Positions 1 through 64,000 of a stretch of 64,000 bases of DNA are shown piece after piece (the stretch's first letter is position 1; every line of letters starts with the position of its first letter). The DNA is from Salinigranum marinum (GTDB lineage: Archaea > Halobacteriota > Halobacteria > Halobacteriales > Haloferacaceae), in contig NZ_CP100463.1 in the NCBI RefSeq assembly GCF_024228675.1, positions 62,001 to 126,000 of the forward strand, in the 5' to 3' direction. The notes below the pieces were generated by a model. It had not been told where the DNA came from, searched no databases, and saw nothing but the letters and a program-made list of their open reading frames with translations. The position numbers and the translations under genes are program-made.

Positions 1-229
1 CGATCGCTTCGTCACGAGCCTGCGTGAGCAGTGTCGAGTACGCCGACAGCTCACCGCCGGCGAGGTTCTTGAGGCCCTGGGTGATGTCCCGCCCCACGTT
101 CCGTGCTCTGACGGTGTTCCCTCGTGCGATCCCGAGCACTTCGACGATCTCGTGGCCGGGGATGGTTTCGGTCGTGACGGTCGCGACGAGCGACGACTCC
201 GTGTCTCTCCGTTCGGTTTGTGAGGACAT
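1..229 (-). CDS. YbjQ/UPF0145 family protein (3' part outside window)
   Basis: The first 76 residues are present, starting at an ATG (complement of 227-229); the gene runs off the left edge. The visible part begins with about 14 acidic residues, then a small beta-rich domain (VATVTTETIPGHEIVEVLG) and an alpha segment (NVGRDITQGLKNLAGGELSAY). This matches the YbjQ/UPF0145 (heavy-metal-binding-domain) fold, whose members are about 100 residues long and usually assemble as pentamers. The family's biochemical role is not established. The GlyGly turn followed by an ELSAYS-like stretch is the family's best conserved part. The gene is the last of a minus-strand pair with the DUF5518 gene but lies about 120 bp from it, so co-transcription is uncertain. 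Confidence 0.85.
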   Translation of the reverse strand, partial: MSSQTERRDTESSLVATVTTETIPGHEIVEVLGIARGNTVRARNVGRDITQGLKNLAGGELSAYSTLLTQARDEAI

Positions 230-351
230 CTCGACCGGATAGACGACACCCGAGAGAATAACTGTCGCTGTGAACAGTGCTCGCAGCCGGCGGGTCAGTC
301 GGTCGCCCCGACCGGACGACCGTTGCGGGGTCACCGTCCGCGTTCTCACGG

Positions 352-717
352 TCAACCCAGCCAACCGCCGACCGCCCCCGCCAGCCCACTCGGCAGGGCG
401 AACAGGAGCGCGACGACGACGCCGACGAGGAGCACGCTCGCACCGGCGAGGAGGCTCCCCAGCGGCCCCGCGACCGTCCCCACCAGGACACCGCCGACCG
501 CGAGCACGACCGCCCCGACGATGCCGCCGAACGCGCCGGCGACCAGCCCGTTCCACCCTCCGTTCCAAAAGCCCCCGCCGGCGATGACCCCGGCGACGAA
601 CCCCCCGATCACGCCGCCGCCGATGGTCCCGACCACGGGAACGACGACGCCGCCGATCGACCCGACGACGACTATCACGATGAATCCGATCACGACCGCT
701 TTCCAGTTCGTCGCCAT
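352..717 (-). CDS. DUF5518-type small membrane protein
   Basis: A 121-residue Gly/Val/Ala-rich membrane protein that starts MATNWKAVVIGF. Four hydrophobic segments (about residues 8-28, 31-50, 60-82 and 90-118) are separated by Gly-rich turns such as GGGVIGGFVAGVIAGGG. This organisation is typical of haloarchaeal DUF5518 proteins, whose function is unknown. The start was chosen at the ATG directly before the NWKAV motif, because the second family member in this window (45709-46116) begins MEVNWRAVGAGF. A longer in-frame reading is non-hydrophobic and spans the promoter. A TATA-like box lies about 23 nt upstream of the start. Function is not inferable beyond an integral membrane protein. Confidence 0.85.
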   Translation of the reverse strand: MATNWKAVVIGFIVIVVVGSIGGVVVPVVGTIGGGVIGGFVAGVIAGGGFWNGGWNGLVAGAFGGIVGAVVLAVGGVLVGTVAGPLGSLLAGASVLLVGVVVALLFALPSGLAGAVGGWLG

Positions 718-740
718 ACCCTCTTTAGAGCCGCCGGACG

Positions 741-750
741 CATAATACGC
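741..750 (-). promoter_or_regulatory. TATA-like box of the DUF5518 gene
   Basis: On the minus strand the sequence reads gcgtattatg, an AT-rich island in GC-rich DNA. It ends 23 nt before the ATG of the DUF5518 gene, the right distance for a leaderless or near-leaderless archaeal transcript. Confidence 0.5.
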
Positions 751-842
751 GTGGCTGCGAACCCGTCGGACTGTCACGCCACAGTGAGCGACCGGTCGAG
801 CGGCAACTGGATTCATGCCCGTCAGGAGCGTACACACGCACG

Positions 843-1394
843 ATGGCCCGAAGATTCGACCGACAGGCCCGGAGAGCAAAGCGCACGCGCCGCGGCGGCG
901 ACCCCGGGTGGCAGCGATACCGGATGACCCAGAAACTCATCTCCATCGGGGACGACTACGACGTCGAGAACGCGGCCGGCGAGCGGGTGTTTACGATCGA
1001 CGGCAAGGCGCTCCGCGTCCGGGACACCCTGAAGATGACCGACGTCGAGACCGGCGACACGTACCGGATCAAAGAGCGGGTCGTCCGGGTCATGGACACG
1101 ATGACGATCCACAAGAACGGGCAGCGAGCGGCGGCGGTGAAGAAGGCCGTGGTCACGCCCATCCGCGACCGGTTCACCGTCTTGATCCCGGGAGCGTCGA
1201 ACCTGAAGGTGAAAGGCAACGTGCTCGCCCACGAGTACCAGATGTCCCGGGACGGCGAGCGGGTCGCGGTGGTGTCGAAGAAGTGGTTCCGCGTCCGTGA
1301 CAGCTACGGCGTCGAGGTCGCACCCGGGATGGACGCGGGACTCGTCATCGCTATGACGGTTGCGCTCGACATGATGGCGCATCCGAGCCGCTGA
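843..1394 (+). CDS. LURP-one-related (tubby-like fold) protein
   Basis: A 183-residue protein. From residue 28 it reads MTQKLISIGDDYDVENAAG followed by VFTIDGKALRVRDTLKM, then a series of beta-strands (YRIKERVVRVMDTMTI, RFTVLIPG, WFRVRDSYGVEVAPG). This is the pattern of the LURP-one-related/DUF567 family, a 12-stranded tubby-like barrel wrapped round a hydrophobic C-terminal helix (here DAGLVIAMTVALDMM, about residues 162-176). Molecular function is unknown; a membrane-tethered or phosphoinositide-like role is only known for the eukaryotic tubby and scramblase relatives. The start is uncertain: the ATG at 843 adds a basic 27-residue tail, while the internal ATG at 924 begins exactly at the conserved domain. 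Confidence 0.75.
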   Translation: MARRFDRQARRAKRTRRGGDPGWQRYRMTQKLISIGDDYDVENAAGERVFTIDGKALRVRDTLKMTDVETGDTYRIKERVVRVMDTMTIHKNGQRAAAVKKAVVTPIRDRFTVLIPGASNLKVKGNVLAHEYQMSRDGERVAVVSKKWFRVRDSYGVEVAPGMDAGLVIAMTVALDMMAHPSR

Positions 1395-1495
1395 GGGTCG
1401 GCGTCGGACCACTCGCTCCCCGGCTGGTAGCCACGTACCGTCGACTCGCTCGTCGACAGCCCGTCATTTATCACCACCGACGTTGTACGACGCCT

Positions 1496-2866
1496 ATGCG
1501 TCTCGTACAGGTACTGATACCTGCGGGGAACCGGGAGAGCGTGCTCGATGCCCTCGACCAACAGGGCGTCGACTACGCGGTGTTCGAGGAGGTGGGGCGG
1601 GGGGACTTCGAGGCGATGGTCCAGTTTCCCGTCCCGCCCAGCGGAGTCGAGCCGGTGCTCGAAGAACTCGTCGACGCGGGGGTGCAGGAGGACGCGTACA
1701 CCATCGTCTTGGCCCCGGAGACGGTGGTCTCCCAGCGACTGTCCGCGCTGGTCGAACGGTTCCCCGGGCTCCGCATCTCGCGGGAGGAACTGTACGCGCG
1801 GGCGGAGGACCTCGCGCCGGCGAACTCGACGTTCTTCGCGTTTCTCGTCCTGAGTACGGTCATCGCCACCACCGGGCTGCTCCTCGATTCGGCCGCGACG
1901 ATCATCGGCGCGATGGTGGTCGCGCCGCTCATGGGGCCGGCGATCTCGGCGAGCGTCGGGACGATCCTCGACGACCAGCGCATGGCCGCCCGCGGCGTCC
2001 GACTCCAGGTGACGGGACTGCTCGCCGCGATCGCGACCGCCGCGATCATGGGCTGGCTGCTCCAGCAGACGATCCTCCTGCCGCCCGGGCTCGACATCCG
2101 GATGATCCCGCAGGTGGCCGAACGGACCAGCCCGAACTTCCTGTCGCTGTTCCTCGCGCTCGGCTCCGGGCTGGCCGGCGCGATCAGCATCATGCGAGGA
2201 GCGGGATCGGCCCTCGTCGGCGTGGCTATCGCCGTGGCACTCATCCCACCGGCGGCGACCTCCGGCCTCGGGATCGCCTTCGGCTTACCGGGGGTCACCA
2301 TCGCCGCCGCCGTGCTCGTCGTCGTGAACCTGCTCGCGATCAACGTCTCGGCGCTCGTCCTGTTTTACCTCTCGGGATTCAAGCCGCTCGACGCCGGGAC
2401 GTTCGAGGGCGTGAAACGGTCCGTCGTCTCCCGGATCGTCGTCATCGCGATCGCCATCGCGGTGCTCTCGGTCGCCCTCGCGGCCGTCACGATCACCACG
2501 TTCCAGACCCAGTCGCTCGAACAGCAGACCCAGACGGAGGTCCAGCAACAGTTCGAGGAGGCCGACATCGAAGGCGTCGAACTCGTCAGCGTCACCGTCG
2601 ACTACGAGCCCGAGGACCTGCTCCTCGGCAACGAACCGGAGGTCGACATCCTCGTCGCCATCCCGCGTGACCTCGAGGCACCACCCGACCTCGCCCAGCG
2701 GTTCGACGACCGGCTCACCGAGCAACTGGGGCGTGACGTCGTCGTCCGCGTCGGCTTCATCGAGGCGCAGGTCTCCGAGGACGAACCGCCGGAGCCGCCG
2801 CTCGGGTGGCCCTCTCGGTCAGGGGCCACGGTCGCGGACACTCGGCCCGTCCGCCCCGCCGCGTGA
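1496..2866 (+). CDS. TIGR00341/DUF389 family membrane protein
   Basis: A 456-residue protein in three parts. A soluble N-terminal domain (1-105) begins MRLVQVLIPAG and resembles an ACT-like fold. A hydrophobic core (about 113-330) carries the DUF389 signature, with an IGAMVVAPLMGP motif at 138-148 and a second ALIPPAATSGLGIAFG motif. The C-terminal soluble tail starts with a Gln-rich stretch (QSLEQQTQTEVQQQF) that may be coiled-coil. The TIGR00341 family is common in haloarchaea; transport or channel activity is guessed from the topology but not proven. The ATG lies just after an AT-rich stretch (catttatcaccacc, about 20-30 nt upstream). The last 30 residues (PPEPPLGWPSRSGATV...) look like a non-conserved tail. 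Confidence 0.9.
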   Translation: MRLVQVLIPAGNRESVLDALDQQGVDYAVFEEVGRGDFEAMVQFPVPPSGVEPVLEELVDAGVQEDAYTIVLAPETVVSQRLSALVERFPGLRISREELYARAEDLAPANSTFFAFLVLSTVIATTGLLLDSAATIIGAMVVAPLMGPAISASVGTILDDQRMAARGVRLQVTGLLAAIATAAIMGWLLQQTILLPPGLDIRMIPQVAERTSPNFLSLFLALGSGLAGAISIMRGAGSALVGVAIAVALIPPAATSGLGIAFGLPGVTIAAAVLVVVNLLAINVSALVLFYLSGFKPLDAGTFEGVKRSVVSRIVVIAIAIAVLSVALAAVTITTFQTQSLEQQTQTEVQQQFEEADIEGVELVSVTVDYEPEDLLLGNEPEVDILVAIPRDLEAPPDLAQRFDDRLTEQLGRDVVVRVGFIEAQVSEDEPPEPPLGWPSRSGATVADTRPVRPAA

Positions 2867-3176
2867 CCGACTGAGTGCGATTGTCCCTCACAGCGCTGTC
2901 TCGTCCGGTTGTGCGCCGGCCACACTCCTGAGACGGGCCTCGGGCCGCGTTCACCGGCGGGCGCAGTACTCAACTGAGAACCGCCATCGTTGGGCTTACG
3001 GACGCGATCTGGATCGGGAGGAGGCAGACGAGCGGCGGGCGACCACGTCGTCCGACGGGACCGTGGTCGACCGGGCGTCGGGGGGACGAACGCCGTCAGC
3101 TGTCGCGACGTATCAAACCCCCTGAAACAACGGTTATTACCCATGCACTCAACATCAGGAACGAGGTGTTATCTGA
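2867..3176. other. intergenic region, no gene seen
   Basis: 310 bp between two plus-strand genes. Open frames here are Arg/Ser/Pro-rich and unlike real haloarchaeal proteins. The last 60 bp hold an AT-rich patch (cggttattaccc at 3131-3142) and a GAGGTG Shine-Dalgarno (3162-3167), both belonging to the DUF1269 gene downstream. Confidence 0.5.
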
Positions 3177-3674
3177 GTGAAATCAATGGTCGTACTCGCG
3201 TTCGACTCCGAAACGGGCGCGTCCGAGGCGCGGGACAAACTGTTCGAGTTACAGAAAAAGGAGCTAATCACGCTCGAAGACGCCGCCGTCGTCGTCCGCA
3301 AGCAGGACGGGAAGACGAAGGTCAAACAGGCACACAGCCTCGTCGGTACCGGCGCGCTCGGGGGGGCCTTCTGGGGCCTTCTGATCGGTCTCATCTTCCT
3401 CGCGCCGTTGTTCGGTATGGCCGTCGGGGCGCTCGCAGGGGCACTCGGCGGGAAGTACACCGACATCGGGATCGACAACGACTTCATCAAGGAGGTCGGT
3501 GACACCGTCGAACCGGGCGAATCGGCGCTGTTCCTGCTCGTGACGCAGGTCCAGACGGAACGCGTCCTCGAGGAACTGTCGGCGTTCGACCCGACCGTCC
3601 TGCAGACGAACCTCTCCGCCGAGGACGAGACCAAACTCCGCGAGGCGTTCGGCGCCGAGGAAGTGGCCGCCTGA
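3177..3674 (+). CDS. DUF1269 domain-containing membrane-associated protein
   Basis: A 165-residue protein. It has an alpha/beta N-terminal half (MVVLAFDSETGASEARDKLF, then LITLEDAAVVVRKQDGKTKV), a long Gly-rich transmembrane hairpin (residues 55-92, GTGALGGAFWGLLIGLIFLAPLFGMAVGALAG) and a C-terminal alpha/beta half (ESALFLLVTQVQTERVLEEL). This is the layout of the DUF1269 family, found in bacteria and archaea; its function is unknown. The GTG start at 3177 is preceded by GAGGTG nine nucleotides upstream, so it is preferred over the in-frame ATG at 3186. Confidence 0.9.
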   Translation: MKSMVVLAFDSETGASEARDKLFELQKKELITLEDAAVVVRKQDGKTKVKQAHSLVGTGALGGAFWGLLIGLIFLAPLFGMAVGALAGALGGKYTDIGIDNDFIKEVGDTVEPGESALFLLVTQVQTERVLEELSAFDPTVLQTNLSAEDETKLREAFGAEEVAA

Positions 3675-3809
3675 GTCGCGACCGCACCGCTTCCCGTTTT
3701 CACACGCCTGATCGACTCGCCCTAGGCTCCCCAGCCTCCTCGCTCGTCGGCGCGTCCGTGGTCGTCGGCGCATCGACACGTACATACGGCCGATCCGCAT
3801 AGCGGAGCT

Positions 3810-3980
3810 ATGCCGGACAGAGACACACCACGCCGACAACCCGTCTCGACGGGAATACGGTGTGAGGTCGCGGACGAACGCCGCGTGAAGCCAGGGATAC
3901 ACTTCTACCAACAGTGTCCGGTCTGCGGACGCCCGCTCGACGGGCGGCACGAGATCGAGTTCGACGTCCGCTCTCGATAG
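3810..3980 (+). CDS. 56-aa zinc-ribbon microprotein (copy 1)
   Basis: This short frame encodes 56 residues with Cys at position 18 (IRCEV) and a CPVCG knuckle at 36-40, after a conserved VKPGIHFYQQ stretch. The carboxyl end is acidic (EIEFDVRSR). It aligns without gaps over its last 41 residues with the microprotein at 12426-12596 (shared C, VKPG, H, Y, CP-CG and a terminal D-x-R), and both are exactly 56 residues long. Conservation between two loci 8.6 kb apart is strong evidence that both are translated. With three Cys and conserved His residues, a small zinc-binding fold is likely. HVO_2753-like haloarchaeal zinc-finger microproteins set a precedent, but I do not claim this is the same family. 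The role is unknown. Confidence 0.8.
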   Translation: MPDRDTPRRQPVSTGIRCEVADERRVKPGIHFYQQCPVCGRPLDGRHEIEFDVRSR

Positions 3981-4090
3981 TCGCCAGCCCGTCGAGCGGC
4001 GCTTGCATCGTTTCGAATCGTCTCTGATGCATCGCTCCCAACTGCCCCGAACGTCCCCATCGAACACGCTTCGTACGCCGTGGAAATCGA

Positions 4091-4100
4091 TTATATACTG
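4091..4100 (+). promoter_or_regulatory. TATA-like box of the MFS gene
   Basis: The sequence ttatatactg ends 24 nt before the ATG at 4125, the expected distance for a leaderless haloarchaeal mRNA. No Shine-Dalgarno is seen. Confidence 0.6.
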
Positions 4101-4124
4101 TCGCCTCGTAGATAGAACCCGTTC

Positions 4125-5825
4125 ATGGACGAAGAGACGGCGGAACAGGCGCGAGCGGACTCGACCCGTCGGTTCTGGATGCCGGCGATCATCGCGGCGC
4201 TGAGCATGTTCCTCGGCGTGCTCGACTCGTCGATGATGAACGTGGCCGTCCCGGCCATCGTGCAGGACCTGAACACCACGGTCAGCGCGATGCAGGCGGC
4301 CATCGCCGTCTACTCGATGGTGATGGCCGCGCTGATCATCCCCGGTGGGACGCTCAGGGCGGCCATCGACACCAGACGCCTGCTGATCATCACGCTCGCC
4401 ATCTACAGCGTCGGGACGCTCCTGGCGGGCGTCAGCTGGAACTTCTCGGTGCTCTTCGTCGGTTGGTCGCTCATCGAGGGGGTCGCCGCCGCCCTGTTGC
4501 TGCCGATCACCTACTCGATCATCGTCGAGAACTACCAGGGAGGCGACCGTGCGAAGGCGTTCGGGGCCATCGGGGGCGTGACGGCCGTCGGGGTGGCCCT
4601 CGGGCCGATGATCGGCGGGACACTCACGACGTACGCCAGCTGGCGCTGGGGCTTTTTCGGTGAGTTCTTGCTCGTTCTGGTGATCGTCGGCCTGACCATG
4701 CGATACCTGCAGCCGCAGCCGACCGAGGAGTCCATCGCGTTCGATGCCGGCGGGACGGTCCTGTCGATCCTGGGGATCGTCGGTATCATTGGTGGGTCGT
4801 TGCTGGCCGGACAGTACGGCTGGGTCCAACCGCTTCGGCCGCTCGTCGTCGATGGGAGGCTGATTCAGCCGCTCGGGCTCTCGCCTGCGATCTGGTGTAT
4901 CGGACTGGGGATCGCGTTCCTCGTGGCGTTCTTCCAGTGGGAGGCCCGACAGGCTCGCGCCGACCGACCGACGCTGATTCCGCCGGCCGTCCTCCGGAAC
5001 CGGACGTTCTCCGCTGGCATCACCACGTTCGGCAGCGAGTCGCTGTTTCTCGCCGGCTTCATGTTTACGGTCCCTGTGTTCCTCCAGTCGGCGCTCGGCT
5101 TCTCGGCGTTCGAAAGCGGAGTGGCGCTGGTGCCGTTCTCGCTGGCCACGCTCGTGGTGGCGGTGGTCTCGACTGGCTGGCGGCAGTACGTCGCCCAGAA
5201 GCGCATCATCCAGATCGGGCTCGTCCTCATCGGCGTCGGGTTCCTGCTCTTGGCTGGCCAGATCGATCCCGACCTGACCACGTCCGAGATGGCCGTGCCG
5301 ATGCTGGTCGTCGGCATCGGGCTCGGGCTGTTCACCGGGCAACTGGTCGACCTGACGATGTCCGCCGTGCCGGAGTCGTTCTCGGACGTCTCGTCGGGCG
5401 TCATCAACTCGATCAGCCAGCTCGGCTACGCCTTCGGGACGGCGGTCGCCGGCTCGCTCCAGCTCTCCGTGTTCTACGCGAGCGTCGTCGACGGGGTGAC
5501 GCTCTACGCGACCGGGGAGTCGGTCACCGGGGACGAACGACAACAGCTCGCCGTGCAGCTCGAAGACGCCGTCGAGACGACGACACAGGCCCAACAGCAG
5601 GCGTTCGTGAGCGGGCTCTCCCCCGATGCACAACAGCAGCTCCTCGACATCGTCCAGACCGCGATGGTGACCGCCCAGCAGAGCGTCTTTGTGCTCATCA
5701 CCCTGTTCGTCCTCGTCACCCTGCTCGCGTCGAGTTTCCTCCCCCTGTCGCGACCGCAACGGGGGAGAACGCAGGAGCCGGCGACTGCCTCTCGCGACGA
5801 CGAACTGCCGTCGACGGACGACTGA
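4125..5825 (+). CDS. DHA2-type 14-TM MFS exporter
   Basis: A 566-residue polytopic membrane protein with about 14 hydrophobic helices. The first (FWMPAIIAALSMFLGVLDSSMMNVAVPAIVQDL) is the classic opening of the DHA2/EmrB-QacA drug:H+ antiporter family, where LDxxxxNVALP-type residues are diagnostic. The LAGVSWNFSVLFVGWSLIEGV and VGVALGPMIGG segments fit motif C (antiporter motif). A Gln-rich loop between the last helices (TTTQAQQQAFVSGLSPDAQQQ, about residues 480-505) is unusual but occurs in haloarchaeal members. It probably extrudes lipophilic compounds using the proton or sodium gradient; the substrate cannot be predicted. It is transcribed alone from a TATA box 24 nt upstream. Confidence 0.93.
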   Translation: MDEETAEQARADSTRRFWMPAIIAALSMFLGVLDSSMMNVAVPAIVQDLNTTVSAMQAAIAVYSMVMAALIIPGGTLRAAIDTRRLLIITLAIYSVGTLLAGVSWNFSVLFVGWSLIEGVAAALLLPITYSIIVENYQGGDRAKAFGAIGGVTAVGVALGPMIGGTLTTYASWRWGFFGEFLLVLVIVGLTMRYLQPQPTEESIAFDAGGTVLSILGIVGIIGGSLLAGQYGWVQPLRPLVVDGRLIQPLGLSPAIWCIGLGIAFLVAFFQWEARQARADRPTLIPPAVLRNRTFSAGITTFGSESLFLAGFMFTVPVFLQSALGFSAFESGVALVPFSLATLVVAVVSTGWRQYVAQKRIIQIGLVLIGVGFLLLAGQIDPDLTTSEMAVPMLVVGIGLGLFTGQLVDLTMSAVPESFSDVSSGVINSISQLGYAFGTAVAGSLQLSVFYASVVDGVTLYATGESVTGDERQQLAVQLEDAVETTTQAQQQAFVSGLSPDAQQQLLDIVQTAMVTAQQSVFVLITLFVLVTLLASSFLPLSRPQRGRTQEPATASRDDELPSTDD

Positions 5826-5922
5826 GCGGCCAACCGAGGAGCGCGCTCGCGACGCCCGGCCGAGGCTCGACCGGCCGTTTTCTGTGAAAAACCGTTAACT
5901 ACGTGTCAGGCTAAATACGGGC

Positions 5923-7113
5923 ATGATCAACGACCGAACCGCTTCCGAGCCGATACGCGTGCGACTCCTCCGCCCGGACCTCGGCTGGTGGCTGCTCGGT
6001 CTCGCGTTCCTCGCCGTCGTGGCGTGGATCGGGTTCGAGTATCTCGGCTGGGTCGTCTTCGGGCTGTTCACGTACTACGTCGGACGCCCGATCACTCGCA
6101 GACTCCGAGGGCGTGTCTCCGGGTCGCTCGCCGCGGGGCTCACGCTGGCGTTCATCATCGTGCCGATCCTGTTGTTCATCGCGGCATTCCTCTCCGTCGC
6201 GGTTGGACAGGCGCTCACTCTGCTGTCGTCGGACGCCGTTGCGTCGGTTCTCGACAGTCTCCCCATCCCGACGACGCAACTCCCCACCGACCCCGTCGAC
6301 GTCGTCGTCGTGATCCTCCAGGACCCGACGTTCAGCGCGGCCCTCGGCCAGTTCGGCGTCGCGGTCGGCGCGTTCACCGCGACGCTGTTCAACGTGTTTC
6401 TCGCGCTGATCTTCGCCTTCTTCCTCCTCGTCGAGGACGCGCGGTTGGCCCGCTGGTTCGAGACGAACGTCTCCGGGGCCGACTCGCGGACGGTCGCCTA
6501 CCTCCGCGGCGTCGACCGGGGACTGACCTCGGTGTACTTCGGCTACACGCTCACGATCTTCGTCGTCATCGTCCTCGCGGCCGTCATCTACACGGTCTTC
6601 AACGCCGTCGCTCCCGCGGCCCTCCAGATCCCGTCGGCGGTCCTGCTCGCGGTCGTCACCGGAGTGTTCACGCTCATCCCCCTCGTGGGGCGGTCGATCG
6701 TGTACGCGCTCATCGTCGCGCTGCTCTCGGCGCAGGCGCTCACGGTCAATCCGGCGCTCCTCTGGGTGCCGCTGGTGTTCTTCCTCCTCATGGTGCTGGT
6801 GTTCGACAACGTCGTCCGGACGTACATCCGGCCGTACCTCTCGGGGAAGGCCTACCACATGGGACTCGTCATGTTCGCGTACCTGCTCGGGCCGGTCCTG
6901 TTCGGCTGGTACGGCATCTTCATGGGGCCGTTGCTGATGGTCCTCGTCGTCGAGTTCGCCACGAACGTCCTGCCGCGACTCACCCGCGTCTCTGAGGCGA
7001 CCCCGTCGCCGGAGACGGGAACCGACGGCGACATCACCGACTACGGCGCGGTTGAGTACAGCGAACCCGCCGACTCCGGCGACACCGACGAGGGTGCCGC
7101 ACGGCCCGGGTGA
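5923..7113 (+). CDS. AI-2E family permease (copy 1)
   Basis: A 396-residue membrane protein with the architecture of the AI-2E/PerM/TqsA family (PF01594). It has two N-terminal helices (LGWWLLGLAFLAVVAWIGF onwards), a soluble region (about 105-145), then a C-terminal block of helices with the conserved PLVGRSIVYALIVALL, DNVVRTYIRPYLSGKAYHMGLVMFAYLLG and GIFMGPLLMVLVVEF motifs. The family includes the quorum-signal exporter TqsA and Na+(Li+)/H+ antiporters of halophiles. In haloarchaea an ion or osmotic role is more plausible than AI-2 transport. The acidic C-terminal tail (about 360-396) is not conserved. A second, diverged member lies at 11032-12093. Confidence 0.9.
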   Translation: MINDRTASEPIRVRLLRPDLGWWLLGLAFLAVVAWIGFEYLGWVVFGLFTYYVGRPITRRLRGRVSGSLAAGLTLAFIIVPILLFIAAFLSVAVGQALTLLSSDAVASVLDSLPIPTTQLPTDPVDVVVVILQDPTFSAALGQFGVAVGAFTATLFNVFLALIFAFFLLVEDARLARWFETNVSGADSRTVAYLRGVDRGLTSVYFGYTLTIFVVIVLAAVIYTVFNAVAPAALQIPSAVLLAVVTGVFTLIPLVGRSIVYALIVALLSAQALTVNPALLWVPLVFFLLMVLVFDNVVRTYIRPYLSGKAYHMGLVMFAYLLGPVLFGWYGIFMGPLLMVLVVEFATNVLPRLTRVSEATPSPETGTDGDITDYGAVEYSEPADSGDTDEGAARPG

Positions 7114-7216
7114 GACGAGCGAAATACGGCCAGCCGCGTTTCGGCACGCGTCACGGGCTGTCGCCCGGCGAATCGGACCGTCGTCCGGTCGCTCCCGTCG
7201 GCGGATAAGCAACCGA

Positions 7217-7223
7217 TAACAAT
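7217..7223 (+). promoter_or_regulatory. ATAACAA element upstream of arylsulfatase gene
   Basis: The sequence gATAACAATACG matches the element that recurs upstream of the glycan genes further right. Here it lies 138 nt before the start of the arylsulfatase gene, farther than the usual 27-42 nt, so it would imply a long leader or a distal site. Confidence 0.35.
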
Positions 7224-7361
7224 ACGTGCGCACGGCGAGGTGAGAACTGCTCAGCGCCCGAGGTGAACGTGCTGTTCGGTGCGTCGTCGTGACCGGAGAC
7301 CCACCGACGGGACTCCCTGGACTCGAGCGGCAGCCGTCTCCTCGACCGAGCGACCCAACAC

Positions 7362-9680
7362 ATGCCAACTCAGCGATTTCACGGCCAGATCGGCCGCACA
7401 TACGACGAATCGGAACCGTGGTGGCCCGAGCAGACCCGGGCCCCCGAAGACGCCCCGAACGTGCTGATGATCGTCCTCGACGACGTCGGCTTCGGACAAC
7501 TGGGCTGTTACGGCGGCCTCGTCGACACTCCACACATCGACCGCCTCGCCGACGACGGCCTGCGGTACAACAACTTCCACACCACGGCCCTCTGCTCGCC
7601 GACCCGCTCTTGCCTGCTGACGGGACGGAACCACCATTCGAACGGCTTGGCGGGCATCGTCGAGGTTTCGACCGGATTCCCCGGCTACAACGGCCACATC
7701 CCGCACGAGAACGGGATGATCTCGGAGGCGCTCGTCGAGGAGGGCTACAGCACGAACGCGCTGGGCAAGTGGCACCTCGCGCCGGCCGAGTCGACGAGCG
7801 CGGCGGGCCCGTACGATCAGTGGCCGCTGGGTCGTGGCTTCGAGCGCTTTTATGGGTTCCTCGGCGGGGACACCGACCAGTACACGCCGAGCCTCGTCCA
7901 CGACAACCACCAGACAGCCCCCCCGGCCACGCCCGAGGAGGGCTACCACCTCACCGAGGACCTCGCCCAGCGGGCCATCGAGTTCATCGGCGACGCCAAG
8001 CAGGTCGACCCCGACAAGCCGTTCTTCTCGTACTTCGCCCCCGGCGCGTGCCACGCGCCCCATCAGGTCCCCAGCGAGTGGATCGAGAAGTACGAGGGCG
8101 AGTTCGACATGGGCTGGGACGAGGCGAGAGAGATGATCCTCGACCGGCAAAAAGAGATGGGCGTCGTCCCCGAGGACACCGACCTCTCGCCGCAGAACGA
8201 GGACGTCGACCGCTGGGACTCGCTCTCCGACGACGAACAGCGGCTCTGCGCCCGGATGATGGAGGTGTTCGCGGGCTTTCTCGAACATACCGACGCCCAG
8301 ATCGGCAAGGTGCTCGACTACCTCGAGGAACTCGGCGAGCTCGACGACACGCTGATTATGCTGGTCTCGGACAACGGCGCCAGTTCCGAGGGCGGCCCGA
8401 TCGGCTCGGTCGACGAGAACCGCTTCTTCAACAACGTCCCCGAGAGCCTGGAGGAGAACCTTGAGGCGATGGACGACCTCGGCGGGCCGGAGTACTTCAA
8501 CCACTACCCGTGGGGCTGGACCTGGGCCGGCAACACGCCGTTCCGCCGGTGGAAGCGCGAGAGCTACCGCGGCGGTAACAGCGACCCGCTGATCGTGTCG
8601 TGGCCGAACGGCATCGACGCGGAGGGCGAGGTGCGCGAGCAGTTCGTCCACGCCATCGACGTGACGCCGACGATCTACGAGGCGATCGGCATCGACCCGC
8701 CCGAGGAGGTGAAGGGCTATTCGCAGTCGCCCATCGAGGGGACGAGCTTCGCGTACACCTTCGACGAGCCGGACGCCCCGGAACAGCACACCACCCAGTA
8801 CTTCGAGATGATCGCGACGCGCGCCATCTACCACGACGGCTGGCGGGCCGTCCACCCCTGGCCGTTCGGCGAACCTATCACAGCCGATGACCTCGCGGCG
8901 ACCAGCATCGAAGAGACGGGCTGGGAACTGTACAACCTGGAGGAGGACTTCGCGGAGGCACACGACGTGGCGAGCGAGCACCCCGAGAAGGTGCTGGAAC
9001 TCGCCCAGTTGTGGTGGTCCGAGGCCGGGAAGCACGACGTCCTGCCGCTCGACGGCCGCGGCGTCCAGCGGTTCGCCGAGGCCCGGCCCCAGCCCGGGAA
9101 GCCGCGCGACCGGTACGTCTACTACCCCGGCGGCCAGCACATCCCCGAGAACGCCGCTGTCAAGGTGTTCAATCGCGACCACAGCATTACCGCCGATCTG
9201 ACAGTGCCGGTCGGCGGCGCCGAGGGGGTCCTGCTCGCCCAGGGCAGCCGGTCGGGCGGCTACTCGCTGTACGTGATGGACAACCGCCTGCAGTTCGTCC
9301 ACAACTACGTCGGCGTCGAGGAGCACGAGGTCGTCGCCGACGAGATGCTCCCGGAGGGTGACGTCTCCGTCCGCATGGAGTTCGAGGTGACCGGTGAAGT
9401 GGACCTCCAGAACGGGAAGGGGGCGCCGGGAACAGTGCGACTCTACTACGAGGACAGCCAAGTCGGTGAGGGCGACGTCCCCGTAACGACACCCATCACG
9501 ACGGGCCTCACGGCCGGGCTGAGCTGCGGCTACGACGCCATCAACGCGGTCACCGATGACTACCGCGACCGGACGCCGTTCGCGTTCACCGGCGACATCA
9601 CGCGGGTGACCGTCGACGTCAGCGGCGAGCCATTCGTCCACGAAGAGGCCGAGATGGACCGCATCATGGCGCGTGAGTGA
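7362..9680 (+). CDS. arylsulfatase, formylglycine (S1) type
   Basis: A 772-residue sulfatase (PF00884). Near the N-terminus are the metal-binding VLDDVG (Asp40, Asp41) and the signature CSPTR at residues 78-82, in which Cys78 is the residue converted to formylglycine in active S1 sulfatases. Further on come GKWHL, the SDNGAS metal-ligand motif (about 337-342) and the NTPFRRWKRESYRGG stretch typical of large prokaryotic arylsulfatases. The C-terminal 220 residues form a beta-rich domain (QFVHNYVGVEEHEVV, then RTPFAFTGDITRVTVDVSG) also typical of this subfamily. No signal peptide is visible, so it is probably cytoplasmic. It would cleave sulfate esters, with organic sulfate scavenging as the likely role. 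No formylglycine-generating enzyme gene is in the window. Confidence 0.95.
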   Translation: MPTQRFHGQIGRTYDESEPWWPEQTRAPEDAPNVLMIVLDDVGFGQLGCYGGLVDTPHIDRLADDGLRYNNFHTTALCSPTRSCLLTGRNHHSNGLAGIVEVSTGFPGYNGHIPHENGMISEALVEEGYSTNALGKWHLAPAESTSAAGPYDQWPLGRGFERFYGFLGGDTDQYTPSLVHDNHQTAPPATPEEGYHLTEDLAQRAIEFIGDAKQVDPDKPFFSYFAPGACHAPHQVPSEWIEKYEGEFDMGWDEAREMILDRQKEMGVVPEDTDLSPQNEDVDRWDSLSDDEQRLCARMMEVFAGFLEHTDAQIGKVLDYLEELGELDDTLIMLVSDNGASSEGGPIGSVDENRFFNNVPESLEENLEAMDDLGGPEYFNHYPWGWTWAGNTPFRRWKRESYRGGNSDPLIVSWPNGIDAEGEVREQFVHAIDVTPTIYEAIGIDPPEEVKGYSQSPIEGTSFAYTFDEPDAPEQHTTQYFEMIATRAIYHDGWRAVHPWPFGEPITADDLAATSIEETGWELYNLEEDFAEAHDVASEHPEKVLELAQLWWSEAGKHDVLPLDGRGVQRFAEARPQPGKPRDRYVYYPGGQHIPENAAVKVFNRDHSITADLTVPVGGAEGVLLAQGSRSGGYSLYVMDNRLQFVHNYVGVEEHEVVADEMLPEGDVSVRMEFEVTGEVDLQNGKGAPGTVRLYYEDSQVGEGDVPVTTPITTGLTAGLSCGYDAINAVTDDYRDRTPFAFTGDITRVTVDVSGEPFVHEEAEMDRIMARE

Positions 9681-9936
9681 CCGATCGCGACGGCGCGCTC
9701 GGGACGCGACGGCCGACGAACCGGCGACGCCACGCGAGACCACCACGGCGCGGCATCGCCGACCGACACCGGGGCGGTTCAGACGGGGACCACGCTCGCC
9801 GCGACGACGTCGTCGCCGTCGCCGTCGGCGTTCGCTTCGGTCTTCTGGGTCGGTGCCGTGATACACGTGTTTCTCGCTGTGGTGTCACGGGGCAGCCGCG
9901 GTCGGCCGTCGTAAGCCACAGTTTCGAGGCCCACCG

Positions 9937-10767
9937 ATGACGGAAGAACACGACTCCGAACGGAGCGGCTCGTTCGTGCCCGCGCCAGAGACGGCTCGGC
10001 GGCTCCTCGTGGTCGTCCGTGCGACGGACCTCGGATTCCTGGCGGCCAGCGTCGCGTACTACGCGTTCGTCTCGATCCTCCCGTCGCTTTTACTCCTGTT
10101 CCTGGCCGTCTCCGCCGTCAGCGGCGAGGAGTTGGCCCGTGCGGTGGTGCAACAGGCGACGCTTCTCACGCCGACCGGGCAGGAACTCATCCGGGAGGCG
10201 CTCGTGGGTTCGACCGCACGCCTCGAGGTGTCGATCCTCAGCGTGCTCGTTCTGCTGTGGGGCACGGTTCGGCTCTTCCGGAGCCTGACACACGCGTTCT
10301 CACGGATCCACGGGACGAAGGCTGATCGCTCCCCCCTGGAGACGGTCCGTAACGCGGCCGTCGTCCTCGGGGCCGTGACCGTCTCGTTCGTGCTCCAGAC
10401 CGCCGTCTCGCTCCCTGATGCCCTCTTCGTGGCCCGGCTGCCGATCCTCGGACGGTTCGATCAACTCGAACTGTTCGTCAGCCTCTGTCTGACCCTCTTT
10501 CCCGTCTACTACCTTCTCCCGCCCGTTCCGCTCACCGCTCGGCAGGCGCTGCCGGGAACGGTCGTCGCCGCCGGCGGCTGGCTCGTCCTCGAGTTCGGGT
10601 TCGTACTCTACACCCGGTTCGTCGCCGGCGCGTCAGTGTACGGGGTCTTCGGCACGTTCATCCTGTTCGTCGTCTGGCTCTACTTCACCGGGCTGTTGCT
10701 CCTCCTCGGCGCGAGCCTCAACGCCGTCCTCGCGGGCGGCGGCGCTCCCGTTGGGGCGAGCGAGTGA
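9937..10767 (+). CDS. YihY/BrkB family membrane protein
   Basis: A 276-residue integral membrane protein with about six helices. The first helix has LGFLAASVAYYAFVSILPSLLLLFLAVSA, the hallmark opening of the YihY/virulence factor BrkB family (formerly mis-annotated ribonuclease BN). Later conserved parts include WGTVRLFRSLTHAFSRIHG and the C-terminal YGVFGTFILFVVWLYFTGLLLLLGASLNA. The family's transport or scaffold function is unresolved. The acidic 20-residue N-terminus is normal for a halophile. The gene is followed 264 bp later by an AI-2E-type permease, another family with poorly defined membrane functions. Confidence 0.93.
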   Translation: MTEEHDSERSGSFVPAPETARRLLVVVRATDLGFLAASVAYYAFVSILPSLLLLFLAVSAVSGEELARAVVQQATLLTPTGQELIREALVGSTARLEVSILSVLVLLWGTVRLFRSLTHAFSRIHGTKADRSPLETVRNAAVVLGAVTVSFVLQTAVSLPDALFVARLPILGRFDQLELFVSLCLTLFPVYYLLPPVPLTARQALPGTVVAAGGWLVLEFGFVLYTRFVAGASVYGVFGTFILFVVWLYFTGLLLLLGASLNAVLAGGGAPVGASE

Positions 10768-10921
10768 CGTCCGCCGAACGGGGCCCCGCCGGGTTCGATT
10801 CCCGCGGTTGGCGTCACGACCTCCACCGGTTCCCGGGGAGACGACACCCCGCGTCCCGCTCCTGGGCGCGTTGGCCGTTCGTCGACCGCGTTCGTCCCCT
10901 CCCGCCACGGATTGGCAGCAC

Positions 10922-10928
10922 ATAACAA
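10922..10928 (+). promoter_or_regulatory. ATAACAA element upstream of second AI-2E permease
   Basis: The sequence cATAACAAAATCC matches the recurrent element of this window and lies 103 nt upstream of the permease start, so a leader of about 75 nt would be implied if it acts as the core promoter. Confidence 0.35.
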
Positions 10929-11031
10929 AATCCACGCGGGGAGACGATCACCGTAGCGGCGGTGCCTACTCGGGTCACGCCGTAGCGGTGACCCCCGCTC
11001 GACGCACGCGGGGTCGGTACGAGGCTACACA

Positions 11032-12093
11032 ATGACTGAAGACGGCGGCGCTCCCACGACCGGAGACGACGGCCTGTCCTCGAACACGTTCCTCCGGCTC
11101 CTCCTGTTGCTCGTCGGGACGCTGTCTGTCGCGCTCGTGGTGCCGTTCGTGCAGGCCGTCCTGGCAGGGGGGCTGCTGGCGTATCTCGTCGCCCCGATCG
11201 ACGACCGCATCTCGGCTCGGGTGGGAGCGACCGCCGGAACGGTCCTCACGATGGCCGCGACGGTCGTCGTCGTGCTCGTACCGCTCGTCCTCCTGATCGG
11301 CGTCGCGGTCGACCAGGCCGTCTCGCTGGTTCAGGGTTCCGAACTCCCCGACGCCGCGGCGGTCGAACTCCGCGTCCGGGCGTGGCTCGGGCCGGATGTC
11401 GACCTGTCGGCCCTGACCGAAACGGCGTCGAACGCCGGCGAGATGGCGTTCAGGGGGATCATCGGGAGCCTCGCCGGACTCGTCGGCGGCATCCCCGCAC
11501 TCGCCATCGGGGCCGTGGTCTTCCTGTTCACGTTCTTCTACCTCCTGCGGGACCGCGACCGGCTCCTCGCCTGGCTCCGGGTCGCCGCCCCGCTCGAGCC
11601 GGCGGTGATGGACGAACTGCTGACGCGCACCGACGACCTCCTGTGGGCGGCGCTTGTCGGCAACGTCATCGTCGCCGCCGTCCAGGCGATCCTGACGGTC
11701 GTCGCCTTCGTCGTCCTCGGGTTCGGTAACGTCGCCTTCTGGGGCGTGGTCACCTTCGGCCTCTCGTTGCTCCCGCTGATCGGTGCGTCGATCGTCTGGA
11801 TCCCCGCGGTGGCCTATCTGGTCGTCGTGGGCAACCTCCCCGGGGCGTTCGGCCTCCTCGTGTACGGGAGCATCGTCATCAGCGGTTCGGACAACCTGAT
11901 CAGGCCGCTCGCGATGCAGCGTGGGGCGCATCTCAACCCCGGACTCCTCATGCTCGGCATCTTCGGCGGGACGGCCGTGTTCGGGTTCGTCGGTCTCTTC
12001 GTCGGCCCGGTCATCATCGGCCTGTCGAAGAACCTCGTCGAGGTGCTCGTGCGAGAACGCGACGAGCAAGAGACCGTGACCGAGGGCTCCTAG
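11032..12093 (+). CDS. AI-2E family permease (copy 2)
   Basis: A 353-residue membrane protein of PF01594. Helices open at residue 17 (FLRLLLLLVGTLSVALVVPFVQAVLAGGLLAYLVAPI); a soluble segment at about 100-145 is followed by the conserved hydrophobic C-terminal block (VFLFTFFYLLRDRDRLLAWL, PLIGASIVWIPAVAYLVVVG, SDNLIRPLAMQRGAHLNPGLLMLGIFGG, GLFVGPVIIGLSKNLVEVL). It is shorter than the 5923-7113 member and clearly diverged from it, so the two are not a recent duplicate. Transport or ion-extrusion function is inferred from the family only. Directly after the stop codon there is no strong T-rich terminator. Confidence 0.9.
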   Translation: MTEDGGAPTTGDDGLSSNTFLRLLLLLVGTLSVALVVPFVQAVLAGGLLAYLVAPIDDRISARVGATAGTVLTMAATVVVVLVPLVLLIGVAVDQAVSLVQGSELPDAAAVELRVRAWLGPDVDLSALTETASNAGEMAFRGIIGSLAGLVGGIPALAIGAVVFLFTFFYLLRDRDRLLAWLRVAAPLEPAVMDELLTRTDDLLWAALVGNVIVAAVQAILTVVAFVVLGFGNVAFWGVVTFGLSLLPLIGASIVWIPAVAYLVVVGNLPGAFGLLVYGSIVISGSDNLIRPLAMQRGAHLNPGLLMLGIFGGTAVFGFVGLFVGPVIIGLSKNLVEVLVRERDEQETVTEGS

Positions 12094-12425
12094 CGCCGCC
12101 GGTGCCGGCCGTACGCGCCCGGCGGCCCGCGCCGACGCGTCCGTGGTCCCGATGTGAGCGGTAGCCACAGACGGGGACGTCTTGACCCCTCTGATAGGGG
12201 GGCGCGAGTGCCATGGACGCGTCGCATGACGTGAACTCCACCAGTTCGTTACAGTCATATAATCGTAATTGGTTGGCAACCCTGACCGTCCCGAGCGCCC
12301 CAGTCGACTGCCGACGTTCGTCGATCGGTTCGTCGAACCTACCGCTATCGCGTCCGAGTAACGGACTGTTTCTCCGGTCAGTCCTGATCGGCAGAGCTAT
12401 GTAACGGGTCCGCTAAGCGCGAGGC
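12094..12425. other. intergenic region before zinc-ribbon microprotein
   Basis: 332 bp. It contains an AT-rich patch (catataatcgtaatt at 12256-12270) followed directly by a small palindrome GGTTGGCAACC (12271-12281), a possible promoter and operator, about 145 nt before the microprotein. No convincing protein-coding frame was seen. Confidence 0.4.
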
Positions 12426-12596
12426 ATGCGAAGTGGACCCACGTGGCAGCGGCCTCGGTGTAAGACTCGCTTACAGTGTGCAGTGACCAAGGGGTACACG
12501 GTCAAACCCGGCGGCCACATCTACGAGTGGTGTCCGTTCTGTGGGCACCGGATCTCCGACGACGACCACGTGCTTACGCTCGACTTTCGCGGGTAG
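12426..12596 (+). CDS. 56-aa zinc-ribbon microprotein (copy 2)
   Basis: Encodes 56 residues with Cys at 12 and 18 (PRCKTRLQCAV), the conserved VKPGGHIYEW stretch and a CPFCG knuckle at 36-40, then an acidic tail (DDDHVLTLDFRG). It is the same length as, and gap-free alignable with, the protein at 3810-3980. Here four Cys plus His30 are present, giving a complete potential zinc site; copy 1 lacks the first Cys. The next gene downstream is convergent (DHH phosphoesterase), so this is a monocistronic unit. Function is unknown; a small zinc-ribbon that binds nucleic acid or protein is the most economical guess. Confidence 0.8.
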   Translation: MRSGPTWQRPRCKTRLQCAVTKGYTVKPGGHIYEWCPFCGHRISDDDHVLTLDFRG

Positions 12597-12664
12597 GCCG
12601 CTCCTCCCTCGCGGGTCGGCGTCCTCCGATCGTCGCCGGTCCGGTCGCCGACCCGGCCGACGGC

Positions 12665-13681
12665 TCACTCGGACCCGTGCTCTCCGTCCAAGTTCATACT
12701 GTCGAAGAACCGCCTGTTGACCCGCGCCGACAGGAACTGGATCAGGCCGTCGTCGTCGGGTGCGGGGTCGCCGAAGATCCCCAGCGGGATCTGCCCGGCG
12801 GCCATGTCACGGTGTCCGCCGGCGCTGCCGACGCTCCCGAACGCGTCTTTCAGGACCGAGCCGACGTTCACCCGTGGATCGGCCGTGCGCGCGCTGAGGA
12901 CGAGTGCGTCCCCGCTGATGCCCGACACCAAGACGGTACCGACCCCTTCGAGGTTCAAGAGGAACTCCGCGGCCTGCGGGAGGGCGTCGCGCTCCGTCGT
13001 CCGGCCGACGCTCGTGACGAGCGTCCCCCCGCGGATCTCCCGGTGTTCGATGGCGTCGCCGATCGAGTCGACCGTGTTGGTCGAAAAGGCGGAACTGTAG
13101 ATCCGTCTGAGCAGTTCCAGATCCGCCATCGGGAAGAGAAACAGCGCCGATTCGTACTCGTGGGCGGTCGGATAGTGCATGTAGTCGATCCGCTCGCGGT
13201 GCAGTGCGAACAGCAGCGCGGAGGCCAACTCCGTCGACGGGTCGATCCCGAGTTGCTGGAGGTACTCCACGAGGATGGTCGACGTCGCCCCGTAGTCGGG
13301 CCGGATGTCGACGAACGTCGCCTGGACCGGCTCGTCCCGTGGGTGGTGATCGATCACGACGTCGACGGCTCTGTCCGGGGGAAACGCCGTGTTGATTGCC
13401 GTCTCGGCGTGATCGACGAACGCGACTAGGTCCCACTCGTTGGCGTCGAACTCGGTGAAGGTGTCGAGGTCGATGTCGAGGAGGTTCACGAACGTTCGGT
13501 TCTGCTGGTGGGTGATCTCGCCCCCGTACACGATGTCGGATTCGGTCAGCCCGGTCGACTCGGCGACCGTCCGGAGTGCAAGCGCGCTCGCGAGACAGTC
13601 CGGATCGGGATTGTCGTGACAGACGATCGCGAGCGACTCGGCCTGCTCGAAGAGATCGACGAGTTCCCGGACGTCGGGCAT
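12665..13681 (-). CDS. DHH/DHHA1 family phosphoesterase
   Basis: A 338-residue protein with the full DHH set. Motif I is SLAIVCHDNPDPDCLASALAL (about 17-37), with AFVDHAE as the next motif and VIDHHPRDEP as the DHH triad (about 110-115). The C-terminal DHHA1 domain carries GSAGGHRDMAAGQIP. Mn2+-dependent DHH enzymes of this size include nanoRNases, pAp-phosphatases and c-di-AMP phosphodiesterases, and all the metal-coordinating Asp/His residues are visible. Substrate specificity cannot be assigned from sequence. It starts at the ATG at 13681, divergent from the 13816 gene with 134 bp between. Confidence 0.92.
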   Translation of the reverse strand: MPDVRELVDLFEQAESLAIVCHDNPDPDCLASALALRTVAESTGLTESDIVYGGEITHQQNRTFVNLLDIDLDTFTEFDANEWDLVAFVDHAETAINTAFPPDRAVDVVIDHHPRDEPVQATFVDIRPDYGATSTILVEYLQQLGIDPSTELASALLFALHRERIDYMHYPTAHEYESALFLFPMADLELLRRIYSSAFSTNTVDSIGDAIEHREIRGGTLVTSVGRTTERDALPQAAEFLLNLEGVGTVLVSGISGDALVLSARTADPRVNVGSVLKDAFGSVGSAGGHRDMAAGQIPLGIFGDPAPDDDGLIQFLSARVNRRFFDSMNLDGEHGSE

Positions 13682-13815
13682 ACACGAACGTAGGCGACCG
13701 AACGGTATAGTCGCTTCTGACGCCCGGTCTTCGCCGTCGGCGTCGATCCCGCTCCGCCGGCCCTCGACCCGGGGTCGCCGGTGTCTCTTTGTCCGCCGGC
13801 GCCGAACAGCGCTCG

Positions 13816-14289
13816 ATGACGACGCGACAGGCCTTTACCGCCGAGGAGTGGCGCAGCCTCGCCCACACGCCCACCGAGACGATGCTCGCCGTCATCGTCA
13901 CGTCGTACGGTGGCAACCGGCGGGAGTTCCGTTCGCTCCGCCGAACACTCGAACGCGAGGCGGCGGAGGCCCGGACCGAACTGGGGACCGAACTCTCGGG
14001 GTTCGTCGCTGTCAACGCTCACCGACTGATCCGCGACGCCGTCGACGGCGACCTCCACCGGCCGGTGGCCCAGGCACGGGCGCTCGACCACTGCCGGGAG
14101 TCGACGTCGATCCTGCGGTCGAAAGCCGCGCCCGCGGAGCGAACCGAGGTCGGACAGTACGTGCTCTCCTGTGCCGAGACGACCGCGCACACGGCCCGCG
14201 CGGGGCTGTTCGGCACGGGCCCGCGCGTCGGTCGCGCCGAAGCGCGGTTCCTCGAACAGGTCGCGGACGCGCTCGACGTGTCACGCTGA
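13816..14289 (+). CDS. haloarchaeal hypothetical protein
   Basis: A 157-residue soluble protein, unrecognised. It is mostly helical and rich in Arg/Ala/Glu (REFRSLRRTLEREAAEARTELGTEL), with a conserved-looking TPTETMLAVIVTSYGGNRREF segment near the N-terminus and one Cys pair (residues 98 and 123). No signal peptide or membrane segment is seen. The ATG at 13816 is preferred over an upstream in-frame TTG. The gene is divergent from the DHH phosphoesterase, and the two may share the 134-bp promoter region. No function can be assigned. Confidence 0.65.
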   Translation: MTTRQAFTAEEWRSLAHTPTETMLAVIVTSYGGNRREFRSLRRTLEREAAEARTELGTELSGFVAVNAHRLIRDAVDGDLHRPVAQARALDHCRESTSILRSKAAPAERTEVGQYVLSCAETTAHTARAGLFGTGPRVGRAEARFLEQVADALDVSR

Positions 14290-14400
14290 CCCTCCGGCCG
14301 CCGTGGCGCGGCACGCGCCGCGTTCACACGACGGTCCGGTTCGTAGCGACGGCTCTGGCGGTCGGCGACTGTCGTCTCCGTGTCTCGATCGACGGAGCTG

Positions 14401-14407
14401 AAAAAAA
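14401..14407 (-). terminator. oligo-T tract after DUF7282 surface protein gene
   Basis: Seven consecutive A on the plus strand (T7 in the minus-strand transcript) lie 24 nt beyond the stop codon at 14431. Archaeal termination occurs at such oligo-T tracts. Confidence 0.55.
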
Positions 14408-14430
14408 CGAACGGCGAGGCCGTGTCGGCG

Positions 14431-16584
14431 TCAGAACGCAGTCGTCGTCACCAGCTGTGACATGGCCACCGATCCGGGCGGCGACGTCGGTCCGGGTGCC
14501 AGCGTGGCCGTCGGCGTTCCGGTCAGGGTTTCAGTTGTCGTCGCGGTCGCTGTCTCAGTTGGCGTTTCAGTCGGTGTCTGGGTCGGGGTTTCAGTTGCTG
14601 TCTCGGTCGGGGTTTCAGTTGCTGTCTCGGTCGGGGTTTCAGTCGGCGTTTCGGTTGGCGTGCTGGTCGGCGTTTCGGTTGGGGTTTCGGTTGGCGTGTT
14701 GGTCGGGGTTTCAGTCGGCGTCTCGGTCGGGGTTTCGGTTGGCGTGCTGGTCGGGGTTTCGGTTGGCGTTTCAGTTGGCGTCTCGGTCGGTTCCTCGGGC
14801 GCTTCAGTCGGGGTTTCGGTTGGCGTGCTGGTCGGGGTTTCGGTTGGCGTTTCAGTTGGCGTCTCGGTGCCGGCCTCGACGGTCACGTTGGCGGTGTCGG
14901 AGGCGAGGATGGTCTCGGTGTCGGGGTCGACGGTGCTGGCGTTACCGTCGATGTCCGGGTGGACCGCCGCGATGAGCGTCTGGCTCTCGTCGACCGGTTC
15001 GTCGAACTCGACCGAGACGTTGTCGACGGCGGTCTCGGTGGCCTGCGTCGCGCCGAGCAGCGTCTCGGGGGTGCCGTTGTCGTCGAGCGTCCAGACGGCC
15101 GTGTAGTACGGCGTCGTGGTGTTCGACGCGGCGGCGACCGTCACCGACGTGCCGTCCGACGTCTGGTCGTCGAACGTCACGGAGGGCTCGGTCTCCTCCT
15201 CGAAGGTCACTTCGGCGTCGTCGGTCACCGGGTTGCCGCTGCTGTCGACGTACGGGATGTCCTCGACCCCGCTGCTCGTGACGAAGTCGTACGTCTCGTT
15301 GTCGTTCGTGTCGAGGTGCGGCATCGCGATCAGCGTCTGCGACTCCGTGACCGTCCCGTTGAGCAGTGTGACCGTGACGTCGCTGCTCGCTCCGGGTTCG
15401 AGGTACTCGGAGACCCCGACGACGCTTCCGACCGCGTCGCCGTCGAGCAGGCTGGCGTTGTGGATCGTCACGAACCCGCCCTCCGGGAGCGTCGCGCTGG
15501 CGACGGTGACTGCCGACCCGTTCGTCGTCTGGCCCTCGAACGTTACCGTGGCGTCGGTCGACACCGAGTCGACCGTGACCGTCGCGAACTGCCCGTCGTC
15601 ACGCGTGAACACACCGACTTCGTACTCGCCGGGCGCGAGGTCGCCGTCGACGGCCGTGAACTCGACTGTCTCGGTCGAGTCGCCGTCGATCGTGACGTTC
15701 AACTGTTCGACGCGCTCGCCGTCGAGCCACACTTCGACCGGCTGCTCGTCGCTCGCGGTGTTCGGGTTCGACACGTTGGCCGTCACGCTGATGCCTTCAC
15801 CGACGACTGCCGTGTCCTGCGTGTCGATGCTTTCGACCTCGAAGGAGCTGTCCGACGAGATCGTGATCGGCGCGGAGAGGCTACTCTCCTGAGTGTAGAC
15901 ACCGTGGACGTACTCTCCCGGGACGAACTCCGAGGGGTCGAGCGTGAACGAGACCTGCGTCGACTCGCCGCTGTCAAGCGAGAGCTGCTGGCGGGCCTGG
16001 ACTGCGCCGTCGACCCGGTAGGCGACCGACTGCGTTGCGGCCTCGTCGTTCGGGTTACTCACCGTGGCCGTCACCACGACGGAGACGTTGGACGACGTCG
16101 TGTCCGGGGCTTCGAGATCCGACACGGCGAACGACTCCCCCGTCACCGGCTGGTCGATGGTCACGTTGGCGGTGTCGGAGGCGAGGATAGTCTCGGTGTC
16201 GGGATCGACGGTGTTGGCGTCACCGTCGATGTCCGGGTGGACCGCCGCGATGAGCGTCTGACTCTCGTCGACCGGTTCGTCGAACTCGACCGAGACGTTG
16301 TCGGCGGCGTTCGTGGTCACCTGCGTCGCGCCGAGCAGTGTCTCGGGGGTGCCGTTGTCGTCGAGCGTCCAGACGGCCGTGTAGTACGGCGTCGTGTCGT
16401 TCGACGCGGCGGCGACCGTCACCGACGTGCCGTCCGATGTCTGGTCGTCGAACGTTACCTCGGGAAGGCCGTCCTGCTGGAACTGGACCGGGGCCGTCGC
16501 ACTCAACGCGCCAGCGGGCAGGCTGGCGACTGTGAGTGCAACGACGACGGCGACCGCTCCGAACTGGAGATACCGTGTCGTCAT
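14431..16584 (-). CDS. secreted DUF7282/CARDB surface protein with Thr-Pro-rich tail
   Basis: A 717-residue exported protein. Residues 1-29 are a Sec-type signal peptide ([24 protein letters not shown]). Three DUF7282-like beta-sandwich domains lie at about 42-144, 346-460 and 468-570 ([19 protein letters not shown] opens the first and third). Two CARDB-like domains lie at about 152-250 and 252-345. A low-complexity [13 protein letters not shown]-type tail fills 572-700. Many NxT/NxS sites suggest N-glycosylation, and the tail is a plausible O-glycosylated stalk. Such haloarchaeal proteins often end in a PGF-CTERM anchor, but this one stops at residue 717 (VTTTAF) without any hydrophobic segment. 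It may therefore be released, held by other proteins, or truncated. The role is probably cell-surface architecture; no enzymatic motif was seen. Confidence 0.85.
14490..14871 (-). repeat. Thr-Pro-Glu coding tandem repeat
   Basis: Degenerate tandem repetition of Thr-Glu-Thr-Pro units (12-bp period with Ser/Ala variants) encoding the stalk-like C-terminal region of the surface protein. One irregular EAPEEP interruption lies near 14800. Such tracts change length by slippage. Confidence 0.85.
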
Positions 16585-16833
16585 GGTTTGGTATTCACCA
16601 CGGGTATATGAATCGGAGAACGTGAATAAAAACTAGTACGACTGTTCCAGTTGTCGAGTCGGTTAGAAGATACTACTTATTCTCGTAGGGCACCGGCTAC
16701 AGCGCCGAGACGGGACGGACGCACAGACCGCGCCGGGGTCGGAGGTGCCCGTGCTCCCCCGTTTCTCGTCCGTTCGTGACCCACGGAGCCGCCCTGCCGG
16801 TTCGCCGCCGATCCAGCCCACCGCCCCCTCGTT

Positions 16834-17313
16834 TCACCGACCCGAGGGGTTCGTCGGCAGCGTCACGCTCCGGTCGAACTGGTTGACGTATTCGCTCACC
16901 GTCCACTCCCGCCCGTCGACCGTACAGGGATAGACGCCGACCAGTTCGTCGGCCTCGTAGACCGCGAGACAGACGAACGGCGTGACGACCACAAAGAACT
17001 CCTCGTCGGTGTAGGGTCGCTCGATCGTCCGGTATCTGAACACGGCGTCGAGCGCGGCCCCCCGGTCTCGCGCCCAGGCGCCGAACTGCTTCAGCCGTTC
17101 GACGGTGACCCGGTGGCAGGTCGTGTCGTCGTCCGGCGCGACGGGGCAGATCTCGCGCCCCCAGACGATGACGTCGTACTCGTCAATCCGTCCGGTGTCC
17201 GCCAGTCGCTCGAGCCGATCGATGACCTCCTGCTGACGGCTGTGTGCGTCGATCGCGGCCTGGCTTCGCACGAACAGCTCCATTCGGATCTCAGACGGGG
17301 TGTGGCTCGACAT
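16834..17313 (-). CDS. haloarchaeal conserved hypothetical protein
   Basis: A 159-residue soluble protein. The core reads MELFVRSQAAIDAHSRQQEVIDRLERLADTG, then EYDVIVWGREICPV and CHRVTVERLKQFGAWARDRG, ending in a beta-rich part (EEFFVVVTPFVCLAVYEADELVGVYPC). The mix of a helix pair and a small sheet, with four Cys residues (110-150 and around 57/66), resembles a family of haloarchaeal proteins that I recognise only as conserved hypotheticals. The upstream region carries a perfect 7-1-7 palindrome 15-29 nt before the ATG, so transcription may be repressor-controlled or autoregulated. No firm function is assigned. Confidence 0.7.
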   Translation of the reverse strand: MSSHTPSEIRMELFVRSQAAIDAHSRQQEVIDRLERLADTGRIDEYDVIVWGREICPVAPDDDTTCHRVTVERLKQFGAWARDRGAALDAVFRYRTIERPYTDEEFFVVVTPFVCLAVYEADELVGVYPCTVDGREWTVSEYVNQFDRSVTLPTNPSGR

Positions 17314-17327
17314 GGTAGGGGCTTGCT

Positions 17328-17342
17328 AGCCAGTCACTGGCT
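17328..17342. promoter_or_regulatory. perfect palindrome, putative operator
   Basis: AGCCAGT-C-ACTGGCT is a perfect inverted repeat (7-nt arms, 1-nt centre) placed 15-29 nt upstream of the ATG of the 159-aa gene, i.e. between TATA position and start. A related, spaced version (cagtccatcactgg) occurs near 17400. The geometry fits a dimeric repressor site. Confidence 0.45.
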
Positions 17343-18291
17343 GTGGCTCGTTTCATTCGCTCGATAGCATAAATCACTTGTTCAGCTCGGGCTGACTGTC
17401 AGTCCATCACTGGAGTGTCGTTCGGGTGAAACATCGCCCAGCCGTCGCCGACGCCGCTCGGTTCTGGCGCGTGCCAACCGGCGGTGGCGGTGATCCGCCG
17501 AAAGCCCGCTGTCCAACTCCGACCGACCTCTGTACACGTCTCCGACGCTATCCGTGCCCCTCTGTTACCAGACGGTGGCGCGGTGCCGCCGCGAACGTAT
17601 ACTCAACCCGACACGATCTCGTGCTGGTGCGCCACATAGGGGGTTCCGGTCGTGGCCGAGGCCGCCACCGGGCCGTCCCGTCCCGGAGCGGGTTCCGAGC
17701 GCACGGCCTCCCGTGCGTCGTTCGGCGCGGTAAGTACTGACTACTGGCTGTCGACTGCCGTCGACTCCGTCGAGCAGTCTCGGTGGGAGGGGTGAGGGCG
17801 GCCGTCCTGGGCCGGTCGGATCTGTTACAGAGGTAGGCATGTAACGAACGCGGCGCTGGGCAGAATACGGTGAGCGTATTCGGTCGTCACGAAAGAAAGC
17901 CAATCCTACTTCGGACCCGTCCGTCGGAGCACAGGTTAAGCGGTCTGTTCGGCTCCCGCCGGGCCGACCGTCTCCGTCGGACGGCGGGTGTCCGTCACGG
18001 CGCGGGCTGGCCGACACGGAGCAGGTGACACTGGCGTGTCACCACTTGATTTTCCGCCTTTACATCTCGCTAGGATGTATATTGTAGGTCATTAATGCTG
18101 ATCGTGTCCCAATGTGATGCGGGTGTCGGAGACTGAATCTATAATTTACAATCCACGAATATTTATTCCTGAAAACGGACGTGGACGCTGGCGGCATGCA
18201 GAAAAGTATATGTCCAGGGCCCCGAATGGCCATAACCGTCGTCTAACTCAACCAGTGCCGGACGGACACGATCACACAGAGTGCTACATCA
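17343..18291. other. long intergenic region, no convincing gene
   Basis: 949 bp. The left two thirds are GC-rich with open frames of biased Arg/Ser composition that I do not believe. From 18045 to 18220 the DNA becomes distinctly AT-rich (gtatattgtaggtcattaatg, then ctataatttacaatccacg and gaatatttattcctg), with several TATA-like boxes on both strands. This could be the promoter of an untranslated RNA, the remains of a mobile element, or a far-upstream promoter of the HalOD1 gene. No inverted repeats or tRNA-like structures were recognised. Confidence 0.4.
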
Positions 18292-18588
18292 ATGACAGGC
18301 AAACCTTATCACGACAGTGAATTCGTTCCCGGGAGCGAGCGAGACCAACCCGGCCCCCGAGCGGCAGGGACGCTGGCGTTTCGCATCACAGAGGCCGTGG
18401 CGGTCGAGTACGGGACGGAGGCCACGGAGATCAAGACACGGCTGTGGGACGCGATCGAAGTGGACGCGCTCTCAGGGCTGTTCGGGCGGTCCCAACAGGG
18501 GGCGGTCAGGTTCACGTTCGCCGGGTGCCACGTGGAGATCAACTTCCTTCCCGACGGAACCGAGGAGATCACCGTCCGTCGGATCTGA
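18292..18588 (+). CDS. HalOD1 output-domain protein
   Basis: A 98-residue protein that consists almost entirely of the haloarchaeal HalOD1 domain. It has an N-terminal helix (AFRITEAVAVEYGTEATEI), an RLWDAIEVDALSGLF helix pair corresponding to the conserved L-x-D-x-I-D-x-D-A-L-x-x-L-F pattern, and a terminal beta-hairpin (AVRFTFAGCHVEINF, then GTEEITVRRI). HalOD1 is thought to be an output domain in haloarchaeal signalling, and single-domain versions are abundant. The partner is unknown. The stop codon lies inside a 26-bp tandem repeat. Confidence 0.9.
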   Translation: MTGKPYHDSEFVPGSERDQPGPRAAGTLAFRITEAVAVEYGTEATEIKTRLWDAIEVDALSGLFGRSQQGAVRFTFAGCHVEINFLPDGTEEITVRRI

Positions 18589-18636
18589 CCCGCTCGTCGT
18601 GGCATATCATCTGACCCGCTCGTCGTGGCGTATCAA
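18585..18636. repeat. 26-bp tandem direct repeat at the HalOD1 stop
   Basis: Two head-to-tail 26-nt units (18585-18610 and 18611-18636, opening ctgacccgctcgtcgtggc) differ at only two positions. The first contains the HalOD1 stop codon. It probably arose by slippage or a small tandem duplication. Confidence 0.8.
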
Positions 18637-18743
18637 CCGTCTACCCGTCAGTAGTGACCGCCGACGCGCCGTTCCGATCGCCTAAGCAGTAAATTACTAT
18701 TCCCCGAATCGCCCTACTGAGCGACAACTCACGGGGAACACGA

Positions 18744-19973
18744 ATGGTCGACACAGACGCCAACGGCTGGTACGCACGTGGACTGACGCCGCACACGCCC
18801 GACCACGCGCTCGACGGAGTCGGAGTAGTCGACGAGGACACGTTCGTCGTGCGATCCGACCGTATCGTCACTCCCGACGGGGTCCGTTCGGGGCATCTGG
18901 TCGTCCGCGGCGATCGGATCCTGGGGATCGATCGACAGTATTCCCGGCCCGTCGAGCACGCGGTCGACGCCCGGGGGCTCGTCGTCGTCCCCGGGCTGGT
19001 CGACCTCCACGGCGACGAACTCGAACGGTACGTCCACCCGCGCGACGCCGCGCGGGAGTCGATCGACAGCGCGCTGACGGCGTGCGACCGGGCGCTTCTC
19101 GCCGCCGGGATCACCACGAAATACCACGCCATCGCCTTCGAGGACGTCCCCGAACGCAACCGCTCGCACGACCTGGCGGCGGAACTCTCCGCGCGGATCG
19201 CCGCGGGCGACGTCGGGCTGGCGGACCACCGCGTCCACCCCCGCTGTGAGCTCTCCGACGCCGTCTCGGTCGACGCCGTCACCGAACTGCTCGGGCGGTT
19301 CAACGTCGACCTCGTCTCGATGATGAACCACGCCCCCGGACAGGGGCAGTTCGCGGACGAACAGCGGTTCGAACAGCAGTACCCGACGGCCGCCGCCAAC
19401 GGCTCCGGGCTCGTCGACCGACGGCTCGCCGTCGACGACGGGACGATCGAGGCGCGTCGCCGCCGACTCGCCGAGGCGGCGCTCGACACGGAGACGACCC
19501 TCGCGACGCACGACGACGACGACCCAGATCAGCTCGCGCGGACGGCGGCCCAGGGGGTGTCGATCGCCGAGTACCCCGTCAGCCTCCCGGTCGCCCGACG
19601 GGCGCGAGCGCTCGGTCTCATCGTCGCCATGGGCGCGCCGAACCTGGTGCGCGGAGGGAGCATGTGGGGGAACCTCGCGGTCGCCGAGGCCGTCGACGCG
19701 GGCGTCGTCGACGTGCTCTGTAGCGACTACCGGGCCGCGTCCATGCTGGAAGCGGCGTTCGTCGAGACGGGTGAACCGCTCGCGGAGCGGGTCGCCAGAG
19801 TCACGAGCGCCCCCGCCGACGCGATCGGGCTCTCCGACCGGGGGCGGCTCGAACCCGGTGCCCGCGCCGATCTCCTCCTGGTCGATCCCACGGCCCGCCC
19901 GACCGTGCGCGCGACCGTCGTCGCCGGCGTGCCCGTCTACCGGGCGGGCGAACCCCTCCCACGCCTCGACTGA
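18744..19973 (+). CDS. phnM: PhnM-type amidohydrolase (RPnTP diphosphatase), orphan
   Basis: A 409-residue amidohydrolase with PhnM hallmarks. These are VVPGLVDLHGDELERYVHPR (E. coli PhnM has an LHTDNLE motif here), GITTKYHAIAFED, DLVSMMNHAPGQGQF, TLATHDDDDPDQL, the diagnostic MGAPNLVRGGS-containing stretch, and VLCSDYRAASMLEAAF. PhnM removes pyrophosphate from alpha-D-ribose 1-methylphosphonate 5-triphosphate in the carbon-phosphorus lyase pathway. No phnGHIJKL genes are in this window, so the enzyme may act in a different route or the other genes lie elsewhere. The start is the ATG at 18744, about 100 nt after an AT-rich patch (cagtaaattactattcc). It converges on the next gene with 7 bp between stop codons. 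Confidence 0.88.
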   Translation: MVDTDANGWYARGLTPHTPDHALDGVGVVDEDTFVVRSDRIVTPDGVRSGHLVVRGDRILGIDRQYSRPVEHAVDARGLVVVPGLVDLHGDELERYVHPRDAARESIDSALTACDRALLAAGITTKYHAIAFEDVPERNRSHDLAAELSARIAAGDVGLADHRVHPRCELSDAVSVDAVTELLGRFNVDLVSMMNHAPGQGQFADEQRFEQQYPTAAANGSGLVDRRLAVDDGTIEARRRRLAEAALDTETTLATHDDDDPDQLARTAAQGVSIAEYPVSLPVARRARALGLIVAMGAPNLVRGGSMWGNLAVAEAVDAGVVDVLCSDYRAASMLEAAFVETGEPLAERVARVTSAPADAIGLSDRGRLEPGARADLLLVDPTARPTVRATVVAGVPVYRAGEPLPRLD

Positions 19974-19980
19974 GTCGGAG

Positions 19981-21084
19981 TCAGTGCGTCAGCGGCCGCT
20001 CCCGCCGTGGGTCCGCCCCCCGCGGCCGGAGCCCCTCGACGCCGTCGAGATCCGTCGGGTCGGCGGCCACGCTGGTGAGCACGTCGGTCAGGTCGACCAG
20101 CGACCGGACGTACTCCTCCTGCCGGGCGGCCCACTCGGTCGCGACCGCCGGGCTCCCGAGGAACTCGTCGGCGGCGTCGAGCACCGCATCGAGCGTCCGG
20201 CAGTTGCGGATCAGCCCCCGCCGTTCGAGTTCGACGAAGTTCCCCATGTCGTCGTCGCCGACGAACGAGTTCGACCGGATCGCGGGGGTTCCGACCAGCG
20301 CCGCCTCGGTCACCATCGTCTGCGTGTCGGCGACGAGGAGCGACGCCGCGGCGAGCGCGTCGTGCAACAGCGCCGGGTGCGCCTCGTAGCGGCGCGCGGG
20401 GAGCCCGGAGAGGTCGCTGTCACCCCCCTCGTCGGAGACGAGGACGGTCGCGTGCTCGGCCAGGTGGGTGACGAGCCGACGGCGGTCCGCCGGGTCGAAC
20501 CCACCGTGTCCGACGTCGTGGTGCGAGCCGAACGCGTTGAACCGGACGACGACGAACCGCTCGTCGGGATCGAGCCCGAGCCGCGCTCGGACGTCGGGTG
20601 CGGGCTCGAACACGTCGGGGTGGAGGTACGCACACTCTTTGAAACCGTCGAACACGTAGTGGGTGTCGCCGAGGTCGTTCCGGAAGGCGGCGGGGGTCAA
20701 TACGGCCGCGGCGACCGGCACCGACAGGGAGTGGTCCAGCCCGGTCGGCTCCGAGTCGAGCACCAGGATCGTTCGCGTCCGCGTACACGCCCCTGCGAAC
20801 GCCGCGTACGTCCCCATGCCGAACACGAGGTCGGGATCGAACGACCGACCGACGGTGAGGATCCGGGTGAACTGTGCCGGGAGGTTCTTGAGAAGCGACC
20901 CCTTCGTCGTTCCACACGTCCCGTACACCCGGTACGGGAGCCCGTACTCGTCGAGCAACGCCACCGTGCAGCCGTAGTCACGGGCCAGGATCAACACGTC
21001 GTGGCCGTCGGCGATGAGTTCGCGGACCGCGTGCTTGTACAGGTGGACGTGCGCGGGGGTGTTCGCCAGAACCAGATAGCGCAT
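19981..21084 (-). CDS. DUF354 glycosyltransferase-like protein
   Basis: A 367-residue protein of the DUF354 family, which has a GT-B (UDP-GlcNAc 2-epimerase/MurG-like) fold. The N-terminal Rossmann half opens MRYLVLANTPAHVHLYKHAV and contains SFDPDLVFGMGTYAAFAGACT. The C-terminal half has VLVSDEGGDSDLSGLPARRYEAHPALLHDALAAASLLVADTQTMVTEAALVGTPAIRSNSFVG, a typical GT-B donor-site layout with a glycan-like T-E-A-A-L-x-G-T-P motif. Its exact reaction is unknown. In archaea DUF354 genes sit in surface-polysaccharide clusters, as here (next gene upstream is glmS, 104 bp away on the same strand). Confidence 0.88.
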   Translation of the reverse strand: MRYLVLANTPAHVHLYKHAVRELIADGHDVLILARDYGCTVALLDEYGLPYRVYGTCGTTKGSLLKNLPAQFTRILTVGRSFDPDLVFGMGTYAAFAGACTRTRTILVLDSEPTGLDHSLSVPVAAAVLTPAAFRNDLGDTHYVFDGFKECAYLHPDVFEPAPDVRARLGLDPDERFVVVRFNAFGSHHDVGHGGFDPADRRRLVTHLAEHATVLVSDEGGDSDLSGLPARRYEAHPALLHDALAAASLLVADTQTMVTEAALVGTPAIRSNSFVGDDDMGNFVELERRGLIRNCRTLDAVLDAADEFLGSPAVATEWAARQEEYVRSLVDLTDVLTSVAADPTDLDGVEGLRPRGADPRRERPLTH

Positions 21085-21188
21085 GGCGGCCCTCGAACCC
21101 CGCGGCGCTTAGTAACGCACCGATTACTCGGCTCGCCGGTTCCGAGACCGACCGGGGCGGGTCGATAGCGATCCCGTACCGATCGCGG

Positions 21189-23006
<1,818 letters not shown>

Positions 23007-23189
23007 CAGCGGCTCACCCACCCTGCACCGACTCCCGTCCGGTGTGACCGCCCGCCCGTGTGCCGCCGCCGACCGAGCGAACGGCCTGCCGGCGTGGTCG
23101 ACGAGCGGTACGGGACGAACGAGCGTGGACGGCAGTCGAGTCTGGTTCTGCTGGGCATGCGATGTCGCGTCTTGTGCGCACTAGGTGCT

Positions 23190-23196
23190 TTGTTAT
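23190..23196 (-). promoter_or_regulatory. ATAACAA element upstream of glmS
   Basis: Minus-strand sequence AATAACAAAGC, 183 nt before the glmS start. Same core as the elements near 24262, 27864 and 34618. Confidence 0.5.
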
Positions 23197-23296
23197 TGAG
23201 AGATTGTAACACGAATGTTGTCCTGACGATCCGATAAGGACCGTTTACCGAAAGAACTGCGGCCTTTGCCGAAAGAACCGCGGCCGGAGAGAAGCG

Positions 23297-24088
23297 CTAG
23301 TCGGACTGCTGCCACGAACCGACCGCCGGGAGCGACCACGGAACCCCGTCGGCCCGGTAGAGCGTCTGGGCGATCGCTACCAGAAACAGCGCCACGAGGA
23401 ACGCGCCCTGGATCGCCACCAGCGCACCCGTCAACAGGTTCAACAGCGAGAGCGTCCCGACGGTGGCGATGCCCACGGCTGACACGCCCAGATAACAGAG
23501 CGACCACCGATGTGACTGCTCGTACGGCCCCTCGAGGTACTTCTCCAGGTACGGTGCCTGGGGGCCGGGTTCGATCAGCCCCCGGTCCTTGTTGAACTCG
23601 ATCACGTCCAGTTTGTCCATCTTCGGCAGGTGACACTGGTAGAGGCCAACGTACACCCGCTTTCGCTCCTGGGCGGTGAGCAGTGCGGCCGACTTGTCGT
23701 TCTCCAGCGCGGCCACGTGGTCGGCGATGGTCCCCATCGAGACGGGCGACTCCTCCTCGCCGAGATAGCGCAGGACGCGCCGCCGCCGCTGGTTCCGGAT
23801 GACGTCGAAGACGTCGTCGAGGCTGATCTGCTCGTCGGGCGTCCCAAGCTCCTCTCTGACGAGTTCCTCCGACGCGTCGCCGTGGTCGGTGCCGGTCCCT
23901 GCCGACCGGTCCGCGCTCGCATCCGCGTCGGCGTCCGCGGTTGTCGCCGCTTCCGATTGCTTTACATGCTGATAGATGCCTCTTGCAGTAGCAGCCGCCT
24001 CGCTCCCAACCGATCCTCCGTCGGTCCGTGTGTCATGTGTGTCATTCCGCTCTGTACCCGTCCCGTCGTGCCGATCTGTTCCCCCCAT
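23297..24088 (-). CDS. DUF7344-type wHTH protein with two TM helices (copy 1)
   Basis: A 263-residue protein. Residues 1-90 are an acidic, low-complexity, probably disordered region. A winged-helix domain follows (about 97-180; DVFDVIRNQRRRRVLRYLGEEE, then MGTIADHVAALEND and RKRVYVGLYQCHLPKMDKLDVIEFNKDRG). Two transmembrane helices come next (about 200-245) and a short tail. The winged helix matches the haloarchaeal DUF7344 domain; YVGLYQxHLPKMxxLDVIE is highly characteristic. A membrane-anchored transcription regulator is the natural reading. A paralogue with the same layout lies at 34862-35413. The ATG at 24088 is preferred over an in-frame TTG at 24109, although the ATAACAA element sits 28 nt from the latter and 49 nt from the former. 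Confidence 0.85.
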   Translation of the reverse strand: MGGTDRHDGTGTERNDTHDTRTDGGSVGSEAAATARGIYQHVKQSEAATTADADADASADRSAGTGTDHGDASEELVREELGTPDEQISLDDVFDVIRNQRRRRVLRYLGEEESPVSMGTIADHVAALENDKSAALLTAQERKRVYVGLYQCHLPKMDKLDVIEFNKDRGLIEPGPQAPYLEKYLEGPYEQSHRWSLCYLGVSAVGIATVGTLSLLNLLTGALVAIQGAFLVALFLVAIAQTLYRADGVPWSLPAVGSWQQSD

Positions 24089-24137
24089 TTTGTTTCCCCC
24101 TACTTGCAATATCTACTACCAACAGGGTTACGTATAA

Positions 24138-24144
24138 TTGTTAT
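24138..24144 (-). promoter_or_regulatory. ATAACAA element upstream of DUF7344 gene
   Basis: Minus-strand sequence ccATAACAATTATACG lies 49 nt upstream of the ATG (28 nt upstream of an alternative TTG). Tandemly with it, an attatacg TATA-like box is present. Confidence 0.5.
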
Positions 24145-24261
24145 GGCTACCTCACAGTACTTACATACTTACCGACTTGTCCTGTTGTACGATTGAGAGG
24201 TCCCGACACGGCGCGTAGGGGACGGTGGTCGTTTCTTTCTCGACCGCTGGGAAGGACGCTT

Positions 24262-24268
24262 ATAACAA
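24262..24268 (+). promoter_or_regulatory. ATAACAA element of FemAB-like gene
   Basis: Sequence ctTATAACAAAGCG, 34 nt before the ATG at 24303. It is one of the clearest examples of the recurrent element, and no other TATA-like sequence lies between it and the gene. Confidence 0.6.
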
Positions 24269-24302
24269 AGCGTGGACCGCCGGAGGGAACGAGTAGGTGA
24301 CC

Positions 24303-25322
24303 ATGGGCCTGGAAATAGAGCCGGCGACCGAGGAGGACATCGACACCTGGAACCGCGCGGTCGAACGATCCCCGCAGGCGAACCTGTTCCACCAGTACGA
24401 GGCGCTCGCGGTACAGGCGGAGCACGCGGACGCGATCTGTCACCGCCTGATCGGGTACAAGGGCCAGGAGGTGGTCGGTCTCTTTCCACTCTTCGAGGTG
24501 CAGAAGGGGCCGTTCACGGCGGTGTTCTCGCCGCCGCCGGAGCTGCGGATCTCCTATCTGGGCCCCGCCCTGGTGAACATGGAGGGGCTGAAACAGCGGA
24601 AGCTCGAACGCCGACAGCGCGCCTTTATCGACGGTTGCTTCGAGTGGCTCGACGCCGAACTCGGGCCGCGATACGCGCACGTCCGACTGCACGGACACTA
24701 CGAGGACCTCCGCCCGTTCATCTGGCGGGACTGCGACGTGACGCCCTCGTACACCTACCACGTCGACCTCCGGGCGGACGAAGAGGAGATCCTCATGCGG
24801 TTCAGCAGCGACGCACGGAGCAATATCCGTGACGGGCGCGAGGCGGCCGTCACGATCGAGGAAGGGGGTCCCGAGGCGATCGACGCCATCATCGAGCAGG
24901 TGAGCCAGCGGTACGAGAACCAGGGGATCGCGTACCACGTCACCGAGGGGTTCGTCCACGACCTCGCCGAGTCGCTCCCCGAGGGGCAGATCCGCCCGTA
25001 CACGCTGTCGATCGACGACGAGTTCATCGGAGGGATCCTCTCGCTCGAGTACGACGACATCGCCTACCGCTGGCAGGGGGGCGTCCGTACCGACACCGAC
25101 GTCGACCTGTCGGTGAACGACCTCCTCGACTGGGCGGTGATGCGGAGCGCTAAATCCCGCGGCTGTGCGGTGTACGACCTCGTCGGGGCGGACAACCCGC
25201 GCATCAACCGGTACAAAGCGAAGTTCAACCCCGAACTCGTCCCCTTCTACAGCATCGAGTGGGGCTCGCCGACGGCGAACCTCCTCGCGCACGTGTACCA
25301 GCGCCTCCGCCAGCGGGCCTGA
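24303..25322 (+). CDS. FemAB/GNAT family acyl- or aminoacyltransferase-like protein (copy 1)
   Basis: A 339-residue protein with the tandem-GNAT layout of the FemAB/FemX family (BioF2-like domain). The N-terminal GNAT half has ANLFHQYEALAVQAEHA and VGLFPLFEVQKGPF. The C-terminal half has EEEILMRFSSDARSNIRDG, AYRWQGGVR and AVYDLVGADNPRINRYKAKFNPELVPFY, the last being the strongest family motif. Bacterial FemX transfers amino acids to peptidoglycan precursors, but archaea lack murein. In haloarchaea these proteins sit in surface-glycan clusters and probably acylate or aminoacylate sugars. A second, diverged copy lies at 26833-27831. Start: ATG at 24303; a GTG six bases upstream is possible. Confidence 0.85.
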   Translation: MGLEIEPATEEDIDTWNRAVERSPQANLFHQYEALAVQAEHADAICHRLIGYKGQEVVGLFPLFEVQKGPFTAVFSPPPELRISYLGPALVNMEGLKQRKLERRQRAFIDGCFEWLDAELGPRYAHVRLHGHYEDLRPFIWRDCDVTPSYTYHVDLRADEEEILMRFSSDARSNIRDGREAAVTIEEGGPEAIDAIIEQVSQRYENQGIAYHVTEGFVHDLAESLPEGQIRPYTLSIDDEFIGGILSLEYDDIAYRWQGGVRTDTDVDLSVNDLLDWAVMRSAKSRGCAVYDLVGADNPRINRYKAKFNPELVPFYSIEWGSPTANLLAHVYQRLRQRA

Positions 25323-25413
25323 TCCGCCGCTCGGCAGCTCGTCGCGGGCGGCGTCTTCGGGTGCGTGCTCGCGGACGCGGCGGCGCGACCGCTCGCCGGA
25401 CCGGGCGGCGGGA

Positions 25414-26757
25414 TCAGGTCGAACGGTGAGCCGGCTGATCCGGACGCGGACGCGGCGTCGACCCGTCCACGGAGCCGTTCCGAAGCGACGTCACCGTGGT
25501 GTCGACGCCCGCTCTGTGTTCCGACTCCGGCTCTGTCTCCGTCCGGGCCCGCGCACGAAGGTACGTCGCCAGGGCGTACGCCATCCAGGCCTGACACCAG
25601 CGCATGAGCGTCGTCCGGACGGTGTACAGGCGGTGTTTACGGTAGTAAAAGCGGCCGTCGCCGACGTAGAGGTTGTCGAGCGTCCAGTCGATGATCCGGC
25701 GGGCGAAGGCGAACTCGCCGGCCAGCGTGAACACCTCGATGCCGGTCGCCGCCGCGTGGATGTCGCGCGGGTACGAACTCGACTCGTCCCAGTTGGGTGC
25801 GCCCGAGGGCTCGAACAGTTCCTCCCGGAAGAACCGGAGCCCGTCGTCGAGGGTCTCGTCGTACCGGCCGTCGCCGACGACGTGACGGTACCGCAGATAC
25901 GAGCCGACGACGAACCCGTTGTGGTGGTTGTCCATCGAGAGGTGCGACGACGACGGCGGCTCCCGGTAGGCCCACCCTCCGACGTCCGTCTGGAGGTCGG
26001 CGATGTAGTCGAGGAGGTTCGTGGCGCGTTCGAGAAAGACGTCCTCGCCGAACTGCGCGTAGAGGTCGACGAAGAGCCGCGCGCCGAGCGCCCCGGCGTT
26101 GATCGTGTAGTACGTGTCGGGGTGGTTCATGTGGTAGTTGATCTTCGCGCCGCCGTCGATCGGCCGGTACGCTAGATCGGAGACCACGAAGTCGGCGGCG
26201 GTGCGTGCGACCGTCGGGTAGATCGGGTCGACGTCGGCGGCCGCCAACAGTGACTTCACCGCGAACGAGGTCGAGACGACGTCGGGGTCGTTCGGGTGGC
26301 CGCGCCCGTCGAGGTGCTGGATCTGGTGTTTGTGGCCCCCGCAGAACCCCGCGTAGCCGACGCTCCGGTTGGCGACGAGCCAGTCGTTGAGCGCGCGCAC
26401 CTCCGCCCGGTGGTCGACGTCCGCGGCGGCCTCCTCGCCGCTCAACTCGGCGCGGTACTGGTTCGCCAGCGCGAACAGCGCGGTGCCCTTGAAGTTCCGT
26501 CGCTTTTCGACGAGGAGGAGCGGCCGCAGGTTCACCGGCGGCCGCTTGACCAGTTCCTGGGTGGCCAGGTTCAGGTACTTGTTGTCGACTGGCAGCCACT
26601 GCAACAGCCGGCTACTCATCCCGTCTCCGTAGTCCCAGCCCGTGTAATCGCGGGTGCGCGCGTACTCGAGCGTCGCGTCGAGGACTTCGAGGAGGTCGGC
26701 GTCGGGGCCGACGTCGGCGGACCGCGAGACACGTCCGGAGGTCGGTCCAGTTGTCAT
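25414..26757 (-). CDS. haloarchaeal alpha/alpha-toroid-like protein of glycan clusters
   Basis: A 447-residue soluble protein. Successive amphipathic helix pairs (LLEVLDATLEYARTRDYTGWDYGDGMSS, then NLATQELVKRPPVNLRPLLLVEKRRNFKGTALFALANQY, INAGALGARLFVDLYAQFGE, and AAATGIEVFTLAGEFAFARRIIDWTLDNLYVGDGRFYYRKHRLYT) suggest an (alpha/alpha)6 toroid like glycoside hydrolases, lyases or epimerases. Conserved Asp, Trp and His residues (GWDYGDG, FCGGHKHQIQHLDG, NHHNGFVVGSY) would suit a carbohydrate-active site. Similar proteins are, to my memory, often mislabelled antibiotic ABC transporter permease; no membrane segments are present here. It has its own ATAACAA element 40 nt upstream. The C-terminal 45 residues are low-complexity. 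The reaction is unknown. Confidence 0.75.
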   Translation of the reverse strand: MTTGPTSGRVSRSADVGPDADLLEVLDATLEYARTRDYTGWDYGDGMSSRLLQWLPVDNKYLNLATQELVKRPPVNLRPLLLVEKRRNFKGTALFALANQYRAELSGEEAAADVDHRAEVRALNDWLVANRSVGYAGFCGGHKHQIQHLDGRGHPNDPDVVSTSFAVKSLLAAADVDPIYPTVARTAADFVVSDLAYRPIDGGAKINYHMNHPDTYYTINAGALGARLFVDLYAQFGEDVFLERATNLLDYIADLQTDVGGWAYREPPSSSHLSMDNHHNGFVVGSYLRYRHVVGDGRYDETLDDGLRFFREELFEPSGAPNWDESSSYPRDIHAAATGIEVFTLAGEFAFARRIIDWTLDNLYVGDGRFYYRKHRLYTVRTTLMRWCQAWMAYALATYLRARARTETEPESEHRAGVDTTVTSLRNGSVDGSTPRPRPDQPAHRST

Positions 26758-26797
26758 AACTGTGAACAAGCGAGTCCATGGAAACGACCGCCGGGCA

Positions 26798-26804
26798 TTG
26801 TTAT
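26798..26804 (-). promoter_or_regulatory. ATAACAA element of toroid-protein gene
   Basis: Minus-strand sequence gTATAACAATGCCC, 40 nt upstream of the ATG at 26757. Confidence 0.55.
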
Positions 26805-26832
26805 ACTCTCGTTACCCTAGTGGGGGCGGCGC

Positions 26833-27831
26833 TCACCGCGCGACGAGTCGGTACGCGGACTTCGCCAGCTCCATCCCGATCCCGCCCGACTCGACCGTGT
26901 AGTACGGGACGAGCCGGCCGCCGAACTTCCGTTTGTAGTCGCAGATTCGCTCGGTGTTCGCCCCCACGAGGTCGTACTGGGTCACGTCCGAGAGTTCGGG
27001 CGCGTCGATCACGTCGCGGATGACCCGCCAGTGCAAGAGCGTGTTGACGCTGACGCCGTCGTAGGTGGCGCTGGCACCGCCCTGCCAGTAGTACGCCGTC
27101 CCGTCGGAGACGAGGACGAGCATCCCGCTGAGGTAGTCGCCGTCGGCGTCGCGGGCGACGTAGACCCGGCAGTCGTCGTCGAGCGCGCCGACCAGGTCAC
27201 GGACGAACGGCCACCGGAGGGGCGACGGCTCGTCCTGTTCGTCGTACCGGGCTGTGACCGACTCGCAGATCTCCCGTGCGCCCGCGCGTCCCTCGACGTC
27301 GATGGTGACGTCGACGTCCTCGTCGATCTCTCGCCGCAGGCTCTTCGAGAACGGTCGCATCGCCTCCTCGGGGGTCACGTCGGCGAGATCGAGCACGTAC
27401 GTAAAGCGCGGCTGGAGGTCGAAGCCCCGCCAGACGAACGGCCGAGGGTCGGTGTAGTCAGCCGAACAGACGATCCGAAACAGCGTCAGCGAGGTGTCGG
27501 CGTCGAGGGTGTCGAGCAGCCCCTCGACGAAGCGGCGGTTGACGAGTTCGGCCGTCCGGCGCTTCGGGCTGTTGGGCATGAGCACCGGCCCGAGGCGGTG
27601 GACGCCCATCGACGGGGGCGGGGAGACGACGAGCCGACCGGGTCGGCGCTGTTGTTCGAACACTGGGCAGAGCGCGACCGGGTTGTCGCCTTTGAATCCG
27701 CCGAACAGCCGGAGTCTCCCCCGCGCGTGCTGGTCGAGCACGCGGAGCGCCGGGGTCGTGTGGAACACCTCGACGCCGCTCGCCGGGAGGTACTCGTCCC
27801 ATTCGGACAGTGAGAGTTCTTCAACGTTCAT
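26833..27831 (-). CDS. FemAB/GNAT family acyl- or aminoacyltransferase-like protein (copy 2)
   Basis: A 332-residue protein with the same double-GNAT architecture as the 24303-25322 gene but well diverged. Shared signatures include GGFKGDNPVALCPVFEQQ, FRIVCSADYTDPRPFVWRGFDL, MRPFSKSLRREIDE, YYWQGGASATYDGVSVNTLLHW and the C-terminal QYDLVGANTERICDYKRKFGGRLVPYY. The start ATG (27831) was chosen because it lies 32 nt from an ATAACAA element; a longer open frame upstream overlaps that element. It lies downstream of the deacetylase gene on the same strand, but has its own promoter element. It probably modifies surface sugars with an acyl or amino acid group (inference). Confidence 0.85.
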   Translation of the reverse strand: MNVEELSLSEWDEYLPASGVEVFHTTPALRVLDQHARGRLRLFGGFKGDNPVALCPVFEQQRRPGRLVVSPPPSMGVHRLGPVLMPNSPKRRTAELVNRRFVEGLLDTLDADTSLTLFRIVCSADYTDPRPFVWRGFDLQPRFTYVLDLADVTPEEAMRPFSKSLRREIDEDVDVTIDVEGRAGAREICESVTARYDEQDEPSPLRWPFVRDLVGALDDDCRVYVARDADGDYLSGMLVLVSDGTAYYWQGGASATYDGVSVNTLLHWRVIRDVIDAPELSDVTQYDLVGANTERICDYKRKFGGRLVPYYTVESGGIGMELAKSAYRLVAR

Positions 27832-27863
27832 TCCGTCACCACGCAAGGCGGCTGATACGGGCT

Positions 27864-27870
27864 TTGTTAT
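27864..27870 (-). promoter_or_regulatory. ATAACAA element of second FemAB-like gene
   Basis: Minus-strand sequence ggATAACAAAGCCC, 32 nt upstream of the ATG at 27831 and only 7 nt beyond the stop codon of the upstream deacetylase gene. Confidence 0.6.
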
Positions 27871-27877
27871 CCAGTTC

Positions 27878-28768
27878 CTACGCGAACGCGGGGCGTGAGA
27901 GTCGCTCCGGCCCGAGCGACTCATACAGTTCCCCCGGCGGTCCGACCCACGCACCTCGCTCTTTGGCCTGCTCGACGAGATGCCGGTAGAGCCGGCCGAA
28001 GCCGGGGAACTCCTGCTCGTTGAAAAAGCGCGGGTGCCACAGCACCGTCATCACGGCGTCGTTGTCGGCCGCCTCCTCGACGAGCCGGTCGCACTCGGTG
28101 GCGGCGCGCTCGAACGACTCGCCCGGGTCGGGGAGTGCGACCTCCATCGCGGTCAGCGGAAAGGTGACGAACTCGTCGTCGAACGGCCGGTGGACGCCGT
28201 ACCCGTTCGCGAAGCCGTACTCCGTCGCCGAGCCCAGGCTCGCGTCGTAGTTGAACCCGAGCTCGCGCTGGGCGCGCCAGGTGTCGGTCCCGTCGAGATT
28301 CAGGTAATGCTGGCGGACGCCGTCGACGCCGTGGCCGAGCACCGATTCGAGCACCCGCGTCTCCGACGCCAGCCGGTCGGGGTCGGCGTACGAGCCGTAC
28401 GAGCCGTGGAGTCCCACCTCCCACCCTCCCTCGTCGAGCGCGTGGATCACGTCGACGATCTCCGGCCGCGCGAGGTCGTAGCGGCCGAGATGCTGGATCC
28501 ACCGGGTCGGATCGGTCCACACCGACGGCCCCTGCCCGAACAGATGCGGCTCGTTGAGGAAGTAGAACGCCGACCGCACGCCCAGTTCGTCTTCGAGGCG
28601 CATGATCCGCTCGAACTGCCAGTACGGCCGCGTCCCCGGCCGCAGGCTGGTCAGGTGGGCGGGGTCACGCTCGGCGAGCGCGTAGTACGCCGACTGCGCC
28701 CACGTCTTGTACGGCCGGTCGACGTCGTGGGTCAGACAGAGGGCGAACGAGTGGTCGGGATCAGGCAT
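27878..28768 (-). CDS. polysaccharide-deacetylase-like protein
   Basis: A 296-residue protein of the NodB-like polysaccharide deacetylase superfamily. The first motif is ALCLTHDVDRPYKTW (HDVD takes the place of the TxDD metal motif). It continues with GVRSAFYFLNEPHLFGQG, EVGLHGSYGSYADPDRLASE (the H-x-S-Y metal-binding motif), GVRQHYLNLDG and VMTVLWHPRFFN. It may remove acetyl groups from an N-acetylated sugar or act on a lipid-linked glycan. It overlaps the wecB/wbpI-type gene by 8 nt and ends the operon. Confidence 0.85.
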   Translation of the reverse strand: MPDPDHSFALCLTHDVDRPYKTWAQSAYYALAERDPAHLTSLRPGTRPYWQFERIMRLEDELGVRSAFYFLNEPHLFGQGPSVWTDPTRWIQHLGRYDLARPEIVDVIHALDEGGWEVGLHGSYGSYADPDRLASETRVLESVLGHGVDGVRQHYLNLDGTDTWRAQRELGFNYDASLGSATEYGFANGYGVHRPFDDEFVTFPLTAMEVALPDPGESFERAATECDRLVEEAADNDAVMTVLWHPRFFNEQEFPGFGRLYRHLVEQAKERGAWVGPPGELYESLGPERLSRPAFA

Positions 28769-29837
28769 CGGCGAGCGCCTCCACGATCCGCGCGGCCGCG
28801 TCGCCGTCGCCGTAGGGGTCGGGCGACGACGACGGGACGCGGCGCTCGGCGAGCGCCGCCCGGATCGCGTCGGCCGACGCCCCCACGAGCGTGTTCCAGC
28901 CCGCCTCGACCGTCTCGATCCACTCGGTCTCCTCGCGGAGCGTGACGCAGACCGTCCCGAGAAAGAGCGCCTCCTTCTGGACGCCCCCCGAGTCCGTGGC
29001 GACGCGGGCGGCCCCGTCGAGCAAGTCGACGAACTCGAGATAGCCGACCGGCTCGATGACGGTCAGCGCCTCCGTGGCCCGCTCCCAGAGACCGTACTCC
29101 CGCAGCGCCGCCTCGGTCCGGGGGTGGACGGGGAACACGACCGGGTACGGCGCGTCCGCCAGCCCCGCGAGGATTTCCTCCAGGCGGTCGGGATCGCCCG
29201 TGTTCGCGGCGCGGTGGACGGTGGCGAGGACGTACTCGCCCGGGCGCAGTCCGAGGTCGACGCGGACGGTCGCGACCTCGATCGCCCGCTCGCGAACGTC
29301 GACGAGCGCGTCGTACATCACGTCGCCCGTGTTCCAGACGCCCTCGTCGATCCCCTCGCCCCGCAGCGTCTCCACGGCGCGCTCACACGGCGCACAGCAG
29401 ACGTCGGCGAGGTGGTCGGCCATCACCCGGTTGCGCTCTTCGGGCATCTCCCAGTCGCCGCTCCGGAGCCCCGCCTCGACGTGGACGAGCGGCGTCGACC
29501 GCATCGACGCCACCAGCGCGCCCGCGAGCGTCGAGTTGGTGTCGCCGTAGACGAGCGCGGCGTCCGGCGCTTCGGCCTCGAACACGTCGTTCAACTCCGT
29601 CATCATGCGAGCGACCTGTACCGGGTGGGGCGCGGAGCCGACCCCGAGGTTGTACGCCGGGACCGGCAGGTCGAGTTCGTCGAAGAACACGCCGGAGAGT
29701 TCGTCGTCGTAGTGTTGGCCCGTGTGCACGAGCACCTCGTCGTGGGCGCCCTTGAGCCGTCGCGAGACGGGGAACGCCTTCACGAACTGCGGGCGCGCGC
29801 CGACGATCGTGAGCACGCGGCGGCGGTCAGTCGTCAC
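28761..29837 (-). CDS. wecB: non-hydrolysing UDP-N-acetylglucosamine 2-epimerase (WecB/WbpI type)
   Basis: A 358-residue GT-B-fold epimerase with the full family set. N-terminal VLTIVGARPQFVKAFPVSR is followed by HTGQHYDDELSG, VYGDTNSTLAGALVAS, HVEAGLRSGDWEMPEERNRVMADHLAD, TVHRAANTGD and RVATDSGGVQKEALFLG. It would convert UDP-GlcNAc to UDP-ManNAc or, given the neighbours, UDP-GlcNAc(3NAc)A to UDP-ManNAc(3NAc)A as WbpI does. The GTG at 29837 overlaps the end of the glycosyltransferase gene by 11 nt, typical of translational coupling; an in-frame GTG at 29816 is an alternative. It lies in the middle of a six-gene operon. Confidence 0.95.
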   Translation of the reverse strand: MTTDRRRVLTIVGARPQFVKAFPVSRRLKGAHDEVLVHTGQHYDDELSGVFFDELDLPVPAYNLGVGSAPHPVQVARMMTELNDVFEAEAPDAALVYGDTNSTLAGALVASMRSTPLVHVEAGLRSGDWEMPEERNRVMADHLADVCCAPCERAVETLRGEGIDEGVWNTGDVMYDALVDVRERAIEVATVRVDLGLRPGEYVLATVHRAANTGDPDRLEEILAGLADAPYPVVFPVHPRTEAALREYGLWERATEALTVIEPVGYLEFVDLLDGAARVATDSGGVQKEALFLGTVCVTLREETEWIETVEAGWNTLVGASADAIRAALAERRVPSSSPDPYGDGDAAARIVEALADA

Positions 29838-30825
29838 GGTCGACCACCACGTGGAGCGAATCGTTCGCCTGCACGTCGAACGCCATCGCGAGCAGGGCGG
29901 CGAGCCCGCTCGTGAGGCCGAGGAGCACCAACGCGGGCCACTCGGCTGGGCCGGTATCACGGCTACGCACCGCCTGCAGGCCCTGGACGGCCCACGTGAG
30001 CATCCCGACGACACTCAGGACGTACAGCCCGACGAGCGGGTGGAACTCCCGGACGAGATACCGTCCTCTGAGCCGCCAGAGGAACCCCGACAGCAGCAGC
30101 CGCGACAGCCGTGGGACGAACGAGCGGTACCGGATCCCGCTCCGCTCCTCCCCGTAGATGGCCGGGATCGACACGTCGGCGACCGGGAGCCGCGCGACGT
30201 TGAGCGCCACCAGCAGGTCGTTGCGGAAGCCGTAGCCGTCGTAGAGGCGGTCGAGGTCGATCGTCTCGAGGGCGTGGCGGGAGATCGCCGTGTAGCCGTT
30301 CTGCGAGTCCATCAGCGTCCAGTAGCCGCTCGCCACGCGCGTGAGCCCGGTGAGGAGCGCGTTGCCGAACAGCCGCCACCGCGACATCCCGTCCCTGTGG
30401 CTGGGCGACAGCAGGCGGTTCCCCTTCGCGTACGCCGCGCGGCCGGCGACGAGCGGATCGAGCAGCCGATTCAGCATCTCGGGGTCCATCTGCCCGTCGC
30501 CGTCCATCACGGCGACGACGTCCATCCCGTCGGCGTGGGCACGCCGGTAGCCCGTCCTGATCGCCGCGCCGACCCCCTGGTTGGTCTCGTGACGTAGGGG
30601 GACGACGCGAACGTCCGCGTCCGAGCCCCCGTCGGCCACGGTGGCGACCGCGTCTCTCGTGGAGGCCGCACGCTCCGTCAGCACCTCCCAGGTCTCGTCT
30701 GTCGACGCGTCGTCGACCGGGTACACCCGATCGACGAACGTCGGCAGGGTGTCGATGACCTCCCCGACGAACGGTGCCTCGTTGTGCGCCGGCACCACCA
30801 CGCCGACCGTGTGGTTACGATACAT
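29827..30825 (-). CDS. GT2 family glycosyltransferase with C-terminal TM helices
   Basis: A 332-residue membrane-bound GT-A enzyme of the dolichol-phosphate-sugar synthase type. VGVVVPAHNEAPFVGEVIDTLP opens the catalytic domain; nucleotide-binding Asp residues are in YPVDDASTDETW, and VVAVMDGDGQMDP contains the DxD motif. NGYTAISRHALETIDLDRLYDGYGFRNDLLVALNVA follows. Two C-terminal hydrophobic segments (about 265-285 and 298-318) anchor it in the membrane. It would load a sugar onto a polyprenyl phosphate or a growing lipid-linked glycan on the cytoplasmic face. It overlaps both neighbours by 11 nt in the same operon. Confidence 0.93.
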   Translation of the reverse strand: MYRNHTVGVVVPAHNEAPFVGEVIDTLPTFVDRVYPVDDASTDETWEVLTERAASTRDAVATVADGGSDADVRVVPLRHETNQGVGAAIRTGYRRAHADGMDVVAVMDGDGQMDPEMLNRLLDPLVAGRAAYAKGNRLLSPSHRDGMSRWRLFGNALLTGLTRVASGYWTLMDSQNGYTAISRHALETIDLDRLYDGYGFRNDLLVALNVARLPVADVSIPAIYGEERSGIRYRSFVPRLSRLLLSGFLWRLRGRYLVREFHPLVGLYVLSVVGMLTWAVQGLQAVRSRDTGPAEWPALVLLGLTSGLAALLAMAFDVQANDSLHVVVDRDD

Positions 30826-32302
30826 CGGTCCACCCCCCGTCGTCGGCGTCGGTGGTGGTGTCGGTGCTGGCGTCTGGTTCGTCGAGCGACCGGGGCGGTT
30901 CGCGCCCCCCGATCGTCAACACCTCGTGGTCGACGTCGTCGAGCCCGGGGAGGCCGCGCCCGTCGATCACGAGCAGGTCGTCGAAGCGGTCCCACTCGAT
31001 GGTGGCGAACTCGGGATGGGCGGTCGCGACGACCACGCCGTCGAGCCCCATCCCGGGGAGCTCCGACAGTCGGGCCGTCGAGAACGCGGGCGACCGCACG
31101 CCGCCGTCGACCCGTACGTCGACCTCCACGTCGAGGTCGCGCTCGACGTCCACGTCGACGTACGGGTCGACGGCGACCACGTCGGCTCCCCGACGGATCA
31201 ACTGCTCCGCGACGGCCAGCCCCGGCGACTCGCTCTTCTCCGCGACGCCCGGCCGGTACGCGACGCCGAGGACGGCGATCCGGGCGGTCTCGACCGACCG
31301 TCCCCGCTCTCCGAGCCGCCGAGTGAGCGTCTCGACGGTGAACTCGGGCATGGTGTGGTTCACCCACCGCGCGGTTCGGATCAGCGGCGTATCGGCCGAG
31401 ACGCTGGCCATGAGGAAGTGGGGGTAGTACGGGATGCAGTGGCCCCCGACGCCGACGCCCGGGCGGTGTAAGTCACAGAACGGCTGGGTGTTGGCGGCGG
31501 AGATGGCAGCGTTGGCGCTCACGCCGAACTCCTCGGTGAACCGGGCCAGTTCGTTGGCGAGGGCGATGTTGACGTCGCGGTAGACGCCCTCGAACAGCTT
31601 GACGCACTCGGCGGTGGTCGCGTCGGCGGTCTCGATGACGCGGTTCGTCGTGAGTTCGTCGTAGACGAGCGCCGCCGCCCGCGTCGCCTCGTCGTCGGTC
31701 CCCCCGACGATCTTCGGGTACGCGCCGGAGATGTCACGGATCGCGCGCCCGCTCGACGTGCGCTCGGGACAGAACGCTACTCCGAAGGAGTCGTCCCGGA
31801 GGCCGCTCGCGTCGGCGAGCGTCGGCTCGACCACCCCGGCGGCGGTGCCCGGCGGGACGGTCGACTCGACGACGACGAGGTCGCCGGGATCGAGCCCGCC
31901 GGCGATGGGTTCGAGGACGCTCTCGACCGCCGAGAGGTCCGGATCGCGCGACGCGTCGAGCCGCGTCGGCACCACGACGACGTGGAGTCGGGCGTCGGCC
32001 GCCGCCGCGTGGGCGTCGAGGGTGGCACGGAGCGCGCCCTCCGCGACCAGCACCTCGACGAACGTGTCGAGGTACGGCTCGTTGTCGACGGGGCTCTCGC
32101 CGTCTTCGACCGCCGCGACGACCGCCGGGTCGACGTCGACGCCAGTCACTTCCCCGGTCGCCTCGGCGAAGACGGCAGCCAGCGGGAGCCCGATCTTGCC
32201 CAGCCCGTACACCGCGACGGGGAACTCGCCGGCGGCGAACGCCTCGCGCTGGGCCGGCTCCTCGTCGACGCTCCCGTACAGCGGCGGTGACTGGCGGCTC
32301 AT
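30815..32302 (-). CDS. wecC: nucleotide-sugar 6-dehydrogenase (WecC/WbpA type)
   Basis: A 495-residue UDP-sugar dehydrogenase. It has an NAD-binding GLGKIGLP loop (33-40), central VVVESTVPPGT, CPERTSSGRAIRDISGAYPKIVGG, and the catalytic Cys289 in GVGVGGHCIPYYP; UDP-binding C-terminal parts include GVAYRPGVAEKSESPG. It oxidises C6 of a UDP-HexNAc to the uronic acid: UDP-ManNAc as WecC, or UDP-GlcNAc as WbpA. With the Gfo/Idh, aminotransferase, acetyltransferase and epimerase genes of this locus, the WbpA-like role is attractive. It overlaps the Gfo/Idh gene by 4 nt (ATGA) and the GT2 gene by 11 nt. Confidence 0.93.
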   Translation of the reverse strand: MSRQSPPLYGSVDEEPAQREAFAAGEFPVAVYGLGKIGLPLAAVFAEATGEVTGVDVDPAVVAAVEDGESPVDNEPYLDTFVEVLVAEGALRATLDAHAAAADARLHVVVVPTRLDASRDPDLSAVESVLEPIAGGLDPGDLVVVESTVPPGTAAGVVEPTLADASGLRDDSFGVAFCPERTSSGRAIRDISGAYPKIVGGTDDEATRAAALVYDELTTNRVIETADATTAECVKLFEGVYRDVNIALANELARFTEEFGVSANAAISAANTQPFCDLHRPGVGVGGHCIPYYPHFLMASVSADTPLIRTARWVNHTMPEFTVETLTRRLGERGRSVETARIAVLGVAYRPGVAEKSESPGLAVAEQLIRRGADVVAVDPYVDVDVERDLDVEVDVRVDGGVRSPAFSTARLSELPGMGLDGVVVATAHPEFATIEWDRFDDLLVIDGRGLPGLDDVDHEVLTIGGREPPRSLDEPDASTDTTTDADDGGWTDVS

Positions 32303-33294
32303 TCGGGCACCACCTCCACCGGGAGCCGCCCCGTCGCGAGTTCGTCGATCCGGGTGGCGAGTTCGAGCGCCCGGAGGCCGTCCTCGCCCGTCACTGCCGG
32401 GGGAGCCCCGGTCCGGACCGCCTCGACGAACGCCGACAGCTCGCGTTTCAGCGGCTCGCCGTTGTCGATCGTCGGCTGCTCGACGACGCTCTCGTGTCGG
32501 TATCGGAGCGAGCCGTCGGTCTGGACGTACGAGGGGAGCGACCGGCGGTGGATCCGGACCGACTGGTCGATGTAGTCGAGGACGATCCAGCAGTCCTCGG
32601 CGGTGATCACGAGTTCGCGGACCTTCCGCTGGGTGACGCGGCTGGCCGTCAGGTTCGCGACGACGCCGTCGTCGAACTGGAGGGTCGCCGTGACGTGGCG
32701 GTTGTCACACGCGCCGACCGCGGTGAGTCCCTCGATCTCCCCGTCGACGAGCGACAACAGCACGTCGATGTCGTGGATCATCAGGTCGATCGCCACGCTC
32801 TCGGTGACGGCGCGGTCGACCGGCGGGCCCAGCCGTCTGGCGTCGATCGCGATGACGTCGAGGTCGGCGAGGACGTCGCCCAGCGCCTCCACGGCGGGGT
32901 TGAACCGTTCGACGTGGCCGACCTGGAGCGTGACGTCCGCCGCCCGTGCGCGCTCGATGAGGTCGCGTCCCGCCGCGAGGTCGTCGACGAGCGGCTTCTC
33001 GATCAGGACGTCGACCCCCGCGTCGACGGCCGCCCGGGCCACGGGCGCGTGCGCCGGGGTCGGAACGACGATCGACACCGCATCGACGCGGTCGATCAGC
33101 TCCGCCTGGTCCAGCGCCCGCGTCCCGTGCTCGGCGGCGACCTCGACCGCTCGCTCGTGGTCGGCGTCGGTGACGCCCACAAGTTCGACGCCCGGGTGTT
33201 CGGTGTAGATCCGGACGTGGTGGCGGCCCATCCGGCCGACGCCGACTACGCCCACCCGGATCCGCTCGCCCGCCGCCCGTTGGCGCTCACTCAT
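32299..33294 (-). CDS. Gfo/Idh/MocA oxidoreductase (WbpB-like)
   Basis: A 331-residue two-domain dehydrogenase. The Rossmann domain starts IRVGVVGVGRMGRHHVRIY, and the family's IEKPLVDDL motif (EKP) is at about residue 99. It is followed by VTLQVGHVERFNPAVEAL and SVAIDLMIHDIDVLLSLVD, with the catalytic His-Asp region. Members with a GHVERFNPA segment occur in polysaccharide clusters and oxidise C3 of UDP-HexNAc uronic acids (WbpB/WlbA); this is the predicted role here. It overlaps the aminotransferase gene by 8 nt and wecC by 4 nt, so the order fits the enzymatic order of the pathway. Confidence 0.92.
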   Translation of the reverse strand: MSERQRAAGERIRVGVVGVGRMGRHHVRIYTEHPGVELVGVTDADHERAVEVAAEHGTRALDQAELIDRVDAVSIVVPTPAHAPVARAAVDAGVDVLIEKPLVDDLAAGRDLIERARAADVTLQVGHVERFNPAVEALGDVLADLDVIAIDARRLGPPVDRAVTESVAIDLMIHDIDVLLSLVDGEIEGLTAVGACDNRHVTATLQFDDGVVANLTASRVTQRKVRELVITAEDCWIVLDYIDQSVRIHRRSLPSYVQTDGSLRYRHESVVEQPTIDNGEPLKRELSAFVEAVRTGAPPAVTGEDGLRALELATRIDELATGRLPVEVVPE

Positions 33295-34369
33295 CGTCGA
33301 ACTCCATGACGGCCGTGCGGATCGTCTCGACGTCCTCGTCCGAGAGCGCCGGGTGGACCGGGAGCGAGACGACCTCCTTCGCGGCTCGCTCGGCGACCGG
33401 GTGGGAGCCGTCGTAGTCGTCGTATGCCGGCTGGCGGTGGATCGGCGTCGGGTAGTAGATCGCCGTCCCGACGCCCGCCTCTTCGAGGTGGGCGCGGAAC
33501 CGCTCGCGCGCCGCCGTCCGGACCGTGAACTGGTGGTAGACGTGCGTGCGCCCGTCGGGTTCTGTCGGGGCGTCGAGACCGCGCTCGTCGACCGCGGGGG
33601 CGAGCCGGCTCGCGTGCTCCCGTCGTGCGTCGGTGAAATCGGGGAGCCGTTCGAGCTGGATCCGGCCGATCGCCGCCGCGATCTCGGTCATCCGGTAGTT
33701 GTAGCCGACTTCGGTGTGGGTGGCGTCGTCGGTTCGGCCGTGATCGACGAGCCGCGCCGCCCGCCTTGCCACGTCTTCCCGGTCGGTGACGACCATCCCC
33801 CCCTCGCCGGTCGTCATGTTCTTCGTGGGGTAAAACGAGAAGCAGCCGGCGTCGCCGATCGAGCCGACGCGGCGGCCGTCGACCGCCGCGCCGTGGGCCT
33901 GTGCGGCGTCCTCGACGAGCAGGAGGCCGTGTGTCTCACAGAGCTCGGCCAGCCGGTCCATGTCGGCCGGTAGGCCGTAGAGGTGGACGGCCAACACCGC
34001 CTCGACGTTCCCGTCGAACCGGTCGATCGTGCGCTCGACGGCCTCGGGGTCGAGCGTGTACGTCTCGGGGTCGATGTCCGCGAACACCGGCGTCGCCCCG
34101 CAGTGGCGGATCGCGTTGGCGGTCGCGATAAACGAGAAGGGCGTCGTGATCACGCGGTCGCCCTCGCCGATGCCGCACGCTTCCAGCGCCGCGTGGAGCG
34201 CGGTCGTTCCGTTGCTCGTCGCGACCGCGTGTGCCGTCCCGCAGAAGTCGGCGAACTCGTCTTCGAGCTGCCGGACCTCCGTTCCGGCCGCGAGCTGTCC
34301 GCTCCCCATCACCTTGAGGACGTGCTGTTTCTCCAGGAAGCCGAGCGTCGGGGAGGCAATCGGGATCAT
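33287..34369 (-). CDS. DegT/DnrJ/EryC1/StrS sugar aminotransferase (WbpE-like)
   Basis: A 360-residue PLP-dependent aminotransferase. Key parts are the SPTLGFLEKQHVLKVMGSGQLAAG N-terminus, TSNGTTALHAALEACGIGEGD, VEDAAQAHGAAVDGRRVGSIGD, and the PLP-binding Lys183 in FSFYPTKNMTTGEGG. It would transfer an amino group to a 3-keto UDP-sugar acid made by the Gfo/Idh enzyme (WbpE/WlbC type). The start ATG (34369) overlaps the stop of a small upstream frame as ATGA. Apart from that leader it is the first enzyme gene of the operon running to about 27.88 kb. Confidence 0.93.
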   Translation of the reverse strand: MIPIASPTLGFLEKQHVLKVMGSGQLAAGTEVRQLEDEFADFCGTAHAVATSNGTTALHAALEACGIGEGDRVITTPFSFIATANAIRHCGATPVFADIDPETYTLDPEAVERTIDRFDGNVEAVLAVHLYGLPADMDRLAELCETHGLLLVEDAAQAHGAAVDGRRVGSIGDAGCFSFYPTKNMTTGEGGMVVTDREDVARRAARLVDHGRTDDATHTEVGYNYRMTEIAAAIGRIQLERLPDFTDARREHASRLAPAVDERGLDAPTEPDGRTHVYHQFTVRTAARERFRAHLEEAGVGTAIYYPTPIHRQPAYDDYDGSHPVAERAAKEVVSLPVHPALSDEDVETIRTAVMEFDDE

Positions 34370-34575
34370 TCGGCGGGCCACCGTTTCCGCGGGCGATTCG
34401 ATCGTGAGTCGGTGTCGACACCGAACCGGATCCGATCGGGGGCGACCGCACCCGATCCGTTCCGGTCCGTCGCCGCCGACGCGGTACAGTCGACAGCTGT
34501 GCGGACCCCGTCGGCTCCGTCCCGGCTGTCGGTCGTGAATGCAGACATGGTACTGTAGTACTGCGCGCTGTCCAC
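34366..34575 (-). CDS. possible 69-aa leader ORF ahead of the sugar operon
   Basis: This frame starts at GTG (34575), 42 nt downstream of an ATAACAA element, and stops with an ATGA overlap onto the aminotransferase start. It has no recognisable domain; it is Ser/Arg/Asp-rich (SRDGADGVRTAVD, then RSNRPRKRWPAE). Promoter spacing and exact stop-start overlap speak for translation. Composition and lack of known homologues speak against a conserved protein. It could equally be an untranslated leader. An internal ATG at 34548 would give 60 residues. Confidence 0.35.
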   Translation of the reverse strand: MDSAQYYSTMSAFTTDSRDGADGVRTAVDCTASAATDRNGSGAVAPDRIRFGVDTDSRSNRPRKRWPAE

Positions 34576-34617
34576 GGTGTGGACGAGCGACGGGATGCGC
34601 TACCCCACCGCTCCGCT

Positions 34618-34624
34618 TTGTTAT
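34618..34624 (-). promoter_or_regulatory. ATAACAA element of the diacetamido-sugar operon
   Basis: Minus-strand sequence gAATAACAAAGCGG, 42 nt upstream of the leader ORF and 248 nt upstream of the aminotransferase ATG; it would drive the six-gene operon. Confidence 0.6.
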
Positions 34625-34800
34625 TCTGAGACACTCGGCCGGTAGGTGACGTTTTCCCACGCACCCGGTCCCGCGCGCTTCGGCCGCGGTCCCGGCGGGT
34701 CGCACGCCGTCGCTCGTGGCGCAGTCATCCCCCGAATACGGCCCGAAATAGGCCGAGTTTAGCGCGTGCCGAGAGCCGGCCGGAAATCAGTAGACAAGTG

Positions 34801-34807
34801 GTAACAA
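34801..34807 (+). promoter_or_regulatory. near-match (GTAACAA) element upstream of second DUF7344 gene
   Basis: Sequence gGTAACAAAGTATTC lies 54 nt before the ATG at 34862; it differs from the core at the first base only. With the 34618 element it makes a back-to-back promoter region. Confidence 0.45.
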
Positions 34808-34861
34808 AGTATTCGCTCACGTACACATTACGTCGAGCCTCGCGCCGACGGATGGTGGCCA

Positions 34862-35413
34862 ATGTCACAAGAGGAGAATCAACTCACTCGCGATCTCGTC
34901 TTCGATCTACTGAGTAGTCCCCGTCGCCGGTACCTCATCTACTACCTCCGTACCGAGGGCCGAACGGTGAAGCTCACCGAGTTGGCGGACGAGGTGGCCG
35001 CGTGGGAGTACGAGTCGCCCGTCGAGGACCTCGACAAACAACAGCGCAAGCGGGTGTACGTCTCGCTGTACCAGACACACGTCCCGAAACTGGCGGAGGC
35101 GGGGCTCATCGAGTACGACCCCGACACCGGGGAGATCACGCCCACGTACCGCCTCAGAGACGTCGACAGCTACCTCCCGAACGGCGACGAGCCGGAGGTC
35201 CGCTGGGAACTGATCTACCTCCTGCTCGTGGGGGTCAGCGTCGTGTTACTCGCCGTCGCCACGCTCGGCGCCGCCCCCGGCGAGGACGTGCTGATCGTCC
35301 CCGTCGGGCTCGTCATCCTCCTGTTGTTCGCGGTGACCGCCGCCGTCCACTACTACGTCGTCCGGGTGGCCAACGGCGTCCCCGAGAACTTCACCTGGCT
35401 CCTGAGACGGTAG
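34862..35413 (+). CDS. DUF7344-type wHTH protein with two TM helices (copy 2)
   Basis: A 183-residue protein. It has a winged-helix domain (about 8-92; DLVFDLLSSPRRRYLIYYLRTEG, then KLTELADEVAAWEYE and RKRVYVSLYQTHVPKLAEAGLIEYD), two C-terminal transmembrane helices (about 118-136 and 142-166) and a short basic tail. It is a paralogue of 23297-24088 but lacks the long acidic N-terminus. Placed divergently to the diacetamido-sugar operon and sharing its promoter region, it is a good candidate for a membrane-bound regulator of that operon (inference from position only). Confidence 0.87.
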   Translation: MSQEENQLTRDLVFDLLSSPRRRYLIYYLRTEGRTVKLTELADEVAAWEYESPVEDLDKQQRKRVYVSLYQTHVPKLAEAGLIEYDPDTGEITPTYRLRDVDSYLPNGDEPEVRWELIYLLLVGVSVVLLAVATLGAAPGEDVLIVPVGLVILLLFAVTAAVHYYVVRVANGVPENFTWLLRR

Positions 35414-35518
35414 GTGTCGCAGTACCGCGCACGGTAACGCGACGCTACACACACGGTGGCGACGGATCGACGAGCGCTACGGGCGCGCTCGTGTCGGGTC
35501 TCGCGGGCAAGGGGTCGC

Positions 35519-35525
35519 ATAACAA
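35519..35525 (+). promoter_or_regulatory. ATAACAA element of AP-superfamily gene
   Basis: Sequence gcATAACAAAGACG, 27 nt before the ATG at 35553. Confidence 0.6.
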
Positions 35526-35552
35526 AGACGTTGCTTCGGGAACGAAAAGCCA

Positions 35553-37136
35553 ATGTCCGACGGTCTCAACACACTCCTCGTCGGCATCGATGCGGCTTGC
35601 TTTCCCGTGCTGGTGCCACAGTTTCGTAACGACGAACTCCCGACGCTCCAACGCCTCTTCGGAACCAGCGGCGAGCTCGAGTCGCAGATCCCGCCGTGGA
35701 CTGCGAGCGCGTGGCCGTCGGTGTACACGGGGATGAACCCCGGGAAACACGGGGTGTTCGACTTCCTCTCGTTCGACGGCTACGACTGGGACGTCGTCTC
35801 GTCGACCCACGTCCGCCGGCGGTTCCTCTGGGAACTGCTGGATCTCCACGGCTACCGGAGCGTCGTGGTCAACGCCCCGGTCACCGCCCCGCCGCGCCCG
35901 TTCGACGGCGCGCTCGTGCCGGGCTACATGGCTCCCGAGTCGCCCGCGTGCCACCCTGCCGGGCTCCTCGACGAGCTCGAAGCGGCCATCGGGGAGTACC
36001 GGGTGTACGGCGACGCCGACTCGGCGACCGACTGCGTCCGGTCGCGGGGGGAGGCGTTCCGCTACCTGGCCGACCGGTTCGACCCGGCGTTCGGCTTCCT
36101 CCAGTTCCAGTGGACGGACACGATCTGTCACGAGCGCCCGGGCGACACCGACGCGCTCGGCGCGGTCTACCGGGCGGTCGACGAGCAGATCGAGGCGACG
36201 CTCGACGCCTGCGAGCCGCGGAACGTCGTCGTCGTCAGCGACCACGGGATCGGCCCCTACTCCGGCTTCGAGTTCCGCGTCAACGAGTACCTCGCCGACC
36301 ACGGCTACGTCACCGTCCGGCGGGGCGGCGACGGGATGCCGACCTGGGCCGGCATGCGCGACACGCGGCTCAGACAGGGGGCGGAGACGACGCGGCCGTC
36401 GGCGCGGCTCCTGGACCGCGTTGCCGCCAGCGCCGCGACGGTCGGGCTGACCAGCCAGCGGCTCGGTTCCCTGTTCGAGGCGATGGGGATCCGGTCGTTC
36501 GTGCTCGACCACGTCCCCACCTCGACGGTCAGCGCCGCCACCGAACAGGTCGACTTCGCGCGGTCGCGGGCGTACATGCGGTCGCGAATCGAGTGCGGCG
36601 TTCGCCTCAACGTCGAGGGGCGCGAACCCGACGGCGTCGTCCCGCAGTCGGCGTACGACGACGAGCGCCGCGCGCTCATCGGACTGCTCCGCGACGCGAC
36701 CTGTCCGGACGGCTCGCCGGTGTTCGAGGCGGTCGTCCCGCGCGAGGAGGTGCTCTACGGCCCCGAGGCCCACCGCGCCGTCGACATCGTGACCGTCCCG
36801 ACCGGCTTCGACCAGTTCCTCTCCGCCAGGCTCGGCGACGGCGTCTTCGGCCAGCCGAGCGAGCCGTGGAACCACAAGCGGATGGGGGTGATCGCCGCCC
36901 GCGGCGCGGACATCGACGAGTCCGCGTCGCTGGCGGACGCCTCGCTGTTCGACGTGGCACCGACCGTGCTGGCGACGTTCGGGGTCCCGGCGGACGCGGC
37001 CATGGACGGCCGGACCCTCCCGATCGTCGACGCCGCGGGCGAGCGGGAGTATCCGGACCACGAGACGGACGCGACGACCGAGTCCGCGCCCGAGACGGTG
37101 GCCCAGCGGCTGTCGGATCTCGGCTACATCGAGTGA
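35553..37136 (+). CDS. alkaline-phosphatase-superfamily protein (nucleotide pyrophosphatase-like)
   Basis: A 527-residue soluble enzyme. TLLVGIDAACFPVLVPQF supplies the first metal Asp, and IPPWTASAWPSVYTGMNPGKHGVFDFLSF places the nucleophile in the PPWTASAWPS segment, most likely Thr or Ser. The second metal motif is VVVVSDHGIGPYSGFEFRVNEYL. The C-terminus has FDVAPTVLATFGVPADAAMDGRTL, the typical closing motif of phosphodiesterase/sulfatase relatives in which the enzyme grips its substrate. Members near glycan genes may act on phosphosugars or nucleotide sugars. The formylglycine consensus is absent, so it is not a sulfatase. It has its own ATAACAA element. Confidence 0.88.
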   Translation: MSDGLNTLLVGIDAACFPVLVPQFRNDELPTLQRLFGTSGELESQIPPWTASAWPSVYTGMNPGKHGVFDFLSFDGYDWDVVSSTHVRRRFLWELLDLHGYRSVVVNAPVTAPPRPFDGALVPGYMAPESPACHPAGLLDELEAAIGEYRVYGDADSATDCVRSRGEAFRYLADRFDPAFGFLQFQWTDTICHERPGDTDALGAVYRAVDEQIEATLDACEPRNVVVVSDHGIGPYSGFEFRVNEYLADHGYVTVRRGGDGMPTWAGMRDTRLRQGAETTRPSARLLDRVAASAATVGLTSQRLGSLFEAMGIRSFVLDHVPTSTVSAATEQVDFARSRAYMRSRIECGVRLNVEGREPDGVVPQSAYDDERRALIGLLRDATCPDGSPVFEAVVPREEVLYGPEAHRAVDIVTVPTGFDQFLSARLGDGVFGQPSEPWNHKRMGVIAARGADIDESASLADASLFDVAPTVLATFGVPADAAMDGRTLPIVDAAGEREYPDHETDATTESAPETVAQRLSDLGYIE

Positions 37137-37203
37137 CGCGCCGGCGCGCGTCCCGACCGGACGGCACCGGCGGTCGCCGGTGGTAACTCCGTCCGAACGC
37201 GGC

Positions 37204-37785
37204 TCACGACCGTGTCAGGACCGCGTCGAAGGCGGCCGAGACGAGGTCCGTCCCGGGAGTCCCGTCGCGGAGCCAGACGCCGACCGCCGTCGCGAACAGG
37301 AGGACGTCGAGCGCGAGATACCGCAGCCCGGCCGGGGTGGCGACGATCCGGAGGAACCCCTCGAACAGCTCGCCTGTGCGAGTGAACAGCCCGACCGGGG
37401 GCCGGTCGACCGAGGGGACGAGCGGCCAGAAGAGGAAGCCGACGGAGACGGACCCACCGAGGAGGAAGCCGTAGACGGCGTCCGCCGGCAGGTGGAGCAG
37501 GTAGCCGACCGCGAACGCGACGCCGGCGTCGCCCGCGCCGTGCCGTCGGGCGAACGCGAGGACGAGCCAACAGACGGGGAGCGCAAACAGGAGCGAGTGG
37601 GCGAGCGACGTCCCCGACGGGAGGACGCCGAGGCTCCACGCGAGCGGCTTGTCGACGAGGTCGGGGAACTGCGATCCGAGCGCCACCGCCACCGCCGCCC
37701 GGCTACTCGGCGCGCCACCCCGGCGCACCCGAACCCCCGCGGCGTACGCGAGATAGCCGATCGCGAGATGGTCCCACGGCCACAT
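37204..37785 (-). CDS. YdjM/DUF457-like membrane protein (metal-dependent hydrolase family)
   Basis: A 193-residue membrane protein. MWPWDHLAIGYLAYAAGVRV opens with the conserved first His. ALGSQFPDLVDKPLAW gives the SxFPDxxDKP motif of the YdjM/LexA-binding inner-membrane family (PF04307). SLAHSLLFALPVCWLVLAF and GYLLHLPADAVYGFL supply further His/Asp residues that probably bind a metal. The exact catalytic role is unknown. The gene is 4 nt downstream of the DUF1616 gene on the same strand, and the two are probably co-transcribed. Confidence 0.85.
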   Translation of the reverse strand: MWPWDHLAIGYLAYAAGVRVRRGGAPSSRAAVAVALGSQFPDLVDKPLAWSLGVLPSGTSLAHSLLFALPVCWLVLAFARRHGAGDAGVAFAVGYLLHLPADAVYGFLLGGSVSVGFLFWPLVPSVDRPPVGLFTRTGELFEGFLRIVATPAGLRYLALDVLLFATAVGVWLRDGTPGTDLVSAAFDAVLTRS

Positions 37786-37789
37786 CGCG

Positions 37790-38806
37790 TCAGGTCGTCG
37801 GCGCGTCGGTCGTCTCCGTCCCGCCGACGTCGATCCACAGATAGAGGCTCCGGTAGGCGTTTTCGCCGTTCGGGTCCGCGGGAACGTCGCCGGCGTAGAG
37901 GTAGTACGCGAGCCGGAGGTCCTCACCGCGGATGGTGGGCAGGACCCGGTGTGGGACGCGCTGGGTCGCACCCGGACCGACGGTCGCCTCGAAGCGCGTG
38001 AGCTCCGGCGCGTACGAGACCCGGGCGGACTCCTCTTCGATCGCGACCCGCTGGAGCTCCACCACGACGGTGTACGTGACGGTCTCGGCCTCGTGGTTCG
38101 CGAGGCCGACGACCAGCTCGATCTCCTCGTCGGGGGCGACCTGCGTCGGGTAGTCGCTGGCGACGTAGCTCCCGTCGTCCTGCTGGGTCAGGAGCGAAAA
38201 GCCCGTGTACGACGCGGACTCGGCCGGCACGCCGATCGCCACCGTCGCGACCACGACGGTGAGGGCGACGGCGACCACGAGCGTGACGCTGGAGATGGCC
38301 GTCCGATCGAACGGGCCCACCCACGACCGGAGCCCGCTCGCCCACTGTCTGATCGGCGGCTCGTAGCGAACGGGCGCTGGGACACGCATCCGGCGGACCG
38401 TCCCGGCGGTCATCCCGAACACCGTCCCCACCCCGTAGACGAGCACCACTCGCTGCGGATCGAGGCTGTTCCACGCCGCCCAGAGCGCCAGCGCGATCAC
38501 CGGGAGCATGGCGACGCTCATGCCGAACGAGAGGGCGAACCGTACGGTGTCAGTGAGGGAGCCGTCGGTCCCCACGAACCCCTCGGACGAGGGGTGACGA
38601 CCGGGGAACAACACCGTCAACAGCGCGTATCCGGGGAGGAACAACAACAGCGGGAGTCCCACCACGACGCGGACGAGGGTCGTCTCGACGAACAGCACGA
38701 CGGCGACCGCGACGATCGCCAGCGCGCTGACGAGGAAACTGTCGACGGGCGTCTCTTCGACGACGTCGAGCAGCCACCACGGCTGCTCGCTCGCTGTGTA
38801 CTTCAT
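37790..38806 (-). CDS. DUF1616 domain-containing membrane protein
   Basis: A 338-residue membrane protein with four N-terminal transmembrane helices (about 21-40, 48-65, 89-110 and 117-135) carrying the DUF1616 signature. This includes GLPLLLFLPGYALLTVLFPG and VRFALSFGMSVAMLPVIAL. A fifth hydrophobic helix (about 170-190) is followed by an exposed beta-rich domain with YASDYPTQVAPDEEIELVVGLANHEAETVTYTVVVEL and EDLRLAYYLYAGDVP. Haloarchaeal and archaeal DUF1616 proteins recur in surface-polysaccharide clusters; they probably help export or assembly, but the function is unknown. An ATAACAA element is 129 nt upstream, with a TATA-like box between. Confidence 0.9.
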   Translation of the reverse strand: MKYTASEQPWWLLDVVEETPVDSFLVSALAIVAVAVVLFVETTLVRVVVGLPLLLFLPGYALLTVLFPGRHPSSEGFVGTDGSLTDTVRFALSFGMSVAMLPVIALALWAAWNSLDPQRVVLVYGVGTVFGMTAGTVRRMRVPAPVRYEPPIRQWASGLRSWVGPFDRTAISSVTLVVAVALTVVVATVAIGVPAESASYTGFSLLTQQDDGSYVASDYPTQVAPDEEIELVVGLANHEAETVTYTVVVELQRVAIEEESARVSYAPELTRFEATVGPGATQRVPHRVLPTIRGEDLRLAYYLYAGDVPADPNGENAYRSLYLWIDVGGTETTDAPTT

Positions 38807-38911
38807 TGGTCACTCCGGCACCTGGGCCGCCCACACGGCCGGACGCGGTCTCACCACACGGACGCTCCGGGGCGTCGGTCGTGCGACACGGACACTTTGA
38901 GGAGTCATTCA

Positions 38912-38942
38912 CGCTTTTTTATGCTGGGCGAGACATTGTTAT
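38912..38942 (-). promoter_or_regulatory. ATAACAA element plus A-rich box upstream of DUF1616 gene
   Basis: Minus strand: gAATAACAATG (core at 38936-38942) followed about 14 nt later by a cataaaaaagc box (38912-38922). The first copy lies 129 nt from the DUF1616 ATG. This is the only site where an unmistakable TATA-type box accompanies the element downstream. Confidence 0.5.
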
Positions 38943-39316
38943 TCAGTGTCTACCCGTGACAGTCGCCAGTCGGGCGTTTACACGGGCCACGCGTGCCGAT
39001 CGCGACGACTCTCTCGCCGCCACCCCGCACGGTTGCGACCGGCTGAAGGCGGTCGTCCCCACGTCCGCTCTCGGGGTTCACCAGCTCAGCCCGCCCGTGG
39101 GGGAGGGGGGCCGACAGCCTCGGTCCGACACGGACGCGGCGAACGATCCCGAGAACGGCACGGTCTCACCTTCGAACGTGGTAAGTATTAGCAAGAGAAA
39201 CGAACAGGATAACGCCTGAATGGTATCCTCCATATTACAATGCTGGCAGTCAAGGAAGGTGAAGTAGCGCCGAGGAGCGCGTGCCGCACGCAAATTTCGG
39301 CAAGGAACCACCACAA
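38943..39316. other. intergenic region upstream of wHTH gene
   Basis: 374 bp between the divergent DUF1616 and wHTH promoters. It holds an AT-rich patch (gtaagtattagcaagagaaac at 39180-39200) likely to contribute the wHTH promoter. Frames here are low-quality; no gene is called. Confidence 0.4.
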
Positions 39317-39592
39317 ATGTCGACGGACTGGGATCTAATCGGGTACGTCATCAGTTCCACCCACCGGGTTGCGGTCCTGCGACGCCTCGCCACCGGTCCC
39401 GCGACGCCGTCGCAGATCGCCGCCGACACCTCGATTTCGATCTCGCACGTCTCGCGCGCGCTGGGTGAACTCCGCGAGAAGTCGCTCGTTGACCTGCTGG
39501 TCTCCGAGGAGCGCAAGAAGGGCCGCGTCTACAGCATCACGACGGACGGTGAGGAGGTGTGGAACACCATCGAGGCGGAGAACCTCACCTGA
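39317..39592 (+). CDS. small winged-helix transcription regulator
   Basis: A 91-residue single winged-helix protein. The HTH core is LIGYVISSTHRVAVLRRLATGPATPSQIAADTSISISHVSRALGELREKSLVDLL, in which IADTSISISHVSRALGEL is the recognition-helix region, and the wing is EERKKGRVYSITTDGEEVW. It is of the ArsR/MarR-like family with no ligand domain. Located at the centre of the glycan province, it is a candidate regulator for the neighbouring promoters. It starts at ATG 39317, 8 nt after an aaggaa Shine-Dalgarno-like tract. A T6 terminator is found 29 nt after the stop. Confidence 0.9.
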   Translation: MSTDWDLIGYVISSTHRVAVLRRLATGPATPSQIAADTSISISHVSRALGELREKSLVDLLVSEERKKGRVYSITTDGEEVWNTIEAENLT

Positions 39593-39620
39593 CTGGCGAC
39601 TGACCCCGGTCGCCTCGGCG

Positions 39621-39626
39621 TTTTTT
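39621..39626 (+). terminator. oligo-T tract after wHTH gene
   Basis: The sequence ggcgTTTTTTcccc is 28 nt beyond the wHTH stop codon, a fitting archaeal terminator. Confidence 0.6.
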
Positions 39627-39714
39627 CCCCGCGACGACGCGTCGTCCCCCGCGGGGGCTCGTTCAGATCGGTCGACCTCACGCCACCCGACCCGGTCGGC
39701 CGCCGTAACCACGC

Positions 39715-39721
39715 AATAACA
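39715..39721 (+). promoter_or_regulatory. ATAACAA element without recognised gene (orphan, plus)
   Basis: Sequence caATAACAATCCC. Reading right, an ATG lies 33 nt later (39755), the distance seen at known genes, but the frame is unrecognised. Confidence 0.5.
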
Positions 39722-39754
39722 ATCCCTGCTCCGACGGTAGCAGTAACCGGCCTG

Positions 39755-39931
39755 ATGGATGAGCTCCACCGTGATCAGGCCACCCGGCGTGCCACCGGCT
39801 CCAGACCTGGCACGCCCGTGCCCGGGGCTGATACACCGAGTTCTCAGGGGTACTCGCAGCCCCACGGCACTCCGCGGCTCACACGCTCCGCGAGCCGTCA
39901 GCTTCTACGCTACGCCCCGACGCCGTCGTGA
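39755..39931 (+). CDS. possible 58-aa small protein behind orphan ATAACAA element
   Basis: This frame (MDELHRDQATRRATG onwards) begins exactly 33 nt after an ATAACAA element and ends TGA at 39931. It has no known domain: Ser/Pro/Arg/Thr-rich, no hydrophobic segment, no Cys. The promoter-to-ATG spacing is the only positive evidence. It could be a degenerate gene, a small unconserved protein, or a non-coding transcript. Confidence 0.3.
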   Translation: MDELHRDQATRRATGSRPGTPVPGADTPSSQGYSQPHGTPRLTRSASRQLLRYAPTPS

Positions 39932-40287
39932 CCGACCAGCGGGACGCGTCGCTGGGACGAGAAGAATCCAGGAGGAACAGCCGAGGCGGTCCGGCCGTGG
40001 GCAGGGACGGACCGCCACGGACGGTACGAGGGGAATGACTCGTGACCCGGTGTGTGCGCGAACCAGGTCGACTACAGCTACAGTGACTATTCACTTTGTT
40101 ATACACTGACATTCGACACGGCACTGCTAAACACGCACTGGATACCGCGGTGCGCACCCGAAAAACCTGGGCGACGCCCATTCACGGCTGCGCGATCGGG
40201 CGGTCGTTCATCAGCCCCGCTGTCAGGCAGTGCCGGCTGTCGCCGACTCCGGGGATGGAGACGACCGGTAACCAGTGACAGACCTGC
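39932..40287. other. region with converging orphan element, no known gene
   Basis: Together with 39593-39754 this makes about 695 bp without a recognisable gene between the wHTH and acetyltransferase genes. An ATAACAA element on the minus strand (40096) fires left; no start codon at the standard 27-42 nt was found. AT-rich patch at 40065-40125. Confidence 0.4.
40096..40102 (-). promoter_or_regulatory. ATAACAA element without recognised gene (orphan, minus)
   Basis: Minus-strand sequence gTATAACAAAGTG. It faces the plus-strand element at 39715 across about 375 bp. Confidence 0.5.
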
Positions 40288-40902
40288 TCAGCCGATGCGG
40301 TTCGGGCCGTCGATCTCGGGCGGGAGTTCCCGGACGGTGGCCGGGACGCCCAGGGCCAGTCGATCGGGCGGGACGTCCTCGGTGACGACCGAACCGGCGG
40401 CGACGAAGCTCCCGCGGCCGACGGTGACGCCCGGGAGGACCGTCGCGTTCGCGCCGATCGAGACGTGGTCCTCGATCGTCGGTCCCTGCAGGCCCGCGTC
40501 GGTTCGGATGGGAAACGGGTCGTTCGTGAGGACGACCCCGGGGCCGAGGAAGACGTCGCTCCCGACGGTCGTCCCCGTCGGGACGTAGACGTTGGTCTGC
40601 ATACTCACCCGCGACCCGACCGTCGTCTCCCCGTCGATGACGGTGTTCGTGCCGACGAGCACGTCGTCGCCCAGCGTCGTCTCCTCGCGGACGAGCGCGA
40701 AATGCCCGGTCGACAGGTCGTCGCCGGCGGTCACCGCGCCGTACACGACGCTCCCCGCGCGGACGACCGCCCGGTCGCCGAGTACCGTCGGCCGGCCGAG
40801 TCGGTCCGCAGCGTAGCCGAGTGTCGCGCCCGGATCGATCCGTGCGTCGTCGCCTACCGTCGCGTCGCCGTTTCGCGTCGCGTCGTCGTGCTCTCTCACC
40901 AT
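40288..40902 (-). CDS. left-handed beta-helix acetyltransferase (WbpD/WlbB-like)
   Basis: A 204-residue hexapeptide-repeat acyltransferase. Repeated [LIV]-G-x-x units run through most of its length (DATVGDDARIDPGATLG..., RAGSVVYGAVTAGDD, DDVLVGTNTVIDGETTVGSRVSMQTNVYVP, VFLGPGVVLTNDPFP, IGANATVLPGVTVGRGSFVAAGSVVTEDVP). The VVLTNDPFP loop and terminal GVPATVRE are typical of UDP-amino-sugar N-acetyltransferases (WbpD/WlbB and related). It would acetylate the 3-amino group made by the aminotransferase at 33287. The ATG at 40902 is preferred: the upstream in-frame ATG (40956) lies within the ATAACAA promoter element itself. Confidence 0.88.
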   Translation of the reverse strand: MVREHDDATRNGDATVGDDARIDPGATLGYAADRLGRPTVLGDRAVVRAGSVVYGAVTAGDDLSTGHFALVREETTLGDDVLVGTNTVIDGETTVGSRVSMQTNVYVPTGTTVGSDVFLGPGVVLTNDPFPIRTDAGLQGPTIEDHVSIGANATVLPGVTVGRGSFVAAGSVVTEDVPPDRLALGVPATVRELPPEIDGPNRIG

Positions 40903-40955
40903 GAGTGACGAGGGGGCGTGCCCCGCGCCGATGACAGAGGTGTCGAGCCGAATCA

Positions 40956-40962
40956 TTGTTAT
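40956..40962 (-). promoter_or_regulatory. ATAACAA element of acetyltransferase gene
   Basis: Minus-strand sequence gAATAACAATGATTC, 53 nt upstream of the preferred ATG at 40902. The last two bases of the core fall in an in-frame ATG, which is thus an unlikely start. Confidence 0.55.
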
Positions 40963-41055
40963 TCATGCCTTACGCCGGCTCTCACCGCGGTCGGAGGGAT
41001 CGACGTCCGGGTAGGGACCTGCTGAATAAGTCGGTCCGCCCGGAACGAGGGACGT

Positions 41056-42153
41056 ATGCGTTCGATAGACCTCCTCATCGTCGGGCCGGCGGGTCACCGC
41101 ACCGGCGGCATCGCCCGGTACATCGCCGATCAACGACGCGCGCTCCCCGAGGTGGTCGACGCGCGGCTCTACGACGTGTCGACGCCGGACGGGGCCGGCT
41201 GGTGGTGGTTCCTCCGCTCGGCCCTGCGCTCGGTCGCCCGGATGGCGGCCTTCGCCGCCCGACGCCCGCCGGACGTCGTCCACGTCCACTCCTCGCACCA
41301 GTACTCCTTTTTCATCTCGTCGTTCTACGTCCTCTTCGCCGCGTACGTCTGGCAGCGACCGGTCGTGATCCACGTCCACGGCTCGTCGTTCGACACCTTC
41401 CTGGCGACGGAGTCGCCGCTCGTCTCGGCCCTCCAGCGGCGGGTGTTCGACGCCGCCGCCGGGGTCGTCGTCCTCTCGGAGTACTGGCGGACGATGCTCC
41501 GGCGCGTCGTTCCGGCCGAGAAGCTCGACGTCCTCCCCAACGCGGTCGACGTGTCGGGGTACTCGCCGACGTTCGACGCCGAGCCGCCCCACGTGGTCTT
41601 CGTCTCCAACCTCATCGAGCGCAAGGGCGTCGAGGAGCTGTTGACCGCGCTCGAACGGCTCGACCGGGACGGGTTCGACTTCCGGGCGACGATCGCCGGC
41701 GACGGGCCGCTCCGTGACCGCGTCGTGGCCGTCGCCGAACGGACACCTTCGGTGGAGTACCGCGGCTACGTCACCGAGTCCGAAAAGCGGGCACTGCTCG
41801 AACGCGGCTCGATCTGCGTCCTGCCGTCGTACGCCGAGGGGCTCCCGATCGCGTTGCTCGAAGGCATGGCCGGCGGTAACGCCGTCGTCGCCACCGCCGT
41901 CGGGAGCGTCCCCGAGACGATCGGCGACGAGAACGGCCTCCTCGTCGAGCCGCGGGACGCGGCGGCGCTGGCCGACGCGCTCGAACGGCTCGTCGACGAC
42001 CCACAGACCGCCGCGGCGATGGGCCGGGCGAACGCCGAACTCGTCCGGTCGCAGTACTCGTGGCACGCCAACGCGGCGCGGTTGACCCGGCTGTACGCGG
42101 GACTGCTCGACCGGTCCGACGCCGGGCGGCAGGTCGAACTCGCGTCGCAGTGA
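41056..42153 (+). CDS. GT4 family glycosyltransferase
   Basis: A 365-residue GT-B enzyme. The N-terminal domain opens LLIVGPAGHRTGGIARYIADQ and has VVHVHSSHQYSFF and PVVIHVHGSSFDTFLAT. The donor domain has VFVSNLIERKGVEELLTAL, ATIAGDGPLRDRV, and the E-x7-E motif of retaining GT4 enzymes in YAEGLPIALLEGMAGGNAVVATAVGSVPE. It probably adds a sugar to a cytoplasmic lipid-linked oligosaccharide. Its promoter shows gaataag 25 nt upstream, a TATA-position variant of the element found at its neighbours; it is divergent from the acetyltransferase. Confidence 0.93.
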   Translation: MRSIDLLIVGPAGHRTGGIARYIADQRRALPEVVDARLYDVSTPDGAGWWWFLRSALRSVARMAAFAARRPPDVVHVHSSHQYSFFISSFYVLFAAYVWQRPVVIHVHGSSFDTFLATESPLVSALQRRVFDAAAGVVVLSEYWRTMLRRVVPAEKLDVLPNAVDVSGYSPTFDAEPPHVVFVSNLIERKGVEELLTALERLDRDGFDFRATIAGDGPLRDRVVAVAERTPSVEYRGYVTESEKRALLERGSICVLPSYAEGLPIALLEGMAGGNAVVATAVGSVPETIGDENGLLVEPRDAAALADALERLVDDPQTAAAMGRANAELVRSQYSWHANAARLTRLYAGLLDRSDAGRQVELASQ

Positions 42154-42249
42154 GTCGGGGGCGACGCTGACCGGGAGCCGCCACCGTCGCCACGCTGCGG
42201 ACTGGACGCCGACGGCGTAGGACCGACCTAGTCGGACGGTACCAGAGCT

Positions 42250-42256
42250 ATAACAA
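42250..42256 (+). promoter_or_regulatory. ATAACAA element of GT-C-like gene
   Basis: Sequence gctATAACAAAACACGG, 28 nt before the ATG at 42285. A GGAGGGG Shine-Dalgarno-like stretch lies between it and the ATG. Confidence 0.6.
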
Positions 42257-42284
42257 AACACGGAGTCACTCAACGGAGGGGTAG

Positions 42285-44102
42285 ATGTCTTACACACACG
42301 TCCGCCGGGGCGGGTGGGTGACGAACACCGCGTTGACACTCGGGTTCCTGGCGCTCACCGCCGCGCTCGTGTCGGCACGAACGACCCCCGCCGTTGGCTA
42401 CGAGGTGTCGGTTTATCAGGCGACCCCGAGCGCGGTCTGGGCCGCGCTCGGGGTCGCGTTCGTCGTTTCGCTGGTCGTCTCGCTCTTCGAACGCAGTCGA
42501 CTGCGCTGGCTCGGACTCGCCCTTGGGGGGACCGCAGCGCTCACCGTGTTCGCCCTCCCGCTCATCCGGGGCTACTACTACTACGGGGCCAACGACGCGA
42601 TGACGCATCTGGGCTGGGTGCGCGACCTCGTGACCGGCCAGTCGGAGCCGATGTCAGTGTTCTACCCCGGCTTGCACAGCCTCTCGGTCTTCATCAGCTA
42701 CGTGACCGGCTACACGATCGAACGCGCGATCTTGCTGTCGCTCGTCTGCTTCGTGGCCGTCTCGTTCGTCTTCGTCCCCCTCTGTGTCCGTGCGATCGTC
42801 TCCGACAACGACATGGTCGTGGTGGCGTCGTTCGCGATGTTCATGCTGCTCCCCGTGAACAACGTCAGCACTCACGTCCACGCCCACCCCTTCACGCAGG
42901 CGGTGTTGTTCTCGACGCTGTCGCTGTTTTTAATCCTCCTGTATCTGCGAACCCCCGACGCCCGGTCGTCGATCGGCCCGGTCTCACACACCGGGGTGCT
43001 CCTGGCGCTCGCGAGCGTCGGGGTCGTTCTCTACCATCCGATGCACGCGCTGAACGTCCTCGTGCTGCTCGTCGGGGTCGTCTTCGTCCAGGCCGTCTAC
43101 TCGCGGGGCTGGGCCACCGGTACGGTGGCCGAGACGGTCGCCGGCCACCGGACGATGTACGCACAGACGTTGTTCTTGGGCTGGGCGTTCGTCGTGTGGG
43201 CGGTACGGCGACCCGCGTTCCAGAACACGGGCGAGGCCGTCGCCCGCCAGCTGGGTGGCTACTTCGGAGCGGCGCCGCCGGTGGCTGGCGGGCGGATCGC
43301 CTCACAGGGGAGCTCCCTCCAGGCGATCGGTGGCAGCCTCCCAGAGCTCTTCGCGAAGCTGTTCCTCGTGAGCGCCGTCTTCGCGGCGCTCACGGCCGTG
43401 ATCACCGTCGCGGCGTTCTCCGGCCGTCTCGAACGGCGACAGTCGGACCTCTCCGGTGTCGTCCAGTACTTTGCGGTCGGCACGCTGGGGCTCTTCCCGT
43501 TCATCGCCGCGTACTTCGCCGGCAACGTCGCCGAGATGCATTTCCGGCTGCTCGGCTTCCTGATGCTCGTCGGGACGATCCTGGGCGCGATCGGGCTGGT
43601 GTTCGGGATCCGCAGACTGTTCGCGCCCCGCGGACTCGCCTCGCCCCGCGCACGCGGCGTGTTGACGCTGATGTTGGCGGTGATGCTCGTCGTCTCGCTG
43701 GTGGCGGTGCTCCCGTCGCCGTTCATCTACAAGGCGACGCCACACATCACGGAGTCGCACATGACCGGCTACGAGACCGCCTTCGAGACGTCCGATCCCG
43801 ACCTGCCGATGGCCGGCGTGCGGAGCGCGCCGTGGCGCTACAGCGACGGGGTCGAAGGCGTGGCGGCCAGCACGCGGTACGAAACCGTGGTCCCCGACGG
43901 CGGCCTGACGGACCTCCGTGACTCGCTCAACGGGACCGGCTATCTCACGATAACCGACTTCGACAGGGGGCGGGAGCTCCAGGCGTACCGCGGCTTGCGC
44001 TACACGGACGAGGGCTTCGACTCCCTCGACGCCCAGGTCGGCGTGAACAAGGTCGAGTCGAACGGCGACTTCGTGATGTACCACGTCGTCGGGGAGGCGT
44101 GA
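42285..44102 (+). CDS. polytopic membrane protein, GT-C glycosyltransferase-like
   Basis: A 605-residue protein with about 11-12 transmembrane helices. After the second helix an extracytoplasmic loop has RGYYYYGANDAMTHLGWVRDLVTGQ, where N-D-A-M-T-H-L-G resembles the acidic first-loop motif of GT-C enzymes that use polyprenyl-phosphate sugars. Later helices include ILLSLVCFVAVSFVFVPLC, LVLLVGVVFVQAVY and GFLMLVGTILGAIGLVFGI. The C-terminal about 120 residues are extracellular. The role is either a sugar transferase outside the membrane or part of polymerisation; this is inferred from topology and context. It ends with GTGA next to the phosphatase-like gene, so both are translationally coupled. 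Confidence 0.8.
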   Translation: MSYTHVRRGGWVTNTALTLGFLALTAALVSARTTPAVGYEVSVYQATPSAVWAALGVAFVVSLVVSLFERSRLRWLGLALGGTAALTVFALPLIRGYYYYGANDAMTHLGWVRDLVTGQSEPMSVFYPGLHSLSVFISYVTGYTIERAILLSLVCFVAVSFVFVPLCVRAIVSDNDMVVVASFAMFMLLPVNNVSTHVHAHPFTQAVLFSTLSLFLILLYLRTPDARSSIGPVSHTGVLLALASVGVVLYHPMHALNVLVLLVGVVFVQAVYSRGWATGTVAETVAGHRTMYAQTLFLGWAFVVWAVRRPAFQNTGEAVARQLGGYFGAAPPVAGGRIASQGSSLQAIGGSLPELFAKLFLVSAVFAALTAVITVAAFSGRLERRQSDLSGVVQYFAVGTLGLFPFIAAYFAGNVAEMHFRLLGFLMLVGTILGAIGLVFGIRRLFAPRGLASPRARGVLTLMLAVMLVVSLVAVLPSPFIYKATPHITESHMTGYETAFETSDPDLPMAGVRSAPWRYSDGVEGVAASTRYETVVPDGGLTDLRDSLNGTGYLTITDFDRGRELQAYRGLRYTDEGFDSLDAQVGVNKVESNGDFVMYHVVGEA

Positions 44103-44110
44103 CCCGCCCC

Positions 44111-45529
44111 ATGACGCGCTCTCAGCGGCCGAACGTGATCTGGCTCACGATCGAGAGCACCCGGACGGACCACACCACGTTCGGCGGTGCCGACACCGAC
44201 ACGACGCCGAACCTCGCCCGCATCGCGGACGCCGACCGCGGCCGGGCCGTCCCCGGCTGTGTCGCCCACGGCGTGTGGACGCTCCCCTCCTCGGCGTCGA
44301 TCCTCACGGGGACGTACCCCACACACCACGGCGCGGGCATCACCGGGGAGGCGATCCCGGACAAACTCCCGACGGTGGCCGAGCGCCTCCGGGAGGTGGG
44401 CTACCACACGCGCTGTCTCTCGCCTAACTCCCACCTGAGCAGCGCGACGGGGCTCGACCGCGGTTTCGACGAGTTCGCGTGGGTCGCCACGTCGACGCTC
44501 CGGGAGACGATGGGGCTCCGGACGCTCTTTCGGTACCTGCGGAACCTCCGTGCGCACGGCGGCGGGCTGTCGCTGGAGCCCCGGCGTCACGGCACCGACT
44601 TCATGATGACCGACCGGCTCACGCGCTGGCTCCGCTCGGCGGGGGCCAGCCGGGAGCCGTACTTCGTCTACCTCCACTACGGGGGGCCACACCGACCGTA
44701 TCTCCCCCCGGCGCCGTACTACGATCGGCTCGCCACCGACGAGACGCTGCCGCGGTCGGCGGCGTACGACTTGGCGGCCGACCACCACGACAACCTGTTC
44801 GAACACATCGCCGACGGCTGTCCGTTCTCGTCGACCGAGTGGGCGACGCTGTCGGCGCTGTACGACGCCGAGATCGCCCACGTCGACGACCTGATCGGCG
44901 AACTGTTCGACACCGTCCGGTCGCTCGACGGCCGCGACACGGTGCTCGTCGTCACCTCGGACCACGGCGAACTGTTCGGTGAGGGCGGGCTGCTCGCCCA
45001 CCAGATCGTCGTCCACGACGCGGTCGTCGACGTCCCGCTCGTCGTCCACGGCTTCGACGAACTCGCCGACTACGACGGCGACGCCGTCCAGCACGCGGAC
45101 GTGATGCGGACGCTCCTCGAAGCCGCCGGCGCACCGACCGAGGGGATGCAGGGGCTCGACCTCCGGACGGAGAGCCGCGACCGGGCTATCGTCCAGCGGG
45201 GCGGCGAGCGCGCGCGTCAGAACCTCGAACAGATCGCCCAGTTCGATCCCGCCTTCGACACGACCCGCTACCACGACGGGACGCTGCACGCGGTGCGGAC
45301 GCCCACGTTCAAATATCTCCGTAGCGACGACCGGACCGAACTGTTCCGTCTCCCCGACGAGACGCGCGACGTCAGCGACGCCTATCCCGACGTCATCTCG
45401 CACCTCGACGGCGGTCTCTCCGAGTGGCTGGAGACGACCGGGAGGCCGCTGACCGACGAGCGGGTCGACGGCGAGTTCTCCGGCGCGATGCGCCAGCAGC
45501 TCCGCGACCTCGGCTACCTCGTCGAGTGA
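44111..45529 (+). CDS. sulfatase-like hydrolase/transferase without formylglycine Cys
   Basis: A 472-residue alkaline-phosphatase-superfamily enzyme. RPNVIWLTIESTRTDHTTFGG supplies the metal region (Glu instead of the usual Asp). VAHGVWTLPSSASILTGTYPTHHG holds the nucleophile, Thr57, where sulfatases carry Cys/Ser in C-x-P-x-R; so it is not a formylglycine enzyme and is closer to Thr-nucleophile phosphotransferases. VLVVTSDHGELFGEGGLLAHQ gives the Asp/His pair, and the terminus is the common LRDLGYLVE. The ATG at 44111 gives a short N-terminus; a GTG at 44099 overlaps the previous stop. It could transfer phosphoglycerol-like groups or hydrolyse phosphate esters on the glycan (inference). Confidence 0.87.
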   Translation: MTRSQRPNVIWLTIESTRTDHTTFGGADTDTTPNLARIADADRGRAVPGCVAHGVWTLPSSASILTGTYPTHHGAGITGEAIPDKLPTVAERLREVGYHTRCLSPNSHLSSATGLDRGFDEFAWVATSTLRETMGLRTLFRYLRNLRAHGGGLSLEPRRHGTDFMMTDRLTRWLRSAGASREPYFVYLHYGGPHRPYLPPAPYYDRLATDETLPRSAAYDLAADHHDNLFEHIADGCPFSSTEWATLSALYDAEIAHVDDLIGELFDTVRSLDGRDTVLVVTSDHGELFGEGGLLAHQIVVHDAVVDVPLVVHGFDELADYDGDAVQHADVMRTLLEAAGAPTEGMQGLDLRTESRDRAIVQRGGERARQNLEQIAQFDPAFDTTRYHDGTLHAVRTPTFKYLRSDDRTELFRLPDETRDVSDAYPDVISHLDGGLSEWLETTGRPLTDERVDGEFSGAMRQQLRDLGYLVE

Positions 45530-45708
45530 GCACGTCGACCGTCGTCGCGACCGGCCGGGCGACTCCGGTCACTTCCACTTCGGTTCACCTCCGAGCGAGG
45601 CGTGGCCCGTCTTCGGACACTGTTCGTCGCGGTAGCAAAAGTCGCTCGTCGTTCGTGTTCGTCGTTCGTGTCGTCCCGAACGGGGACGGTCGGCCGTCGC
45701 GTCCGCGA

Positions 45709-46116
45709 TCAGGCCGCGGGCTTGCCCACCTCGACGTCGTCGGGTTCATGACGTCTGTTCACGTAGCTGCCGATCGCGCCGCCGACGGCCCCGGGGACCG
45801 CCTGCAGCAGGAGGACGATCATGCCTGCCACGAAGACGCTGACGCCCGCGACCGGGCTCGCGAACACTGCCAGGAGCGAGAGGATCATCAGCACGACGAC
45901 GCCCCCGATGACGGTCGCGAGCCCGCCGTGGATCATGCCGCTTTCGGTCACGCTCGTCGCCATGTAGCCGGCGACGAAGCCGCCGGCGAGCCCGGCCAGC
46001 CCGTAGCCGATGACCGGGAGTGTGACGCCCACGAAGGGGATCGTTACGCCGCTGAGTAGGCCGATCACGACCGTCGTGACGAAGCCAGCGCCGACCGCTC
46101 GCCAGTTTACTTCCAT
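45709..46116 (-). CDS. DUF5518-type small membrane protein (copy 2)
   Basis: A 135-residue Gly/Val-rich membrane protein with four helices, starting MEVNWRAVGAGFVTTVVIGLLSG; IGYGLAGLAGGFVAGYMATS is followed by ESGMIHGGLATVIGGVVVLM. It is the same family as 352-717, though diverged. It ends with a soluble EPDDVEVGKPAA tail. The start was chosen at the ATG before VNWRAV. No function is known; it interrupts the glycan genes without obvious link to them. Confidence 0.85.
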   Translation of the reverse strand: MEVNWRAVGAGFVTTVVIGLLSGVTIPFVGVTLPVIGYGLAGLAGGFVAGYMATSVTESGMIHGGLATVIGGVVVLMILSLLAVFASPVAGVSVFVAGMIVLLLQAVPGAVGGAIGSYVNRRHEPDDVEVGKPAA

Positions 46117-46277
46117 TGTGATCGCACTGATATACGTCACCTGACGGGATGAACAGATGTTGACGGATACGAGCCACTCCGTGTCCAGATACTCTCAGAG
46201 GGACTGTCGCGACCGGTTACTGATGTCTCGCCACCCCGCTCCGACGAGATCGCGGCGACGACTCCAAACAGTCTCTC

Positions 46278-47216
46278 TCAGGCGTAGCCGAGGTGTCGGA
46301 GCCGGTCGCTCACGACGTCGTCGGTGACGGCGTCTTCGGTCTCCTCGCTCGCTTCGGCCACGATCGTCCGCCGCGGCCCGGCCGTGTGTTCGAGCCACGG
46401 CACCCGCGTCAGTTCGGGCGTGTAGACGCCGGGGGGGTGTCCCCACTCCCGGATCGGGATCGGGCGGGCGCGCTCGCCGATCATGTTGCCGTGATCCGAC
46501 GTGACGACGGTCTTGCCCGACAGCTCCGCGAGGAGGCGCTCGACGTGGGGCAGGGCCCGGTCGAGGTTGTCCCGGTACGCCCGCCACACCTCGTCGGTCG
46601 GCACTCGGATCCGCCCAGTCATCAGTTCCGTCCAGATGTCGGTCGTGAACTGTTCGGGGTCGGGGACGCTCATCTCCTCGGTCATCAGCTCCGAGCCAAT
46701 AAAGGGGTAGTGCGGCTGCATGAAGTGGACGACGAGCCGCTTTCGTGGGTACTCCCGGGCCGCCTCGAGCGCGTACTCGACCATCGTCTCGGGGAGGACG
46801 GTCCCAGACTCGTCGTCCCACCCCGCCTCCTCCCAGACGTTGACGACCGCGTGAAACGTCGGCCGGTACTTGCTGTCGTAGCCGCGCTGGAGGATCGGGC
46901 TGGCGGTGACGTACACCGTATCGAGCAGTTCGCGCTCGTGGAAGTTCCCGAGCAGGAACTCGGAGGTGTGCGCCGCCCGCGACACCCGCGTGGAGAGTTC
47001 GCCGGGGAGGTCGTGGCGCTCGGCGAACAGGTCGTAGCGGCAGGCGTCGAGCACGACGAGCGTGTCCCAGTCCTCCGCGACGACGTCGACGCCGGCGGTG
47101 TTGTACCGCCGCGTGTACAGCCGGCGGTGGTACGCTCGGTTCACCTCTCGCGCCAGGAGGGTCGGGTTCGAGAGTCCGCGACGGAGCCCACGTCGGAGCT
47201 GCGACAGCGAGTACAT
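46278..47216 (-). CDS. alkaline-phosphatase-superfamily (sulfatase-like) protein
   Basis: A 312-residue protein. DWDTLVVLDACRYDLFAERHDLPG supplies the first metal Asp. SRAAHTSEFLLGNFHERELLDTVYVTASP follows, with a Thr/Ser near the nucleophile position (AHTSEFL). RLVVHFMQPHYPFIG and GKTVVTSDHGNMIGERARPIPIREWGHPPGVY carry the Asp-His metal pair. It is shorter than typical sulfatases; such proteins are common in haloarchaeal glycosylation islands. It ends with the same kind of DRLRHLGYA tail as the other two family members here. The first 40 residues are basic and probably peripheral. It has its own ATAACAA element 27 nt upstream. Confidence 0.82.
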   Translation of the reverse strand: MYSLSQLRRGLRRGLSNPTLLAREVNRAYHRRLYTRRYNTAGVDVVAEDWDTLVVLDACRYDLFAERHDLPGELSTRVSRAAHTSEFLLGNFHERELLDTVYVTASPILQRGYDSKYRPTFHAVVNVWEEAGWDDESGTVLPETMVEYALEAAREYPRKRLVVHFMQPHYPFIGSELMTEEMSVPDPEQFTTDIWTELMTGRIRVPTDEVWRAYRDNLDRALPHVERLLAELSGKTVVTSDHGNMIGERARPIPIREWGHPPGVYTPELTRVPWLEHTAGPRRTIVAEASEETEDAVTDDVVSDRLRHLGYA

Positions 47217-47243
47217 CGGCTGGCTCTATCCGTCCCGACGGTA

Positions 47244-47250
47244 TTGTTAT
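47244..47250 (-). promoter_or_regulatory. ATAACAA element of sulfatase-like gene
   Basis: Minus-strand sequence ccATAACAATACCG, 27 nt upstream of the ATG at 47216. Confidence 0.6.
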
Positions 47251-47349
47251 GGACGAACTAGGTCGCGGCGACCCCGACAGGCGACGACCGCCCGACGGCA
47301 TCCGCCCGACCTCGGGAGGGGTCGCGGAGTGTCGCCCCGCCCGTCCCGG

Positions 47350-49221
47350 TCAGTCGAGGGTGGCCTGGAGCCAGTGTTCGAGCGTCGTCAGCGGGGCGAT
47401 GATCTTCATGTTGTTCGCGTCGCCGGCGAGATGCGCCGCCTGGGCGTCGCGGACGACGCCGTCGTCGAACAGCGCCCGGTCACAGGCCGCATCGAGCAGT
47501 CCGTCGACGGTCTCGCGAAGCGACTCGTTCGTCCGGTACCACTCGTCGACGAGCCCCCGACCGCCGTACGTCGTCCGGTCGCGGAGCCGGGCCAGCCCCG
47601 TCGTTCCGACGAATCCCGCGACGTGGATCGGGAAGGGGTACGACGGCGGCACGCCGGTTCGTTCGTAGGGGATCCGGGCCAGGTTCGCGTCCAGCCCGCG
47701 GATCAGCCGGAGTTTGGGGTAGGTCACGCCGTGTGGGATGCGGTTACGCGTCAGTGGCAGCGCCCCCATCCGGTAGCGCGTCGGGAGGCTGGCGGCGGCC
47801 TCGATGAGCGGGCCGTCGGCGTAGACGACGCGGGTCCCCACCCGGCTCCGCGGGAGCTGGTTGCTCGCGTGCGCACACCGGAGGTAGTAGTTCTGGAAGT
47901 GTGCGTCGAGCACCCGTCCCCGGAGCGACTGCTCGTCGCACCAGCGCACCTCCTCGCGGAAACTGTCGAGCGGGTCGACCGACGGCGTGAGCAGGTCGCG
48001 GACGGTCGACTCGTCGAGCGTCGCCTCGCTCCGGTACATCGACTCGACGGCCGACGAGTAGTCGGTCAGGTGGTGGCGCTCGACGTGGTGGCCGAACAGC
48101 GTCCCCTCGAGCCCCTCCATGACGACGCCCGTCGGATCGTCGATGTTGAAGACGGCCGAGAGGTTCTTCAGCGTGTTCCACTGCACCATCCCGTCGGTCC
48201 GCTCGATGACCGTCTCCAGGTGCGGGGCGAACCGCTCGGCGGACAGTTCGACTTCGGTATAGGGGACGTCGAGCGAATCCGCAACCCGGCGGGCGAGGTC
48301 GGGGTTCGGCCCCGGCGGGTTGGCGTCGTACGTGTACGCGACCAGGTCGGCCGCGCCCGTCGCCCCTGCCGCGTCCCGGGCGGTGTGTTGCACGCCGGCG
48401 GCGACCCCCGACCCGTCGGTCGCGTGCGTTCCGGCGTCGTCCCGTCGGTCGAGCGATCGGCGCAACGCGCAGGCCGTCACTCGGCTGTCGATCCCGCCCG
48501 AGAGCCACAGCCCCGCGCTCCCCGAGAGCGTCCCCGCGACCCGGTCGATCGAGCGTTCGGTCCGCTTGAGCAGCTCGTACAGGTACGGATCACCCGGGTC
48601 GGCCTCCTCGTACGACGGCTTCCAGTACCGCGTCGTCGTGTAGTCGCCGTCGACACACTCGAGGTACGTCGCGGGGCGGAGCGACCGGATCCCCTCGACG
48701 AGCGTCTTGTCTCCCCACATGTACCCCATGAGAAGCAGGTCGCTCGCCGCCTGCAGGTTCAGTTCCGCAGACGACCGCCGGGGCACCAGCGCCTTCAGTT
48801 CGGAGGCGAAGAGGAACTCCCCGTCGGTCGTGTAGTAACAGGGGCGCGTCCCGATCTTGTCCTGGGCGAGGACGAACCGTTCGTCGTGCCAGTCGACCGC
48901 ACAGAGGACGAACGGCCCTTCGATCCGCGGCAACACCGTGTCGGGGCGGTCCAAGACCGCCTCGAACAGTTCGTCGGTCCCGAGCGACAGCGCCTCGCGG
49001 TTCGTGATCGCGCCGTCGACGACGCCGGCCCGACCGTCGCCGTCCCAGATCGTCACGCCCCCGGGGTCGACGGAGCCGTGGTGTAACACGCCGAGGCCGG
49101 CGTCGCCCCGCCCGAAGCGGGCCTCCTCGTACGACTCCTCGTGGCGCATCGAGTCGAGCATGTTCGCAAGCGAGGCGGCGTCGACGCTCCCACCGGCAAG
49201 TCCCGTCATCAGTGCGTACAT
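47350..49221 (-). CDS. asparagine-synthetase-like amidotransferase without N-terminal Cys
   Basis: A 623-residue AsnB-type protein. The N-terminal Ntn-like domain (about 1-185) has VVDGAITNREALSLG and EGPFVLCAVDWHDERFVLAQDKIGTRPCYY. The ATP-pyrophosphatase domain carries the P-loop SGGIDS at 241-246 and GPNPDLARRVADSLDVPYTEVEL. The protein starts MYALMTGLAGGS; MTGLAGG (starting at residue 5, Met codon ending at 49209) aligns with the canonical MCGIAGI, so the nucleophile Cys is replaced by Thr. It may use ammonia, or Thr as nucleophile, or be non-glutaminolytic. In polysaccharide clusters AsnB relatives amidate uronic acids, which fits the predicted mannuronic acid pathway here. An alternative start at 49209 is quite possible. 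Confidence 0.85.
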   Translation of the reverse strand: MYALMTGLAGGSVDAASLANMLDSMRHEESYEEARFGRGDAGLGVLHHGSVDPGGVTIWDGDGRAGVVDGAITNREALSLGTDELFEAVLDRPDTVLPRIEGPFVLCAVDWHDERFVLAQDKIGTRPCYYTTDGEFLFASELKALVPRRSSAELNLQAASDLLLMGYMWGDKTLVEGIRSLRPATYLECVDGDYTTTRYWKPSYEEADPGDPYLYELLKRTERSIDRVAGTLSGSAGLWLSGGIDSRVTACALRRSLDRRDDAGTHATDGSGVAAGVQHTARDAAGATGAADLVAYTYDANPPGPNPDLARRVADSLDVPYTEVELSAERFAPHLETVIERTDGMVQWNTLKNLSAVFNIDDPTGVVMEGLEGTLFGHHVERHHLTDYSSAVESMYRSEATLDESTVRDLLTPSVDPLDSFREEVRWCDEQSLRGRVLDAHFQNYYLRCAHASNQLPRSRVGTRVVYADGPLIEAAASLPTRYRMGALPLTRNRIPHGVTYPKLRLIRGLDANLARIPYERTGVPPSYPFPIHVAGFVGTTGLARLRDRTTYGGRGLVDEWYRTNESLRETVDGLLDAACDRALFDDGVVRDAQAAHLAGDANNMKIIAPLTTLEHWLQATLD

Positions 49222-49452
49222 ACCCCGCAGGCGTCCGCTTTAGTATGCACCACCTACAGGCGAACGCCGGCGAACGCTGCTCCGGCGTCGACCGAGCGGG
49301 CCCGTGACGACGCGTCGCGGGGCGTCCCGGGTCCGGGCCGCCGCGCCGCCGAGCGCCCGGGCGTAGGAGACGTATAACGAATACCGAGCCACGGCCAGAG
49401 GGCGTAACGGCGACCCCGGCGTCGCGCCGGGGTCGAGCCCGATCCACGACCG

Positions 49453-50988
49453 ATGGCAAACGACGACGAACTGCGTGATCTCCTCTCGAGCGCCAGTCTC
49501 GTCTTCGTCGGAGGACTGCTGGCGGCGGTCTCGACGCTCGTCGAACAGATCGTCATCGCGCGCGTGCTCACGCCCGACGCCTACGGGGAGGTCAGCATCT
49601 CGATCGCGGTGATGACGCTCGGCATCACGATGGCGCTCGTCGGCTTCAATCAGGGCATCCCCCGGTTCATCTCGCGGTTCGAGTCGCCGGTGGACAGACG
49701 CGGTGCGTGGGCGACCGGCCTGTTGATCCCCGGATCGCTCAGTCTGGTCCTCGCCGTGGTGCTGGTCCTGACGATCGAGAGCGTGACCGGGCTGTTGTTC
49801 GAGCGGTTCAACTCGGAGCTCCTGCTGTTGCTGTTCGTCCTGAGCATCCCGTTCGAGGTGGGTCAGCGGGTCGGCGTCGGCGCGATCCGCGGCCACGAGA
49901 ACACCATCTACAAGACGTACACCGCGGATCTCCTCTACCCGGGCCTCCGGATCGGTCTCCTGGCTGTGCTCCTCGCCGCCGGCTACGGCGTCGTCGCCGC
50001 CGGGATCGCCTATCTCGGCGCGTCCATCGTCACGTTCGTCGCGGCGCACGTGCTCCTCAACCGCCTCCTCCCGCTCGTCGGACAGGTCGAACTCCACGCC
50101 CGGGAGATGGTCGTCTTCTCCGCCCCGCTCGTCATCTCGACGGTCCTCGGACTCCTGCTCACCAAGACCGACACGCTGATGCTCGGCTACTTCAGGCCCT
50201 CGGCCGAGGTGGGCATCTACACCGCGGCGTACACCGTCGCCAACGGGATGAACTTCGTCCTCATCGCGTTCGGTTTCCTCTACCTCCCGATCGTCTCCCG
50301 GCTCGACGCCGGCGACCGCCGCGACGAGGTCGACGAGATCTACACGACGCTCACCAAGTGGGTGTTCATCGTCACCTTCCCCGCGTTCCTCGTGTTCGCC
50401 TTCTTCCCCGAGGATGTCCTGTCGCTGTTCTTCGGCCAGGGGTACGCCGCGGGCGGCCTCGCGCTCACCATCCTGGCGTTCGGCTTTCTCACCAACTCGC
50501 TGGCCGGCCGCAACAAGGAGACGCTCTCGGCGTTCGGGTCGACGAAGTCCGTCCTCGCCGGCAACGCCGTCGCCTTCGGGCTCAACATCGTCCTCAACCT
50601 CGCGTTGATCCCGACGTACGGACAGCTCGGTGCGGCGGTCGCCTCCGCGGCGTCCATCATCGCGCTCAACGCGACGGTGCTCGTGATCCTGCACGTCGGC
50701 TTCGGTATCTCGCCCTTCTCGGCCTCGGTGGTTCGCACGTGCGTCGTGCTCCCGGTCACGCTCGTCCCGGTGATGGTGGCCGCTACCGGCTGGTTCTCGC
50801 TCGGTCTCGTCACCTTCCCGCTCCTGCTCGTCGTCCTCGGCGTGCTCGTGGTCGCGATCAGCGGGGTCGCGGGCGGCTTCCAGCCGGAGGACGAGGTGCT
50901 GATCGAGTTCGTCGAGGAGCGGTTCGGCATCACGGTGCCGTTCGTGCGACGGTTCATCCCTCCGGAAGGGAGTCAGTCCGCAGGATGA
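49453..50988 (+). CDS. Wzx-type polysaccharide flippase
   Basis: A 511-residue membrane protein with about 14 helices of the PST/MOP flippase superfamily. SASLVFVGGLLAAVSTLVEQIVIARVLTPDAYGEVSISIAVMTLGITMA is the typical Wzx opening. KTDTLMLGYFRPSAEVGIYTAAYTVANGMNFVLIAFGFLYLPIVSRL and LAGRNKETLSAFGSTKSVLAGNAVAFGLNIVLNLALIPTYGQLGAAVASAASII are further signatures. It probably moves polyprenyl-linked oligosaccharides across the membrane. A tataacgaat box lies about 71 nt upstream, a variant of the common element. Confidence 0.95.
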   Translation: MANDDELRDLLSSASLVFVGGLLAAVSTLVEQIVIARVLTPDAYGEVSISIAVMTLGITMALVGFNQGIPRFISRFESPVDRRGAWATGLLIPGSLSLVLAVVLVLTIESVTGLLFERFNSELLLLLFVLSIPFEVGQRVGVGAIRGHENTIYKTYTADLLYPGLRIGLLAVLLAAGYGVVAAGIAYLGASIVTFVAAHVLLNRLLPLVGQVELHAREMVVFSAPLVISTVLGLLLTKTDTLMLGYFRPSAEVGIYTAAYTVANGMNFVLIAFGFLYLPIVSRLDAGDRRDEVDEIYTTLTKWVFIVTFPAFLVFAFFPEDVLSLFFGQGYAAGGLALTILAFGFLTNSLAGRNKETLSAFGSTKSVLAGNAVAFGLNIVLNLALIPTYGQLGAAVASAASIIALNATVLVILHVGFGISPFSASVVRTCVVLPVTLVPVMVAATGWFSLGLVTFPLLLVVLGVLVVAISGVAGGFQPEDEVLIEFVEERFGITVPFVRRFIPPEGSQSAG

Positions 50989-51084
50989 CCCCCGCTAGGA
51001 GTCGGCTTGCACGTGATCGGTCCGAGGGGAGTCGGGCCGCAGACAGGCACCCAGGTCGGGTCCGGTCTGCCCGTCCATGCCGGC

Positions 51085-51303
51085 TCAGATCATCTCGATC
51101 GGGTCCGTCACGAGGCTCGGTTCGACGACCATGAACGTCGCGTCCCGGAGCATGTCCTTCTCGTCGGGCATGACGATGCAACACTCCCGCGACCCACAGG
51201 TCGACTGGATCACCTCGAGTTCGAGCAGCTCGTAGCTGAGGTCGTCCTCGAGGTCGGGGTGGAGCGGCATGTCCCGCCACTCCGTGGGCTCTGCGGTCGA
51301 CAC
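51085..51303 (-). CDS. 72-aa conserved partner protein of beta-helix exoprotein (copy 1)
   Basis: A 72-residue soluble protein. The core is EWRDMPLHPDLEDDLSYELLELEVIQSTCGSRECCIVMPDEKDMLRDATFMVVEPSLV, with a Cys-Gly-Ser...Cys-Cys motif. It is about 75% identical to the protein at 53888-54106. Both follow directly downstream of the large beta-helix exoprotein genes and have a GGAGG-type Shine-Dalgarno, so they are part of the same operon. The GTG at 51303 aligns with the start of copy 2. Two or three conserved Cys may bind a metal or form a disulfide. No signal peptide is seen, so it should stay in the cytoplasm. Function unknown. Confidence 0.75.
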   Translation of the reverse strand: MSTAEPTEWRDMPLHPDLEDDLSYELLELEVIQSTCGSRECCIVMPDEKDMLRDATFMVVEPSLVTDPIEMI

Positions 51304-51356
51304 GGTCACCGCCCCTCCGGTCGAGGAGCGCCGAGCACGTCGGCTGGCACCATCGG

Positions 51357-53285
51357 TCAGCGGGCTCCCGCGTCGACCTGGTTTCCGTCGACCGCGACGG
51401 CGGCGTTCCCTTCGAGGAACGTGACGTTCGACACCTCACCGGAGAACCGGTACGAGTCGACGTCACCCTCGTTGGTGACCCAGCCCGTGACGGTCGAGCC
51501 GGTGACTTCGTCCCACGACTCGACGTCGCTCGCGCCGGGATCGGCCTTCAGATCGCCGCTGACGGCGATCTCGTAGTTGGTCTGCGTCCCCGTCCCCCGG
51601 ACTGTGAGGGTTCGAGGAAGTGATTGTTCCTCTGGCTGCTTGGGTTCTTCAGTCTCTTCGGGCTCCTCGGGCTCCTGTGCTTCCTGAGGTTCTTCGGGCT
51701 CTTTGGTCCCGCCGTCGGGCATCGGCTCACCGCTGTTTCCCGTCGGGACCGGGCAGGTGCCGCCGGTCGAGATCCCGTTCGTCTGGACGTTCGACTGCGG
51801 CGTCGCCACGTCGGTCCCGGTCACGTTGATCGTGCTGTCGGTGACGCTGCTCTGACCGGACCTGACGAACGCGACGCCGCCGCGGCCACTGCCCGTCTGC
51901 TGGATACAGCAGTTCGTGAGCTCCGACTGTTCGGCGTCGACGAGTTGAAGCGCGCTTCCGTTGTTCGCGCTCCCGGTCACGCTCACGTTGTTCATCCGCA
52001 CCCACCGCGCACCCTTCGAGGCGGGGTGTTTCCCGAAGCCCGTCTGCCCTTCACGCAGGACGGCGGGGACGTTCGCGTTGACCTGGATCCGCGTGTTCTC
52101 GATCGTCACCGTCTTTCCCGGCCCGCGAACCATCACGCCGGGACCCGGCGAGGGATGGTCGTTGATCACGATCTCGCAGTTGCGGATCGTCGCGCCCGGG
52201 GGCTTGTTGATGTACGCCGTCTTCTGGTTGATCACGATCCCGCGGTGACGGAACGACCGGCGCTCGTACTGCGACTCGCGCGCGCCGGTGTACTTGCTCG
52301 CGTCGATCTCGATCCGCGCGCCGTCGACGTAGCTCCCCTCGCCGCCGAAGCGCATCGCCTGGCCGTTGTTGTTCCGGTAGAGCCCACCCTCGACCTGGAT
52401 CTTCCCGCGAATGGCGGTCGCGTAGAGCCCCGATCCACCAAACTCCTCGAAGTGGCAGTCGATCACGCGGAGCGTCCCGCGCGTGCCTGCGCCGGACCAC
52501 AGCGGCGCGCGCCCGCCGCCGTAGCGCGCCCAGTGCGAGCCTTTCTTCGCGACGACGTTCTTGAGCGTGCCGACGCCGTCGGGGTCGGTGACGCGGACGA
52601 CGAAACAGTCGGTGCTGCCGCCGCCGTTCTTGTACGAGTTGGCGTCGCCGCGGCCGATGAACTCCACGTTCTCGACGTGGAACCGCTTGGTCACCAGCAT
52701 CTTCAGGCCGGTCGTGGTGTCGTTGGCCCGGATGTCGAAGTCGATGTTCTTGAAGAGGAACCGATCGACCGTATTGTTCCCACCGCCGACGGTGAACAGG
52801 TAGTCGTCGCCTTGCGTCCCCGACGGCGGGACGAACGTGACGTTGTCGCCGAGGCCGATGAAGCCGACTGTCCCCTTGTTGAGAATCGCCTGGTTCTTGC
52901 GGGCGAAGCGGTACCGACCCTCGGGGAACTGGATGAGCGTCCGGTCCTTGATGGCGCGCTGGACGGCGCCGTCGACCGGTTCGTTACCCGTCGGGTCCGC
53001 GCCGTAGTCCTTGACGATGTTGACGACGCGGTCGAAATTGATCCCGTTGATTTTCGTCGCTGCCGCCGCACTCCCGGCGGTCGCGGCGGAGCCGAGTCCG
53101 AGCGCGGCGGCGGCCCCGGCTAACTTCAGGACCGACCGACGGTGGATCCGTCCGTCCTCCCGCCCGTTGTCGTCGGTAGTCACTGCCTTTCGGTCCGTCT
53201 GGTCGGTACGCCCGTCCTTCCCGCCCGTCGGCTGTGCGGTAGTATCGTCGTTATCCGAACCGTCCGGATTGTGGCTACTTGCCAT
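51357..53285 (-). CDS. Tat-exported right-handed beta-helix protein (module copy 1)
   Basis: A 642-residue exoprotein. The twin-arginine signal RRSVLKLAGAAAALG lies at 49-63 after an unusually long acidic N-region. The first beta-helix turns begin at FDRVVNIVKDYGADPTGNEPVDGAVQRAIKDRTLIQFPEGRYRF, the typical pectate-lyase-like opening. Parallel beta-helix repeats run to about 500. A Pro/Glu-rich linker (about 525-557) is followed by one C-terminal domain that starts LPRTLTVRGTGTQTNYEIAVSG and ends NAAVAVDGNQVDAGAR. It probably binds or cleaves surface polysaccharide, but catalytic residues were not identified. It is the near-twin of the 54162-56546 protein. The promoter region is conserved between the two. 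Confidence 0.87.
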   Translation of the reverse strand: MASSHNPDGSDNDDTTAQPTGGKDGRTDQTDRKAVTTDDNGREDGRIHRRSVLKLAGAAAALGLGSAATAGSAAAATKINGINFDRVVNIVKDYGADPTGNEPVDGAVQRAIKDRTLIQFPEGRYRFARKNQAILNKGTVGFIGLGDNVTFVPPSGTQGDDYLFTVGGGNNTVDRFLFKNIDFDIRANDTTTGLKMLVTKRFHVENVEFIGRGDANSYKNGGGSTDCFVVRVTDPDGVGTLKNVVAKKGSHWARYGGGRAPLWSGAGTRGTLRVIDCHFEEFGGSGLYATAIRGKIQVEGGLYRNNNGQAMRFGGEGSYVDGARIEIDASKYTGARESQYERRSFRHRGIVINQKTAYINKPPGATIRNCEIVINDHPSPGPGVMVRGPGKTVTIENTRIQVNANVPAVLREGQTGFGKHPASKGARWVRMNNVSVTGSANNGSALQLVDAEQSELTNCCIQQTGSGRGGVAFVRSGQSSVTDSTINVTGTDVATPQSNVQTNGISTGGTCPVPTGNSGEPMPDGGTKEPEEPQEAQEPEEPEETEEPKQPEEQSLPRTLTVRGTGTQTNYEIAVSGDLKADPGASDVESWDEVTGSTVTGWVTNEGDVDSYRFSGEVSNVTFLEGNAAVAVDGNQVDAGAR

Positions 53286-53289
53286 CGGT

Positions 53290-53323
53290 CGGTAGAATTA
53301 GCCTACTTTTGAAACAGTTATTA
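53290..53323 (-). promoter_or_regulatory. conserved promoter of beta-helix gene (copy 1)
   Basis: The stretch holding the complement of ggtagaattagcctactttt and gaaacagttattac is identical to that at 56552-56584. On the minus strand it reads gtAATAACTGTTTC, a variant of the common element, ending 29 nt before the ATG. Confidence 0.6.
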
Positions 53324-53887
53324 CAGCCTCACGGTCGGTTCCCTCCGGGTACAGCATGGATGGGGTTCCGATAGTTACCAGACGTCTCCCTCCTTACCAT
53401 ACGAACGTCAGAACACCCCGTAACTATTGCCGACAGTTCCCGGTGCGCGATATAACGCGGTACGGTAACGTTTCTCGGGGAGTAAGGGGCCGAAAATACG
53501 ATCGACGGCCGGTTGGCCAGGATGCCCGCCCGGTCCGACCGGTCGTCGGCCACTCGGCCGTCAGACCGCGGACACGCGAGGGGATATGTGGTGGTTACCC
53601 ACGACGCTCGACAGCCGGGCGGTGGTCGACGACCGAGAGGCGAGACACAACCGAGAGGCGAGATACAAGTGTGACCCCCGCGCGTACTCGCAACCTGACT
53701 CGTGGCTGTCGTCGTGTGACGCGAGCGCGGGACGCGCGGACGTAGCCGGCTCTTACTGACAGTGACGAACCCTCGGACCCGATCGTCCCGCACCACCAGC
53801 GGTCCTCCTGCGGTCGAGCCCGATCCAGTCACGTTCGGGGGCGTCGACGGCGCTGGCCAGATGCAGGGACCGTTCGTCCGCGCCGGC
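53324..53887. other. intergenic region between duplicated modules
   Basis: About 560 bp. The first 130 bp are homologous to 56586-56710 (shared gtctccct/gtctctcctt, gtcagaa and cccggtgcgcg blocks), so the duplication includes the upstream region. The remainder is GC-rich with an 18-bp tandem repeat at 53633-53668. No gene recognised. Confidence 0.5.
53633..53668. repeat. 18-bp tandem repeat
   Basis: Two copies of ccgagaggcgaga(c/t)acaa, head-to-tail (53633-53650 and 53651-53668), differing at one base. Intergenic. Confidence 0.8.
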
Positions 53888-54106
53888 TCAGACCATCTCG
53901 ATCAGGTCCGTCACGAGGCCCGGCTCGACGACCATAAACGTCGCGTCCCGGATCATGTCCTTCTCGTTGGGCATGACGATGCAGTGCTCTTTCGACCCGC
54001 ACGTCGACGTGATCAGCTCGAGTTCCAGCAGCTCGTAGCCGAGGTCGTGCTCGAGGTGGGGGTGGAGCGGCGTGTCCCGCCACTCCGGGGGCTCGGCGGA
54101 CGCCAC
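53888..54106 (-). CDS. 72-aa conserved partner protein of beta-helix exoprotein (copy 2)
   Basis: A 72-residue protein: EWRDTPLHPHLEHDLGYELLELELITSTCGSKEHCIVMPNEKDMIRDATFMVVEPGLVTDLIEMV in outline, close to copy 1 at 51085-51303. It differs in one Cys (CCIVMP in copy 1, HCIVMP here). The GTG at 54106 follows a GGGGAGGTG Shine-Dalgarno 5 nt upstream. The gene is 55 bp after the 794-residue beta-helix gene, and the same arrangement is seen for copy 1. No function is known; its constant position suggests a role with the exoprotein. Confidence 0.75.
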   Translation of the reverse strand: MASAEPPEWRDTPLHPHLEHDLGYELLELELITSTCGSKEHCIVMPNEKDMIRDATFMVVEPGLVTDLIEMV

Positions 54107-54161
54107 GTCAGCACCTCCCCGCCGGCCGTCCGGCGTCGAGAGCGTCGACTGCGTGCATCGA

Positions 54162-56546
54162 CTAGAGCGCTCCCACGTCGACCTGGCTCCCGTCGACCGC
54201 GACGATCGCCTCGCCCTCGACGAACGTGACGGCGGTGAGTTCGCCGGTGAACTGGTAGGTGTCGACGTCGCCCTCGTTGGTGACCCAGCCCGTGACGGTC
54301 TGGCCGACGATCTCGTCCCACGACTCGACGTCGTTCGCGTCCGGATCCGCCTCCAGCCCGTCGCTGACGGTGATCTCGTAGTTGGTCTGCGTCCCCGTCC
54401 CCTCGACCGTCAGGGTGTGTGACTCCGGAGTGCCGGTACCGCCGTAGGGTTCGCCGTCGACCGTGACGGTCGCCTCGCCCTCGATGAACGTGAGATCGGT
54501 CACCTCGCCGGTGAACTGGTAGGTGTCGACGTCGCCCTCGTCGGTGACCCAGCCGGTGACGGTCGAGCCGGAGATCTCGTCCCACGACTCGACGTCGTCC
54601 GCGTCGGCGTCGGCCCCGAGCTCGCCGCTGACGGTGATCTCGTAGTTGGTCTGCGTCCCCGTCCCCTCGACCGCGAGGGTGTGTGACTCAGGGGCGTCGT
54701 CACCGCCGTCGCCGTAGGGTTCGCCGTCGACCACGACGGTCGCCTCGCCCTCGACGAACGTGACGTCCGACACCTCACCGGAGAACCGGTACGAGTCGAC
54801 GTCGCCCTCGTCGGTGACCCAGCCGGTGACGGTCGAGCCGGAGATCTCGTCCCACGACTCGACGTCGTCCGCGTCGGCGTCGACCGCCAACTCGTCGCTG
54901 ACGGTGATCTCGTAGTTGGTCTGCGTCCCCGTCCCCTCGACCGTCAGGCTGCGTGGGAGGGGTTGCTCCTCCGGTGCGTCGGACTCGTCGCTCCCGCCGC
55001 CGGGGGCGGGATTGCCGGTCGGCACCGGGCAGGTGCCGTCGGTCGAGATCCCGCTCGTCTGGACGTTCGACTGCGGCGTCGCCACGTCGGTCCCGGTCAC
55101 GTTGACCGTGCTGTCGGTGACGGTGCTCCCGCTGGACCTGACGAACCGGATGCCGTCGCGATCGGTTCCCGTCTGCTGGATACAGCAGTTCGTGAGCTCC
55201 GACTGTTCGGCGTCGACGAACTGGAGCGCGCTCCCGTTGTTCGCGTCGCCGGTCACGCTCACGTCGCTCATCCGCACCCACCGCGCACCGGTCGAGGCGG
55301 GGTGTTTCCCGAAGTCGTTCTCGCCCTCGCGCAGGACGGCGGGGACGTTCGCGTTGACCTGGATCCGCGTGTTCTCGATCGTCACCGTCTTCCCCGGCCC
55401 GCGAACCATCACGCCGGGGCCCGGCGACGGGTGATCATTGATCACGATCTCGCAGTTGCGGATCGCCGCCCCCGGCGGTTTGTTGATGTACGCCGTCTTC
55501 TGGTTGATCACGATCCCGCGGTGACGGAAGGCGCGGCGCTCGTACTCCGACTCGCGCGCGCCGGTGTACTTGCTCGCGTCGATCTCGATCCGCGCGCCGT
55601 CGACGTAGCTCCCCTCGCCGCCGAAGCGCATCGCCTGGCCGTTGTTGTTCCGGTAGAGACCGCCTTCGATCTGGATCTTCCCACGGATGGCCGTCGCGTA
55701 GAGCCCCGATCCGCCGAACTCCTCGAAGTGGCAGTCGATCACGCGGAGCGTCCCGCGCGTCCCTGCGCCGGACCACAGCGGCGCACGCCCACCGCCGTAG
55801 CGCGCCCAGTGAGACCCTTTCTTCGCGACGACGTTCTTGAGCGTGCCGACGCCGTCGGGGTCGGTGACGCGGACGACGAAACAGTCGGTACTGCCGTCGC
55901 CCCGCTTGTACGAGTTGGCGTCGCCGCGGCCGATGAACTCCACGTTCTCGATGTGGAACCCTCTCCGTACCAGGATCTTCAGGCCGGTCGTGGTGTCGTT
56001 GGCCTGGATGTCGAAGTCGATGTTCTTGAAGAGGAACCGACCGACCGTGTTGTTCCCACCGCCGATGGTGAACAGGTAGTCGTCCCCTCTCGTCCCCGAC
56101 GGCGGGACGAACGTGACGTCGCCGCGGCCGATGAAGCCGACCGTCGCCTTGTTGAGAATCGCTCGGTTCCGCTGGCTGAACCGGTACCGACCCTCGGGGA
56201 ACTCGATGAGGGTTCGGTCGCTGATGGCGCGCTGGACGGCGTCGTCGACCGGTTCGTTGCCGGTCGGGTCCGCGCCGTAGTCGTCGACGATGTTGACGAC
56301 GCGGTCGAACGGGATGCCGTTGACTCTCGTCGCTGCCGCCGCACTCCCGGCGGCCGCGGCGGAACCGACGCCGAGTGCCGCGGTCGCACCCGCGGCTTTC
56401 AGGACCGATCGGCGGTGGATCCGTCCTGCCGCCAGGCCACCGTCGGCGGTAGCCGTGTCTTTCGGGTCGGTAGATTCGCCTTTCCCGTGATCCGCCGCAG
56501 TAGTAGTATCTTTATCCGGACAGTCTGGATCGTGGCTACTTGCCAT
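54162..56546 (-). CDS. Tat-exported right-handed beta-helix protein with three C-terminal repeats (module copy 2)
   Basis: A 794-residue exoprotein. The Tat motif RRSVLK lies at 45-50 in a shorter acidic N-region than its twin, with the A-region ending near 73. The beta-helix (about 80-500) is nearly identical to copy 1 over long stretches (for example RVIDCHFEEFGGSGLYATAIRGKIQ). The C-terminus carries three copies (from about 533, each 80-90 residues) of a domain reading TLTVEGTGTQTNYEITVS..., DVESWDEISGSTVTGWVTDEGDVDSY..., EGEATVVVDGEPYG, where copy 1 has only one. The domain is of unknown function and probably binds carbohydrate or other cell-surface parts. It is the first gene of its module, with its own promoter. 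Confidence 0.87.
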   Translation of the reverse strand: MASSHDPDCPDKDTTTAADHGKGESTDPKDTATADGGLAAGRIHRRSVLKAAGATAALGVGSAAAAGSAAAATRVNGIPFDRVVNIVDDYGADPTGNEPVDDAVQRAISDRTLIEFPEGRYRFSQRNRAILNKATVGFIGRGDVTFVPPSGTRGDDYLFTIGGGNNTVGRFLFKNIDFDIQANDTTTGLKILVRRGFHIENVEFIGRGDANSYKRGDGSTDCFVVRVTDPDGVGTLKNVVAKKGSHWARYGGGRAPLWSGAGTRGTLRVIDCHFEEFGGSGLYATAIRGKIQIEGGLYRNNNGQAMRFGGEGSYVDGARIEIDASKYTGARESEYERRAFRHRGIVINQKTAYINKPPGAAIRNCEIVINDHPSPGPGVMVRGPGKTVTIENTRIQVNANVPAVLREGENDFGKHPASTGARWVRMSDVSVTGDANNGSALQFVDAEQSELTNCCIQQTGTDRDGIRFVRSSGSTVTDSTVNVTGTDVATPQSNVQTSGISTDGTCPVPTGNPAPGGGSDESDAPEEQPLPRSLTVEGTGTQTNYEITVSDELAVDADADDVESWDEISGSTVTGWVTDEGDVDSYRFSGEVSDVTFVEGEATVVVDGEPYGDGGDDAPESHTLAVEGTGTQTNYEITVSGELGADADADDVESWDEISGSTVTGWVTDEGDVDTYQFTGEVTDLTFIEGEATVTVDGEPYGGTGTPESHTLTVEGTGTQTNYEITVSDGLEADPDANDVESWDEIVGQTVTGWVTNEGDVDTYQFTGELTAVTFVEGEAIVAVDGSQVDVGAL
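54168..54960 (-). repeat. three tandem copies of C-terminal domain coding unit
   Basis: Three successive units of roughly 255-275 bp (about 54168-54420, 54420-54690, 54690-54960) encode nearly the same domain. The two on the right are the most alike. Compare one unit in the paralogue (about 51360-51610). Confidence 0.75.
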
Positions 56547-56551
56547 CGACC

Positions 56552-56585
56552 GGTAGAATTAGCCTACTTTTGAAACAGTTATTAC
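56552..56585 (-). promoter_or_regulatory. conserved promoter of beta-helix gene (copy 2)
   Basis: Same sequence as at 53290-53323, including the gtAATAACTGTTTC block whose core ends 29 nt from the ATG at 56546. Confidence 0.6.
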
Positions 56586-57119
56586 GCCCTCGCAGTCAGT
56601 TACTGCCGGATACAATCCATATACGGATAGATACGTACCACGTACGTCTCTCCTTGCGGTAAGAAGGTCAGAATTCCCAGTAAGTGTTGCCTATAGATCC
56701 CGGTGCGCGGACGGCCGACGGCGAAGCGTGTATGAGGTTCCTACCTCGTGCCCGTCCCGACCCGACACCGGCGTCGGGCCCACGACCGAGCGGCGGCTCC
56801 GGATCGACCGACGACGGCCTCTCGCGGCTGATAAGTAGTAACTACCTGTGGTGAGCGACCGTCGAACTGGCGGACTCGGAGTGGGACACGACACGCCGAG
56901 GATGCCGAGTTGTTCTGTTCTCCGGTTGTTCGCTGCTCGCCGCGCGCACGCACGGGTTCAACGTGAATCCACGAGTCAGAGCGGGTTCGGTCGAGGCACC
57001 TGGGCAGACCGAGTAAGAACGGGTTCGTCGAGGACACCCGGAACGACCGAGTGAGAACGGCGTTCTCGCTCACGCCTCCAGCGACGACTGACGATCGACC
57101 CGAGACGCGTGCGGGTCGA
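56586..57119. other. intergenic region, no gene seen
   Basis: 534 bp. The first 125 bp are shared with the upstream region of the other beta-helix gene. From 56720 on the DNA is GC-rich; an imperfect 38-bp tandem repeat lies at 56983-57058. Open frames have shuffled, Arg-rich composition. Confidence 0.5.
56983..57058. repeat. imperfect 38-bp tandem repeat
   Basis: Two adjacent 38-nt units (56983-57020 and 57021-57058), both beginning gggttcg and ending gaccgagt(a/g)agaac with small internal changes. They lie just downstream of the lipoprotein gene's stop codon. Confidence 0.65.
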
Positions 57120-58613
57120 TCAGCGGCTGTTCTGGACGCTCTGGAGACACGGGAGGACGGTCCCGTCGGCGAGTCGCACCCCAGCCGTATCCTCGGTCCG
57201 ACTCGTCAACTTCGGAGCGTTCTGGATGTCGACGTAACACTCCCCGTCGCTCCCACCCGAGCCGGGATCGACGACGACGGGGTACCGTGAGGCGACCACC
57301 GACCCGCCGTCGAGGACGCAGTTGCCCGACGCGACGATGTGGATGCCGTCGCGTCCCTCTCCCGTCTGGACGATGTCGCAGCCACGGAGGATCGATCCCG
57401 GCGCGCCCTCGATGATCACCGCGGCGCGACCGGACGCCTTGCCGGTGATCCGGACGTTCTCGAGCCGGATCCACCGAGGGTCCTCCGACGGGGGGTGCTT
57501 CTCGAACGACACTCGTCCGAACCGGTGGATCGCGGGGGTCTCCGGGGTGTCGACTCGTATCTCCGTGTCCCGAATCGTCGACTCCCTGGCGGGCCCCATG
57601 ACGGCGATCGCCGGTCCGGGGCTCGGTGCCTTCCGGATGTGGATCGAACAGTTCCTGATCTCGGCCCCGCCCGGTTTGGCGATGTACGCCGACTTCTGGT
57701 TGATGATGATGCCGCGGAGCCTGAACGCGTTCTGTTCTTGCGTGCGCGGGCCCGTATACTGGTCGAGATCGATCTCGATCGAGGCCCCGTCGACGTAGCT
57801 CCCGTCGCCGCCGATCCGGATGGACGCGACGTTGTTGTTCTTGAACGTCCCCCCGACGACCTGGACGTTCCCCTGCGTGGCCGTGGCGTAGATCCCGGCC
57901 CCCCCGAACTCCTCGAAGTGGCAGTCGACGACCCTGATCGTCCCGCGGTTCAGCTGGCCGATGTAGATCCCCGTTCGGCCGTTCCCGTAGTGACCCCACG
58001 CGGACCCCTTCCTGGCGACGTAGTTCCGAACGATCCCCACCCCAGAGGGGTCCTTGACCACGGGGACCAGCGCGTCCACCTCGTAGGGCGCGGAGTGGGT
58101 CCCGCGACCGACGTGCTCGACGTTCTCGATCCGAAAGCCGGTCTCCGTGATGGCCCTGATGCCGGCGTTGACGTCCGACTGCCGGATGTCGATGTCGAAG
58201 TTGTCGATCAGGAGCTCTCCCACGTCGATGTCGAGCAACCAGTGGTTGAACCCCTTGGGGGGAACGAGTCGGACCTGCCCCTCGCCGACGAAGCCCAGCC
58301 GCGAGTAGCCGTCGATGGCGATCCCATCGTCGAACTGGTACCGGCCGGCCGGAAACCGAAACAGGGTGTTCGAGGACATGGCGTCCTTGATCGTCCGATC
58401 ACAGGGCGACTCGCCGGTGGGGTCACACCCCAGATCGTCGACCACGTCGACGACCCGATCGAACGACTCGGCCACCTCCGGGGTCGCCGTCTCCGGCGTC
58501 GACGTGGGCTGTGGCGTCTCCGGCTCCGACTCGTCCGGGGAGCGTCCCCCACACCCGGCCAGCCCGGCCGCTCCGCCGGCGAGAAGCGCGAGGTATCTCC
58601 GTCGGTTCATCAT
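57120..58613 (-). CDS. beta-helix lipoprotein (third family member)
   Basis: A 497-residue protein with an N-terminal lipoprotein signal RRRYLALLAGGAAGLAGC (lipobox LAGC, predicted lipidated Cys21). A Thr/Pro/Glu-rich linker (about 24-47) leads to a right-handed beta-helix that starts SFDRVVDVVDDLGCDPTGESPCDRTIKDAMSSNTLFRFPAGRYQF. It shares its opening and many turns (RVVDCHFEEFGGAGIYATATQG) with the two Tat exoproteins but lacks their C-terminal domain and the 72-aa partner. It is probably tethered to the membrane outside the cell. The ATG at 58613 (adjacent ATG 58610) is preferred; a longer frame upstream would overlap the ATAACAA element at 58666. Confidence 0.85.
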   Translation of the reverse strand: MMNRRRYLALLAGGAAGLAGCGGRSPDESEPETPQPTSTPETATPEVAESFDRVVDVVDDLGCDPTGESPCDRTIKDAMSSNTLFRFPAGRYQFDDGIAIDGYSRLGFVGEGQVRLVPPKGFNHWLLDIDVGELLIDNFDIDIRQSDVNAGIRAITETGFRIENVEHVGRGTHSAPYEVDALVPVVKDPSGVGIVRNYVARKGSAWGHYGNGRTGIYIGQLNRGTIRVVDCHFEEFGGAGIYATATQGNVQVVGGTFKNNNVASIRIGGDGSYVDGASIEIDLDQYTGPRTQEQNAFRLRGIIINQKSAYIAKPGGAEIRNCSIHIRKAPSPGPAIAVMGPARESTIRDTEIRVDTPETPAIHRFGRVSFEKHPPSEDPRWIRLENVRITGKASGRAAVIIEGAPGSILRGCDIVQTGEGRDGIHIVASGNCVLDGGSVVASRYPVVVDPGSGGSDGECYVDIQNAPKLTSRTEDTAGVRLADGTVLPCLQSVQNSR

Positions 58614-58665
58614 GTTCGGTGAGCGGGCTTCGGTCGCATCGGTGAACGTAGTAGCCTGACGCGTA

Positions 58666-58672
58666 TTGTTAT
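58666..58672 (-). promoter_or_regulatory. ATAACAA element of beta-helix lipoprotein gene
   Basis: Minus-strand sequence tcAATAACAATACGCG, 52 nt upstream of the ATG at 58613. It is the rightmost copy seen. Confidence 0.55.
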
Positions 58673-58938
58673 TGATCGACATTCGTCAGAAACGTGCACC
58701 TACCCGATCACGTGCCGCCCAGGAACGTCGAGCGCAGCGGCACTCACTCGGAGTAAGAGCGTCCTACTCCGGCTCACCCGCCGTCCGCGCTCCCGATGTC
58801 GTGGTGGGGACATCGAGACGAGCGCGCGCCGCCGACTGTACGAAGAACTGACCTATTACTCATAACTATACCACATAGCTATACTTTTTCGGATCCTCGG
58901 AGCCGCCGGCTGACGCGTGCGGCCCCCAGAGTTCGGGC
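58673..58938. other. intergenic region, AT-rich patch
   Basis: 266 bp. An AT-rich stretch (58850-58890, with ctattactcataactatacc and ctatactttttc) interrupts GC-rich DNA; it may be the terminator of the LysE gene (minus) or an unknown promoter. No gene seen. Confidence 0.4.
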
Positions 58939-59577
58939 TCAGGCAGCCGGACGCTCCTCGACCGCGAGCTTCAGCCCGAAGCCGAGCAACACGCTCCCGC
59001 TCGCGTACCGGACGACCCGACGGGCGACCGTGGAGTCGAGCAGGAGGTGGCGAACCCGGCTGGCGAACAGGGCGACGCCGCCGAGGTAGAGGAAACTCAG
59101 CCCCGCGTAGAGCACGCCGAGGACCGACATCTGGAGGGCCGCGTTCGCGGTCGCCGGCACGAACTGCGGGAAGAACGCGAGCACGAACACCGCGACCTTC
59201 GGATTGGAGACGTTGACGACGACCGCCTTCCGGTACGACCGGAACAGCGAGCGCTCCTCGTCGACGAGTTCGCTCTCGATCTCGAACTCCTCGTCGTTCC
59301 GAAGCACCTGGATCCCGAGATACACCAGGTACGCGGCTCCGACGTACTTCACGAGGACGTACGCGACGGCGCTGGTGCGCAAGAGCGCGGACAACCCGAG
59401 GACGGCGGCGGTCGTGTGGACCAACACGCCCGTCGCCGTTCCAAGCCCCGCGGTGATCCCGGCCGCACGCCCGCTGGTGAGGCTCTGGGTCACCGCGTAG
59501 ATGGTGTCGGGCCCGGGAGCCATGATGATCATCACGACGGCGGGGGCGAACGCGACTAGCGTTCCGACTTCGATCAT
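58939..59577 (-). CDS. LysE/RhtB family amino-acid exporter
   Basis: A 212-residue membrane protein with six helices. Opening motif: MIEVGTLVAFAPAVVMIIMAPGPDTIYAVTQSLTSGRAAGITAGLGTATGVLVHTTAAVLGLSALL, with PGPDTIYAVT and GxxAGxxxxxG typical of LysE/RhtB. KAVVVNVSNPKVAVFVLAFFPQFV is the conserved central motif. It exports amino acids such as homoserine, threonine or leucine; the substrate is not assigned. The ATG at 59577 precedes the family start; an upstream extension is basic and low quality. Confidence 0.93.
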   Translation of the reverse strand: MIEVGTLVAFAPAVVMIIMAPGPDTIYAVTQSLTSGRAAGITAGLGTATGVLVHTTAAVLGLSALLRTSAVAYVLVKYVGAAYLVYLGIQVLRNDEEFEIESELVDEERSLFRSYRKAVVVNVSNPKVAVFVLAFFPQFVPATANAALQMSVLGVLYAGLSFLYLGGVALFASRVRHLLLDSTVARRVVRYASGSVLLGFGLKLAVEERPAA

Positions 59578-60146
59578 TCGATGCCGTGTTCGACGCTCCG
59601 CCACTAAGTTCGTCCGGTCGGGGCTGTCGCGTCGACGGCCCTTCGACAGTCGATCGTCGATCGCGTCGCCCCGTCGGTCGGCGACATATAAATTCAAATA
59701 CCGCACAATTCTAACCCGACGACGGACGATCGTCGATCCTCCACTCGTCGTGGCAATCGGTTCTCACTCGACGCGCCGATGGACGGTTCGCCGACGGCTC
59801 GATCGACGTATCGAGACGACGACCTGAGCCGATCGAACGGCAGACGTGGCGTCGATCCGATCCGCTCTGTCCCTCGGTTCCGAACGGTCGCGCTTCCCGG
59901 TTCGTCGCTGAGACCGGTTCGTCTCGGATCGATTTACCCCGTCAGATACTACCGATTTCGCGGAGTCAGTTCCGGGATCGATTTTGCGCTTTAGTAGCAC
60001 TACTACTCACTGTCGACAGCGCTCGTGTCGGGTCGTCGTCCGCGATCCGACGTTCGTCGAACGCTCCCGCGAGACGCCCGCCGCGTGGATCCGCGAGTGT
60101 CGCCCCGACCGAACCCGCCGGCGAACTCACCGCGGTGCACGGTCGG
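59578..60146. other. intergenic region, no gene seen
   Basis: 569 bp between LysE (start) and FAD subunit gene (stop). It has an AT-rich stretch (catataaattcaaatacc, about 59685-59702) that may be the LysE promoter, and an inverted repeat TAGTAG-CA-CTACTA at 59992-60005 near the FAD gene end. Frames are not protein-like. Confidence 0.45.
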
Positions 60147-61034
60147 TCAGGCCGGGGGACGAGCGTCGGCCCGCGCGGCGGCCCGCTCGAGCGCTCGTTC
60201 CGTCTCGACGGGGAGCACGTCCGCACGGAACGCCGCCGACGCCTCGCTGTCGTCTTTCATCGTCGACTCGTCGACGTCGGCCGTCGCTTGGGCCGCCGCC
60301 GCGGCAATCGTCTCGCCGTCGAGCGTCGCCCCGCCGAGCGCGCCCTCGACCGACGGGAGTCGCACGGCGTGGTCCGTCACGCCGGTGACGGCGACGCCGG
60401 CGTTCGACACCGTTCCGTCTCTGACTGCCAGGCGGACGGCGACACCGAGCAGGGTGTACCGCGACGTCGTGCTGGACCGTTTCACGTACGCGCCGCCGAC
60501 GGCCCCGGTCGCGTGTGGCACCTCGATCCGGGTGAGCAGTTCGGTCGCACCGACGGTCGCGTGGGGTACGCGCAGGAACGCCTCGGCCTCGACGCGGCGT
60601 TCGCCGTCGACCCCCTCGAAGACGAGCGTCACGTCGCCGGCGACGGCGGCGGCGGACAGATCCGACACCGGATACGGGGCGACGAGGTTGCCGCCGACCG
60701 TCGCCCGGTTGCGGATCTGTGTGTCGGCGGTCGCGCCGACCGCCTCCACCAGCGCTGGCGCCTCCGGCCGGAGCCCGTCCGTGGCCTCGACCGTCGCGTA
60801 CGTCGTCAGCGCACCGATACGCACCGCGTCGCCGTCGTCGACGCCGGTGATCCCACGCAGGGCGTCGATCTCGCCGACGTCGACGACGGTGTCCGGGTCG
60901 ACGTGGCCGCGTTTCAGCCTCGGCAGGAAGCTGTGCCCGCCAGCCAGCAGTTCGGCGGCGGGGTCGTCGGCCAACAGTTCCAGCGCGTGGTCGACGCTGT
61001 CGGCCCGGACGTAGTCGAACTCGTCGGGCCGCAT
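60147..61034 (-). CDS. molybdenum hydroxylase FAD-binding (medium) subunit
   Basis: A 295-residue CoxM/XdhB-type protein. The FAD pyrophosphate-binding motif AELLAGGHSFLPRLKRG (about 28-45) is followed by IGALTTYATVE, and the second motif RNRATVGGNLVAPYPVSDLSAAAVA (about 107-131) matches the T-x-G-G-N-x-x-x-x-x-P-x-S-D pattern. RIEVPHATGAVGGAYVKRSS and the C-terminal domain follow. In CO dehydrogenase/xanthine dehydrogenase complexes it moves electrons from the 2Fe-2S subunit to its acceptor. Unlike the usual contiguous operon, this gene lies opposite to the two partner genes with a regulator in between. Confidence 0.93.
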   Translation of the reverse strand: MRPDEFDYVRADSVDHALELLADDPAAELLAGGHSFLPRLKRGHVDPDTVVDVGEIDALRGITGVDDGDAVRIGALTTYATVEATDGLRPEAPALVEAVGATADTQIRNRATVGGNLVAPYPVSDLSAAAVAGDVTLVFEGVDGERRVEAEAFLRVPHATVGATELLTRIEVPHATGAVGGAYVKRSSTTSRYTLLGVAVRLAVRDGTVSNAGVAVTGVTDHAVRLPSVEGALGGATLDGETIAAAAAQATADVDESTMKDDSEASAAFRADVLPVETERALERAAARADARPPA

Positions 61035-61122
61035 CAGTCGCGCGCTCCGTTCGGTCGGGTCGCGGTCCGGCCGCGCCGGCCGTGCGCCCCAGGGCGACGA
61101 CGCCGGTGTGGACGGTGGCAGG

Positions 61123-62148
61123 TCATTCCACGGCGGCGTGGATCCGTCTGACGATCTCGTCCGGCGAGACCGCGATCTGCTCGGCGGCCAGCGACCGGGA
61201 GACGACGTGGACCAGGCCGAACTCCCGGAGGAGCCGCTCGGCCGTCTCCCGGGTGAGGCCGGTGTACTGGGTCACCTCGTGGACCGTCCGCGACCGATTG
61301 ATCGCGTCCGTGAGCCCGGCGACGGTCAGCGTGTCGGGGAGAGCGACCCCCGCCGGCGACCCGTCCCGCCGTCGAGCGGACGCCTCGGCCAGCAGTTCCC
61401 CGACGGGCGTCGTCGCCACCGGCGACCCGGCACGGGCCCTCGACTCGCCGACGACAGCGTTCCCCCCGTCCGTGACGGCGCTCCGGGCGGCCGTCTCTTG
61501 CCGTGTGGGCGATCTCCGTGACGCCGGGTCGGACCTCCCTCTCCCGGACCCAGTGGCCGTACTCGCGTCCGCGTGGCTCGCCGTCTCGGGGTTCGGTTCG
61601 ACCACACCGTCGACGGGACTTTGTAGATCGGTCCCGCCTTCGTCCACCCCGGTTTTCGCACACTGCGGGGTGGCGTCGTCCGGGTCGTGGATGTCGTGTT
61701 TGATCATGTGTCGGCGGACGGTCTCGGGGGTGACGTCCACGTCGAGTGCGTCCGTCATCTCCGGGAACGTGTCGTACCGCTCGTACGCCGCCCGCAGCGC
61801 GTCGGGTCGTTTGTACGCGGGGCGCGTGGACTCGGACCCCGAGCTGGTACCGCCGTCTGTACACTGCTCGCCGGTCGACGGAGCCACCGCTCCGTCGTCG
61901 GGTGAGACCGTCACTGTCAGATCGACAGCGACCCGTCCACCGTCCACGTCGGTGCCGTCGGCCGTAACCGACACCGCCTCGCTCGTCTCCAGCCCCGACG
62001 CGAGCGGCACTCCGACGGACAACTCGGCCGTGACGTCGTCCGTTCCTGTCAGTCGCTGGTCGACCGTAGCGTGTCGGACCTCGGTGCCGGACGATTCTAA
62101 CCGCGCGAGTACCTCTGATAGCTCTTTGAACGCGCTACTGGCGACCAT
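61123..62148 (-). CDS. putative HTH regulator of the molybdenum hydroxylase locus
   Basis: A 341-residue soluble protein, unrecognised as a whole. An N-terminal part (about 1-70) is beta-rich. A middle HTH-like element reads RPDALRAAYERYDTFPEMTDALDVDVTPETVRRHMIKHDIHDP (about 113-155). A disordered linker (about 156-245) follows, then a second HTH-like element TVAGLTDAINRSRTVHEVTQYTGLTRETAERLLREFGLVH with an EIVRRIHAAVE end. Two HTH segments at the two ends suggest DNA binding. It lies between the FAD and Fe-S subunit genes and is divergent from the latter, which fits a local regulator; direct evidence is lacking. Confidence 0.6.
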   Translation of the reverse strand: MVASSAFKELSEVLARLESSGTEVRHATVDQRLTGTDDVTAELSVGVPLASGLETSEAVSVTADGTDVDGGRVAVDLTVTVSPDDGAVAPSTGEQCTDGGTSSGSESTRPAYKRPDALRAAYERYDTFPEMTDALDVDVTPETVRRHMIKHDIHDPDDATPQCAKTGVDEGGTDLQSPVDGVVEPNPETASHADASTATGSGRGRSDPASRRSPTRQETAARSAVTDGGNAVVGESRARAGSPVATTPVGELLAEASARRRDGSPAGVALPDTLTVAGLTDAINRSRTVHEVTQYTGLTRETAERLLREFGLVHVVSRSLAAEQIAVSPDEIVRRIHAAVE

Positions 62149-62739
62149 ACTTGCGTTTCTCCAACCGAATCACGTTCTTTCCTGTGCTCACATAAATATT
62201 TCTCTCTTTGTTCAGACTCGACCGAACAACGAAGACGATCGAAGAGGAGATTATCGAATTCCCGGACGTTCGAGTAGTGTGGTCTGTTCGGCCCCCTGTC
62301 CGACCCGCCGTGGCGCGCTGGACCGGATCGGCGTCCTGCGGCGCATCCCCTGCCGACGAAAAGAGCAGGGAGACACGACGACACTCCCGCGTCGGGCGTC
62401 GGGTCGACACACCTGGCACATCTCCGACCACGTGTGTCGGCCGGGACCGTGCGTGTGTCGGTCGCCGGCCGGCGCAAACGCGTTCGCCGCCACCGACGCG
62501 TGCGGGTGGGGTCGTCCCGTTCGAGCCACTGCTCCAGACCGGGTGGGTTTGGAATTTTACCTGGTAGATGGGTACGAAACGACTGCACGAACGAGATATG
62601 CTTGTCGAACTTGGTCGAAATAAGTTGATTCAACGCAAAGATTAACATCGGTCCTCGGTAGACGTACGCCCATGAGAGGCGACGGCAAAGCGAGTCCGGA
62701 GAGCGGTTCGACCGCCGAACGTCACGGACGGGGATACGC
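62149..62739. other. divergent promoter region, no gene seen
   Basis: 591 bp between the minus-strand regulator and plus-strand 2Fe-2S gene. AT-rich patches are at 62187-62215 (cacataaatatttctctctttg), fitting the regulator promoter, and at 62605-62650 (gaaataagttgattcaacgc), upstream of the Fe-S gene. Frames in the middle have no recognisable domain. Confidence 0.5.
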
Positions 62740-63285
62740 ATGGAACTCGAACTCACACTGAACGGCGACGACGCAACGCTCACCGTCGCGCGGTCGGCGT
62801 CGCTGCTCGACGCGCTCCGTCGGGCGGGGTACACCGGGGCGAAGCGTGGCTGTGACACCGGCGACTGCGGGTTCTGTACCGTCCTCGTCGACGGCGACCC
62901 GGTGAAGTCGTGCGTCCAGCCCGCCGTGCGGACCGACGGTGCGGCGGTCGAGACCGTCGAGGGGCTGGGGAGCCAAGACGACCTCCACCCGATCCAGGCG
63001 GCGTTCGTCGACAACGCGGCCCTCCAGTGCGGTTTCTGTATCCCGGGGATGATCATGCGGACGAAGGGGCTCCTCGACGCGAACCCGGACCCCGACGAAG
63101 GGGAGATCCGGGAGTCGCTCTCGGGGAACCTCTGTCGGTGCACCGGCTACGAGCGGATCCTCGACGCCGTGGACGACGCCGCGGGTCGGCTGGCGCGCAC
63201 GGACGACGTCGCGGCCGACGGCGGCCGTCCGGTCCCGGAGAGACGGTCGTGTGCCGGCCCTGCCCCCGGCGGTGAACAGGAGTGA
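62740..63285 (+). CDS. molybdenum hydroxylase 2Fe-2S (small) subunit
   Basis: A 181-residue CoxS/XdhA-type iron-sulfur protein. The plant-ferredoxin-like cluster ligands are Cys38, 43, 46 and 58 (GCDTGDCGFC...SC). The second cluster has Cys97, 100, 132 and 134 (QCGFC...GNLCRCTGYE). The C-terminal 35 residues are an acidic extension. It passes electrons from the molybdenum cofactor subunit to FAD. It overlaps the next gene by 4 nt (GTGA). Confidence 0.96.
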   Translation: MELELTLNGDDATLTVARSASLLDALRRAGYTGAKRGCDTGDCGFCTVLVDGDPVKSCVQPAVRTDGAAVETVEGLGSQDDLHPIQAAFVDNAALQCGFCIPGMIMRTKGLLDANPDPDEGEIRESLSGNLCRCTGYERILDAVDDAAGRLARTDDVAADGGRPVPERRSCAGPAPGGEQE

Positions 63286-64000
63286 GCCGGACCGACGATC
63301 CCGACGACGGACGAGCCGGCGAACTCCCACCCGACGAAGCCGAGCGCGATGCAGGGGCAGACGCGGCTGACGACCCGGCCGGGGGGGAGTACGCCACGGT
63401 CGCGAGCCGCGAAGAGAAGGTCGACGCGCGCTCGATCGTCACCGGGGACGCGCGGTACACCGCCGACTACGCCGGCACCGTCCCGGACCTCGCCGAGGCC
63501 GCGGTGCTCCGTTCGGCGGTCGCACACGGCGTCGTCACGGAGATCGACACGAGCCGGGCCGCGGAGATGGACGGCGTCTACGCCGTCATCACGCCCGACT
63601 CGCCGTCGGTCCCGGACCGCCCGTACACGTCGGCGGGCCAGTCGTACCCCGAGCCGTCGCCGTGGGACCTGCACGTCCTTCGGAGGCGCGTCCGGTACGT
63701 CGGCGACCCGATCGCTGCCGTCGCCGCCGAAGACACCGCGACCGCCCGCGCGGCCGTCAGGCGGATCGACGTCACCTACGAGGAGTTCGACGCCGTCTTC
63801 AGCCCCGAGGCGGCGATGGCCGACGGCGCGCCGCGGCTGCACGACGCCGACGAGGTCGAGAACGTCCAGCCCGGTGCCGACTACGAACGGAACGTCGAGG
63901 CCCGCGTCGCCGGCGAGATCGGCGACGTCGACGCGGCGTTCGAGGCCGCGGCCGCTCGGCCGGACCGGACCGTCGTCGAGACGGAGTGGGAGACGCCACA
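63282..64000 (+). CDS. molybdenum hydroxylase molybdopterin-binding (large) subunit, partial
   Basis: The first 239 residues are visible; the gene runs past the window's right edge. It starts with GTG overlapping the previous stop. An acidic stretch of about 40 residues is followed by ASREEKVDARSIVTGDARYTADYAGTVPDLAEAAVLRSAVAHGVVTEIDTS, DGVYAVITPDSPS, LHVLRRRVRYVGDPIAAVAAEDTATARAAVRRIDVTYEEF and EVENVQPGADYERNVEARVAGEIGDVDAAFEAA, the typical opening domain a/b-hammerhead of CoxL/xanthine-dehydrogenase large subunits. Substrate class (CO, purine, aldehyde) needs the active-site region, which is outside the window. Confidence 0.9.
   Translation, partial: MSRTDDPDDGRAGELPPDEAERDAGADAADDPAGGEYATVASREEKVDARSIVTGDARYTADYAGTVPDLAEAAVLRSAVAHGVVTEIDTSRAAEMDGVYAVITPDSPSVPDRPYTSAGQSYPEPSPWDLHVLRRRVRYVGDPIAAVAAEDTATARAAVRRIDVTYEEFDAVFSPEAAMADGAPRLHDADEVENVQPGADYERNVEARVAGEIGDVDAAFEAAAARPDRTVVETEWETP

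Follow-up and report, generated by a model that had tools for sequence, protein, structure and literature searches.

The window analysed is a stretch of 64,000 nucleotides from Salinigranum marinum (contig NZ_CP100463.1, forward-strand positions 62,001 to 126,000). Two tandem modules, A and B, are located on its minus strand, each composed of a promoter region, a large gene and a small gene (Table 1). An earlier sequence-only reading had described these four open reading frames as a tandem repeat on one strand, and they were found to lie as it described. In both modules the GTG start of the small gene is preceded by a GGAGG-type ribosome site; small gene A starts at GTG 51303 or, as in the ORF list, at GTG 51309, which would give 74 residues. 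Just upstream of the modules lies a third beta-helix gene (gene C, 47% identity, without a small gene), which the sequence-only reading did not include.

Table 1. Features of the two modules and their surroundings, in positions of the window.
Feature	Position	Strand	Basis
Exopolysaccharide/surface-glycan cluster of which the modules form part	19981..49221	.	Pfam, gene model
Wzx-type flippase adjoining module A	49453..50988	+	PF13440, 6.7e-18
Module A: promoter, large gene and small gene	51072..53460	-	DNA identity profile, repeat finder
Small gene A, 72 aa, GTG start	51085..51303	-	ORF list, family alignment
Large gene A, 642 aa: Tat signal (RIHRRSVLK), beta-helix, acidic/proline linker, one C-terminal domain	51357..53285	-	
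C-terminal beta domain of large A, residues 555-635	51381..51623	-	own HMM, 6e-21
35-nt promoter-region block of module A, identical to that of module B	53290..53324	-	
Module B: entire duplicated unit	53875..56720	-	DNA identity profile, repeat finder
Small gene B, 72 aa, GTG start	53888..54106	-	ORF list, family alignment
Large gene B, 794 aa: Tat signal, beta-helix, three C-terminal domains	54162..56546	-	
Three tandem C-terminal beta domains of large B	54189..54962	-	own HMM; 264/270-nt repeats
Domain of large B, residues 529-608	54723..54962	-	
Domain of large B, residues 620-698	54453..54689	-	
Domain of large B, residues 708-786	54189..54425	-	
35-nt promoter-region block of module B, identical to that of module A	56551..56585	-	
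Gene C, older beta-helix paralogue, 520 aa: lipobox-type signal (by inspection), no C-terminal domain	57120..58682	-	

The extent of the repeat was determined with a pairwise DNA identity profile and a repeat finder. Homology between A and B runs from about 51072/53875 to about 53460/56720, spanning the 53-55 nt between the large and small genes as well as the upstream region, and outside both module ends the identity drops to background (39-57%). The unit measures about 2.4 kb in A and about 2.85 kb in B, a gap that mostly reflects the number of C-terminal domains. The sequence-only reading had proposed a duplication of roughly 2.5-2.8 kb including regulatory DNA, with a shared promoter block of 33 nt; the size and the homology of the intergenic segments agree with it, and the identical block came to 35 nt. 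A 25-nt core of this block occurs at only two sites in the 4.9 Mb genome with 3 mismatches allowed (0 copies expected in the window). With these two copies alone in the genome, the block was rejected as a regulon motif.

Identity between A and B is 80% for the large proteins (634 aligned residues) and 76% for the small ones (72 residues). Values of dS and dN were 0.27 and 0.11 for the large genes and 0.20 and 0.12 for the small genes; the similar dS indicates that both were copied together. A and B were sisters with a support of 1.0 in the small-gene tree and in the beta-helix trees, as joint duplication of the two genes would predict. The sister relation was absent from the midpoint-rooted tree of the terminal C-domain, which may be a rooting effect. 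The nearest relative of the cassette (locus L094) is found in another haloarchaeal family of the window's order, where it is present in a single copy with the same neighbours, in the order DUF7344, GlmS, beta-helix C, beta-helix B, small gene, flippase, Asn-synthase-like protein, sulfatases and 605-aa-type membrane protein. Gene C is the orthologue of L094:3312-4928 (beta-helix tree, support 1.0). From this orthologue and the single-copy block, the ancestral arrangement would have been C, B and small gene, with B and the small gene duplicated in the window lineage. Mutual nearest relatives in direct tandem, homologous non-coding DNA and a single-copy syntenic outgroup all support a single tandem duplication in which the two-gene module was copied whole, promoter included.

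In the window's genus, two further species carry genes for the beta-helix and the C-terminal domain and no small gene at the threshold used; a third gave neither a beta-helix match nor a small gene at the thresholds used. The beta-helix genes of two congeners (L184:4355-7425; L185) look broken or split, with in-frame stops and adjoining ORFs. Since the small gene is missing in congeners and the nearest cassette belongs to another family, the cassette was likely acquired horizontally. The same facts would suit two separate acquisitions in place of a local duplication, but this is extremely improbable given the mutual nearest relationship, the common promoter and spacer DNA and the direct tandem, an arrangement of two small genes that was seen in no other sampled carrier.

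Large proteins of relatives have four or five C-terminal domains, and copy A has therefore probably lost some. Silent divergence between large genes A and B was 30 of 211 fourfold sites in the helix core and 21 of 49 at the ends, a division of the gene that was chosen after seeing the data, and partial gene conversion between the two is possible. Gene conversion of the whole module was unsupported, as silent divergence extends through most of the gene, though it is less in the core. Most differences between the two copies fall in the signal/linker region and in the number of C-terminal domains, with the beta-helix core conserved; a change in dosage or in surface reach is therefore more probable than one of substrate.

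Large A and large B scored above the PF12708 cut-off of 27 (32.0 bits, 1.3e-07, and 33.8 bits, 4e-08), and gene C scored 36.6 bits with PF13229 (cut-off 25.9); by these models all three are assigned to the pectate-lyase-like right-handed beta-helix superfamily. The AF2 model of the large protein had a mean pLDDT of 68 (moderate confidence), with most of the helix at 70-95. Its Foldseek matches were beta-helix structures (best E 2.3e-06) headed by the adhesin PfbA; the closest solved enzyme fold was that of the AlgE4/AlgE6 mannuronan epimerases (TM by target 0.57-0.58), and further matches were to GH28, GH87, tailspikes and the RbmB lyase. Both large A and large B have RRSVLK followed by a hydrophobic stretch, as expected of Tat substrates. 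At least 57 of 67 large proteins show an RR motif; the Pfam TAT_signal scores of the large proteins were under its cut-off. Across 40 homologues, reaching down to about 25% identity, residues D93, D179, Y283, N300/N301, R307, D323, R343 and R463 were each conserved in roughly 90% or more, which suggests that these polar positions mark a site. No recognised catalytic motif was found in the helix, and the conserved polar set was matched to no family's catalytic site.

After the beta-helix comes a beta domain of 80 residues, present in one to five copies, for which no Pfam model scored above cut-off. This C-terminal domain was found in 282 of 391 Halobacteria genomes, and more often in carriers of the small gene (103/117) than in non-carriers (179/274; Fisher P = 2e-6). 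At loci sampled for the domain, the neighbours were flippases, Asn-synthase-like proteins and glycosyltransferases, and no small-family gene was among the next genes listed.

The modules belong to a cluster with sugar genes for GlmS, a WecB-type epimerase, a UDP-sugar dehydrogenase, a MocA oxidoreductase, a DegT aminotransferase and a hexapeptide acetyltransferase, together with GT2/GT4, phosphodiesterase/sulfatases, an Asn-synthase-like protein, DUF7344 regulators and two FemAB-like GNAT genes. Two winged-helix-like DUF7344 genes are located at 34862-35413 and 23297-24088. Positions 19981-50988 contain a diacetamido-uronic-acid-type sugar pathway, a flippase, which also adjoins the single-copy cassette in L094, and sulfatase-like proteins. 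A cluster on a Haloferax mediterranei megaplasmid has WecB, dehydrogenase, DegT, MocA and acetyltransferase genes in matching order, and at its end lies a beta-helix gene of this kind (pHME505, NZ_CP039140.1 365561-368224), which is annotated as a hypothetical protein. The likeness extends to the protein layout, with four C-terminal domains, and to the neighbour gene set; it differs from the window in sequence (33.5% identity) and in having no small gene. The exopolysaccharide of H. mediterranei contains N-acetylglucosaminuronic acid, as cited in PMC5467301. The modules sit at the end of the exopolysaccharide locus, which probably makes a uronic-acid-containing polysaccharide. Homologues of window-cluster genes numbered on average 4.1 per 16 kb at paired and 5.75 at unpaired small-gene loci; 20 control regions, hand-picked at arbitrary positions in these genomes, gave 0.15.

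Members of the small family were found in 117 of 391 Halobacteria genomes (33 of 86 genera). In a phylum sample of 393 genomes there were 27 carriers, every one in the window's order, and none of the viral contigs held a member. The family consensus is W..P.DPDP..DLGYEL.E.......LP.DE.MLR.DAFIVA....V.DL. Inspection of the short, acidic protein revealed neither a signal peptide nor a membrane segment. Searches with 26 members gave no Pfam, NCBIfam or PDB match, known Tat-chaperone families included, and PADLOC and PHROGs gave none for the family. The model of the small protein (pLDDT 77, pTM 0.50) was compared with solved folds using Foldseek, and nothing fell below E = 1.8. A scan of named genomes with a closer subset of the family returned ten loci. 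In Haloarcula hispanica pHH400 (NC_015944.1), a member with 43% identity (tblastn) was located at 364930-365118, where no gene is listed. Judged by sequence, the small protein represents a widespread, undescribed family.

The sequence-only reading held that the pair works together. Close coupling was found in most small-gene loci, 67 of 94 sampled small genes being placed 150 nt or less downstream of a large gene on the same strand. Among their partners, 62 end in the C-terminal domain (two of these are short proteins with little or no helix) and five are beta-helix proteins without it; of the 65 pairs that could be measured, 22 overlap and another 30 lie no more than 20 nt apart. Neither outcome that the sequence-only reading had named as refuting was seen, the intergenic segments being homologous and a beta-helix neighbour being the rule for the small gene. 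Divergence of the small protein was correlated with that of the C-terminal domain (r = 0.64) and of the helix (r = 0.63), against a largest r of 0.14 in 500 shuffles, shared species history contributing to r. Joint function as an obligate pair is only partly supported. At 24 of 80 deduplicated small-gene loci (about a quarter) no beta-helix or C-terminal-domain gene lies directly upstream, although at least three of the 24 have one 0.4-1 kb upstream, and the large protein with its C-terminal domain often occurs with no small gene downstream. The small gene is therefore not generally required for export or activity of the large protein. That both copies have been retained intact in the window, which the sequence-only reading took as a sign of joint function, is weak evidence because dS is low. 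The C-terminal domain as sole binding site of the small protein was weakened as a candidate by the five partners without it, which indicate that binding to this domain is not the whole story, and by the 14 of 117 carriers whose genomes lack the domain at E <= 0.001.

The best explanation of the locus as a whole, to which we give slightly less than even confidence, is a cassette duplicated after the split from its closest known relative and coding for an exopolysaccharide-acting Tat beta-helix protein and its cytoplasmic escort. The large gene product would fold in the cytoplasm as a right-handed parallel beta-helix and be exported by the Tat pathway. Its target or binding partner is most likely the acidic exopolysaccharide of the cell itself: outside the cell the helix would bind, and probably cut or epimerise, the uronic-acid-containing polysaccharide made by the same cluster, while the C-terminal domains would anchor the protein in the matrix or at the cell surface. 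The small gene, translated right after the large gene and often overlapping it, would most likely yield a cytoplasmic escort that binds the new exoprotein, helps it to fold or keeps it inactive, and lets go at the Tat translocase. The analysis demonstrates the duplication, the gene order, the domain layout, the breadth of the families and the link to glycan loci, and the substrate, the enzymatic activity and the escort role are inferred. The lack of a recognised catalytic motif in the helix and of a solved fold matching the small-protein model were counted against this explanation. For the large protein, a structural adhesin or matrix protein in place of an enzyme is possible but not favoured; the top fold match to a surface adhesin and the missing motif are consistent with it, and a C-terminal repeat domain that varies in copy number is suggestive of surface reach, but the remaining fold matches are polysaccharide-active and the conserved residues exceed the needs of a plain scaffold.

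That the small family is dedicated to Tat-secreted, polysaccharide-acting beta-helix proteins, as cytoplasmic escort or as co-exported subunit, is proposed tentatively. Gene coupling and overlap, correlated divergence, the absence of a visible signal peptide and a Tat-substrate partner were counted for the escort, and the 24 unpaired loci against it. Those loci are also the basis of its main rival, in which the small protein has a glycan-locus role of its own, as a regulator or assembly factor for polysaccharide synthesis, and is merely co-transcribed with the beta-helix gene. Unpaired small genes keep the motif residues (W9, P16, D17, DLGY, LP and the F57 region) and sit in glycan loci, and DUF7344 regulators occur at 16 of 24 unpaired versus 9 of 56 paired loci; most copies, however, hug or overlap a Tat beta-helix gene though other genes of the locus change, and no DNA-binding or enzyme family was recognised in Pfam, NCBIfam or PDB, so that this role is rather doubtful. 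Bacterial Tat exports folded complexes with signal-less partners (PaoABC; PMC4273604), and the coupling and signal layout of the pair would fit a true subunit that leaves the cell bound to its Tat substrate. Such co-export is unlikely, as nothing places the small protein outside the cell, in many genomes the large protein gets by with no small gene, and the points against an escort apply here too. A secreted large protein with a small cytoplasmic partner also recalls a toxin and its immunity protein, but the small protein is conserved and not diversifying, the large protein often occurs alone, no PADLOC defence family was matched and the setting is a glycan locus; this pairing is highly improbable.

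Among known proteins, the A-modules of AlgE4/AlgE6 act on polyuronate and have repeat modules after the helix. They are unlike the window proteins, in which no YG.DPH-type motif was seen by eye and the C-terminal domains are not known R-modules. WceF of the Pantoea stewartii stewartan cluster is a tailspike-like beta-helix protein modifying the cell's own acidic exopolysaccharide (PMC7949094). It resembles the putative role of the large protein in this link to an acidic exopolysaccharide; it differs in being bacterial, and neither the layout of Tat beta-helix and repeat C-terminal domain nor a small partner is reported in the abstract. RbmB of Vibrio cholerae, a beta-helix alpha-1,4-polysaccharide lyase acting on its own biofilm exopolysaccharide (PMC11637428), was a Foldseek match of the window protein, but with a TM by target of 0.36-0.40 and 8-9% identity. 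The escort proposal finds its likeness in the redox enzyme maturation proteins DmsD/TorD and in PaoABC, where a small gene without its own signal peptide lies by that of a Tat substrate. No sequence or fold relation to these was found, their size is about 200 residues versus 72, and their partner is a redox enzyme in place of a glycan-type beta-helix.

Haloarchaea send most of their secretome through Tat. If the proposal is true, the small protein would be their first Tat helper with a specific substrate, and one without relation to the redox-enzyme chaperones of bacteria. Among the papers searched, none dealt with haloarchaeal beta-helix exopolysaccharide proteins, and both the C-terminal domain and the partner family are unnamed in every library searched. 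Unpaired, paired and duplicated states across genomes are natural contrasts for the role of the partner, and tractable species carry the parts: Haloferax mediterranei the beta-helix with its C-terminal domain, and Haloarcula hispanica the unannotated small gene. Judging from the breadth of its C-terminal domain, the beta-helix protein would be a near-universal, unnamed part of haloarchaeal surface-glycan loci; beta-helix proteins that trim or modify their own exopolysaccharide are known in bacteria, and the same logic may apply here in haloarchaea.
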